Source of the DNA: an uncultured Verrucomicrobiota bacterium
GTDB taxonomy: Bacteria; Verrucomicrobiota; Verrucomicrobiia; Opitutales; Opitutaceae
Reading direction: 5' to 3'
Length of the DNA: 40,671 bases
Assembly (NCBI GenBank): GCA_903906135.1
Contig: CAIVJE010000172.1
Location: 1 to 40,671 of the forward strand
In this document: positions 1 through 40,671 of the stretch, in pieces
How the letters are laid out: every line of letters starts with the position of its first letter
Position numbering within the stretch: the first letter of the stretch is position 1
Notes under the pieces: generated by a model
The model's database searches: none
What the model saw: only the letters and a program-made list of their open reading frames with translations
What the model was told of the DNA's origin: nothing
Translations under genes and position numbers: made by a program

Positions 1-243
1 AAAACCACGGGTGAAAAACGCTTCCACGAGGCAGATCATGCCGATCCAACCGGTAATGTTAATTTGCTCCAAGTTATGCGCACCCTCGTGGCCATCGGCT
101 GGGACGGAGTTTTTCGCTCTGACCACGGCCTCGAGCTGCTCCACGAAAGCGACACCGTCACGAACGGCTATCCCGCCATCGACCGCTACGTCGCCAACAA
201 GATGCTCTGGGCCTACCAGCAGGCTTTGACGACGGCCCCGTAA
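1..243 (+). CDS. Mannonate dehydratase-like protein, C-terminal end (partial)
   Basis: This is the last 80 codons of a gene that enters from outside the window, read in the frame beginning at base 1 and ending at the TAA at 241-243. The visible tail contains RFHEADH, then a stretch like RTLVAIGWDGVFRSDHG, and ends GYPAIDRYVANKMLWAYQQAL. The His/Asp-rich FHE..DH and RSDHG pattern followed by a GY..DR..AN...L.A tail resembles the C-terminus of UxuA-type D-mannonate dehydratases, which convert mannonate to 2-keto-3-deoxygluconate. The next gene is a kinase of the KDG-kinase type, which fits a hexuronate catabolism operon with a gap of about 87 bases. Only the tail is available, so another sugar-acid dehydratase or TIM-barrel isomerase remains possible. 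Confidence 0.6.
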   Translation, partial: KTTGEKRFHEADHADPTGNVNLLQVMRTLVAIGWDGVFRSDHGLELLHESDTVTNGYPAIDRYVANKMLWAYQQALTTAP

Positions 244-330
244 CGCCAGCCTCCCTCGTTCCAAACTTGGCTTTGGCCATGACTCCCTTACCAATCGTTC
301 TCGCCTCGCCGATTTTTACTCACGTCTACC

Positions 331-1425
331 ATGTCACTTAAAATTCGCCCCGCTAGTTCTTGCCGCTGGGATCAGCTCTCACTCGGTGAAGTCATGCTTC
401 GCCTCGATCCCGGCGAGGGCCGCGTCCGCACCGCCCGCGCGTTCACTGCCTGGGAGGGTGGCGGCGAATACAATACCTCCCGCGGCCTCCGGAAATGTTT
501 TAATCTAAAAACTGCCGTCTGCACGGCCTTCGTTGACAATGAAGTCGGCCATCTCGTCGAAGATTTTATTATGCAAGGCGGGGTCGCCACCGATTTCATT
601 AAGTGGCGTGAAGATGACGGCATCGGTCGCACCGTGCGCAACGGCCTTAATTTTACCGAGCGGGGCTTCGGCGTGCGCGGGGCGGTCGGGGTGCCTGATC
701 GCGGAAATACGGCCGCCTCACAACTCAAGCCAGGCGACTTCGACTGGGATGAAATTTTTGGCCAACAAGGCGTGCGTTGGTTTCATACGGGCGGCATTTT
801 TGCGGCCCTCTCTCCGTCAACCGCGGCCCTCACGGTCGAGGCGGTTAAGGCCGCGAATAAGTACGGCACCATCGTCAGCTATGATCTGAATTATCGCCCG
901 TCACTCTGGAAATCAATTGGTGGTCTCAAAAAAGCGCAAGAGGTCAACCGCGAGATCGCGCGCTATGTCGATGTCATGATCGGCAACGAAGAAGATTTCA
1001 CCGCATCACTCGGCTTCGCGGTAAAAGGAGCGGAAACGCTGGCGCACCTCGAGACGGATGCCTTCAAGGCGATGATTAAAACGGCCGTAGCAGAATTTCC
1101 TAATTTCAAAGTGGCGGCCACCACCTTACGCCACGTGATCACTGCGACCAAGAATGATTGGGGCGCGATCCTTTATCACGACGGCAAATTCTATGACAGC
1201 CGCGCCTATCCTGGGCTCGAAGTGCTGGACCGCGTTGGCGGGGGTGACTCCTTTGCCTCTGGGCTGCAGTTTGGCTTTCTGGCTAAAAATGATCCGCAAC
1301 TAGCCGTTGATTATGGCGCAGCGCACGGCGCCTTTGCGTCCACGACGCCGGGGGACACTTCGATGGCGACCCAGAAGGAAGTGGAGAAACTCATGCAGGG
1401 CGGCGGCGCCCGCGTAGTACGGTAA
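331..1425 (+). CDS. PfkB-family carbohydrate kinase (2-keto-3-deoxygluconate kinase-like)
   Basis: A 364-residue cytoplasmic sugar kinase of the ribokinase/PfkB family, expected to phosphorylate a sugar or sugar acid with ATP. The family's C-terminal ATP-site signature is seen as DRVGGGDSF at about residues 300-308, with D306 as the predicted catalytic base; the usual GAGD is GGGD here. Near the N-terminus EGGGEYNTS occupies the place of the GG...N substrate-binding motif. It lies just downstream of a mannonate-dehydratase-like gene, so 2-keto-3-deoxygluconate is the most likely substrate (inference). It starts at the ATG at 331 and ends just before a strong intrinsic terminator. A paralogue lies at 2111-3193 on the other strand; both end in a GDTSMAT...GG.AR..R tail. 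A fructokinase or another aldonate kinase cannot be excluded. Confidence 0.85.
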   Translation: MSLKIRPASSCRWDQLSLGEVMLRLDPGEGRVRTARAFTAWEGGGEYNTSRGLRKCFNLKTAVCTAFVDNEVGHLVEDFIMQGGVATDFIKWREDDGIGRTVRNGLNFTERGFGVRGAVGVPDRGNTAASQLKPGDFDWDEIFGQQGVRWFHTGGIFAALSPSTAALTVEAVKAANKYGTIVSYDLNYRPSLWKSIGGLKKAQEVNREIARYVDVMIGNEEDFTASLGFAVKGAETLAHLETDAFKAMIKTAVAEFPNFKVAATTLRHVITATKNDWGAILYHDGKFYDSRAYPGLEVLDRVGGGDSFASGLQFGFLAKNDPQLAVDYGAAHGAFASTTPGDTSMATQKEVEKLMQGGGARVVR

Positions 1426-1440
1426 ACTTAGCCTGCTGAC

Positions 1441-1473
1441 AGTCTGAGCCCACGCGGGCTCAGACTTCTTTTT
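1441..1473 (+). terminator. Intrinsic terminator after the PfkB kinase gene
   Basis: An 11-base-pair perfect stem (AGTCTGAGCCC paired with GGGCTCAGACT, loop ACGC) is followed by TCTTTTT, a textbook Rho-independent terminator on the plus strand. The right arm overlaps the last codons of the convergent membrane-protein gene, so the two transcription units meet here. Confidence 0.9.
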
Positions 1474-2002
1474 CCCAGCCATCGGCCGGTGGATAAAAAA
1501 TAACGAGCAGGATATTAATCGCGGCGAGCACCGCTAACCCCGCGCCTCCATTCTGCGTCGAACGAGCGAGATGCTGCCAAGGATATTCCGTCTCCATAAA
1601 AGCCGGGATGAAATATTGCACGCTAACCGCCAGGCCCTTCGCGGTCACCCAAGCAAGCGGCGCCGCCCAACGGAATCGCGGCCACTGCGCTGCCACCACG
1701 ACAAAAAAGGCAATCTCTAGACTCAGGGACATGAGACTCGTCGAGACCGGCAAACCGGTCACCAACAGGTTAATCACGGGGGTGACTAGCCCGACGAGCA
1801 AGCCAACGAACGGGCCCCGAAAATACACGGCCACAAAAGTTGTCCAAAAGACCGGCAGCAAATAAACGCCGAGTGGTCGATGCCCTGACCACGGCAGCAG
1901 GTGAACCAAAAATGGGACGAGCCCCGCAACCGCCAACAAAATGGTGGTCTCACGCCATCCAGCGCGGGATAAAATAAAAGCGGGCCGAACCGTGTTACTC
2001 AT
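1460..2002 (-). CDS. Integral membrane protein, ECF transporter S component-like
   Basis: A 180-residue hydrophobic protein with about five predicted transmembrane segments. After a basic N-terminus come hydrophobic stretches near residues 20-40, 42-62, 64-85, 90-110 and 155-175. The segment with LGVYLLPVFWTTFVAVYFRG followed by GLLVGLVTPVINLLVTGLP resembles the substrate-binding S components of energy-coupling-factor vitamin transporters, in which a P...G...GL..P pattern is common. No A, A' or T component is next door; group II ECF systems share these from a distant locus. It sits between the two PfkB-like kinases and is convergent with the first. Its ligand cannot be read from sequence. Family assignment is moderate; a generic small membrane protein is the alternative. 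Confidence 0.55.
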   Translation of the reverse strand: MSNTVRPAFILSRAGWRETTILLAVAGLVPFLVHLLPWSGHRPLGVYLLPVFWTTFVAVYFRGPFVGLLVGLVTPVINLLVTGLPVSTSLMSLSLEIAFFVVVAAQWPRFRWAAPLAWVTAKGLAVSVQYFIPAFMETEYPWQHLARSTQNGGAGLAVLAAINILLVIFYPPADGWEKEV

Positions 2003-2110
2003 AGTCGTCTACGCTAAGGCGCCACCCGCAACAGCGGAAGCCGAAATTCTCGCTCGGACCGGCGAGCCCAGCGCCAGGGTGAAGGCCCAGCCGCTCCTTG
2101 GCCCCACAAT

Positions 2111-3193
2111 TTAGCGCTGGATGCGAGCGGAGCCACCTTGGGCAAAAGCGCGCACCTGCTCCACGGTCGCCATGCTGGTATCACCGGGGAAGGTGGTAAG
2201 CAGCGCCCCATGCGCCCAGCCGAGATTGACGGACTCCTGTTCGGATGCGCCGGTGAGCAGCCCATAAATAAAGCCCGCGGCATAACCGTCCCCGCCCCCG
2301 ACTCGGTCGACAACATCAAGCTCGCACATGGGCGATTGATAAGTCTGGCCCTTGATCCAAGCGACCGCGCCCCACGTATGGCGATTCGTGGAGTGAACTT
2401 CACGGAGCGTGGTCGCAACCGCTTTGACCTTAGGGAATTTTTTCACCGCTTTATCAATCACCGCATAAAAGGCGGACGGATCGAGCTTCCCCTTGCTCTC
2501 GACATCCTGCCCCTCGATGCCGAGGCCCTTCTGTAAGTCTTCCTCATTGCCCACGAGGACATCGACGTGTTCGACAATCCGACCCAGCACGTCGAGAGCC
2601 TTGGTCTGACCACCCCAGATATCCCACAATTTCTGACGGTAATTTAAATCAAAGGAGGTCACTGCGCCCGCCGCCTTAGCCGCTTGCATGGCCTCGACGA
2701 TCAACTCGCCCGTGGTGTCCGAGAGCGCCGCAAAAATACCCCCGCTGTGAAACCAGCGGACCCCACCGCCAAAAATCTCCGCCCAATTAAAATCCCCGAC
2801 CTTGAGCTGGGCGGCCGCTTCGTTACTGCGATTATAAAATACGACTGGACCGCGGACGCCCTGTCCCCGATCAGAATACACGGTGGCCATGTTTGGTCCG
2901 CGCACGCCGTCGTGCTTAAATTTTTTGTAAAATGGGGTTACGCCCATCGCGCGCACGCGCTCCGCAATCAAATCACCCACCGGATAATCGACCATGGCCG
3001 AGGCGACGCCCGTCTTGAGGCGAAAACAATCGGAGAGATTGGCGGCTACATTAAATTCCCCCCCGCTGACATGAATATCGCAGTGCTGCGCCTTGCGAAA
3101 GGGCATGATGCCAGGATCGAGGCGGTGCACGAGGGCGCCTAGGGACAAAAAATCGAGCGTGCCGGTGGGACGAATAGCGAGGGGGTTAGCCAT
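2111..3193 (-). CDS. PfkB-family carbohydrate kinase, second paralogue
   Basis: A 360-residue PfkB/ribokinase-family protein, clearly paralogous along its whole length to the kinase at 331-1425: both share HRLDPG/LRLDPG near residue 25, a GVRWFH.GGIFAALS segment and a GDTSMAT tail. The ATP/catalytic signature is DRVGGGDGY at about residues 296-304, with D302 as predicted base. The N-terminal substrate motif is SGGEFNVAANL, closer to the family norm than the EGGGEYNTS of its sister, so the two may act on different acids or sugars (inference). It starts at the ATG at 3191-3193 behind an AT-rich inverted repeat and without a Shine-Dalgarno. It is transcribed away from the pilus operon and toward the ECF-S-like gene. 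The cytoplasmic substrate is probably 2-keto-3-deoxygluconate or a related compound. Confidence 0.85.
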   Translation of the reverse strand: MANPLAIRPTGTLDFLSLGALVHRLDPGIMPFRKAQHCDIHVSGGEFNVAANLSDCFRLKTGVASAMVDYPVGDLIAERVRAMGVTPFYKKFKHDGVRGPNMATVYSDRGQGVRGPVVFYNRSNEAAAQLKVGDFNWAEIFGGGVRWFHSGGIFAALSDTTGELIVEAMQAAKAAGAVTSFDLNYRQKLWDIWGGQTKALDVLGRIVEHVDVLVGNEEDLQKGLGIEGQDVESKGKLDPSAFYAVIDKAVKKFPKVKAVATTLREVHSTNRHTWGAVAWIKGQTYQSPMCELDVVDRVGGGDGYAAGFIYGLLTGASEQESVNLGWAHGALLTTFPGDTSMATVEQVRAFAQGGSARIQR

Positions 3194-3220
3194 ATTAAAA
3201 AAATTGCGGATTTTTTAAAT
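3194..3220. repeat. AT-rich inverted repeat abutting the kinase start codon
   Basis: The sequence ATTAAAAAAATTGCGGATTTTTTAAAT forms a near-perfect AT stem of about ten pairs around a short G/C loop, directly upstream of the minus-strand kinase ATG. It would lie in the 5' leader of that gene. Its role is unknown. Confidence 0.4.
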
Positions 3221-3376
3221 CAGCTCGGCCGCAGACCGAACGCAATATTTAATCGAGCGATCACGCCAGCGAGCGAGCGCTTTATGGGCCGGCCGTGGCT
3301 TCAGCAGCGAGTTTTTTACCGCGGCCAAACGCTTATGGCGTTAACTGCCCAGGGGATCGAGCCGATTGATTAAATC

Positions 3377-3940
3377 TTGTCCGCGCACGGACCCAGCCTA
3401 TTTTCTGATCGACGCTCTGCCTGCCCTCCCGTGTTTACCACCAGCCACTCTTTTTCCCGCCGGACCGCGGCCTTTACTTTAATCGAGGTAATGATGGCGG
3501 CGACGATCTTGGTGGTCGGATTTATTGGCTTAATTCAAGCCATCACCATCGGCAGCCAAATGCTCGCGACCGCGCACAAGCAGCGAATTGCGATTCAGAT
3601 CGTTACGGGTGAAATCGATTACCTGCGCGCGAGTAACCTCACTGCCATCACAAATCTAGCAGTGGGCGCGACCTATAAAATCACCGTCAACGCGACCGGC
3701 ACTGCGGTCACAGAACTTCCCCTAGGCGCGGTCACCCAATTTAATTTAGACAACAACCTCACTTTATTGGCCCAAGCCGCCGGGTTTTCCCTCTCCGCCG
3801 TGCGATCAAACATTCGTACGGATTATGAGAAAATCATCTACACCGTGACGTGGGCTGATAACTTGGGCCGACCTAACACGCACCGTACTGAAATCTATTT
3901 TGGGCGAAATGGACTGCAACTGTCTTACCAAAAATCCTAA
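3377..3940 (+). CDS. Prepilin-like protein, PilV/GspI type minor pilin
   Basis: A 187-residue protein with a class III (prepilin) signal: a basic leader containing SFSRRTAA, then the cleavage and assembly motif FTLIEVMMAATILVVGF with Glu at mature position +5. The residue before the cut is Ala rather than the usual Gly. The rest has the small beta-rich C-terminal domain expected of a minor pilin or pseudopilin. The start shown is a TTG at 3377; the in-frame GTG at 3431 would give a more typical 14-residue leader, and neither has a Shine-Dalgarno. The stop codon overlaps the next ATG (TAATG), so translation is probably coupled. It would be processed by a PilD-type peptidase (not in this window) and help prime pilus or pseudopilus assembly. 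Confidence 0.8.
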   Translation: MSAHGPSLFSDRRSACPPVFTTSHSFSRRTAAFTLIEVMMAATILVVGFIGLIQAITIGSQMLATAHKQRIAIQIVTGEIDYLRASNLTAITNLAVGATYKITVNATGTAVTELPLGAVTQFNLDNNLTLLAQAAGFSLSAVRSNIRTDYEKIIYTVTWADNLGRPNTHRTEIYFGRNGLQLSYQKS

Positions 3941-4500
3941 TGCATCCGCGCTCAGTCCGCTCAGGATTCACGTTAGGCGAATTACTCATCAGCTTGAGCT
4001 TGGGGTCTGTGCTAATGGCCGCGATCTTAAGCACCTATCTTTTCATGGGAAGCAGCATGATGCGCACGGCCAATTTTCAGATTTTAGAAAACAAAAGCCG
4101 CGTCGCGCTTAATTACCTGCGCCAAGACATTCAGCTGGCCAGCAAGGTGACGGCGGCGACGAGTACCAGCCTCACCCTCACGCTGCCTGGAGGCACCGTT
4201 AATTATGGGTATAGTGGCCGGACCCTCACCCGCACAGCCTCCTTTGGCCCCGCTCCGCTGATCGATTTACTAACAGGTGATTGTACGGCTTGTGACTTCA
4301 GTTATTATTCCACCTCAGGCACGAGGCTGACCGCTGCCGCCCTCGTCCCCTTGAGTATTAAATTAATCGACTGTACCTTTACCCTGCAACGCGGCTCTAC
4401 AACCAACGACCCGCCAACTAAAGATGGGCCCGCGGTCACCCTCACAACGGTTTCACCCCGCCTCCTGCTGCCCAACAAGCAGGGGCCCGATGGCACCTAA
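3940..4500 (+). CDS. Prepilin-like protein, PilW/GspJ type minor pilin
   Basis: A 186-residue protein whose N-terminus MHPRSVRSG ends in Gly and is followed by FTLGELLISLSLGSVLMAAIL, a class III signal with Glu at +5 and one hydrophobic helix for fibre packing. A little further on, NKSRVALNYLRQDIQLAS matches the helix seen in PilW/GspJ proteins, which often have R.AL..L..DI. The middle carries two Cys-containing loops (around DCTACDF and IDCTF) that could form a disulfide. It overlaps the upstream minor pilin by one base and precedes the PilX-like gene by three bases, so the three form one operon. It is likely a fibre-tip component. Confidence 0.8.
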   Translation: MHPRSVRSGFTLGELLISLSLGSVLMAAILSTYLFMGSSMMRTANFQILENKSRVALNYLRQDIQLASKVTAATSTSLTLTLPGGTVNYGYSGRTLTRTASFGPAPLIDLLTGDCTACDFSYYSTSGTRLTAAALVPLSIKLIDCTFTLQRGSTTNDPPTKDGPAVTLTTVSPRLLLPNKQGPDGT

Positions 4501-4503
4501 AAG

Positions 4504-5811
4504 ATGAATCCCTCACGGCATCATTCTCGGGGCTCCCTCACCCTCGTGGCGCTCTGCTTTACCGCCGTGATGGCCATCGCGCTCACCAGTTATCTCATGG
4601 TGTGTTACAGTGCTTTAGATCTCAGCGTTCGGGATCTACAGCGAAGCCGGGCCCGTAATCTGGCGGAAATTGGCTTGGAGGAAGCGCTCTGGTCGCTGAA
4701 CACAAAACCTGTTCAGTGGACGTCGCCAGCTTGGACCACGGTCGGGGCAAACAAGACCCGCTTTTTTACCGGCTATAACCTAGGCCCAGGCGCCACCGGT
4801 CAAATCGCCGTCACGGTAACCAACTATGCCGGGAGCACGCCAACCATTACCTCGGCAGCAACCGTCAGCCTCTCTACTGGGCGACTTTTTACCAAAACTC
4901 TCGTCGCCACAACTAAGCCAGCACCGCTATTTGGTAACGCGATCGCTGTCTCGGCTGGGACCGTTAACTTCTCCAGTGGCGGGGCGGTCGATAGCTATGA
5001 TTCACGCCTCGGGGCTTATGGCGGCAGCAATATCGGGGCCGCGGCGATCTTGGCCGGAACTAACGTGACCATCACCAATGCGACCATCCAGGGCTACGCC
5101 GCCACGTACGGCACCGCCCTTTCCCGTAGTGCGGGCCTAGTTAAATCGCTCACGGGCACCAGCCATGATCCCAACCGTCTTAGCCAGAGTGCCTATATTC
5201 CTCTTTTCACGGTGAATACGCCCGTTGCCACCGCCAATTTTACGGGGACCTTAAGCGCCGGCTCCCAGACGATCGGCACCGCCGGCGGCGCCACCGAATA
5301 TTGGTATACCGACCCCTGGTGGTCCGTTGATCTCAATCTCAGCAGCGGTGAAACCCTACAAATTAATGGCCCAGTTAAATTAATCGTCACTGACGATTTA
5401 ATTATAAGCGGTGATGGAAAAATTCAGATCAACGCTAATGGTCGGCTCGAGATTTTTGTAGCGGATGATGTTTCTATCACGGGCACCGGGGGTATTATAA
5501 ATAATTCTACCTCTAACCTGCCAAAAAATCTGGCGCTCTTCAGCACCGGCTTAACCCGCACCTTCACTTTTAGACCCAGTGGGGCTGGGGCAACTTTTTA
5601 CGGGGTGATCTATTCAGCCGAAACGAATGCCGCCACTAATTTTTCGACTAATAACCCCACCGTCTATGGGGCTGTTCTGGCCAAATTTGATATTAATTTT
5701 AGCACGCCTAACCCGATCTTGCATTATGATGTGGCTTTGCAAAATCTCCCGCGCGACTGGTTTACGAATATCACTACACCCTTCATTATTAATCAACAGA
5801 CCGAGTTTTAA
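4504..5811 (+). CDS. PilX-like pilus assembly protein with large C-terminal domain
   Basis: A 435-residue protein. The N-terminus has a basic leader ending RG, then SLTLVALCFTAVMAIALTSYL, a single hydrophobic helix followed by RSRARNLAEIGLEEALW, the hallmark of PilX-type minor pilins (A..A..G.E.AL.). The remaining 350 residues are rich in Ser/Thr/Gly/Asn and beta-prone, with an N-terminal NAIAVSAGTV and a C-terminal NLALFSTG...TFYGVIYSAE...VYGAVLAK segment. That last pattern is recognised from large PilX-like and DUF7305-type proteins with polymer-like beta-helix repeats. It lacks the Glu+5 of the other two pilins. It is probably exposed at the pilus tip and may contact a surface, as suggested for other PilX proteins; this is inference. 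Confidence 0.7.
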   Translation: MNPSRHHSRGSLTLVALCFTAVMAIALTSYLMVCYSALDLSVRDLQRSRARNLAEIGLEEALWSLNTKPVQWTSPAWTTVGANKTRFFTGYNLGPGATGQIAVTVTNYAGSTPTITSAATVSLSTGRLFTKTLVATTKPAPLFGNAIAVSAGTVNFSSGGAVDSYDSRLGAYGGSNIGAAAILAGTNVTITNATIQGYAATYGTALSRSAGLVKSLTGTSHDPNRLSQSAYIPLFTVNTPVATANFTGTLSAGSQTIGTAGGATEYWYTDPWWSVDLNLSSGETLQINGPVKLIVTDDLIISGDGKIQINANGRLEIFVADDVSITGTGGIINNSTSNLPKNLALFSTGLTRTFTFRPSGAGATFYGVIYSAETNAATNFSTNNPTVYGAVLAKFDINFSTPNPILHYDVALQNLPRDWFTNITTPFIINQQTEF

Positions 5812-5995
5812 GAAGCTCGTCCAAGCGGGCTTAGCCGACAGAGACTTAAGCGCGGGACGCCCCCCGCCCAGCCTTGATCGCAGCAGCCCCTTGACGCCAG
5901 CGAGGCAGCCTCAATAATCATCCCTAGTGTCAGCCCTCCCGTTTCTCTCTCTCTCCCTGCTGCCGCGGCCTGCGGTGGTCCCAGTGGACTAGCTT

Positions 5996-7636
5996 GTGTT
6001 GCTTGTGAAATTCCCCGACTTCCTCCAGCGCAAAATTCGGCGCAGACTACTGATTGAGATTAATCCTTATCAGATTTTAGTCGCCGGCATTAGCCGCTTA
6101 GATACTAGCCCCGTGGTGCTCGATTGTGCCGCCGAATTTGACCGAGAAGATGATGCTGGCCTGCGCCAGTGGCTGCACGAAAATTTTGATCAAAAAAAGG
6201 GCTGGCTCCCCGCAATCGGCAGCTTCAGCACCCCTGACCTCTTACTCCAACGAGAGAGCCTGCTACCACGCAAGCTGGTTGAACCGAGCTACCTCGCCGC
6301 CCTCGTTAAAGAACAATTTAAAATTGAAAATCCTGCGCAGTGGAAATTGCAAACGCTCAGCCCAATGGAAGGCCTTGCGCTGCCGCTGGAGGGCACTTCT
6401 CGCCCCGCGCTGATCTGCGGAGTCTCCCACCACGACGTTCACCAAACCCAACAACGCCTCCTCGATCTCCGCCTGTTGCCCTACCGGCTAGAAATGAGTA
6501 TTTTGCCGTTACTTGGCGCAATCACTGACTACCGGACGAGCCGTAACGATAAGCGCGCGGTGGTGGTTATCGTCATCGAGCGAGAGCATACCGTCGCGTA
6601 TATCATAGGCAAAGAGGGCATTCATTGCCCCGCGCCGATCCGTCATGGCTTTAGCTCCATCGCCCAAGCCGCGGGCAAAGAATTTGACCTCACCGAAGCA
6701 GCGGCCATCAGCGATCGCTTGAATCATGCGGACGAAGATCTTTTACTTCGCGCCTCTAAACTGGTTCGCGCCATCGGTCGCGATATCAAGCCGCTCGTTG
6801 ATTCTTATGAAATGACTACCGGCCAGCCCGCCGGCGAAATCTACTGTGCCTACCTGCCCCCCGCACTGGCTTGGATCACCGAGCCGCTCGCTCAAGTCGT
6901 CGGCCGCACACCCTTAATCATTGATAGCACCGCCTGGATGCAGACGATCAATTTACAGACCCGCGATATTCCCATGGCCTTCGGCGCCCATTGGCTGGGC
7001 GTCCTTAGCCTGTTGGCCGACGGGCAGAACCTGTCGACGTCGACTGCCGATAACGATGCGCCTCAAGGCCCATGGCGCGTCGACTGCCGACTCTCCGCCC
7101 AGCTACCCAGTGAAGAGATTGTAGGCCAACGATTCTTGACCAACACCATCGCCGTCGCGGTGGCGGCCAGCCTGTTGATGATCAGTGTGTGGCAGCTCTA
7201 CCTCAGCACTACGCTCCAAACTGAGATCACTTACTGGCAGCAGCAAATCACCGAGCGCACCAATGATTTTGGCGAACTAAATAAGAATATTCGCCAAATG
7301 AATCAACAAACGGCCCAGCTAGATAACGCTTATGCACTGATGGGGACGCCTTATTCAGTGGCGGCCTTGATTCCTCATTTTGGGCGCACTCGGCTAGCCA
7401 AGATGAGGATTGAAAGCATCAATGGCACGCCGAGCGGAGTGCTTTTACGGGGTTCCTTGCACGAACCATCCGAGCAAGCTGCGCGCACGCTGCAGCGCTA
7501 TGTGAATGGTCTGCGCAATGACGACTTCATCGGACCCCTGTTTGCCAGCATTACCCTCACCTCGCTCGAGCGTCAGGCGCAGACCGAAATCCTCACTTTT
7601 GAAGTCACCTGCAAATTACCCGGCGTCCAACCGTGA
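5996..7636 (+). CDS. PilM-PilN fusion-like pilus inner-membrane platform protein
   Basis: A 546-residue protein. Residues 1-370 look like the cytoplasmic actin-like PilM fold: LLIEINPYQILVAGI at the N-terminus, then VVVIVIEREHTVAYIIG and a later AFGAHWLGVL segment. A single transmembrane helix follows at about 385-405, then a coiled-coil stretch (QTEITYWQQQITERTN...QMNQQTAQLDN) and a C-terminal PilN-like domain with the pattern R..S..G...G..L.G. In most bacteria PilM and PilN are separate proteins, bound through the PilN N-terminus; here both seem to be one chain. The frame opens just after an in-frame TAG at 5990. The start is a GTG at 5996; GTG at 6005 is possible. The stop overlaps the next start by four bases (GTGA). 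Confidence 0.72.
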   Translation: MLLVKFPDFLQRKIRRRLLIEINPYQILVAGISRLDTSPVVLDCAAEFDREDDAGLRQWLHENFDQKKGWLPAIGSFSTPDLLLQRESLLPRKLVEPSYLAALVKEQFKIENPAQWKLQTLSPMEGLALPLEGTSRPALICGVSHHDVHQTQQRLLDLRLLPYRLEMSILPLLGAITDYRTSRNDKRAVVVIVIEREHTVAYIIGKEGIHCPAPIRHGFSSIAQAAGKEFDLTEAAAISDRLNHADEDLLLRASKLVRAIGRDIKPLVDSYEMTTGQPAGEIYCAYLPPALAWITEPLAQVVGRTPLIIDSTAWMQTINLQTRDIPMAFGAHWLGVLSLLADGQNLSTSTADNDAPQGPWRVDCRLSAQLPSEEIVGQRFLTNTIAVAVAASLLMISVWQLYLSTTLQTEITYWQQQITERTNDFGELNKNIRQMNQQTAQLDNAYALMGTPYSVAALIPHFGRTRLAKMRIESINGTPSGVLLRGSLHEPSEQAARTLQRYVNGLRNDDFIGPLFASITLTSLERQAQTEILTFEVTCKLPGVQP

Positions 7637-8217
7637 GTACCCTCCTCCAGCAATTTTTGGCCTATAGCCGGCGTAATGTGATTATGGCCGTCTGCCTAGG
7701 CTTAATCCTTTTAACGAGTGCCGCCTCTTATGTCCTCTGGCACTATCAGCGGGGGCTCGTCCGCGAACACACGAGCATCCAACAACGCAGCGAAAGTATG
7801 CTCCGCGCGCTTGCCCAAGAGCCGCGGATCACAACCGAAATTGCCAATGTAGCGGTCGCACTGCAGGCCATTAATCAAAACGTCATCAGGGAAGAGGATC
7901 TCGCGGACAACCTCGGCTATTTTTACCAGGCCGAAACGATCAGCGGGATTCGTCTCACCCAACTCAATCAACTCAGCACTCAACCCCCACCGCTGGATAG
8001 TCTCTACAAATCAATTCCCTTCACACTCCAAGCGACCGGTTCTTATGTCCAAATAATCCGCTTTCTGCGCGAACTTGAAACTGGGCCGCGCCAACTTAAA
8101 ATCTGCACCTACACCTTAAGCCGGGCGCCGAGCAACGGTGATCCCCTCAAGCCAGGCACAAGCACCCCTGACCTCATGATGCTTGAGAGTACCTTAGAAC
8201 TTCTGGGCCGCCCATGA
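7633..8217 (+). CDS. PilO-like pilus inner-membrane protein
   Basis: A 194-residue bitopic protein: a short cytoplasmic N-terminus, one transmembrane helix at about residues 16-36, a helical region to about 110, and a C-terminal domain with SIPFTLQATGSYVQIIRFLRELE, the conserved PilO motif (.P....GSY..I..FL..L). PilO pairs with PilN and PilP to link the inner-membrane motor of type IV pili to the outer-membrane secretin. It starts with GTG overlapping the previous stop and ends overlapping the following ATG (ATGA), so the three genes are translationally coupled. Confidence 0.8.
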   Translation: MSTLLQQFLAYSRRNVIMAVCLGLILLTSAASYVLWHYQRGLVREHTSIQQRSESMLRALAQEPRITTEIANVAVALQAINQNVIREEDLADNLGYFYQAETISGIRLTQLNQLSTQPPPLDSLYKSIPFTLQATGSYVQIIRFLRELETGPRQLKICTYTLSRAPSNGDPLKPGTSTPDLMMLESTLELLGRP

Positions 8218-8759
8218 AATTTTGCCCTCTTTCTTTATTACTTGCCGCCACAGCGGGTGCCTTAATGGCCAGCACCTTGCCGACGGCTGACCCAGTAGAT
8301 TCGGCCGACATACTGAAGCAAGCGACCGAACGCTACGCCCTCACCCAGTCGCACATTAGCCACCTCCTTGCCCAACGCCTGCGGCCGACCCCCGAACCTA
8401 GTAATTTATTCAACCCCTTTGAAGAAAACCATTCAACTGAGCTGATCTCGCCAACGAACGCCGTATCGCCGAAGGTGGCGCCCGCTCCCACTGCGCCGCC
8501 AACGCCCGACACCCGCGAAACTGAAATACTCGCCCGCTACGCTGCTAATTTAAAGATTAGCGGAGGGGTTTTAATCAACGACCAGCCCCACCTCGCGATC
8601 AATCAGATCTTATATAAAACCGGTGATATGATTCCGGTTGGAACCAAGGAACAGCCGCTGAGTCTGCAAATTTTGCGCATCACCGCGGACGAACTCACGC
8701 TTGGCCTCAATCAAGCCGAGCAAATCATCTCGTTAAAGAAACCCGCCCCAGGAAAATAG
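8214..8759 (+). CDS. PilP-like periplasmic pilus protein
   Basis: A 181-residue protein with a Sec signal peptide (CPLSLLLAATAGALMAS), a Pro/Thr/Ala-rich linker around residues 60-105, and a small C-terminal beta domain (NLKISGGVLINDQPHLAINQILYKTGD, then LQILRITADELTLGL). This layout of flexible N-terminus and small beta-sandwich matches PilP, which bridges PilN/O to the secretin PilQ. There is no lipobox Cys. It is the last gene of the operon; the next gene is convergent and no pilQ follows. The assignment rests on position and architecture more than on a diagnostic motif. Confidence 0.55.
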   Translation: MKFCPLSLLLAATAGALMASTLPTADPVDSADILKQATERYALTQSHISHLLAQRLRPTPEPSNLFNPFEENHSTELISPTNAVSPKVAPAPTAPPTPDTRETEILARYAANLKISGGVLINDQPHLAINQILYKTGDMIPVGTKEQPLSLQILRITADELTLGLNQAEQIISLKKPAPGK

Positions 8760-8840
8760 GTCGCGCCCCTGGGCTGATTTAAAAAAAGCCCGACGCCAAT
8801 CTCACGGACCAGCCCCACCGACTAAACGAGCCACTCGCTC

Positions 8841-8874
8841 GCTCGGTTTGTAATATAATATATTACAAACGAGC
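8841..8874. terminator. Imperfect inverted repeat between convergent pil and HD genes
   Basis: GCTCGGTTTGTAATATA pairs with TATTACAAACGAGC, a stem of about 13-16 pairs with one bulged G and an AT loop. It lies between the end of the pil operon and the convergent HD gene, whose stop codon (8863-8865) is inside the right arm. It has no T-run on either strand, so a bidirectional or Rho-assisted terminator is only a suggestion. Confidence 0.45.
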
Positions 8875-9522
8875 GGAGGGGGGAGCGGAGGGGAGCTCGC
8901 GTTTTAATTGCGCGAGAAAATCTCGCAGATAAACCGTGCGGGTTTGCGCTTCGCGCCGACCGCTCGCGGTTTGCATCGTGGGCTCTAGTTTGAGCAATTT
9001 TGCATAAAAATGATCAACCGTGGCGGCGCGGTCGTCGGGCGCGCGGTTCGCACAAAAAGGATCTTCCGCCGTGTAGAGTGGCCGGCCCATCGCCCCACCC
9101 AACATCAAGCAACGCGCCAACCCAATGGCGCCAAGCGCCTCAAGGCGATCTGCGTCTTGAACGATCTTTGCCTCGAGCGTCCGCGGAATAATTCCCGCAC
9201 TAAAACTGTGGGCCTCGATGGCGTGCGCGATGTCCGCCATAAAAACCTCGGGATAATGCCACTCGCGCAACCAAGTCACGGCTTGCTGCGCGGCGAGTTG
9301 CGACGCGATGGTCCGTTGGGGTGAATCTTTTGGCACCGTCACACAATCATGCAGCCAAGCGGCCGGCAAGATCACCTCAACGCGCGCCGACTCACTTGCA
9401 GCCAACATCTGAGCGTTGGCCACCACCCGGCGAACGTGCGCCAGATCGTGCGCGGCATCACCCCCTTGCGCCGCGAAGGCCGTGACACAGCGCTCTTCCC
9501 ATTTAGAAAAATCAACCACCAT
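8863..9522 (-). CDS. HD-superfamily hydrolase, YedJ-like
   Basis: A 219-residue protein with the metal-binding residues of the HD phosphohydrolase superfamily: HDLAH at residues 25-29, the dyad H58-D59 in AAWLHDC, H100 and H105, and D123 in VQDADRLEALGAIGLAR. This set and the length match the YedJ-type family, which is often annotated as a phosphohydrolase of unknown substrate. It is predicted to be cytoplasmic with no signal peptide. The start is the ATG at 9520-9522. It lies downstream of the M16 peptidase gene on the same strand, separated by about 170 bases holding a 12-base palindrome (ACCCAGCTGGGT, 9645-9656), so co-transcription is uncertain. Confidence 0.82.
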   Translation of the reverse strand: MVVDFSKWEERCVTAFAAQGGDAAHDLAHVRRVVANAQMLAASESARVEVILPAAWLHDCVTVPKDSPQRTIASQLAAQQAVTWLREWHYPEVFMADIAHAIEAHSFSAGIIPRTLEAKIVQDADRLEALGAIGLARCLMLGGAMGRPLYTAEDPFCANRAPDDRAATVDHFYAKLLKLEPTMQTASGRREAQTRTVYLRDFLAQLKRELPSAPPSARL

Positions 9523-9694
9523 GGAATGAGCAAAAGCTTCGCCCTTCTACGCACAACTAGAATCAAAGAGCGCCTAAACCGCTAGGCGGCTTCCTTGGCC
9601 CAGCCACTCCGCTTGGCTAGAGCGCGGGGCGAGCCAACCCCACCACCCAGCTGGGTTTAGGGGTGAGCACCAGCAGGAGCGCCGGGCCCTAAAT

Positions 9695-12538
9695 TTACGG
9701 ACTAGCGGGAGTTTTTACCCCGACAGCTGGCAGTATTTTTACCCGCGAGGCACGGTCAGCGCTGAGATAAGTTTTGGCGAGCACGCTTAACTCTGCCGCC
9801 GTAATGGCTTCTAGATCGGGCAAGCGGGTGCGGGCCCACTCCAAGGCCTCAGGCTTCTCTTGCGCGCGGGCCAACACCGTGCCGCCCCAATAACCATTGG
9901 TCCGCAATGACTCTTTGACGGCTGTTAATGCGGGCTGACGGGCCCGATTGAGCTCTTCATCCGTCACCCCATGCTGCGCAAGATCATCGCCGAGAGTAAT
10001 AATCACTGCCGTAATTTTATCCGCTAATGTCGGATCCACGACGCAGCCGGCCTGAATGTAACCGTAGCCCGGGAAGATATCGCTCGCGTTGCTGCCGGCA
10101 CTCGGACTGTAAGTGCCGCCGATCTCCTCCCGAACTTTAACGCGCAAGCGATCGCTGAGCACGCTGGCCAGTAGATTAAGCCGGCGGGCGCGCTTGACGT
10201 CGAACCCATCGGTTGACGGCCAATAGATCACGACGTTGCCCTTGGGGATTTCCGTCGCAATCAGGTAGCTTTGATTAAAAGGCACCCGGGGAAAAGTTAA
10301 CTGCTTTAACTCCGTGAGCATCGGCTTCACCCCTCGCTGAGGCAAAGCGCCGAGCGTTTGCGCTACGGCCGAAATGGCCGCCTCGAGATCGAGGTCGCCG
10401 ACGAGTGATACCTCGATGGCCCCTTCGGCGAACTGCGGCGCGAGCCACGCTTTAGCTTCATTAAAATTTCGCGCCAACATGACTTCCTTCGCCGGTAAAC
10501 CAAAACGCGGATCACCACCGGCGAGTAAATTAGCCACCGCTGTTGCCATCGGACCGTTCGCCGTATGCGCAAAACCCAGATACATTTGGTCTACGCTTTT
10601 ACGTGACTGCCGCAGTGCCTCTGGTCGCCAACCGGCATCCGTCAAATACGCTGACGCTACTTGTAGCTGCAGCAGCAAATCATCGCGCGTCGTCCCACCA
10701 GCAATATTAAAAGCATCAGCCCCCACCTGAAACTGCGCACCGACATTTTTCCCAGCCATAATCCGACGGAGCTCATCGACGCTATGCCGCCCTAAGCCGC
10801 CCGCACTAAATGTGCCGCCGACCAAGGCCGCGAGTCCCCGCTGCCCACTCGGCTCGGTGATCAAACCATGACCGACGCGGATGTTGCTCCGAATCCGGCC
10901 CGCTTCAAAATCGGTTTTCTTTAGATTGAGTTTCACGCCATTAGCAAAGGCGACGAGCTCGACGTCGAGGTCAGCAACATGCGTGCGCTGCACCACTTTT
11001 CCCGGCACGCCCCACTGCGCATAGGCCCAGACAACCTCGGCGTGTCCGGCGGGCGCCGCCACCGCCGTAGCTTGAGATTTTTTATAGGCGGCGGCAATGG
11101 CCTCGTCGGCTGCAGCGGGGAGCAGGGCATTACCGCTCACCAGCACAAAACGACCGGGAGCGGCATAAGCGCTGCGCAATGCGTCCAAGCAGGCCGACGC
11201 GGTCAGTTGATCAAGGGCGGGTTGATAAAGCGCCCGCTCCACCGCTGGGTGCGTGAAGACCTCCTGGTCCATGAGCCCATCCAAAATTTCCCCAGCCAAA
11301 GCCCCAGAATATCGGGTCGCGACCGTCTTGACGGCCTGATCGAGGCTATTCGTAAAATTAGCGACGACCTCTTTTAATTCACCTGGCTGAAAACCATGCA
11401 TGAGTGCGCGGCGTAATTCTTGTTCGCCTACCGCCAGCGCGGCTGCCCATTGCTCAGGCTTGGCGGTGAGATCAATGCCCGCCTCTCGCATAAATTTAAA
11501 CTCATCGGAAATATTGGCCCGCGCACTGCTGAAGGGAGCCCCCTCTTGCTTAGCCAGTTCACTGAAACGTCGATTGAGCATCGCGATGGCCACTTGCTGA
11601 GGAAGCTCCTTGAGGCGATTAGCCGCCGTATCCGGCCGCGCGACAAACGGGATCAGGCTCGTGATACTAATGCTCGTAGCCGGCGATTCTGGTTCTGCAT
11701 GATAGTGGGCACGCACGCCCGAAAAAGTTGGCACCACCCCAATCTCTGGTGCCGGAACTGCCGGGGCCCGCGCCACAAGTGGAGCAAAAGCCGTGCTGAT
11801 CAGGGACGTTAATACCGCTGGATCAAAATCACCGACCGCCACCACTGTCATCCGCTCAGGTCGGTACCATGTATTCCAAAAATCGGTAAAGCGGGCTCGA
11901 GGAGCCTGCTCAATCACCGCAGGCAAACCGATCGGTAGCCGCTGGGGCAAACGCGTCTGGCCAAGCATGAATGTAAATTGCGCAAGGAAGGTGCGAGCCC
12001 CTACATTGTCCCGCGTTCGTTTCTCGCTCATAATAATCCCCCGCTCCTTGTTAATCTCCTCCTCGAGGAGCAAGAGACCGCCCGCATAATCCGCAAACAC
12101 TCGGATCCCTTCGGTTAATGTCGCGACATCCGTGTGCGGGAGCTCCAGCAAATATTGCGTGCGATCAAACCCAGTGGAAGCGTTCGTGTCGCCCCCAAAG
12201 CTCATGCCCATCCGCTGAAAAAATTCCACGAGCGTACCCGGCGCATAGTGCTGGCTACCGTTGAAAGCCATGTGCTCGAGAAAATGCGCGACTCCGCGTT
12301 GATCCTCATTCTCCATGAGCGAGCCCGCCTCGACGAGTAAGCGCAACGATGCGCGCCCCCGAGGCTCTTGGTTAGGATAGATCACGTAACGCACGCCATT
12401 GGGGAGCGTGCCAAAATGCGCGGCCGGATCAACCGGCAGATCGCTCGTCGCTTGAGCGAAGGGTCGCGCGGGGGCGGCGGCGACCAGCACCGCTAGCCCC
12501 AATTGAAAAGCAATGAGGAGCGATAATTTAATTTTCAT
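9695..12538 (-). CDS. M16-family zinc metallopeptidase (PqqL/insulinase-like), periplasmic
   Basis: A 947-residue protein from the ATG at 12538 (an in-frame TTG four codons upstream is less likely, because the ATG opens a clean signal peptide with KIKLSLLIAFQLGLAVLVAAA). The inverted zinc motif HFLEH lies at about residues 85-89, and the third ligand is probably the Glu in NKERGIIMSE some 75 residues later. Two M16 halves follow: an active N-terminal half and an inactive C-terminal half opening with FANGVKLNLKKTDFEAGRIR. Full-length exported M16 proteins such as PqqL and FusC cleave peptides in the periplasm, FusC cutting imported ferredoxin. It is downstream of an orphan LuxR gene and the TonB/TlpA genes, so it may process the material those import (inference). 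Confidence 0.9.
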   Translation of the reverse strand: MKIKLSLLIAFQLGLAVLVAAAPARPFAQATSDLPVDPAAHFGTLPNGVRYVIYPNQEPRGRASLRLLVEAGSLMENEDQRGVAHFLEHMAFNGSQHYAPGTLVEFFQRMGMSFGGDTNASTGFDRTQYLLELPHTDVATLTEGIRVFADYAGGLLLLEEEINKERGIIMSEKRTRDNVGARTFLAQFTFMLGQTRLPQRLPIGLPAVIEQAPRARFTDFWNTWYRPERMTVVAVGDFDPAVLTSLISTAFAPLVARAPAVPAPEIGVVPTFSGVRAHYHAEPESPATSISITSLIPFVARPDTAANRLKELPQQVAIAMLNRRFSELAKQEGAPFSSARANISDEFKFMREAGIDLTAKPEQWAAALAVGEQELRRALMHGFQPGELKEVVANFTNSLDQAVKTVATRYSGALAGEILDGLMDQEVFTHPAVERALYQPALDQLTASACLDALRSAYAAPGRFVLVSGNALLPAAADEAIAAAYKKSQATAVAAPAGHAEVVWAYAQWGVPGKVVQRTHVADLDVELVAFANGVKLNLKKTDFEAGRIRSNIRVGHGLITEPSGQRGLAALVGGTFSAGGLGRHSVDELRRIMAGKNVGAQFQVGADAFNIAGGTTRDDLLLQLQVASAYLTDAGWRPEALRQSRKSVDQMYLGFAHTANGPMATAVANLLAGGDPRFGLPAKEVMLARNFNEAKAWLAPQFAEGAIEVSLVGDLDLEAAISAVAQTLGALPQRGVKPMLTELKQLTFPRVPFNQSYLIATEIPKGNVVIYWPSTDGFDVKRARRLNLLASVLSDRLRVKVREEIGGTYSPSAGSNASDIFPGYGYIQAGCVVDPTLADKITAVIITLGDDLAQHGVTDEELNRARQPALTAVKESLRTNGYWGGTVLARAQEKPEALEWARTRLPDLEAITAAELSVLAKTYLSADRASRVKILPAVGVKTPASP

Positions 12539-12608
12539 AGAATGGATCAACGGCAGGGAATGATTACGCGAATTGAGGCAGGAAATAGATTTAGCCAGCC
12601 AACCCAGC

Positions 12609-12851
12609 TTAGGCTGGCTCCCGCAAGGCGGCGATCAGCCGCATCCGGGAAGATAGTCCAAATTTTCGTAAGCAGGCGCTAACTTGGTACTTCACCGTTG
12701 GTTCGGCCTTATGCAAAAACTGAGCGATTTCTTTGTTACTGTAACCAGCGCATAGATAAGAAAGCACCTGCTGTTCTGCCCCCGTCAGCGGTTCTTGCGT
12801 CAGAGCTGACGTGATGGGGCGCGGTAATAAACAATAACGCTCAGCGACCAT
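12609..12851 (-). CDS. Orphan LuxR-type helix-turn-helix protein
   Basis: An 80-residue protein that is essentially only a LuxR/GerE DNA-binding domain. Residues 21-78 run PLTGAEQQVLSYLCAGYSN then KEIAQFLHKAEPTVKYQV and end KFGLSSRMRLIAAL. The LT..E..VL..L..G.SNKEIA..L....TVK pattern is diagnostic. There is no receiver, PAS or autoinducer domain, so any input must come from dimerisation with another protein or from dosage. Such stand-alone domains (GerE is one) are known regulators. It lies between the poly-thioredoxin gene and the M16 peptidase gene on the same strand, about 70 bases before the peptidase ATG, and may control the peptidase. It could also be a remnant of a longer regulator, but no flanking pieces are visible. 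Confidence 0.85.
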   Translation of the reverse strand: MVAERYCLLPRPITSALTQEPLTGAEQQVLSYLCAGYSNKEIAQFLHKAEPTVKYQVSACLRKFGLSSRMRLIAALREPA

Positions 12852-12880
12852 ACGAGAATTAGTTTTAACTACGCATCAAA

Positions 12881-12942
12881 ACCGATCGCGCCTTCAGACA
12901 ACTTAGTCGCGGCCAAACCGTGGCCGACACGGCCCGATCGGT
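12881..12942 (-). terminator. Nested inverted repeat after the three-domain TlpA gene
   Basis: The outer arms ACCGATCG and CGATCGGT (eight pairs) enclose an inner stem CGGCCA-AACCG-TGGCCG. Read on the minus strand it lies between the poly-TlpA gene and the LuxR gene and is followed by TTTT. It could terminate the TlpA transcript or serve as an operator for the LuxR gene; sequence alone does not decide. Confidence 0.4.
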
Positions 12943-12973
12943 GATGAGGAACGTTTAAAATTAATAGGCCCAT

Positions 12974-14800
12974 TCAGCGCATGGCTTCACGCTGCTTTAA
13001 ATCTTCCGCCCCTTTGGCGATGAGGGCCGCATCAACTTTAATACCGGCCTTCGCTAAAGCGGCATCGAGGATCGCTTCGCCCTTGAGATAACCGGTGACG
13101 AGCGCGACAACTTTGCCGTCACGATCGATGATGAACTGCTGCGGGATGCCGCCGACCCCGTAGAGTTTATGCGAGGCCCGATCAGGCCCGCGCTCCTGCG
13201 GATCATGCGAAAAATTAATATCGGGATACTGTGCCTGATTCCGCTTCACCCATGTATCGAATTTCTTGCGATCATCGGAAGTGCAGGAAGCCAACACCAC
13301 GACTCCTTGATTTTTGTAATGAGCCGCCACTTCCTGGGTATGCGGCATCGAAGCGATACAGGGTCCGCACCAAGTAGCCCAGAAATCAAGAATGACGACC
13401 TTGCCCCGATAATCAGAAATCTTCACGGCCTTGCCGGTGGCGTCGGTGGCGATAAAATCAGGGGCCGCGGCACCGAGCTTCAACATCGCCACCCTGGCCT
13501 CCGGCGGCTTCTCCTTGGTCTCCTCAGCGGAAAAGATCTTCTTTGGCATATCCTCCGGCTTTAGCTTCACCCCCGCGCGGAGAAGCAAATTGCCGAGTGA
13601 TTCGGCGCTCTGCGGGCCACTGCCCACATAGAAACCGAGGAATTTGCCTTGGGCGTCGATGACAACATTGTTCGGGACCGGCGCCATGGCGCCGCCGGAG
13701 AACGCCATGGGAATGACCTTGCTGTAGTGCGCGCGATTGGCCTCCCGAAAAGCTTTTTTATCCTCGGCTGTCATTTCCTCCATGGACTCTTTGGGTGGCT
13801 TCGGGGGCGCACCGGCCGGATCGAACAGCACCGGATAGGCCAGCTTGGCCGCCGCGGGTGCATGATACTTATCAAAGTCAGCGCGTGAGCCATAAGAGGC
13901 GAGCTCGACAAACAGGACGCCCTGATCGGCATAGCGGCGGGCCCAGGCATCTTGAAAAGCCACCATATCGTCAGGCCGAGCGCCGCGAGCCGAGCAGACC
14001 ATCAACACCACCGTCTTACCCTTGGTGAGCTCAGAAAATTTGACTGCAGAGCCATCAATAGCCTGCGCGGTAAAATCCGGCACCGGCAAACCTCGCTGCA
14101 GCTGAGCAAAGCCTTCCCGAAATTTTGGCTTGGGATTTTTTTTCTCCGCCTCGACGGCAGCCAGACGGTCGGCCTCTTCCTCGGCGGCAGCCTTGAGCTG
14201 CCGTTCACCCGCCACGACGCGGGCGGCCTCAACCTTGACGCCGGCCTTAGCCAGCGCGGCTTCGGTGCGAGCATCTTCTTCACCGCCGTTGCCGACGATT
14301 GTCGCCGTGATGACGCCATCGCGACCGATGACAAACTGCGTAGGAATGCCCGTGACGCCGTAAAGCTTGCTGGAGGCGCGCTGCTCGAACGTGGTGGAGC
14401 CGCGCTCATTAGGATCAAAGACAAATTTTAGTTTTGGGTATTTTGCTTGGTTCGCCGGAATCCACTTCTTGAACATGGCAATGGTGTCGCTCGTACCGGA
14501 AGCCACGACGACGACCTCTTGATCAGCATATTTGGTGGCAATGGCATTAGTGTGCGGCATCGAGGCAATGCACGGTCCGCACCAGGTAGCCCAGAAATCG
14601 AGAATGACAACCTTGCCCTTGAAGGACGAGAGGCGGACCTGCTGGTCGTGAATGTCATGCATCACGAAATCTGGCGCGACCGCTCCAGCGGCGAGCGTAG
14701 CGATTGGTTGGTTAACTGCTTTTGCCATTTGCATCTGGGCACAAGCCAGAGTGGCAACGCAGCTGAAAACACCAAATACGAGTGAATGGATTGATTTCAT
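12974..14800 (-). CDS. Periplasmic protein with three tandem TlpA-like thioredoxin domains
   Basis: A 608-residue exported protein (signal peptide about residues 1-21) of three TlpA/AhpC-TSA-type thioredoxin folds. Domain 1 (about 38-190) has WCGPC at 73-77 and the cis-Pro loop GIPTQF around 153. Domain 2 (about 236-415) keeps the fold markers (PVPDF, FDPAG, a PVPNN Pro loop) but has no CxxC: its active-site position reads VCSARGARPDD. Domain 3 (about 440-590) has WCGPC at 477-481 and GIPQQF. A charged linker (AAAEEEADRLAAVEAEKKN) joins the first two. TlpA-like proteins reduce disulfides in the periplasm when fed by a DsbD-type carrier, and a DsbD-family gene lies at 22607-24823. Domains 1-2 resemble domains 3-4 of the adjacent upstream protein, suggesting block duplication. 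The substrate is unknown. Confidence 0.85.
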   Translation of the reverse strand: MKSIHSLVFGVFSCVATLACAQMQMAKAVNQPIATLAAGAVAPDFVMHDIHDQQVRLSSFKGKVVILDFWATWCGPCIASMPHTNAIATKYADQEVVVVASGTSDTIAMFKKWIPANQAKYPKLKFVFDPNERGSTTFEQRASSKLYGVTGIPTQFVIGRDGVITATIVGNGGEEDARTEAALAKAGVKVEAARVVAGERQLKAAAEEEADRLAAVEAEKKNPKPKFREGFAQLQRGLPVPDFTAQAIDGSAVKFSELTKGKTVVLMVCSARGARPDDMVAFQDAWARRYADQGVLFVELASYGSRADFDKYHAPAAAKLAYPVLFDPAGAPPKPPKESMEEMTAEDKKAFREANRAHYSKVIPMAFSGGAMAPVPNNVVIDAQGKFLGFYVGSGPQSAESLGNLLLRAGVKLKPEDMPKKIFSAEETKEKPPEARVAMLKLGAAAPDFIATDATGKAVKISDYRGKVVILDFWATWCGPCIASMPHTQEVAAHYKNQGVVVLASCTSDDRKKFDTWVKRNQAQYPDINFSHDPQERGPDRASHKLYGVGGIPQQFIIDRDGKVVALVTGYLKGEAILDAALAKAGIKVDAALIAKGAEDLKQREAMR

Positions 14801-14835
14801 GATAGAGGGAAAAAGAGTTAAACGATGTAAAAAAA

Positions 14836-17295
14836 TTACTTGGCGACGGCAGCCGGCGTGACCGCTGGCTTGGCCGTGTAGCCAGCTGGGAAAAAGATCT
14901 TCGGCTTATCCTCGTAAGCGAGCTCGACGCCAGCGATCATCAGTAAATTAGCCAAGCCATCATGGGTAGCCTCGCCGTAGCCGACATAGGACCCGACCAG
15001 CTTGCCCGCGGAATTGATGACAAGCGTCGTCGGTAGCGGCGTGACCGCGCCGCGAGTCAGCTGCATCATAATCGTCTTACGCATCGCCTCTTTGTCACCT
15101 GAGGGTGGTTTACCGACCGGATCAAAGGCCGTAGCAAAAGTATATTTATTTTTATTTTCGATTAGCCACTTGTCGTAGTTCGCACGGGTATCGAAACCGC
15201 AGACCCCGAGGATAACTACGCCCTTAGCGCCATACTTGCGGTGGATCTCTTCGTAGTGCGGCATAGCCTTTTGGCACGGCCCGCACCACGTGGCCCAGAA
15301 ATCAAGAATGACTGTTTTGCCTTTAGCGTAGTCGGAAAATTTTGCCTCTTTGCCTTCAGGAGTAAGCACGGTGAAATCGGGCACCAATTCACCCGCCTTA
15401 AGTTTACCGTAACTTTCGTAGAAGGGAGCTCGGGGTTTCTTAACCGCTGCGGCCGTGGTCACCGCGCGAGCTTGTTCCTGCTTGGCCACCTGCGCCTTGC
15501 CCTCAGCCAAAGTCGCGTCGTTCACTTTTACCCCAGCCGCGGCCAGCGCATATTCGGTCCGCGCATCCCCCGCTCCGCCGTTACCCACCACCACACCGGT
15601 GATCTTGCCATCGCGGCCGATCACAAACTGCGTCGGGATGCCCACCACATGATAGAGCTTCGCGGAAGCGCGTTCTTCAAAATTGAGCGACTCGCGTTCG
15701 TTCAGATCGTACGCAAAGCGAATGTCAGGGTATTTCGGCTGATTCAGAGGAATCCATTCCTGAAACTTCGCGATCGAGTCGCTCGTCCCGGCGCCCAGCA
15801 CAATGACATCCTGGTCTTTATATTTCGCGGCGATCTCCTGCGTATGCGGAAACGAGCTAATGCACGGTCCACACCAAGTGGCCCAAAAATCGAGGATCAC
15901 TACCTTGCCTTTAAAATCGGAAAGGCGGACATCCTTACCCGCAACATCCTTCATCAGGAAATCTGGGGCCATTGCGCCGACGGCGAGCAGCGCGCCCTTC
16001 GGGGCCGCGGCCGGATTATTAGGCATGGGTATGATCGTAGCGGCAGACATCACCCCGCCGGCGGTAACCGCGGCAGGTTTTTCGCGAGCCGCAAAAATTT
16101 CGGCCATAACTTTGTCCGCCGCCGCCTTATCTTCGGCGGTGAGCTTAAGATCAGCGACCTGCAAGCTTGCGCGCATCCAACCAGCGATCTTCGGGCCCAT
16201 GCCAATCAGGCCACCGCGAAAATAGCCGCCGGCATTCACCACCATGAAAGCGGGATACATGCCGATGCCAAATTTCATATAGGAAAGGGACTCCATGACA
16301 GCCTTCCCTGCTGGATCCCAAGCGACGGTGTAACCCAGGCCGGCCGCATTAGCTTTTGCCCAGGTGTCGAATTCAGCCCGATCGGTAGCCACGTTGATGG
16401 CCCAAACCGCTAAACCCTGGTCTTTGTAGTTGGCGGCGAGCTTAGCAAAATCTTCGTTGGGCGAACGCGCTCCGGTCCAGAAGGAAATAAGCACCGGCTT
16501 GCCCTTGAAGGACGAGAGTTTCACTTCCTTGCCGTCTACGCCGATAGCGGCGAAATCGGCCACCTCATCGTCAAATTTAAGTGAGCCTAACCGAATGGTT
16601 GGCGGGCGCGCGGCTGTGCCTTTAGCACTGGCAGGAATAGCCCCAATCGGCATTGCCGCCGTCTTGCCTATCATGGGAATGGACTGACGCTCACGTTTTT
16701 CCTCCGGCGGTAAATGCGAGGTATCAACCGGCACACCACCTTTGGCGAGCAGGCGTGTGACGTGCGGGTTTTCGCCCGGGCCACCGCCGGAGGTGGAGCC
16801 GACCACCTTCCCGTCTTTGTCGATCAGGAAAAGCGTGGGGAAACCACTGACACCATACTGAGTATTAAAGACCGATTTATCCCAACCGTCCTTGCCGGCC
16901 GGGTCATGCGCGGTGAGGAATTTATATTTAGCGGCGTTGCGCTTCACCCAGCCATCATAATGGGCACGCGAGTCATCGGCACAGACGGCCAGAATTACGA
17001 GGCCGTCTTTGGCATGCTTCTCGGCTAGTTCGCTGTTATGGGGCATAGAGGCCACACACGGCCCGCACCAGGTCGCCCAAATATCAATCAAGACGGTCCG
17101 GCCGCGAAAATCAGATAGTTTGATCGCTTGGCCATCGGGGCCCACGACGGTAAAATCAGGGGCGAGCTCGCCCACCTTTGGACCAACCTGATGAACGCTC
17201 GGCGTAGAAGTCGGCACGATAGCCGGCTCCGCGCCTGCCGGCATCACCGTTAAACAAAAAATGCTAAGCGCAACCGACCAGAGGGATTTTTGCAT
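14836..17295 (-). CDS. Periplasmic protein with four tandem TlpA-like thioredoxin domains
   Basis: An 819-residue exported protein taking the ATG at 17295, where MQKSLWSVALSIFCLTVMPA forms a signal peptide (a longer in-frame opening at 17355 adds residues unlike a signal). Four TlpA-like domains: domain 1 (about 40-190) WCGPC at 76-80 with GFPTLF; domain 2 (about 238-385) has the fold but SFWTGARSPNED in place of a CxxC; domain 3 (about 438-590) WCGPC at 474-478 with GIPTQF; domain 4 (about 635-795) WCGPC at 670-674. It is 71 bases downstream of the TonB receptor gene, with a hairpin between, and 35 bases upstream of the three-domain paralogue. Likely role: periplasmic disulfide reduction in service of the receptor, electrons from DsbD (inference). 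Chains with several thioredoxin folds are uncommon outside protein disulfide isomerases. Confidence 0.85.
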   Translation of the reverse strand: MQKSLWSVALSIFCLTVMPAGAEPAIVPTSTPSVHQVGPKVGELAPDFTVVGPDGQAIKLSDFRGRTVLIDIWATWCGPCVASMPHNSELAEKHAKDGLVILAVCADDSRAHYDGWVKRNAAKYKFLTAHDPAGKDGWDKSVFNTQYGVSGFPTLFLIDKDGKVVGSTSGGGPGENPHVTRLLAKGGVPVDTSHLPPEEKRERQSIPMIGKTAAMPIGAIPASAKGTAARPPTIRLGSLKFDDEVADFAAIGVDGKEVKLSSFKGKPVLISFWTGARSPNEDFAKLAANYKDQGLAVWAINVATDRAEFDTWAKANAAGLGYTVAWDPAGKAVMESLSYMKFGIGMYPAFMVVNAGGYFRGGLIGMGPKIAGWMRASLQVADLKLTAEDKAAADKVMAEIFAAREKPAAVTAGGVMSAATIIPMPNNPAAAPKGALLAVGAMAPDFLMKDVAGKDVRLSDFKGKVVILDFWATWCGPCISSFPHTQEIAAKYKDQDVIVLGAGTSDSIAKFQEWIPLNQPKYPDIRFAYDLNERESLNFEERASAKLYHVVGIPTQFVIGRDGKITGVVVGNGGAGDARTEYALAAAGVKVNDATLAEGKAQVAKQEQARAVTTAAAVKKPRAPFYESYGKLKAGELVPDFTVLTPEGKEAKFSDYAKGKTVILDFWATWCGPCQKAMPHYEEIHRKYGAKGVVILGVCGFDTRANYDKWLIENKNKYTFATAFDPVGKPPSGDKEAMRKTIMMQLTRGAVTPLPTTLVINSAGKLVGSYVGYGEATHDGLANLLMIAGVELAYEDKPKIFFPAGYTAKPAVTPAAVAK

Positions 17296-17314
17296 AAATA
17301 AAATAAAACAGACA

Positions 17315-17344
17315 CGCCGCCATGCGAAGAGTTGCATGGCGGCG
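17315..17344 (-). terminator. Strong hairpin between TonB receptor and poly-TlpA genes
   Basis: CGCCGCCATGC and GCATGGCGGCG form a perfect 11-base-pair stem around an eight-base loop. On the minus strand it is followed, after TGTCTG, by TTTTATTTTATTT and then the poly-TlpA ATG. It may act as a partial terminator or as a 3' stabiliser of the receptor mRNA, giving unequal expression of the two genes. Confidence 0.6.
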
Positions 17345-17366
17345 CGTAAAACCAATCACTTGATAA

Positions 17367-20300
17367 TTAAAGTGGCAGAATGAAGGCGAACTCGTAACTG
17401 CGGCCGAGGATAAACTGACTGTGTAAGCCCGCGTTGAAACTCCACATGGTATCAGAGAACGGTGGCTCTTGATCGAAAACATTATTTACGCCCAAGGTGA
17501 CGCGCAGACCCTTACCATAACTGCGCCATAGACCTTTGCGGAATTCATAGCCGCCCCGTACATCGAGTTTGGTAATGGAAGGCGTGGGGTAAAAAATAAC
17601 CGCCGTGCTATTAGCCACCAAGTTGCTACCCGCGCTGTTAGAATTGAACCCATCCAGATAAGAAACAAAGGCGGAGGCGTTCCAATCACCCTTATTCCAA
17701 AAAATGGCTGCATTCATGCGCCACTTGGGCGGCGCGGCGGTATCGTCTTCGAGAATAACCGCCGGCTGACCTGGGGCCAATTGACGCGTCGCTTCGAGCG
17801 TACGGCTCGCCGCTAGATTCAAGCGCCAGCGACCCAATTGATCGCTGGGCAGACGGTAATCTACGACGAAATCCATGCTCCGATTAACCACTTGGCCGAA
17901 GTTCACGAACACGCGACTGATGGACGTGATTTGTCCGGGCTGATTGAGCGCAGTATCGGCCGGCGTGACCGCGGCCCGCGTGATGCGATTAGTGAAGAGC
18001 GCTTCATTGTTAATGATCGTCTGTGCCGTGATCAACTGCAGCACATCCTTCTGCACCGTATCATAATAATTTACCTGTAAGCTGAGCCCTTTGACCCAAG
18101 AAGGCTCATAAACAATACCGGCAAAAGTATTTTTCGAAAGCTCGGGCTGAGGATTCAAATTAGAACCCCGTGATTCTATAATCCCAGTGGTCGATGTTGG
18201 CGTACGCCGTGGATCGAGCAAGGTGGAGGTCACGATTGATGGCGCGACCATGTACTCCGTAATACCAGGGGCCCGGAAGCCCTCGCTCCAATTTGCGCGC
18301 ACCAACAACGACTGCACCGGAGTCCAAGAGACTCCATACTTCGGCACCGTTTTGGAGAAGCGGCCGTTGTCTTCATAACGTTCAGCTAGATTTAAATCTA
18401 AGCGACGCAGCAGGGGCTGCGCATTGGGCTTGCCCACGATCGGCACACTCAACTCGGCAAACATGGCCTTCGTCGTTTGCTCGCCGGTGACAGTCGTCAT
18501 CGTCGCGACCGGAATCAGCACGGAAGAATAATTGACCGCGGTGCTCTGCATCTCGCCCTTCAAATTAGAGCCACCGAAAGCCATTTTCATCGAGCCGCCC
18601 CAGAGATCGACCAGATTACCGTTGGCGGAAAAATCTAGCCCAGTCTGCTTCGAAACTGAGGCCAGCGACGGATAAATCGCGAGCGTCTCGAGCAAGGCCA
18701 CTTGGGAAGGGGCCCCGGGGGCACTGGAATCGATAAAGGGATTAAAGCGCTGGGCCGGATCAGCCGCGCTCAGCATCGCGGCGAACGGAGCCGGATTAAA
18801 ATTACGCGAGATCTGCCGAACTTTTTGCTCTTCCCAATTGGTCCCCAGCTCCCATTCCCACGTTTGGCCAAATTTACCCCGCAAACCAGCCGTGATCGCG
18901 TCATCTAAAGTCCGGACGCGCTGGGATTGCGCACCCCACTCCGGGAGAATCATCCCGATGCTCACATTCTGATTAAAAGGATTATAGGCCGCGGGCAAAA
19001 TCGCGGCGGAGCCGAAACCACCCGTGATCGAATTCGCCCCGGGTTGCGCCGTATAAAAACTGCGCGTCTCGCTGGTGCGGAGACTGGTGAAAACATCCAA
19101 ATGATCGTTGACGCTGTAATTAAAATTACCGCTCAAACCCTTCCGCTTTGATTCTGGAATCAAATCGAGATATTCCGCCGTGTTGGCTCGGCGCTGCTGC
19201 GAGGCATTCACCAGGGAAGCGCCAGGAGCCGGCGTCAGCACCGTCTGAAATTGCGCTACCGTTGGGGTGCCCGTAGCCCCGACGGGAACCATCACAACCC
19301 GCACACCGGGAAGTGCATCAAAATTTCCTGAGACGGTCCCGCCGGACGCTTGGATCACAGCCGGAAAACCCCAATTAAGCCGCCAATCGACGCCATTTCT
19401 AGCCAAACCGGTTGCCGTCATCGTGCCGACTAGCATGCCGCTATGATTTTGGTTTTTAGAGAAAGAACGCTGAGAAGCTTTGAGATCTTGTCGGTCATAA
19501 TACTCGATCGCTACCGAGCCGCTCAATTTTCCATAAGAAAATCCACTAATGACGGAAACATTCCGCTCCGCGCCGCCACCATGCTGGGAGACTTTATAGC
19601 CGCCTGATAATTCGGTGCCGGTGAAATTCTTTTTGAGGATGATGTTGATAACCCCCGCCACGGCATCAGCGCCATAAATGGCTGAGGCCCCATCAGTAAT
19701 GACCTCAATGCGATCAACCATGCCTAATGGAATGGTGTTCAAATCAACGAAACCCTGCCGCGTGTCCGTCGAACGATTGCCGTTGCCAGATTGCGCCGCC
19801 CGCCGGCCGTCAACCAACACGAGCGTCGAACCAGAACCAAGGCCGCGTAAGCTGACGCCTGAAACACCCGTCTGCCCTGGAGGAGCAGCGGAGGAGCCCA
19901 AGACGAAATTGAACGCAGGATTGGTCGTCTCAGTACGTTGGCCGAATTCAGGATTCAATTCGTTCGGCGCGCTTCCGCGACCGGAGGCAATACCCGCATA
20001 CGTTTGCGGAATTTGATTAAGAAAATCGGAGAGAGTCATCGAACCAGTGGCGCGAATATATTCTTTGTCGTACGAACTAACCGGGGAAGGCCCTTCGGTT
20101 TCCGTTTGCCGAATGCGGGTACCCAAGACCGAATAAGTTTCGAGCTTAAGGGCTCCCGTTTCACTTTTTGTCACCTTGGCCGTCGGGACCATGACCTGAC
20201 GGCTCTCGACGTTTTTTGCGCGGTCAGGATTAAGGCGCAGACCAAGGGCCCCAGTTTTTTCATCCTCGATTACCACCAAGCCCGTGCCGACCACCATTTG

Positions 20301-20552
20301 CTCTAAAGCCTGGCGCGGGGTCATTTCACCGGACACGGCATGAGTACTAATGCCTGCTACCGCATCGGTGGGCACCAAGACTTCGCTGCCCGATTGATTC
20401 GAGAAATCCTTAATTGCAGCAGTGGCGGAAGCCGCAGGAATATTAAATTTCTTAGCATCAGCGGCTTGCGATACTCCAACCAAGGCTAGAGCGCACAGCG
20501 CTGCTAACGCGTAAGAATTTCGAAGAAGACGAAACGAGACTAGATCGGTCAT
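17367..20552 (-). CDS. TonB-dependent receptor with N-terminal STN signalling domain
   Basis: A 1061-residue outer-membrane receptor. A signal peptide ends near residue 30 (ALVGVSQA). An STN domain (about 36-110) reads KFNIPAASATAAIKDFSNQS and GISTHAVSGEMTPRQALEQM; such domains pass the ligand-bound signal to a FecR-type regulator. A probable TonB box region (LETYSVLGTRI, about 138-147) precedes the plug domain (about 155-310), which contains SGVSLRGLGSGSTLVLVDGRR and ends IYGADAVAGVINIILKK. The beta barrel follows to the C-terminus, which ends with an aromatic-rich strand and a terminal Leu. Upstream lie fecR and an ECF sigma gene; downstream lie the poly-TlpA genes. The ligand cannot be predicted; no SusD-like partner is present, which argues against a polysaccharide system of the SusCD kind. 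Confidence 0.93.
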   Translation of the reverse strand: MTDLVSFRLLRNSYALAALCALALVGVSQAADAKKFNIPAASATAAIKDFSNQSGSEVLVPTDAVAGISTHAVSGEMTPRQALEQMVVGTGLVVIEDEKTGALGLRLNPDRAKNVESRQVMVPTAKVTKSETGALKLETYSVLGTRIRQTETEGPSPVSSYDKEYIRATGSMTLSDFLNQIPQTYAGIASGRGSAPNELNPEFGQRTETTNPAFNFVLGSSAAPPGQTGVSGVSLRGLGSGSTLVLVDGRRAAQSGNGNRSTDTRQGFVDLNTIPLGMVDRIEVITDGASAIYGADAVAGVINIILKKNFTGTELSGGYKVSQHGGGAERNVSVISGFSYGKLSGSVAIEYYDRQDLKASQRSFSKNQNHSGMLVGTMTATGLARNGVDWRLNWGFPAVIQASGGTVSGNFDALPGVRVVMVPVGATGTPTVAQFQTVLTPAPGASLVNASQQRRANTAEYLDLIPESKRKGLSGNFNYSVNDHLDVFTSLRTSETRSFYTAQPGANSITGGFGSAAILPAAYNPFNQNVSIGMILPEWGAQSQRVRTLDDAITAGLRGKFGQTWEWELGTNWEEQKVRQISRNFNPAPFAAMLSAADPAQRFNPFIDSSAPGAPSQVALLETLAIYPSLASVSKQTGLDFSANGNLVDLWGGSMKMAFGGSNLKGEMQSTAVNYSSVLIPVATMTTVTGEQTTKAMFAELSVPIVGKPNAQPLLRRLDLNLAERYEDNGRFSKTVPKYGVSWTPVQSLLVRANWSEGFRAPGITEYMVAPSIVTSTLLDPRRTPTSTTGIIESRGSNLNPQPELSKNTFAGIVYEPSWVKGLSLQVNYYDTVQKDVLQLITAQTIINNEALFTNRITRAAVTPADTALNQPGQITSISRVFVNFGQVVNRSMDFVVDYRLPSDQLGRWRLNLAASRTLEATRQLAPGQPAVILEDDTAAPPKWRMNAAIFWNKGDWNASAFVSYLDGFNSNSAGSNLVANSTAVIFYPTPSITKLDVRGGYEFRKGLWRSYGKGLRVTLGVNNVFDQEPPFSDTMWSFNAGLHSQFILGRSYEFAFILPL

Positions 20553-20605
20553 GGTGTGTAGTTATTGGCCCCCACAAAGTGCGGATGGCTGAGTTTATCG
20601 GAGAG

Positions 20606-20629
20606 TAACTAAAGTATAATCTTTAGTTA
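20606..20629. promoter_or_regulatory. Perfect inverted repeat upstream of the TonB receptor gene
   Basis: TAACTAAAG and CTTTAGTTA are perfect nine-base arms around TATAAT; on the minus strand the same site contains TATACT, which could serve as a -10 element. It lies 54-77 bases before the receptor ATG in the FecR-receptor gap, so it is a candidate operator, promoter or leader hairpin. No convincing -35 is visible. Confidence 0.5.
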
Positions 20630-20656
20630 TTTAGTAAAGATAGCAAATATCAAATT

Positions 20657-20677
20657 CACCCCTCCTTGCGGGGGGTG
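20657..20677. other. GC hairpin and Shine-Dalgarno-like motif upstream of the receptor gene
   Basis: CACCCC and GGGGTG can pair across nine bases. On the minus strand the loop region reads AAGGAGGGGTG, one of the few strong Shine-Dalgarno-like sequences in the window, followed by a TTG-initiated eight-codon frame ending in TAA inside the inverted repeat at 20606-20629. On the plus strand the hairpin is followed by CTTTTTTG. It could be a leader-peptide region, or a chance match. Confidence 0.3.
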
Positions 20678-20816
20678 CAAATCTTTTTTGAAATATGACA
20701 GGAGTGACCAATCAGCTAGAGCGATCATCCAATAGATCACCGTGGGGTTTTCTACACCACGCCCCAGCCGCTAAAATCTGTTACGACTATTTTGCCGCCG
20801 GGCGCTAAACTTAAGC

Positions 20817-21905
20817 TCAAGGCAATCGCCGCAAAATGATTAAATGCTTACCGTGAGCCTCAGCCTGCAGGTCAAAACTCTCGCCTACGATTCGCGCAAA
20901 CCCCTCAGGATTGTCCGAGCGGAAACTCCCCGTGATCTGCCAGGCACCCACCAGCGGATCTTCAATTATGAGCTGCGTTAGATTATGTCGATTGAGCAAG
21001 GCCACCGCCTCACTGAGCGTAGTGCCGCTGAAATCCTGCCGAGTGTCACGCCAAGCAAGCTGTTGATTCATCTCCGCTTCAGATACCGCTTGGGGCTCAG
21101 CCACCGATTCAAGGCGAGCTGGCGCCGATCCTTTAATTGATTTGGACGATCTTAATTTAGTCAAAGCGACAAATCGCTTGCCCGCATTGACCCGGACGAC
21201 GCGGCGATCGCCTCCCGCGGAGGCCTGTCCCATCAAGGCATGGCCGACATCAACCGCACCTTCTTTCACAAAAACCTCGACGGCCGAGGACTGCAGCTGC
21301 ACCGAGAAAGCCGTCCCCACGGCACGGACCGCAATACCATTAGCCTCCACGTAAAATGGGCGCGTGGCGTCCTTCTTTACGCGAAAATAGGCCTCTCCCT
21401 TGAGGAGCGTTACGCGACGCGACGCCGCCTCATAATGCACCGAGATTTCCGCCCCCACTTTCAGCTCTACAATGGATCCATCCGGCAACTGGCGAATAGC
21501 ATTATTAGCCACAATCGAGGTTTCTTGAATCGGGGCCTTCGCTGCCATGCGCTTCATCTGCCCGGCTTCCCCAAGAGTCGAGCGCAGGAAAAATAATCCG
21601 CTGACTAAAATAATCCCGGCCGCGGCCGCTCCTTGCAGCTGATGCCGGCGCCGGCGTCTAGCCCGCACCGCCAATCCAGCCAGCACCGCGCTGATCGCCC
21701 CGCCGCCTTGGACTCGATCAAACACAGACCAAGCCTCGGTTAGCCGATCAAAAGCATCCGCATGACGCGCATCCGCACCCAGCCAATCTTGAAAAATCTG
21801 CTGCTCGGCGGAGGTTAGACCCGCATCACAGCGCGTCACCCAATCAGCGGCCGCCGCTTCAATCGCCGGCGGCGAAATTTGCCCAGAGGTCGAGGAAGTG
21901 CTCAT
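20817..21905 (-). CDS. FecR-family anti-sigma/transmembrane sensor
   Basis: A 362-residue protein of the FecR class, which holds or activates a partner ECF sigma factor in response to a TonB receptor. An N-terminal cytoplasmic DUF4880-type segment (about 12-60) contains AAADWVTRCDAGLTSAEQQ and WLGADARHADAF; a transmembrane helix lies at about 92-110 after RARRRRH; the periplasmic FecR domain (about 125-225) reads IRQLPDGSIVELKVGAEI, then VTLLKGEAYFRVKKD and VRAVGTAFSV. The C-terminal part (about 290-360) DFSGTTLSEAVALLNRHN looks like an STN/DUF4974 domain able to contact the receptor's STN. The gene overlaps the sigma gene by four bases (ATGA). All three parts of a Fec-type cascade are therefore contiguous. 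Confidence 0.92.
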   Translation of the reverse strand: MSTSSTSGQISPPAIEAAAADWVTRCDAGLTSAEQQIFQDWLGADARHADAFDRLTEAWSVFDRVQGGGAISAVLAGLAVRARRRRRHQLQGAAAAGIILVSGLFFLRSTLGEAGQMKRMAAKAPIQETSIVANNAIRQLPDGSIVELKVGAEISVHYEAASRRVTLLKGEAYFRVKKDATRPFYVEANGIAVRAVGTAFSVQLQSSAVEVFVKEGAVDVGHALMGQASAGGDRRVVRVNAGKRFVALTKLRSSKSIKGSAPARLESVAEPQAVSEAEMNQQLAWRDTRQDFSGTTLSEAVALLNRHNLTQLIIEDPLVGAWQITGSFRSDNPEGFARIVGESFDLQAEAHGKHLIILRRLP

Positions 21906-22441
21906 GGTTGGCTCAGTTGCCGGCGGAGTGAATCGGCCACGCGCCGCAACCCACGGGCCGCTTGCACTTGGACCGTTTGCTCGGAAAGCCCGAGCCGAGC
22001 GGCGATATCTTTTTGGGAGACCCCACGAAGTTTACGGAGAATAAAAATTTCACGACAGCGAGCCGGTAACGCATCGATCGCGTCCACCAGCAGGGCAATT
22101 TCCTGCTGACGAGCAGCGGCCGCGGCGGCATCCGGTCTATCATCTATGACGAACAGGTGAGATAAATCTGTTACGACCTTAATCGGTGAACGGCGATCGT
22201 GCCGGACGATGTCGAGCGCCAGATTGCGTGCGATGCGAAATAAAAAAGCCCGCGCCGACTGAATAGGGTGCCGCGCCCGCGCCTGCCAAATGCGCAGATA
22301 AGATTCCTGCACCACATCGTCCACATCCCGCACGGCCGGGAAGCGCCCGCGAACGTAGGCCCGTAGCGAGGTGTCATGCGGCTGCACTTCATCTTTGAAC
22401 CATTGCTCGGGCGGCGCCGGCGGTTTAGGGGGCAAGTTCAC
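21902..22441 (-). CDS. RNA polymerase ECF sigma factor (FecI-like)
   Basis: A 179-residue sigma-70 factor of the extracytoplasmic-function type with only regions 2 and 4. Region 2 (about 25-95) contains LRAYVRGRFPAVRDVDDVVQ then ESYLRIWQ and ARAFLFRIARNLALDIVRH; region 4 (about 123-175) contains ALPARCREIFILRKLRGVSQ then KDIAARLGLSEQTV. The start is a GTG at 22441 without a Shine-Dalgarno. Its stop overlaps the fecR start, so the two are co-translated. It likely directs transcription of the receptor and poly-TlpA genes; the target promoter sequence is not evident from one locus. Confidence 0.93.
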   Translation of the reverse strand: MNLPPKPPAPPEQWFKDEVQPHDTSLRAYVRGRFPAVRDVDDVVQESYLRIWQARARHPIQSARAFLFRIARNLALDIVRHDRRSPIKVVTDLSHLFVIDDRPDAAAAAARQQEIALLVDAIDALPARCREIFILRKLRGVSQKDIAARLGLSEQTVQVQAARGLRRVADSLRRQLSQP

Positions 22442-22606
22442 AAATAGAAAAACTAGGGTCTAGCTTTCTCGCTCGCCTCAAACCAGCCCAAATAAATCCG
22501 CCCCTTAATCCGATCGGCCTATCGCCAGGGTCTTGTGTTTGGAGCCGACTCGCGCATCTTATCGCGTAGCCTTCGCTAAAATATTTCTCTCCTCGCTCCT
22601 TACCCG

Positions 22607-24823
22607 ATGAATATTATTCGCCACCTCTCAGCCTTACTCCTCCTGCCTGCGCTGCTTTGGGCCGCTGAATCCCCAGGGGTAAAAAATGGCTCTGTCCGGG
22701 TCTCTCTCGTAGCGGCATCGGCCGCGATCGAAGCGGGTAAGCCTTTCACCCTTGCCCTGCGAATGCAGCACGACCCGCACTGGCACAGTTACTGGATCGC
22801 TGCGGGCACCGGTTACCCAACCTCCATCAACTGGACCTTGCCGGCTGGATTTAAGGCCGGCGAAATTCAATGGCCGACGCCCCAAATTCTGCGCGATTCC
22901 TCCGGAAAAATCGTCGGCAATGGCTACAGCGAAGAGTCCTTCCTCCTCGTGGAAATCATCCCGCCAGCCCTGCCTGAGCTTCGGGCCGGCGAGAATCCAG
23001 GCCAAACATCGAGCGGCCAACAGGCCGCCACCGCGCCCTTGGCTCCCGGCACAAAAATCAAACTAGCGGCCGCCATCGAGTGGCTCATGTGCCAAGATGT
23101 TTGTATGCCCGGTGAGGCTAAACTAGAAATCTCCCTCGACGTCGCCCCCGCCACCCAACCTGACGCCCGATGGGCCCAGCCGATTACTCAGGCCCGGGCG
23201 CAACTGCCCATCGCCGCCACCGGGTGGAATATCACCGCCACGCACGACGACAAAAATGTTACCCTACGGCTCACCCCAAAGTCGGGTAATACGCACAAGC
23301 CAACGAATCTGCATTTCTTCGCGACCGATGCTCTCACCGATTATACTCAGCTTGCGACAGTGACCGCTGACAATGACGGCTGGGTATTAATTCTGCCACT
23401 CGATGCCGCCGCCGATAAAACTACGAAACGCCTAACCGGAGTGCTCGCCTCAGCCAACGGCTGGGCGGCCGGAGCTAGCTACGGCGGTCTGGTGATCGAT
23501 GTGGCGTTTAGTGCCGATGAAGTGCCGACCCTCCCCACGGTCACGCGCCCAACATCAAACCTGACCCCACCGCCCTCTGCACTCGCCGCGCCCACCAGTT
23601 TGCTCGCCACCCTCGGCTTGGCTTTCATTGGTGGCTTAATTTTGAATCTGATGCCCTGCGTTTTCCCTGTGCTCGGCATCAAGATCCTCGGCTTTGTTAA
23701 CCAATCCGGTAATGACCGTAAAAAAATCACCGCGCATGGTCTGACTTTTACGCTCGGCGTGCTGGTTTCATTTTGGGCGCTAGCGGGCGCGCTTCTCATG
23801 CTCCGCGCCGGCGGCGCTCAACTCGGCTGGGGATTTCAACTCCAATCGCCCGTTTTTGTTTTTGGCATGGCCGTGTTCCTGCTGATTTTTGCCCTCAACT
23901 TAAGTGGGCTTTTTGAAGTCGGGCTGTCCGCCACGAGTGTCGGCGGCAATCTGCAGATGCAGGATGGTTTTGCCGGATCATTTTTCACCGGCGCTTTAGC
24001 CACGCTCGTCGCGACTCCCTGCAGTGCCCCCTTTCTGGCGCCAGCGCTGGGGGCGGCTCTGTCCCTCTCCGCGGGACAAGCTTTCCTGATTTTTACCGCG
24101 ATCGCCCTTGGTCTCGCCCTGCCCTACCTGCTGTTTTCAATTTTTCCGCAGGCGATCAAATTGCTCCCAAAACCCGGCGTATGGATGGAAACGTTTAAGC
24201 AATTCATGGCCTTCCCACTTTATGCGACCGTCGGCTGGTTGTTGTGGGTACTCGCCGGCCAGACTAAAGATGATGACAACGCCCTGTTATTAATCTCCTT
24301 CGGCTTCGTGCTCGTCGCGATGGCCGCTTGGGCCTACGGCCGTTTTGGTCAGGCATCAGGAAAACCTCAGCGGCAATTAGCCGGCCGAATCTGCGCGGCG
24401 CTCCTCCTCGTGAGCGGTCTTTATACGGGTTGGCCCAAAACAACCGCCACTCCCACGACGGCCGGCAGCTACCAAGTCACTTGGGAGAAATGGAGTCCCG
24501 CGGCCATCGCCGCGGCCCAAGCCGCGGGCAAATTTGTCTATGTAGATTTCACCGCGCGCTGGTGCGCCACTTGCCAAACGAATAAGGCGACCGTGTTTCA
24601 CCACGACGCAGTGCTCGCCGCGCTGGCGCAGCACCAGACCGTGTTACTCCGCGGCGATTGGACGAATCGTGATCCCCTTATCACCGCCGAGCTCGCCCGC
24701 TGGAACCGCTCCGCGGTGCCCTTCAATTTGATCTACGCTCCAGGGAAGGCCCAACCAATCATTCTGCCCGAACTGCTCACCCCCCAGATCGTCCTCGATG
24801 CTTTAGCTCAAGCCGGAAAATAA
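22607..24823 (+). CDS. dsbD: DsbD-family thiol:disulfide interchange protein
   Basis: A 738-residue membrane protein carrying electrons from cytoplasmic thioredoxin to periplasmic thiol proteins. After a signal peptide (about 1-19) comes the periplasmic N-terminal domain, ending in WLMCQDVCMPGEA with C162 and C166. The transmembrane domain (about 332-608) has the two conserved motifs NLMPCVFPVLGIKILGF (C351) and TLVATPCSAPFLAPALG (C472). The C-terminal thioredoxin domain has ARWCATC with C653 and C656. The full set of three redox pairs is present. The N-terminal domain (SYWIAAGTGYPTSINW) resembles the longer ScsB-like form. It diverges from the ECF sigma gene across 165 bases. Placement beside two poly-thioredoxin genes suggests it is their electron donor (inference). 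Confidence 0.93.
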   Translation: MNIIRHLSALLLLPALLWAAESPGVKNGSVRVSLVAASAAIEAGKPFTLALRMQHDPHWHSYWIAAGTGYPTSINWTLPAGFKAGEIQWPTPQILRDSSGKIVGNGYSEESFLLVEIIPPALPELRAGENPGQTSSGQQAATAPLAPGTKIKLAAAIEWLMCQDVCMPGEAKLEISLDVAPATQPDARWAQPITQARAQLPIAATGWNITATHDDKNVTLRLTPKSGNTHKPTNLHFFATDALTDYTQLATVTADNDGWVLILPLDAAADKTTKRLTGVLASANGWAAGASYGGLVIDVAFSADEVPTLPTVTRPTSNLTPPPSALAAPTSLLATLGLAFIGGLILNLMPCVFPVLGIKILGFVNQSGNDRKKITAHGLTFTLGVLVSFWALAGALLMLRAGGAQLGWGFQLQSPVFVFGMAVFLLIFALNLSGLFEVGLSATSVGGNLQMQDGFAGSFFTGALATLVATPCSAPFLAPALGAALSLSAGQAFLIFTAIALGLALPYLLFSIFPQAIKLLPKPGVWMETFKQFMAFPLYATVGWLLWVLAGQTKDDDNALLLISFGFVLVAMAAWAYGRFGQASGKPQRQLAGRICAALLLVSGLYTGWPKTTATPTTAGSYQVTWEKWSPAAIAAAQAAGKFVYVDFTARWCATCQTNKATVFHHDAVLAALAQHQTVLLRGDWTNRDPLITAELARWNRSAVPFNLIYAPGKAQPIILPELLTPQIVLDALAQAGK

Positions 24824-24830
24824 TTTCCGG
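24813..24830 (+). other. Hairpin enclosing the dsbD stop codon
   Basis: CCGGAAA and TTTCCGG form a perfect seven-base stem; the loop ATAA carries most of the dsbD stop codon at 24821-24823. It may affect termination of translation or protect the mRNA 3' end. Confidence 0.45.
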
Positions 24831-24837
24831 AGGCTAA

Positions 24838-24865
24838 GCGCTAAGACCATTAAGTTATTTAGCGC
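24838..24865 (+). other. Second hairpin after dsbD
   Basis: GCGCTAA and TTAGCGC pair with a 14-base loop. It is part of a run of three consecutive hairpins after dsbD and has no T-run. Confidence 0.4.
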
Positions 24866-24873
24866 AGAATCAC

Positions 24874-24910
24874 CTCTGAATACGGTCGCCTTTGCGGCCA
24901 TTATTCAGAG
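24874..24910. terminator. Long hairpin between dsbD and the EamA gene
   Basis: CTCTGAATA and TATTCAGAG form nine perfect pairs, continued inward by GGTCGC-CTTT-GCGGCC with one G-T pair and a 1x2 internal loop, about 15 pairs in all. No T-run follows, so it is either a Rho-type or processing site, or a structure in the 5' leader of the EamA gene that starts 24 bases later. Confidence 0.5.
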
Positions 24911-24934
24911 TTCCCACCCCGCTTGAATTTCGTC

Positions 24935-25813
24935 ATGGGTGACCCCTGCGTGAACGATCCTGCTCATCGAAAATCTGTCGGCCTCTTACTGTTGGCGGCC
25001 CTTTGTTGGAGCCTAGGTGGAGTCCTCCTTAAATCAGTAGCCTGGCCGAGCTTGGCCGTGGCTGGTGGTCGCGGGGGTATTGCTGCCCTATTTTTACTCA
25101 TCGTATGCGGGCGCACCTTGCGCTTCACATGGTCGCCCCTGCAACTCGGCGCCGCGGTGGCTTTTGCCGGCTGCACCATACTTTTTGCCGCGGCCAACAA
25201 ACTCACCACGGCGGCCAATGCGATTCTTCTTCAATATACCGCTCCCGTTTGGGTGGCCCTTCTAGGCACCTGGCTGCTGGGTGAACGCGCCTCACGGGCC
25301 GACTGGTGGACAATTCTCGCCACCTTTATCGGCATGGGCGTTTTTCTCTTTGCCGGCCTCCGTCTGCATGATCTTACCGGAATCGCCGTCTCGATCGCGA
25401 GTGGCTTCTGCTTCGGCCTCATGATTCTGCTCCTGCGCAAGCAGAAGAACGGCTCGTCTATTGAATCGATCATTCTAGGCAACGGGCTCGCTTTGCTCAT
25501 CGGATTGCCGGCACTGAGTTCGGCCCCGCCCCTCCCCCCAAGTGGGATGGTAGCGTTACTTTTACTCGGCTTGGTTCAACTCGGCCTCGCGTATCTATTT
25601 TATGCCCGCGCGCTCAAGCAGGTCACCGCCCTTGAAGCCGTGCTCATTCCGATCATTGAACCCATTTTAAATCCCCTCTGGGTGTTGCTCTTCATCGGCG
25701 AACGACCCAGCCGGCTCTCCCTGGTCGGCGGAGCTATCGTGGTGGGGGCCGTCACCTGGCGCGCGCTTTATTCCTTACGCCGCGCCACTCCGCTGCCCTC
25801 CGCGACCAGTTAA
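24935..25813 (+). CDS. EamA/DMT-superfamily permease
   Basis: A 292-residue protein from the ATG at 24935 (a TTG at 24923 would add four residues). Ten hydrophobic segments are arranged as two five-helix EamA repeats: the first opens with GLLLLAALCWSLGGVLLKS and the second with LTGIAVSIASGFCFGLMILL. The conserved late motif ALEAVLIPIIEPILNPLWV lies near residue 235, with GERPSR just after. Proteins of this family export metabolites or amino acids, or import nucleotide-like compounds; the substrate cannot be assigned. It is convergent with a second DMT gene, the ends being 32 bases apart, and no clear terminator is seen between them. Confidence 0.9.
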   Translation: MGDPCVNDPAHRKSVGLLLLAALCWSLGGVLLKSVAWPSLAVAGGRGGIAALFLLIVCGRTLRFTWSPLQLGAAVAFAGCTILFAAANKLTTAANAILLQYTAPVWVALLGTWLLGERASRADWWTILATFIGMGVFLFAGLRLHDLTGIAVSIASGFCFGLMILLLRKQKNGSSIESIILGNGLALLIGLPALSSAPPLPPSGMVALLLLGLVQLGLAYLFYARALKQVTALEAVLIPIIEPILNPLWVLLFIGERPSRLSLVGGAIVVGAVTWRALYSLRRATPLPSATS

Positions 25814-25845
25814 AAGGCTCCGCAACGAACACGCGCCGGGGCACT

Positions 25846-26811
25846 TTAAGTTTTAGCCGGGGGGTTGAGCTGGAGCAGCACGTTGGCGAGAGTGATGAGC
25901 CCACCGCCGAGCAGAAGATGCCAAGTCAATTGCTCGTTCATGTAAGTAAACCCAGCCCAAGCGGCAAAAATCGCCGGTAAAAATAATGCCATGATCGAGG
26001 CAAAGATCGGCTCGAAGCAGTAAATGAGACCCGCCTCCGTGGCCGTGATTTTCGGCTGCCAAGTGTTCATTAAAATAAAAGAGCCCAGCGTGCAAAATAC
26101 CGTCAACAGGCCGGTGAACACGAGCCAGGGACCGTTCGTCCACGGGATCAGCAGATCGCTGAGTTGAGGGGCCGTGGCCCCCGATACGATTGAAAACAGC
26201 AGCGCTTCTACCACAAACATGACCAAGGTAATCGGCAGCGCCCGATTCGCGGCGTAGCGCTTGCTCTCGAGTAGCAAAATTTGCGCCATAAAAAATCCCG
26301 AGCACAGGAGTGTTTCAAATTCGCCGCGCCCAATCCGCATCCCCTGAAGATCAAACCGGCCCAACACCGCAACCCCCACAAAAACCAACGCCGCACAACC
26401 CAAAACCAACGGGGAGGGCCAACGCCGCACCTGCAGTGCAAAATAAAAGGGGATCATGATCGCATAGAACTGCGTCAGAAATGATGAAACCGAAACAGAG
26501 GTAAATTGAAGCCCATCGTTTTGTAAGAGCATCCCGCCCCCCGCCAGTAACCCGAGCCACCAGCCTTGTTCCATTTCTCGCCGAGTGATACTCGCAATTT
26601 TTTTCCCCAGAACCAAAGCGAGCACGATTGTCGCGAGCAAAAATCGCGGGGCAATCGTATAGGCAGCGATAAACCAAGTGCTACTCGCCGGCACCAGCTG
26701 GGCATGCACGAAGGCAATCGATTTAACCAACGGAAAGCTCAGCCCCCAATATAAATTGGCCAGCAAGAGCATGCCCAAGGCCCGGCGATGGAGAGATTGA
26801 TCAGCGGCCAT
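25846..26811 (-). CDS. EamA/DMT-superfamily permease
   Basis: A 321-residue protein from the ATG at 26811 (an in-frame TTG eight codons upstream is unlikely). About ten transmembrane helices form two EamA repeats: the first begins GMLLLANLYWGLSFPLVKS, and the second half holds TKITATEAGLIYCFEPIFAS-like residues around 270 with a following FTYMNEQLTWHLLLGGGLI. It is only distantly similar to the convergent neighbour, so this is not a recent tandem duplicate. The substrate is unknown; RhaT-like and YdcZ-like members of the superfamily have similar layouts. Confidence 0.88.
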   Translation of the reverse strand: MAADQSLHRRALGMLLLANLYWGLSFPLVKSIAFVHAQLVPASSTWFIAAYTIAPRFLLATIVLALVLGKKIASITRREMEQGWWLGLLAGGGMLLQNDGLQFTSVSVSSFLTQFYAIMIPFYFALQVRRWPSPLVLGCAALVFVGVAVLGRFDLQGMRIGRGEFETLLCSGFFMAQILLLESKRYAANRALPITLVMFVVEALLFSIVSGATAPQLSDLLIPWTNGPWLVFTGLLTVFCTLGSFILMNTWQPKITATEAGLIYCFEPIFASIMALFLPAIFAAWAGFTYMNEQLTWHLLLGGGLITLANVLLQLNPPAKT

Positions 26812-26930
26812 AGAATTAATAAACCATAGAGACAAAGCCGCCGAAGGGCAGCGTCAAAAATCGGTGCCGCCGCGCGCCCGCCATTATCATGGGGCAACCC
26901 CGCCCAGCCTTCGCGCGCGCCCCGCCAGGC

Positions 26931-26964
26931 CAAAACAAAACCGCCGCGGATTACTCCGCGGCGG
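26931..26964 (-). terminator. Intrinsic terminator of the SWIB gene
   Basis: CCGCCGCGGA and TCCGCGGCGG form a perfect ten-base stem with loop TTAC. On the minus strand the stem is followed by TTTTGTTTTG, giving a clear Rho-independent terminator about 30 bases after the SWIB stop codon. Confidence 0.9.
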
Positions 26965-26994
26965 TTTCTTAAATTTCGCTAAAAAGCAAAAGTC

Positions 26995-27264
26995 TTACGA
27001 GACGTGCTTGCTGACCAACTTGGTCATGTCGAACATGCTCACTTGAGTCTTGCCATTGAAGACAGCCTTGAGGGCGTCGTCGGCATTGATCATGCGGCGG
27101 TTCTTTTTGTCCTGGAGGCCATTCTTCTTAATGTAGACCCAGAGTTTCTTGGTCATTTCCGTGCGGGGCAGCGGATTGGAACCAACGACAAGCGCGAGCT
27201 TGGCATCGGGAGTTACCGGCTTCATGAAAGCGGCGTTTGGTTTACGAGTGGATTTTTTTGCCAT
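26995..27264 (-). CDS. Single-domain SWIB/MDM2-fold protein
   Basis: An 89-residue basic protein: a Lys-rich N-terminus (MAKKSTRKPNAAFMKP) then a SWIB domain, with LALVVGSNPLPRTEMTKKLW and VYIKKNGLQDKKNRRMINAD and VSMFDMTKLVSKHV. The order P.P..E...KLW.YIK...LQ....R..I..D..L..VF.......F.......H is diagnostic. In eukaryotes the domain is found in SWI/SNF subunits; in bacteria it is best known in Chlamydiae and relatives, where stand-alone or topoisomerase-fused SWIB proteins occur and a role in nucleoid compaction has been proposed. It is monocistronic with its own terminator. Its presence supports a PVC origin for the window. Confidence 0.93.
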   Translation of the reverse strand: MAKKSTRKPNAAFMKPVTPDAKLALVVGSNPLPRTEMTKKLWVYIKKNGLQDKKNRRMINADDALKAVFNGKTQVSMFDMTKLVSKHVS

Positions 27265-27345
27265 AGTGGTACTCTTGATAGCGGTGCTTTAGGGCAATGC
27301 AACGATTTTCTAGAGGGGAATCATCTTTTTTCAGAGGAGAAATGA

Positions 27346-27359
27346 AAGGGTTTTCCCTT
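27346..27359 (-). terminator. Weak hairpin after the ABC exporter pair
   Basis: AAGGG-TTTT-CCCTT forms five pairs 42 bases beyond the stop of the ABC exporter gene (minus strand), followed by TTTCATTTCT. It is a possible but weak terminator. Confidence 0.3.
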
Positions 27360-27400
27360 AATTGATTTTTGTCCTTTCCGCGTAATTCACCCGCGCCGAC

Positions 27401-29254
27401 TCACCCTTGATCGTCGACCTGCACAAATTGACGGTACAAGGCGGCGTAATGTCCGCGGTGCATCAGGAGCTCATGATGCGAACCACGCTCGATAATCCGC
27501 CCTTGATCCAGCACGAGGACAACATCCGCATGCCGAATCGTGCTGAGACGATGGGCGACCACTAAACTCGTGCGACCCACCAATAATTTCTGCAACGCCT
27601 GCTGTAAGCGCGCTTCGGTGAGAGCATCGATCGAACTGGTGGCCTCATCGAGCAAGAGAATTCGCGGATCCGCGAGCAGCGCTCGCGTAAAACAGATCAG
27701 CTGGCGCTGACCAACGGACAACCCCGCACCCTTTTCCCCCACCTCGGTTTGCAGACCAAGCGGCAAGGCCTCCAGCAGATCGAGACAAGCCAGCGAGGCC
27801 GCCGCCGCGCGAACTTCCTGATCCGTGGCCTCCGGACGACTCAGTCGAATATTTTCCATCACGGTGCCGCTAAAGAGCACATTCTGTTGCTGGACCATCC
27901 CCATTTGCCGATGCAGCGATTGGCCCGTCAGGGTCCGCATGTCTCGATCATCGACCAACACCTGGCCGCCAGTGGCCAAATAAAATTTGGCGACCAGATT
28001 AATAATCGAGCTCTTGCCGCTACCCGTATGCCCAACCAGCGCAATGGTCTGACCGGGCTCAGCGACAAAACTGACCTCATGCAAAACGGCGCGGGCGGGG
28101 TCATAGCCAAAAGTCACCTGACGAAACTCAACCCGCGCGCCACGACCACTGGCTGGATTGACCATGCGCGGATCCGGTAAATCAAGCGCGGCAGGTTCAT
28201 CAACCCAATCGGGCACGACATCAATCAAGCGGAAGACGCGCTCGGCTCCCGCCATCGCGATGAGCGCCTGATTGTATTGATTACCAATAATGGCGATGGG
28301 CGCGAAAAACTGGTTAGCCAGCAGGAAAAAGGTGATGAGGCTGCCCATCGACATGTCGCCGTGAAACACCCGACCGCCGCCGACCAAGAGGAGAATAGCG
28401 ACGAAAAACTGACTGTTCAACTCCAGGAGCGGCGTGAGAATGGCCGAGGTGCGAGCCAGCGCGATATTGTACCGCGCATGATCAGCCAACAAACTGCGAA
28501 ACAAACCGGCGTTGGTTTCCTGACGAACAAAACCTTGGATCACGCGAATGCCGTTCACCGACTCCGCCAAAGTTGCCGTGACCCGACTAAAACTTTCCTG
28601 CGAAGCTCGAGAGTATCGACTAAGCCGCGAACGAAAATGCCGGCTGATGAGCCATAAGAATGGCGCCAAAGCGAGTACGACGAGAAAGAGCACCCAGTCA
28701 CTCCACGCCATCACAATAGCGGAGAATATCATGGAGCCGAATTGAATCACACTGACAAAAAGGACATCCTGAATCCCCGTCCGCACAGCCTCCACATCGC
28801 TTGTGACCCGGCCAATAATACGCCCGAGCTTGATGCGATGGAAAAAGCTCATCGGCTGGCGGAGCAGCTTCGTGAAAATCTCCGCGCGTAAACCATTCAC
28901 CACAGTCTCGCCAATCTCTAAAGCAAAACGCTGCCGGAAGTGAAAGAGTCCATCGGTCGTCAGCGCGAGGAGCCCGTACCCCGCCACCCCCAAAGCGAGG
29001 CCGGCAAAATCTCGGCCGGTAATTGGTCCTTTAATAATTAAAGCCATGAGCCAGCCAAGCGCCGGCAATTGCGCGGAACGAACCACTGTCATGATCACTA
29101 AGATGATGACCTTGCTCTTGATCGGGGCGGTATAAGTAAAGAGGCGGCGAATCAGGCCCCATTCGAGCGGCTTGAATTGCTCATCATCAGCATCTTCATC
29201 TCGTGGCTGCTGCACCAAGGTCATCGCCCGGGCTAATGGCTTGGGCGAACTCAT
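27401..29254 (-). CDS. ABC exporter half-transporter (permease-ATPase), heterodimer subunit with non-consensus signature
   Basis: A 617-residue type IV ABC exporter subunit: a six-helix transmembrane domain (about residues 45-325), then an ATPase domain. Walker A GHTGSGKS is at 408-415, Walker B LLLDE ends at the catalytic Glu 537, and the H-loop is in VVAHRLSTIRHAD. The signature motif is LSVGQ (512-516) instead of LSGGQ. Its ATG overlaps the stop of the next upstream gene by four bases, so both subunits are made from one message and form a heterodimer. Families of this layout (BmrCD, TM287/288, LmrCD) export drugs, lipids or peptides; the substrate here is not known. It acts in the inner membrane. 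Confidence 0.92.
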   Translation of the reverse strand: MSSPKPLARAMTLVQQPRDEDADDEQFKPLEWGLIRRLFTYTAPIKSKVIILVIMTVVRSAQLPALGWLMALIIKGPITGRDFAGLALGVAGYGLLALTTDGLFHFRQRFALEIGETVVNGLRAEIFTKLLRQPMSFFHRIKLGRIIGRVTSDVEAVRTGIQDVLFVSVIQFGSMIFSAIVMAWSDWVLFLVVLALAPFLWLISRHFRSRLSRYSRASQESFSRVTATLAESVNGIRVIQGFVRQETNAGLFRSLLADHARYNIALARTSAILTPLLELNSQFFVAILLLVGGGRVFHGDMSMGSLITFFLLANQFFAPIAIIGNQYNQALIAMAGAERVFRLIDVVPDWVDEPAALDLPDPRMVNPASGRGARVEFRQVTFGYDPARAVLHEVSFVAEPGQTIALVGHTGSGKSSIINLVAKFYLATGGQVLVDDRDMRTLTGQSLHRQMGMVQQQNVLFSGTVMENIRLSRPEATDQEVRAAAASLACLDLLEALPLGLQTEVGEKGAGLSVGQRQLICFTRALLADPRILLLDEATSSIDALTEARLQQALQKLLVGRTSLVVAHRLSTIRHADVVLVLDQGRIIERGSHHELLMHRGHYAALYRQFVQVDDQG

Positions 29255-31167
29255 CGGGCCCCCTCCCCGCCGGCTAAACCGAGCAGCTGCAAATCACGCA
29301 CATCGACTAACTGGAGATTCGCCACCCGCAGATAAGGACCGGGGCGCTGCATTAATTCTTCATGCGTTCCGCGCTGCACAATGCGACCGGCCTCCATCAC
29401 AATAATAAAATCAGCCCGCCGCAAGGTGCTCAGGCGATGCGCCACAATAAAAGTGGTTCGACCAGCAATTGCGCGGTCGAGAGCCTCGAAAATCTCATGC
29501 TCGGTTTCGCTGTCGATCGCGGCGGTCGGATCATCAAGCAGTAAAATCGCTGGCTCGAGCAAGACGGCCCGCGCGATGGCCAGCCGCTGCCGTTGCCCCC
29601 CCGAAAGACTATTACCGCTCTCCCCCAACACCGTATCGTAACCCTGCGGGAGGGCCGTGATAAAATCATGAGCCGCAGCAATCTTGGCCGCTCGCTCAAT
29701 TTGCTCACGGGTCGCGTGGGGATGACCGAAGGCAATATTCGCTCCTATCGTATTAGAAAACAGAAAGCTTTCTTGGAAAACCAAACCGATATTACGCCGC
29801 AAATCTTCGAGGCTGAGCCGCCGGACATCGAGGCCATCGATTAATATCTGCCCAGCCGTTGGATCGAAAAAACGCGGAATCAAGCTCATCAAGACGCTCT
29901 TCCCGGCTCCGGTTTCTCCGAGAATAGCGACGCACTGGCCGGGCTTCACGGTTAAATTAAGGTCGCGCACCACGGCTTCCGCCCCGTCGTAGGCAAAAGA
30001 AACGTTCACAAACTCGACGGCGCCCGCGAGCTTAGCCCGCCGCACCGCCTCAGCCGCACTCTTCACTTCCACGGGCGCGTCAAGAATTTCAAACACCCGG
30101 CGCGCGCCAATCAGCGATTGCTGCACGCTATTAACGATGCCCGCGACGTTATTAACCTGACCAGAAAATTGCTCGAGGAGTCCGGCAAATACGACGAGCC
30201 CAGTCCCGAGCGGCAGGCGATCATGGGCCACCAGCCAACCGCCATAGCCCAGTAAAACCATCATGTTAATGCGCGTCAGGAAGCCAACCGCTGGGGAAAA
30301 CAAACTCATGTGCCAAAAGATACCCCGCTGCTGCTCGAGCACGGCATTGTTCGCCGCCGCAAATTTCGCGCGGGCCTCGGCCTCACGACCAAAGCCCTTG
30401 GTCACCGCGATGCCTTGAATGCTCTCGGCCAAAATCTGGACCATTTTCTCAACGAGCGTCCGGTTGTGTAACATCTCCGGCTGGACCTTCCGCGAGAACC
30501 ACGCCGACAACACCCACAAGATCGGGGTCGTCGCCAAACAAGCCAACGTCAAACTAGGGCTCAGGCTCACCATGTAGAAAACATAAGCCGTTAGCGAAAT
30601 CACCATGATCACGCTCTGAATCAGCACCTGATCCACGAACATGCGCACCGATTGCACATCACCGGTTACTCGCGTAATAATTGAACCGGTCGTGTTCGCG
30701 TCAAAGAACCGAAAGCTTAACTGCTGGAGCTTATCATAAACTTCTCCGCGCAGATCGACGACGAGTTTTTGCTGAACCAGTTGGTTCACCGAAACGGCGT
30801 AAATATAATTGAGCCCCGCGCGCACGAGGGCGAAAAGCAAAATTAGCCCCGCCAAGAGTGCCAGCACGTGCATCGGCGGCCAGTCAATGGGCAGCAGCCT
30901 GGGCAGCGAGCCAACCACTGGCGTGTGGTCAAGTTGATGACGGATATAGTCGATTCCTACACCCGTGAAGCTGAGACCGCCGATGCCGAGGGTCAGTAAA
31001 ATCAGCTGAATCCCGAGCACCTGCAGCGAATGGAGGCGATAACGCCACGCTAAGCCGAAAAGTCGTCGCACCAAAATTCCGTTCCCTGAATTGAGCAACG
31101 GCATGGGGTCTGGGCGGGACATAGGAAATTCCATCTTAGGCAAACTGCTGAACGGTGCACGAAACAT
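29251..31167 (-). CDS. ABC exporter half-transporter, heterodimer partner with degenerate Walker B
   Basis: A 638-residue permease-ATPase. Transmembrane helices span about 48-340; Walker A GETGAGKS is at 417-424, the signature LSGGQ is intact (521-525), and Walker B is LLLDD with Asp 546 in place of the catalytic Glu. The H-loop is VAHRLSTLRRAD. In heterodimeric exporters one nucleotide site is degenerate: the Asp here and the LSVGQ of the partner both fall in that same composite site, which fits a functional asymmetric pair. The start shown is the ATG at 31167; ATGs at 31134 and 31122 are equally possible. Gene order implies it is the first of the two to be transcribed. Confidence 0.92.
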   Translation of the reverse strand: MFRAPFSSLPKMEFPMSRPDPMPLLNSGNGILVRRLFGLAWRYRLHSLQVLGIQLILLTLGIGGLSFTGVGIDYIRHQLDHTPVVGSLPRLLPIDWPPMHVLALLAGLILLFALVRAGLNYIYAVSVNQLVQQKLVVDLRGEVYDKLQQLSFRFFDANTTGSIITRVTGDVQSVRMFVDQVLIQSVIMVISLTAYVFYMVSLSPSLTLACLATTPILWVLSAWFSRKVQPEMLHNRTLVEKMVQILAESIQGIAVTKGFGREAEARAKFAAANNAVLEQQRGIFWHMSLFSPAVGFLTRINMMVLLGYGGWLVAHDRLPLGTGLVVFAGLLEQFSGQVNNVAGIVNSVQQSLIGARRVFEILDAPVEVKSAAEAVRRAKLAGAVEFVNVSFAYDGAEAVVRDLNLTVKPGQCVAILGETGAGKSVLMSLIPRFFDPTAGQILIDGLDVRRLSLEDLRRNIGLVFQESFLFSNTIGANIAFGHPHATREQIERAAKIAAAHDFITALPQGYDTVLGESGNSLSGGQRQRLAIARAVLLEPAILLLDDPTAAIDSETEHEIFEALDRAIAGRTTFIVAHRLSTLRRADFIIVMEAGRIVQRGTHEELMQRPGPYLRVANLQLVDVRDLQLLGLAGGEGAR

Positions 31168-31203
31168 TTCGTAAACCTGCGCGCGCCCGCCTCCCCCTTT
31201 TAT

Positions 31204-31222
31204 GTCGCTGGTCGCCAGCGAC
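31204..31222. repeat. Inverted repeat in the divergent ABC exporter/RRM promoter region
   Basis: GTCGCTGG and CCAGCGAC are perfect eight-base arms with loop TCG, in the intergenic region between the ABC exporter genes and the RRM gene. Apart from it, this gap of about 234 bases shows no clear element. It could be an operator or leader hairpin. Confidence 0.4.
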
Positions 31223-31401
31223 GCACGGGAAAATCGCTTGCCTAAAATGCCTAAAGCTCCAGCCTGCGCATCGTTGAGTTGGTTATTTGTTAGATTCTAT
31301 CGCTACGGAGAATTGTCAGGTGAGCGTTGAGTTCAGTGATGATTTGAAATCCGAGTTTCGGAGACGGGCGGTCGGGCGACATCATCAGCTCTCATTATCC
31401 C

Positions 31402-31827
31402 ATGGAAAACAGTAAGCTCTACGTAGGGAATTTGCCCTTCGCTAGTACCGCCCAGGACCTCGAAGCCCTGTTTGGCCAAGTTGGTACCGTCAACGTGGTC
31501 GAAATTATCTTCGACAAATTCACTGGCCGCTCCCGTGGCTTTGCCTTCGTTACGATGGGCAATGGCGACGAGGCGCAGAAGGCCGTTGAACAATTTCACG
31601 GCCACGAAATCGAAGGCCGGGCCCTCTCTGTTAATATCGCTCGTCCCCGCGAAGAGCGCGCCCCCCGTTCATTCGGCGAAGGTGGCGGCGGTGGCGGATA
31701 TCGCGGTGGTGGTGGTGGTCGCGGGGGTCGCGGTGGTCGCGGTGGTCGCGGCGGCGGCGGTGGTTATCGCGGCGGTCGCGGTGAAGGCGGGGGCGAACGC
31801 GAAGGCGGCGGCTACGGTCGCGAATAA
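31402..31827 (+). CDS. RRM-domain RNA-binding protein with Arg/Gly-rich tail
   Basis: A 141-residue RNA-binding protein. The single RRM (about 5-82) has RNP2 KLYVGNL and RNP1 RGFAFVTM, both intact and with the aromatic residues that contact RNA. The tail (about 92-141) consists of Gly-rich repeats with Arg (RGGRGG, YRGG). The fold resembles the small glycine-rich RRM proteins of cyanobacteria and of some Verrucomicrobia, some induced by cold. The tail-encoding DNA is a short tandem array of GGTCGC-like units. It has its own strong terminator and is monocistronic. A role in mRNA binding or as an RNA chaperone is inferred. Confidence 0.93.
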   Translation: MENSKLYVGNLPFASTAQDLEALFGQVGTVNVVEIIFDKFTGRSRGFAFVTMGNGDEAQKAVEQFHGHEIEGRALSVNIARPREERAPRSFGEGGGGGGYRGGGGGRGGRGGRGGRGGGGGYRGGRGEGGGEREGGGYGRE

Positions 31828-31871
31828 TAGGCCGCACCGCGGCAAGCTTTGGTTGCCTTTTAGTTATTTTC

Positions 31872-31898
31872 AAAAGCCGGACTAGGTCCGGCTTTTTT
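31872..31898 (+). terminator. Intrinsic terminator of the RRM gene
   Basis: AAAAGCCGGA and TCCGGCTTTT are perfect ten-base arms with loop CTAGG, followed by further T residues. This is a classic Rho-independent terminator. Confidence 0.9.
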
Positions 31899-31988
31899 AT
31901 TAAATCATTTGCCCAGCACTACGACACCCCAGCGATCGCCAAAAGCTTTTAGACTTGGGAAGACCCTTACTCGTGCCATGCTGCCGCC

Positions 31989-32966
31989 ATGAAAGTTTGT
32001 CATGTGAAGAAATCTGCGGCCGCGCTGATCGCAGGACTGGCGCTGATCGCTCCCGGCTGTCACCGTGCGCCGACTACAAATTGGCAAGGCTACTTAGAAG
32101 GAGAATTTATCTACGTGGCTGCGCCCTTGGCGGGCCAATTGCAGAAACTTGCCGTGCAAAAAGGCGCGCGGGTTGAGGCCGGCGCCCCCCTTTTCACCCT
32201 CGAGCAGAGCGCCGAACTGGCCACCCTGCGTGAAATGGCCGAACGCCTGCGCCAAGCGCAGGCCAGACTGGCCGACCTCAAAAAAGGGCAGCGCCCGAGT
32301 GAACTCGCCGCCTTGGAAGCGCGCTTAGCTCAAGCGCGCACCGCCGCCGAGCTCTCCGCTCGCGAATTAGAGCGCGCCACTAAACTGCACCAAACCACGG
32401 TCCTGTCTGACGACAATTATGATCGCGCCCGGCTTAATCATGAAGCGAATCAAACGGTCATTGCGCAGACGGGCGCCCAGCTCATAACGGCGCAACTCGG
32501 GAGCCGCACCGATACGATCGCGGCGGCAGAAGCAGATGTCGCCGCCACGCAAGCCCTCCTCGATCGCGCCGGCTGGAGCGTTGCCCAAAAAGCTCAAACA
32601 GCACCGCGCGCCGCTCTTGTCTACGATACCCTGTATCGCGAAGGCGAATTTGTGGCCGCCGCCACTCCGGTCGTCGCCCTGTTACCCTCTGAAAATATTA
32701 AAGTGCGCTTCTTTGTACCGGAAGCGGAATTGGCCGCCCTCCAAGCCGGTGATCGCCTCCAGATTGCCATCAGCGGTCGCCCAGCCCTCGCCGCGCATAT
32801 CAGTTATCTTTCACCCCAACCCGAATACACTCCCCCGGTACTCTACAATCGAGAGAATCGGGCTAAACTCGTCTTTCTCGTTGAGGCTCTTTTCGACGGC
32901 GCACCGGGGCGTGACCTTCATCCTGGCCAACCAGTGGACGTGACCGTTGTTTTGGCCCAGCCATGA
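31989..32966 (+). CDS. HlyD-family membrane fusion/adaptor protein (YbhG-like), probable lipoprotein
   Basis: A 325-residue periplasmic adaptor. The N-terminal signal contains LIAGLALIAPGC, in which the Cys at about residue 24 may be lipidated, although the -3 residue is Ala rather than Leu. A biotinyl-lipoyl-like half (YVAAPLAGQLQKLAVQKGARVEAG, about 42-70) and a long alpha-helical hairpin (about 75-200, rich in Ala/Glu/Arg, with YDRARLNHEAN) follow, then the beta-barrel half (VYREGEFVAA..., LHPGQPVDV). This order identifies the adaptor of an ABC or RND-type efflux unit. The ATPase and permease genes follow, so it resembles the E. coli YbhG-YbhF-YbhS/R set. No outer-membrane TolC partner is in the window. 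Confidence 0.88.
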   Translation: MKVCHVKKSAAALIAGLALIAPGCHRAPTTNWQGYLEGEFIYVAAPLAGQLQKLAVQKGARVEAGAPLFTLEQSAELATLREMAERLRQAQARLADLKKGQRPSELAALEARLAQARTAAELSARELERATKLHQTTVLSDDNYDRARLNHEANQTVIAQTGAQLITAQLGSRTDTIAAAEADVAATQALLDRAGWSVAQKAQTAPRAALVYDTLYREGEFVAAATPVVALLPSENIKVRFFVPEAELAALQAGDRLQIAISGRPALAAHISYLSPQPEYTPPVLYNRENRAKLVFLVEALFDGAPGRDLHPGQPVDVTVVLAQP

Positions 32967-33095
32967 CCCTTTGCGTCAGGCTGAAGTTTATAAAATCATC
33001 ATGATGACCATGGGCGCAGGTTTTGCTGAAGCCAGTGTTCAGCTCGGGCTAACCCCCACAGGACTTTTTGGGGCGCAGCTTAATCATTAAAAACC

Positions 33096-34043
33096 ATGGC
33101 CGCTCACTTTCCCTCCGCGGCGACCGACGACTTCGTCATTGATGTGGCGGGAGTCACTAAGCGTTTTGGCGACAAGACAGTTGTTAACGGGATCAATCTC
33201 CAAGTGCGACGCGGCGAGATCTATGGTTTTCTCGGCCCCAACGGCTCGGGGAAAACTACGTTTATTCGCATGCTCTGTGGCCTGCTGACGCCCGACGCAG
33301 GGACCGGCACCTGCCTCGGTTATGATGTGCGCACCCAACAAGCTGAAATTAAACGGCACGTCGGGTACATGACCCAAAAATTTAGTTACTACGAAGATCT
33401 GAGCATTCGAGAAAATCTTGATTTCATCGCGCGGATTTATGCGGTGCCCGACCGAGCCGCTGTTGTACAAAAAAGTCTTGAGCGCCTCGGTTTACAAAAT
33501 CGCAGTCACCAACTCGCCGGCCAACTCTCTGGCGGCTGGAAACAACGACTCGCCCTCGCCGCCTGCCTAATCCACAGCCCCCAGTTACTCCTCCTCGATG
33601 AACCAACGGCGGGGGTCGACCCCAAGGCGCGTCGAGAATTTTGGGATCACATCCACCAACTGACAGCTGATGGATTAACGGTCCTCATCACGACGCATTA
33701 CATGGACGAAGCGGAGCGTTGTCACCGCTTGGCCTATCTCGCGTACGGCAATCTCCTTACCCGAGGCACCCTCGATGAAGTGCTGACTACCGCCAAACTT
33801 TCCACTTGGACAGTCGTGGGGCCCAACCTGCGCGTACTCGCCGACCAACTCCGCCGTCAACCGGGCGTCGAGCAGGTCGTGGCTTTTGGGACGACCTTGC
33901 ATGTGAGCGGACGAGACGCCGCCCTGCTTGCAGCAGCGATCGCGCAAATCCGCACCCCCGCTCATCAGTGGACGCAGGTGCGCTCTGGATTAGAAGATGT
34001 CTTCATCAGTTTAATGGATGAAGCTCAGGATAATTTTTCGTGA
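33096..34043 (+). CDS. ABC transporter ATP-binding protein (YbhF-like)
   Basis: A 315-residue cytoplasmic ATPase. Walker A GPNGSGKT is at about 47-54, Q-loop near GYMTQKFSYYEDL, signature LSGGWKQRL, Walker B LLLLDEPTAGVD and H-switch in LITTHYMDEAERC. The signature SGGW is typical of the DrrA/YbhF type of ABC-2 exporters. Only one ATPase domain is present (E. coli YbhF has two). It lies between the adaptor and permease genes, 130 bases downstream of the former, and would power export of drugs or other hydrophobic compounds with the permease encoded next. Confidence 0.92.
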   Translation: MAAHFPSAATDDFVIDVAGVTKRFGDKTVVNGINLQVRRGEIYGFLGPNGSGKTTFIRMLCGLLTPDAGTGTCLGYDVRTQQAEIKRHVGYMTQKFSYYEDLSIRENLDFIARIYAVPDRAAVVQKSLERLGLQNRSHQLAGQLSGGWKQRLALAACLIHSPQLLLLDEPTAGVDPKARREFWDHIHQLTADGLTVLITTHYMDEAERCHRLAYLAYGNLLTRGTLDEVLTTAKLSTWTVVGPNLRVLADQLRRQPGVEQVVAFGTTLHVSGRDAALLAAAIAQIRTPAHQWTQVRSGLEDVFISLMDEAQDNFS

Positions 34044-34056
34044 GCACCACGCGCCC

Positions 34057-35196
34057 ATGAATCCACCGCGCTTCACCTTCCATCGTTTCTGGGCCATCGT
34101 GCTGAAGGAGTTTATTCAGATGAAACGCGATCGCGTCACTTTCGGCATGATGATCGGCATTCCTTTGATGCAGCTCATCATTTTCGGATTTGCGATTAAC
34201 GCTGATCCCAAACATCTCCCCGCCGCTATTCGCAGCGCGGATCAGGGCCCCTTCGCCCGTACGCTCATTGTCGCCCTCAAAAACAGTGGCTACTTTAATT
34301 TCGTCCGTGAAGCCCCCACTGAAAGTGAAGCCCAACGCCTTCTGCAAGTGGGCGCAGTGCAGTTCATCATTAATATTCCAGAAGATTTTTCCCGCCGATT
34401 ACTGCGGGGGGAACGACCCACGGTGCTGATTGAAGCGGATGCCACCGACCCCGCCGCCGTGGGACCCGCCGTATCCGCGACGCGTGCTTTAGCCGAAAGT
34501 GTCTTTAATCGCGATTTACCCGGCCCCCTCAGTCGACTGCGCGCCAAACCGGGCCCCGTCGATTTTCGCATCCACGCCCACTATAATCCGGAAAATATCA
34601 CCCAATACAATATTGTCCCTGGCTTGATGGGGGTTGTCCTCACGATGACGATGGTGGTGATCACCGCCCTGGCGATCACGCGCGAACGCGAACGCGGCAC
34701 GATGGAAAATCTGCTCGCCACTCCCGTGCGCCCCTTCGAGGTCATGACCGGCAAAATCTTGCCGTACATCGCCGTGGGTTACGTGCAAGTAACCCTGATA
34801 CTATTGGCGGCGCATTTTATTTTTCATGTCCCGATGGACGGTAGCTTTATGCTGCTTTACGGAGTCTCGCTCTTTTTTATCGCGGCGAATCTCGCGATGG
34901 GGATCACCTTTTCCACGCTAGCTAAAAATCAACTCCAAGCCGTGCAGATGGCTTTTTTCTTTTTCCTCCCTTCAATTTTACTTTCCGGCTTTATGTTTCC
35001 CTTCCGCGGCATGCCGGAATGGGCACAGTGGATCGGCACTTGTTTACCGAACACTCACTTCCTCCGCATTGCGCGAGGAATTTTATTGAAAGGCAACGGC
35101 CTTGCCGAAATTGCCCCCGAGCTTTGGCCATTGCTGCTTTTCCTCACCGTGGCGATGACGGTCGGCGTTAAACGCTACCGCCAAACGCTCGATTAA
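34057..35196 (+). CDS. ABC-2 type permease (YbhS/YbhR-like)
   Basis: A 379-residue inner-membrane permease from the ATG at 34057, 13 bases after the ATPase stop; another in-frame ATG at 34018 would overlap the ATPase gene. The N-terminal segment FHRFWAIVLKEFIQMKRDR leads into a first helix, a long periplasmic domain (about 45-170), then five helices from about 185. The motif ERERGTMENLLATPVRPFE, a hallmark of ABC-2 permeases, follows helix 2. Only one permease gene is present, so a homodimer is expected, unlike the YbhS-YbhR pair of enterobacteria. The product should act with the adaptor at 31989 and ATPase at 33096. Confidence 0.88.
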   Translation: MNPPRFTFHRFWAIVLKEFIQMKRDRVTFGMMIGIPLMQLIIFGFAINADPKHLPAAIRSADQGPFARTLIVALKNSGYFNFVREAPTESEAQRLLQVGAVQFIINIPEDFSRRLLRGERPTVLIEADATDPAAVGPAVSATRALAESVFNRDLPGPLSRLRAKPGPVDFRIHAHYNPENITQYNIVPGLMGVVLTMTMVVITALAITRERERGTMENLLATPVRPFEVMTGKILPYIAVGYVQVTLILLAAHFIFHVPMDGSFMLLYGVSLFFIAANLAMGITFSTLAKNQLQAVQMAFFFFLPSILLSGFMFPFRGMPEWAQWIGTCLPNTHFLRIARGILLKGNGLAEIAPELWPLLLFLTVAMTVGVKRYRQTLD

Positions 35197-35224
35197 TTAT
35201 CTCCCTGGTTATGGTGGGCCCCGC

Positions 35225-35259
35225 AAAAAAGGGCGGCGAGGCTGGTTGATGAGCCCGCC
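35225..35259 (-). terminator. Terminator after the MscS gene
   Basis: On the minus strand, about six bases after the MscS stop, GGCG-GGCT and AGCC-CGCC can pair (eight pairs with one bulged base); after GCCC the strand reads TTTTTT. The T-run is four bases from the stem, so the assignment is moderate. Confidence 0.55.
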
Positions 35260-35264
35260 ACCTT

Positions 35265-36506
35265 TTACTTTCGTTCAGCAGGTAAAGTAACCGCGTAAAC
35301 GGTCTGTGCTGGAGAGGCGAAGGCCAACCCTCGAGCTTCCACCGCGCGCATGAAGGCCAAATTTAACCGCTGCCGTAACGCCATGTGTTTCTGAAAATCA
35401 GCATCTTGGGCGACATAAACCAACCAAAGATCCAACGAGGAGGGGCTCAAGTCTCGGAAATAAACCATGACCGAAGTGGGATTCACCTCCGCTTCGTGCC
35501 GAATCAGATCACCAATTTCCTGCACCAGCGCCTCCAACTGCGCCGGCTTGGTAGCATAAGTCAGCGGCAGCACTTGCTCGACCCGGCGACCTGTAAAACG
35601 GGAAAGGTTTACGATGGCTTCGGAAGAAACCGTTTTATTGGGAATAATGATGAGCGATTTATCGGCTAAGCGCAGCTTGGTCGAACGAAGCCCAATATCC
35701 TCAACCGTGCCCACATGCGCGCCAATTTTCACCGTCTCCCCGAGCTTAAAAGGCTGATCGATCGCGACGACAATCGAGCCAAAAAGATTCGCAATCGTAT
35801 CCTGCGCCGCGAGGGCGAAGGCCAAACCACCGATCCCGAGACCAGACAGGATGGCGGAAACATTATAACCCAAACTTTGGACCGTGAGCAGCAAGCCCAG
35901 CACCACAAACATGGCGACCAGTGATTTTTTAATCCACGGCATGAAGGCCGCCACGCTCATCTGCCGTTCGAGCGCAACCTCGTGCGCGTGATCGAGCAGC
36001 GCATCCAGGGCGCATAATAAACCCCAAAAAATGGCGAGCGAGAAAGAGACCGTGGCGCCATAGCCGATAAAAAGATCGGTGTGCTCGGAGAGTTTGAGCA
36101 CCTTGAGCGCGCTGAAGATACCTACCAGCATGATAAAGGTCGCCACGGGAGCCTCTAGGGCGGGAAACAATTTATCGTCGAGCGTAGTTTCAGTTTTCGC
36201 TGCCAGTTTCTTTAATTGATTAAAGATAATGGTGGTCGCAACGCGGCGTAACAGCACGGCGCCGATTAAAAATAAAGCGGCGATTCCATAGTGAGCCGCG
36301 GTGTTTTCCCCACTCCGGACGGAAAACTTCTCCAGCACCGCGTCCACTAAATGCTCGAGCAGGTCAGGCGCGGCTGCTTTGACGGTGCCCGCGGGGACTG
36401 GCGCGACTTCGCCGACTCCTGCGGCCGCTGTCTCCCCCCGCCCCACAGGGGCGAGCATTAAGCTCAACAATAAACTAACCCATGCAATATAAGGACGGAA
36501 ATTCAT
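35265..36506 (-). CDS. MscS-family mechanosensitive channel
   Basis: A 413-residue protein with a signal-like N-terminus, about five transmembrane helices, and the MscS pore segment SAILSGLGIGGLAFALAAQ followed by DTIANLFGSIVVAIDQPF near residues 215-255. The beta domain (GAHVGTVEDIGLRSTKLR) and the C-terminal cytoplasmic domain complete the fold. It opens under membrane tension to release solutes during osmotic downshock. The N-terminal extension ahead of the core helices makes it longer than E. coli MscS and closer to YnaI/YbdG types. It lies 37 bases after the TerC gene on the same strand, so the two are probably co-transcribed, though a small stem and T-run lie between. Confidence 0.92.
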   Translation of the reverse strand: MNFRPYIAWVSLLLSLMLAPVGRGETAAAGVGEVAPVPAGTVKAAAPDLLEHLVDAVLEKFSVRSGENTAAHYGIAALFLIGAVLLRRVATTIIFNQLKKLAAKTETTLDDKLFPALEAPVATFIMLVGIFSALKVLKLSEHTDLFIGYGATVSFSLAIFWGLLCALDALLDHAHEVALERQMSVAAFMPWIKKSLVAMFVVLGLLLTVQSLGYNVSAILSGLGIGGLAFALAAQDTIANLFGSIVVAIDQPFKLGETVKIGAHVGTVEDIGLRSTKLRLADKSLIIIPNKTVSSEAIVNLSRFTGRRVEQVLPLTYATKPAQLEALVQEIGDLIRHEAEVNPTSVMVYFRDLSPSSLDLWLVYVAQDADFQKHMALRQRLNLAFMRAVEARGLAFASPAQTVYAVTLPAERK

Positions 36507-36543
36507 AATTTTAAAATTTAGAAAAACTGCCGCGCGGCATTGG

Positions 36544-37251
36544 TCAATGATTGGCTGAGCGGCGGGTCCGGCGCCAACCCAACGCTACTAGAATTACCCC
36601 GAGGGCGAGCAAGCCCTCAACGGCATGAGTTAACCACAGGGCCGGCTGAAAAACCTCCTCGACCAATCGATCAGTCATAATCATTCCTCCGCCCACTTTA
36701 CCCAAAATGGCCGCCCCGACGTAAATGATCGCCGGATAACGATCCATGAGCTTCGCCAATAAATTACTGGTGAAGACGACCAGCGGAATACTTAGCCCCA
36801 ACCCAAAAAGGAGTAAGGGGAAATGACCCTTGGAAGCGCCCGCGACCGCCAGCACGTTGTCGATCGACATCGTAATATCAGCGACGAGAATTAGCCAAAT
36901 CGCTTGCCCAACGCCGCCCGCGGACTGTCCCTGCGTTTTATCTCCCGTGTTATCCAACAGGAGTTTTACCGCGATCCACAGAATGAGCCCGCCGCCGATC
37001 AACTTGATGTAGTTCATCGCAAGCAATTGTGCGGCGACAAAAGTCAGCCCCACCCGCAAAACGACCGCGACGCCTGAGCCCAGCAAAATACCTAGGAACC
37101 GCTGCTTCGGCGGGAGCGTTCGCACCGCGAGAGCAATCACCACGGCGTTGTCACCCGCCAGCACAATATCGATCAATACGATGCTAAGCACCGCCCAAGC
37201 AAAATCCCAGGGAGTGTTAAATGCGCCATGCGGAAAAGTAAGTGCCATCAT
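36544..37251 (-). CDS. TerC-family integral membrane protein
   Basis: A 235-residue protein from tandem ATGs at 37251/37248 (an upstream extension to 37362 shows no family similarity and overlaps the divergent gene region). The TerC fold has seven helices; the key motifs are IVLIDIVLAGDNAVVIALAV near residue 22 and DITMSIDNVLAVAGAS near residue 127, whose acidic residues are thought to bind a metal ion. TerC proteins such as the YjbE type are implicated in manganese export and metal loading of exported enzymes. No tellurite-resistance operon is nearby. It precedes the MscS gene. Confidence 0.9.
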   Translation of the reverse strand: MMALTFPHGAFNTPWDFAWAVLSIVLIDIVLAGDNAVVIALAVRTLPPKQRFLGILLGSGVAVVLRVGLTFVAAQLLAMNYIKLIGGGLILWIAVKLLLDNTGDKTQGQSAGGVGQAIWLILVADITMSIDNVLAVAGASKGHFPLLLFGLGLSIPLVVFTSNLLAKLMDRYPAIIYVGAAILGKVGGGMIMTDRLVEEVFQPALWLTHAVEGLLALGVILVALGWRRTRRSANH

Positions 37252-37415
37252 AGATGGCCCAGATGTTTCTGGCCTGCCCGCGAGCGTCAATCCATTCTTC
37301 CTTAACCGCTCCCTCGCTTGAACCTCGCCCACGGGGGCCGCACGGCACCGCAGCGCCCCCATTAAAATTTCCGTGGCGTCCCAGCGGGCCGTGGCTTTAC
37401 TTACTCACTTCACTC

Positions 37416-38576
37416 ATGACCTTTGATTTTGACCACGTTCCTCAGCGCCTCGGCACCGACTCCCAGAAATGGCAGAAATATGCGGGCCGCGACATCCTTC
37501 CTTTGTGGGTGGCCGATATGGACTTTAAGTCTTCCCCCGCCATCGTAGCCGCCCTGCAGCAACGCGTCGCGGAGGGCATTTATGGTTACGCGCGGCCGGT
37601 CGCCTCAACCGTTGAGGCCTTTGTGGGCGCACTGACCCAACGTTACGGTTGGACGATTGATCCCACCTGGATCGTGTGGCTACCGGGCTTAGTGGCGGGC
37701 CTCAATTTAACGGCGCAAGCTTACGCCGAACCCGGCGACGAAGTCCTGACGCTGACACCGGTTTATCCTCCCTTTATTTCTGGGCCAAAAAATAGCGGAA
37801 GAATTTCTACGCAGGTACCGCTGCGCCTTGTCGCCCACCGCTGGGAAATTGACTGGGGGGCGCTCGAACGAGCGGTCACGCCACGCACCAAGTTATTTTT
37901 TCTCTGCAACCCGCACAATCCTATCGCGCGCGTCTGGCGGCGCGCAGAGCTCGAGCGCCTCGGCGAATTCTGTCTCCGCCATAATCTGGTGCTCTGCTCT
38001 GATGAAATCCATTGCGATCTGATTCTGGACGATCTCCCTCACCTCCCCACGGCTTCTTTAGGCGATGCCATGGCCCAACGCACCATCACGTTGATGGCGC
38101 CGAGTAAGACGTATAATGTTCCCGGCCTTTGCACTTCGATGGCCATTATTCCCGATGCTATCCTACGTGCCAAATTTATCCGCGCTTCAGCCGGTATTAT
38201 GGCCGAAGTGAACGTCTTGGGTTTTACCGCGTGCGAGGCCGCTTATCGTGATAGCGAGCCTTGGCGCCAAGCCTTGCTCCAAACGCTCCGGAGCAATCGC
38301 GACCTCATTCTTGATTTTGTCGCGCGCGAGCTCCCCGGCATCACCATCGAGGCGCCCATTGAGGCGACTTATCTCGCGTGGCTTAATGTGGCCGCGCTGA
38401 AACTGGCTGATCCCATTGCGCATTTTGAGCAACATGGCGTCGGGTTAAGTGAAGGCTCATTTTTTGGGGAGCCGCGCGGTATCCATGTCCGGCTCAACTT
38501 TGGTTGCCCCCCCGCCACCCTGCGGGAAGCCCTGCAGCGTATGAAGCGCGCGGTCGCCGCAATCGGCACGCCGTGA
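37416..38576 (+). CDS. MalY/PatB-family PLP-dependent aminotransferase/C-S lyase
   Basis: A 386-residue protein using the ATG at 37416 (the frame stays open upstream to 37254 but that part looks non-coding). The N-terminus MTFDFDHVPQRLGTDSQKW and LPLWVADMDF are typical of MalY/PatB. The active site is seen as NPHNP (165-169), SDEIHCDL (D197 binds the PLP nitrogen) and APSKTYNVPG with the PLP-binding K231. It is 27 residues into this family that the substrate loop ILPLW is located. Expected activity: cystathionine beta-lyase or a related C-S lyase; MalY also regulates maltose genes in E. coli. It is divergent from the TerC gene. Confidence 0.92.
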   Translation: MTFDFDHVPQRLGTDSQKWQKYAGRDILPLWVADMDFKSSPAIVAALQQRVAEGIYGYARPVASTVEAFVGALTQRYGWTIDPTWIVWLPGLVAGLNLTAQAYAEPGDEVLTLTPVYPPFISGPKNSGRISTQVPLRLVAHRWEIDWGALERAVTPRTKLFFLCNPHNPIARVWRRAELERLGEFCLRHNLVLCSDEIHCDLILDDLPHLPTASLGDAMAQRTITLMAPSKTYNVPGLCTSMAIIPDAILRAKFIRASAGIMAEVNVLGFTACEAAYRDSEPWRQALLQTLRSNRDLILDFVARELPGITIEAPIEATYLAWLNVAALKLADPIAHFEQHGVGLSEGSFFGEPRGIHVRLNFGCPPATLREALQRMKRAVAAIGTP

Positions 38577-38654
38577 CATTAATCTAATTCCCTCCGCTGC
38601 CCGATTTATTCCATCGGGTAGTGAGCGTGCAAATGCACCGCTTGGCGCATTGCT

Positions 38655-38846
38655 TTAAATAAATAGTAAGATGCCGCCGACGATGATCATGGGCACGCCG
38701 ATGATTAAACCGATGAAAGTGAGGCAAGCGATTGCCCCCAATATCACCAGCAACAGGCCCAGGGTTTTTCTGAGTGGCTTAAAAGTTAAAGCGGCCGCCG
38801 CCAATAACCCGAGCACGATTAGCGCTAAAATAATAGTTCCACTCAT
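38655..38846 (-). CDS. Small two-helix membrane protein
   Basis: A 63-residue hydrophobic protein from the ATG at 38844-38846, composed of two transmembrane helices (SGTIILALIVLGLLAAAALT and a second of about 25 residues ending IIVGGILLFI) separated by FKPLRKTLG. A longer frame open to 39197 overlaps the dus gene and has non-membrane sequence, so it is rejected. Glycine-rich two-helix proteins of this kind are common in many bacteria (DUF-type, function unknown). It is divergent from the dus gene. Confidence 0.65.
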   Translation of the reverse strand: MSGTIILALIVLGLLAAAALTFKPLRKTLGLLLVILGAIACLTFIGLIIGVPMIIVGGILLFI

Positions 38847-38984
38847 GTGGGCAATTTTGCCCGAAGCAGGCCGGCGGTCAATGGCCAGATGCACCGCCGC
38901 GCGCCGGTCTAGGCCCCTCGATCTCAGGCAACTTCGGCCCATCCTTGCATCTGCGGCCACCCGCGATAACGACTGAAGCTGACT

Positions 38985-40097
38985 ATGCGTATTGGGCCTT
39001 ACGAATTCGGGTCGAATCTCTTTCTCTCGCCACTCGCGGGCTACACCAATCTGCCCTTCCGGCTGGTCGTGCGCGAAATTGGCGGACTGGACTGGACCAC
39101 AACAGATCTGGTTAACGCCCGATCTCTGATTGAAAAAAGCCCGCGCGCGCTGCAAATGATTCGCACCGCTCCGGCCGAGCAACGGCTCGCGGTGCAACTC
39201 TTCGGCGCGGTGCCAGAAGAAATGCGCGACGCCGCCCTCATCGTGGAGTCGCTGGGCATTGCCTCCGTTGATATCAACATGGGGTGTCCGGTAAAAAAAG
39301 TAACCGGTATCGGCGGTGGCTCCGCCATGATGACGGAGCTAGCCAAGACCGCACGGCTCGTGCGTGGGATGGTCGACGCCGTTAAAATCCCCATCACCGC
39401 TAAGATGCGACTGGGCTGGGATGAAAATAATCTAACCGCTCCAGATCTAGCCCGCGTCTTGGAGGACACCGGAGTGGCCGCAATTTTTGTGCATGGGCGA
39501 ACCCGCGCGCAGGGTTTTAGCGGAACCGTCAATCTAGCGGGTATTCGCGCCGTGGTGGCCGCCGTGAAACATATTCCGGTCATTGGTAACGGCGACGTCA
39601 CCACGCCGGCAGCGGCTCGCCATATGTTCAATGAAACCGGTTGCGCCGGCGTGAGCATTGGCCGCGGGGCATTTTATAATCCCTGGATTTTTACCCACAC
39701 CCAGCACTACCTCAAAACCGGCGAGCTCCGCCCGGAAGCTGGCTACCGGGAACGCGTGCACGTCATGCGCCGCCACCTCGATCTGATGATCGAGGTCTTT
39801 GGCGAAGATCATGGCTGCCGCCTCTTTCGCAAACCCGCGAGCTGGTATGCGAAACGCTTTGGTCCCGCTAAAGAATTTAAAAAGGGGATTACGCAATTTG
39901 GCACCCGCGCGGAATTTGAAACCCTGCTCGTGAATTATGAAAAATGGCGCGCGCCTTTTCTTGACGCTACAGGCGAGCTGCTCACGCGCTTTCAGCCAGA
40001 ACCGATGATGGCGTCCTTTATGCTCAGCCCGGAGGAACTCGCTCTCCGGCGCCGCGAGTCCATTCCTGTACCGAAGGGGCCCGTTGATGTTTGGTGA
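38985..40097 (+). CDS. dusB: tRNA-dihydrouridine synthase (DusB-like)
   Basis: A 370-residue FMN-dependent enzyme that reduces uridines in tRNA D-loops. FLSPLAGYTNLPFR near residue 13 is the FMN-binding N-terminal motif; VDINMGCPVKKV holds the active-site Cys at position 101; KMRLGWDE, HGRTRAQGFSG and IGNGDV are the conserved TIM-barrel motifs; GRGAFYNPWIF precedes the C-terminal helical domain. The GRGA..NPW pattern and the PLAG start support the DusB group. Its C-terminus, with LLTRFQPEP, is longer than the core family. It is followed after 36 bases by a MarC-family gene on the same strand. Confidence 0.92.
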   Translation: MRIGPYEFGSNLFLSPLAGYTNLPFRLVVREIGGLDWTTTDLVNARSLIEKSPRALQMIRTAPAEQRLAVQLFGAVPEEMRDAALIVESLGIASVDINMGCPVKKVTGIGGGSAMMTELAKTARLVRGMVDAVKIPITAKMRLGWDENNLTAPDLARVLEDTGVAAIFVHGRTRAQGFSGTVNLAGIRAVVAAVKHIPVIGNGDVTTPAAARHMFNETGCAGVSIGRGAFYNPWIFTHTQHYLKTGELRPEAGYRERVHVMRRHLDLMIEVFGEDHGCRLFRKPASWYAKRFGPAKEFKKGITQFGTRAEFETLLVNYEKWRAPFLDATGELLTRFQPEPMMASFMLSPEELALRRRESIPVPKGPVDVW

Positions 40098-40133
40098 GCG
40101 CGGCCTCATGGTTTCACCATAATCTTAAATCTC

Positions 40134-40671
40134 ATGTCGAACGTTATTCACCTCTGGGCCATTTTCCTCGGAACCTTCATTGGGCTTCTCCCAATTATTA
40201 ATCCCCTCGCGGCTGCCCCGACTTTTTTGGCCATCACGGAGGGCGACAGTGATGCCCGCCGCCGCGAGCAGGCCCGCAAAGGCTGCTTCTATATGATCTG
40301 TATTCTGGTGGGCGCACTCACCGGCGGCACCTTTATCATGAATTTTTTTGGCATCTCGATTCCTGGCCTACGCATTGCCGGGGGGATTTTAATGACCGGC
40401 ATTGGTATGGGTATGCTTACGAACCACCACAGCCCCGGCAAAGCCGATGATGAGGAACGCGAGGCCGCCCGCAAAAAAACCGATATTTCGTTTTCTCCCC
40501 TAGCAATGCCGATGCTCAGTGGTCCCGGTTCGATTGCCGTCACCCTCGGCTTCACCTCACTGGCGACTCACTGGACTGATTACCTGGCGATCATCGCCGG
40601 GATTATTTCAATCGCCGCCCTCACCTACGCGCTGCTCCGTGCATCTGGTAAGATCGTGGCAATCATTGGTC
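40134..40671 (+). CDS. MarC-family integral membrane protein (partial, cut by window end)
   Basis: The frame opens with ATG at 40134 and continues beyond the window; 179 residues are visible. Translation gives NVIHLWAIFLGTFIGLLPIIN with PLAAAPTFLAITEG, then AGGILMTGIGMGML and SPLAMPMLSGPGSIAVTLG. The INP..A.P.F........R pattern near the N-terminus and the P.L.GPG.I motif are diagnostic of MarC/UPF0056 proteins, six-helix membrane proteins of uncertain function (once linked to multiple antibiotic resistance, later not confirmed). It follows the dus gene by 36 bases and may be co-transcribed. Confidence 0.88.
   Translation, partial: MSNVIHLWAIFLGTFIGLLPIINPLAAAPTFLAITEGDSDARRREQARKGCFYMICILVGALTGGTFIMNFFGISIPGLRIAGGILMTGIGMGMLTNHHSPGKADDEEREAARKKTDISFSPLAMPMLSGPGSIAVTLGFTSLATHWTDYLAIIAGIISIAALTYALLRASGKIVAIIG

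Follow-up and report, generated by a model that had tools for sequence, protein, structure and literature searches.

The window, that is, the whole stretch of 40,671 nucleotides analysed here, is contig C172 of a draft genome (2.8 Mb, 228 contigs, 94.7% complete), whose named relatives are Opitutaceae or Verrucomicrobia MAGs (Lacunisphaera, Opitutus, Cephaloticoccus, and Didemnitutus). According to their isolate names, several of these relatives came from lakes, a pond or groundwater. The genes of interest encode a sigma factor and its FecR-like partner, a TonB-dependent receptor, two exported proteins made of several thioredoxin-fold domains (poly-TlpA; T4 and T3), a small LuxR-type protein and an M16 peptidase (table 1). 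All genes from the sigma factor to the HD-domain protein lie on one strand, and the DsbD gene is divergent from the sigma gene. Apart from the HD-domain gene, this gene content had been read from the DNA letters in the original prediction, and both the open reading frames and the Pfam assignments agree with it.

Table 1. Features of the receptor/poly-TlpA locus; the start codons of T4 and of the M16 gene (TTG) are uncertain.
Feature	Position	Strand	Basis or remark
HD-domain protein, 3' of M16	8863..9522	-	Pfam; same place in close relatives
Exported single-chain M16 zinc peptidase, PqqL-like	9695..12550	-	Pfam M16 + M16_C
LuxR/GerE-type HTH protein, 80 aa	12609..12851	-	ORF 12851-12609; kept beside cluster in relatives
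T3, exported poly-TlpA: active, Cys-less, active	12974..14800	-	Pfam AhpC-TSA/Redoxin repeats
T4, exported poly-TlpA: active, Cys-less, active, active	14836..17355	-	Pfam AhpC-TSA/Redoxin repeats
TonB-dependent receptor, N-terminal STN	17367..20552	-	Pfam Plug + TonB barrel; STN by profile
Intergenic region 5' of receptor, presumed promoter	20553..20816	-	Conserved among close relatives
FecR-like anti-sigma factor	20817..21905	-	Pfam FecR 1.1e-15, DUF4880
ECF sigma factor (FecI type)	21902..22441	-	Pfam Sigma70_r2, r4_2
DsbD-family transmembrane electron donor	22607..24823	+	Pfam DsbD_N + DsbD_TM + Thioredoxin_7

Close relatives share much of this arrangement. The ECF sigma factor has a counterpart of 99% identity in G002, the intergenic region preceding the receptor gene shows a mean column identity of 86% (five sequences, two of them identical copies of one genome), and the gene for the 80-aa LuxR-type protein adjoins the cluster in several relatives. 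Two EamA genes are located 3' of DsbD according to Pfam. In an Rfam scan of 13 sources no riboswitch was detected, the sole match being one tmRNA.

The Domains of the Poly-TlpA Proteins and the Receptor

Seven thioredoxin domains, five of them with a WCGPC motif, had been counted beforehand, and the count held: T4 and T3 together contain seven AhpC-TSA stretches, and the five motifs were located at residues 96, 494, and 690 of T4 and at residues 73 and 477 of T3. The active domains are of the ResA/TlpA type, and both proteins carry thioredoxin-fold domains with WCxxC that are predicted, by eye from the N-terminus, to be exported. A structure model of T4 contained four thioredoxin folds (mean pLDDT 78.6), with a pTM of 0.36, so that the placement of the domains relative to each other is uncertain. 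At three loci from two genera (L082, L084, and L086), T4 and T3 form one fused gene with seven domains; in the fused proteins, T4 corresponds to the N-terminal ~800 residues (59-61% identity) and T3 to the C-terminal 570-595 residues (67-74% identity). The order in the fused form, namely active, Cys-less, active, active, active, Cys-less, active, equals T4 plus T3. The commonest order among poly-TlpA proteins was active, Cys-less, active, Cys-less, active, and departures from regular alternation were found in L114, L118, and L144.

The receptor had been assigned to the STN type. Its STN stretch remained below the Pfam cut-off (20.2 bits against 28.4), yet the assignment is upheld by the family profile, which matches the STN parts of the solved structures of HasR, FpvA, and FecA, and by the structure model (mean pLDDT 68.8), which has strand and helix elements at residues ~34-107, the STN region. 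A profile built from 28 receptors matched 32 solved sequences at E <= 1e-3, including CirA, BtuB, and enterobactin, heme, pyoverdine, dicitrate, and other receptors, and the matches to siderophore receptors in this profile search covered only the plug, the STN domain or short barrel stretches. Structures of both FusA and YddB are present in the PDB; neither was matched by the receptor profile at E 1e-3 among solved structures, a search in which a remote relative may be missed. A fold search with the receptor model also returned generic siderophore and SusC receptors among the matches listed (best 50). Against the SusC model, the receptor scored 25.9 (cut-off 368).

Linkage of the Receptor and Poly-TlpA across Genomes

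Conserved co-localisation in related genomes had been proposed as a check of the redox-coupled TonB import system that was originally predicted. We searched 150 genomes of the family for T4 (E 1e-60, 6 first-look candidates scored per genome) and for the receptor (E 1e-150, 5 candidates). T4 was matched in 36 genomes from 13 of the 49 genera, and the receptor in 37 genomes from 15 genera. Both were present in 34 genomes, compared with 8.9 expected, a comparison among related species of one family that are not independent, so that p-values exaggerate its significance. Only two genomes had T4 without a receptor match (G101 and G165), and three had the receptor without T4 (G077, G106, and G141). 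The two genes were on a common contig in 29 of the 34 genomes and no more than 10 kb apart in 28, while random placement would give at most 0.28 (these genomes, too, are related), and a chance neighbourhood was rejected on this basis. Within the genus (21 genomes), the receptor (56-100% identity) and T4 were found in 10 genomes each, and these two sets are identical. In a class-wide sample of 286 genomes (E 1e-100, three candidates scored per genome), T4 was found in six, all belonging to this family.

Moreover, a TlpA gene was located within 10 kb of 52 of the 64 distinct receptors. Eight of the other 12 have a contig end less than 2.5 kb away on at least one side (L120, L142, L149, L150, L151, L160, L165, and L173), and in L141 (G094) the poly-TlpA gene lies 16 kb from the receptor. 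L139, L161, and L170 have no TlpA gene near the receptor as far as the DNA reaches, so that there are at least three exceptions among the 64. The gene order is also regular: when the closest multi-domain TlpA gene was mapped for 28 receptors, it always lay 3' of the receptor, with the same orientation in 22 (at a distance of up to 150 bases in 20) and the opposite orientation in six. Genes in the pulled loci were called profile-first and labelled with profiles built from window-like proteins, which may overlook TlpA or M16 genes that are more distant. The neighbourhood is conserved in relatives, and the main objection foreseen to the original prediction, a neighbourhood without conservation, therefore falls away. 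The linkage is well beyond chance and supports the predicted system as a unit, whose core is the receptor plus poly-TlpA, often with DsbD.

An additional case was found in MAG OFTM314, recorded as Gammaproteobacteria, which has a sigma factor, FecR, the receptor and a TlpA protein of three domains at one locus (L167). The plug and barrel of this receptor, whose gene is split over two ORFs, share 50% identity with the window's receptor, and the other receptors of OFTM314 gave 24-28% (alignments of at least 400 columns). The signalling parts have a different affinity. The sigma factor was 47% identical to OFTM314's own, compared with 28-34% for the Opitutaceae ones compared, FecR was 37% identical to the local type versus 29-33% for Opitutaceae, and the STN domain scored best against OFTM314's local STNs. 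These comparisons fit an apparent transfer of the barrel and poly-TlpA as a unit into OFTM314; misbinning of the locus is possible. By eye, the genes neighbouring this locus resemble gltX and cysS.

Regulators, the M16 Peptidase, and Sulfur Genes around the Core

That the STN domain signals to FecR and the sigma factor had been part of the original prediction, and the co-variation of these parts supports it. For this analysis, we used those receptors whose upstream DNA spans 2.5 kb or more (46 of 64) and took receptor length as a proxy for STN. FecR was located within 3 kb of 21 of 22 receptors of STN length and was absent from that distance in 19 of 24 shorter ones; among these 19, 11 had a LuxR-type regulator of ~400 aa in its place. 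Broken or mis-sized ORFs account for the exceptions, as judged from the match starts. In L170, the only exception of STN length, the ORF is over-long and its match starts at residue 135; the five short exceptions (L120, L121, L132, L133, and L167) have cut, split or short ORFs, with matches that start at residues 1-55 and thus reach the STN region. The regulators are therefore exchangeable, as sigma, FecR, and STN are replaced in other genera while the receptor/poly-TlpA pair stays. The arrangement resembles FecIRA signalling (FecA, FpvA, and HasR) in having an ECF sigma factor, FecR, and an STN receptor in the window and many relatives, but it differs in that a reductase gene follows 3' of the receptor and that the signalling part is missing in other genera, where a LuxR-type regulator often takes its place.

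The M16 peptidase of the window has HFLEH at residues 89-93 and Glu at residue 176, and it matched PqqL (6ofs) at 1.1e-54 over residues 38-930 and FusC (6b03) at 3e-30. The corresponding positions in PqqL are 80-84 and 167, as given in the accessible part of PMC12731061. We sought this peptidase in 57 genomes, 45 of which had a match at E 1e-20; 40 matches were pulled and 39 loci mapped. Orthologues of 73-93% identity occur in nine other genus members, and in all 10 members, the window included, the gene lies beside parts of the cluster, with the gene order reshuffled in some. Nine of the ten genus genomes with the receptor and T4 have the orthologue (it is absent from G001), compared with one of the eleven others (G018), where single-domain TlpA genes lie beside it. 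No TlpA gene was detected by profile in 30 mapped loci around M16s of <=61% identity, and in L063 the M16 gene adjoins a different sigma/FecR/receptor set. In the M16 tree, the 12 linked peptidases, from the genus, G155, and UBA3033, formed one clade with a support of 100/100; the M16 of L063 was placed close outside the clade, and that of L097 was distant, on a long branch.

The M16 peptidase had been predicted as a part of the system, but a core role was rejected. All 10 orthologues of the genus, of FusC/PqqL type, lie beside parts of the cluster, but most other genera lack such an M16 there: of 37 poly-TlpA loci taken from them, only two (L097 and L103) contained an M16 gene, and one was located within 10 kb of only 10 of the 64 receptors, both counts being limited by contig ends. 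M16 is thus an accessory part that belongs chiefly to one clade. Because L097 (G094) carries a distant M16 ~0.4 kb from poly-TlpA and in L144 an M16 begins beside a second receptor/TlpA set, the peptidase may have been recruited more than once. In L056, a YeiH-type putative sulfate exporter, below the family cut-off, lies 3' of M16.

DsbD was present in 141 of the 150 family genomes. Among genomes with poly-TlpA or a second cysteine synthase and a few more, for which positions were entered, 25 have DsbD and T4 on the same contig, with no more than 10 kb between the two in 22 of them. The most recurrent unlabelled neighbour was this second cysteine synthase (19 loci, six genera), two examples of which scored 331-336 bits against NCBIfam cysKM (cut-off 344); it is distinct from the CysK with a score above the cut-off that 19 of 21 genus members possess. 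It was found in 37 of the 150 genomes, including 25 of the 36 with T4 (8.9 expected), and had no match in this genome or G002. In 24 of 28 genomes with both genes on the same contig it was located within 0.5 kb of DsbD, and because it adjoins DsbD even in eight of them that have no T4, it is the partner of DsbD first and of the import unit by association only. Since DsbD is near-universal and the synthase-DsbD pair exists in these eight genomes, both may be independent neighbours of the core. A PAPS reductase family protein was found in 18 of the 21 genus members, this genome included, with no match in G001, G002, and G007; nothing therefore indicates that organic sulfur is needed. Considering the occurrence of both CysK and PAPS reductase in the genus, this genome included, auxotrophy for cysteine or sulfate was rejected as a driver of the system.

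Proposed Reductive Processing of the Cargo and Its Alternatives

The single Cys of the window's receptor, residue 20, lies in the signal-peptide region. In the plug and barrel, 58 of the 64 receptors of this type have no Cys and six have one, the plug start having been located by its motif in 51 and set at residue 120 in the remainder. The other receptors in the same loci are likewise often Cys-free there (21 of 31), so we used this feature as a rule-out and not as a special trait. A poly-TlpA protein serving receptor disulfides was thus ruled out, and the client of the reductase is therefore the cargo or another protein.

In our judgement, there is about an even chance that the system is a TonB importer whose cargo is processed reductively in the periplasm. 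The receptor would capture a ligand outside the cell and TonB energy would pull it in, after which poly-TlpA would hold it between WCGPC and Cys-less domains and reduce it. The proximity of DsbD to T4 suggests that DsbD would hand cytoplasmic electrons to poly-TlpA. In the window, ligand binding would be signalled by the STN domain to FecR and its ECF sigma factor, and in this clade the PqqL-like M16 would cut a peptide part of the ligand. TlpA, ResA, and DsbE are thiol reductases fed by DsbD or CcdA, and poly-TlpA resembles them in domain family, WCGPC motif, and DsbD neighbour, but differs in having two to seven domains per chain, active and Cys-less mixed, and in being tied to a receptor. 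Catalytic and noncatalytic thioredoxin domains are combined in one chain in protein disulfide isomerase (a-b-b'-a'), and by analogy with it the Cys-less domains may bind cargo; the likeness is limited to a common domain fold, and the compartment of the isomerase is oxidising, whereas the one considered here would be reducing, presumably fed by DsbD. Bacteroidetes SusCD loci with TlpA and M16 genes offer a comparable neighbourhood of receptor, TlpA, and M16. They differ in that TlpA is multi-domain here and no SusD was found in the window, where Pfam scans of 20 genes returned none of that family.

The processing steps known to follow import are chiefly proteolysis (Fus) or the reduction of a metal. 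If the proposal of a reducing importer is true, a receptor with an electron-fed multi-thioredoxin partner would add cargo reduction as a defined import step, and it would give both a reason for the odd poly-TlpA proteins of these Opitutaceae and a handle on their uptake. In some Opitutaceae, this outer-membrane import receptor is usually encoded beside a linked thioredoxin chain, and the arrangement suggests that its cargo undergoes chemical reduction on arrival. Because the second cysteine synthase occurs with DsbD near many loci, our leading guess for the ligand is a disulfide- or thiol-bearing peptide or an organosulfur compound. A bolder version, which we regard as doubtful, would make the system a class of TonB import of its own: reduction would take the place of proteolysis or ABC capture as the committed periplasmic step, a DsbD-fed 'string of beads' reductase would hold the cargo by its Cys-less domains, and disulfide peptides or organosulfur compounds would serve as a sulfur source, converted to cysteine via the second, DsbD-linked cysteine synthase. 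No description of a receptor with a poly-TlpA partner was found in the titles and abstract openings of the open-access literature searched or in passages of PMC6793856, PMC11658791, PMC12731061, PMC10434189, and PMC13188914.

Among the alternatives, reductive metal release fares best, though it is somewhat unlikely. The receptor would import a ferric or copper chelate, a metallopeptide or a small metalloprotein, and poly-TlpA would reduce a disulfide or the metal and thereby free the latter. The best-known ligands of receptors with sigma factor, FecR, and STN are ferric siderophores and heme, and the folds nearest to the receptor model are those of the siderophore receptors FpvA, PirA, and PfeA, but the fold matches are of 10-14% identity and the profile matches to siderophore receptors are partial, as any such receptor might give. 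Neither the recurrent neighbours (by eye) nor the 20 scanned window genes included a siderophore-type ABC importer or a metal-binding gene. In favour of reduction after import, redox-active cytochrome c peroxidases in some FusA clusters were proposed to reduce the imported protein (Grinter et al. 2019; PMC6793856); a word search of that paper's main text for thioredoxin, disulfide, DsbD, FecR, and Verrucomicrobia returned nothing.

Piracy of proteins in the manner of Fus/PqqL, in which an imported protein would be unfolded by reduction and digested by M16, appears improbable. The Fus and PqqL-YddB systems, as described in the accessible text of PMC6793856, likewise pair a TonB receptor with an exported single-chain PqqL/FusC-type M16 that is thought to process the cargo. 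The constant presence of a PqqL-like M16 beside cluster parts in the window and nine other genus members, the single clade of 12 linked peptidases, and the possible repeated recruitment indicated by L097 and L144 agree with this explanation. Here, however, poly-TlpA is central and M16 is chiefly a matter of one clade, rare both in the poly-TlpA loci of other genera and near the receptors as a whole. The receptor profile had no match to FusA or YddB at the threshold given above, and family scans of the 20 window genes named no FusB (TonB-like) or FusD (ABC) partner.

Upkeep of the envelope's redox state is to our mind just as improbable as piracy. According to this explanation, poly-TlpA would keep periplasmic proteins or cytochromes reduced, as ResA and TlpA do, and would lie near the receptor only via shared regulation. 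The ResA/TlpA type of the active domains is consistent with such a role, but the receptor has no disulfide to maintain, the pair stays while the regulators change, and poly-TlpA accompanies this type of receptor in different genera and, it appears, even beyond the phylum. An ordinary neighbourhood without functional linkage, to which the occurrence of DsbD and the cysteine synthase pair independently of poly-TlpA might point, is contradicted by the conservation tests, with 28 of 34 genomes against at most 0.28 expected, and is highly improbable.

Receptor, TlpA and M16 combinations beyond the import cluster

A distantly related second receptor type was found paired with a single-domain TlpA of about 400 aa at several relatives' loci (table), and some of these loci also carried an orphan LuxR HTH. 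At L144 the set included the start of an M16 gene. The second receptor type with its single-domain TlpA is a parallel receptor/TlpA(/M16) combination. In L097 (genome G094), a poly-TlpA gene lay about 0.4 kb from a distant M16 gene. Because this M16 falls outside the linked M16 clade, the 12 M16s beside the import cluster, recruitment of M16 may have occurred more than once. An Opitutaceae-type receptor barrel and a 3-domain TlpA were present in the Gammaproteobacteria MAG OFTM314, joined to sigma, FecR and STN of the local type.

Regulators and sulfur-related genes

Regulators of about 400 aa with a C-terminal LuxR HTH adjoined poly-TlpA at L092 and other loci, namely those without sigma/FecR/STN; against NCBIfam, they reached the cut-off of no model. 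In many genomes of the family, DsbD was directly adjoined by a second cysteine synthase paralogue, both with and without the import cluster. This paralogue carries PCCH where PGPH is usual. The PAPS-reductase family was unmatched in G002 (99% complete), G001 (90%) and G007 (80%) and matched in the remaining 18 of the 21 genomes of the window's genus.

Other neighboring genes

EamA genes recurred near the import cluster (9 of 64 receptors).

Positions of features in the window and in relatives' loci (L)
Sequence	Position	Feature	Remark
Window	331-1422; 2114-3193	two PfkB-family kinases	opposite strands; close to window start
Window	24923-26835	two EamA-family transporters	adjoin DsbD
L056	1292-2224	putative sulfate exporter, YeiH-type	3' of M16; one relative
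L057	11552-14824	DsbD, second cysteine synthase	
L092	5273-8684	DsbD, second cysteine synthase	
L092	11814-13055	LuxR-HTH regulator	
L097	4817-11285	poly-TlpA, distant M16	
L144	14640-21202	second receptor type, single-domain TlpA	
L058	1-4900	second receptor type/single-domain TlpA	
L094	1857-7643	second receptor type/single-domain TlpA	
L096	1-2544	second receptor type/single-domain TlpA	
L101	1642-7828	second receptor type/single-domain TlpA	
L193	7400-11700	second receptor type/single-domain TlpA	
L167	8392-15121	receptor barrel, 3-domain TlpA	MAG OFTM314
L103	8290-8645	tmRNA gene	about 0.2 kb from poly-TlpA gene
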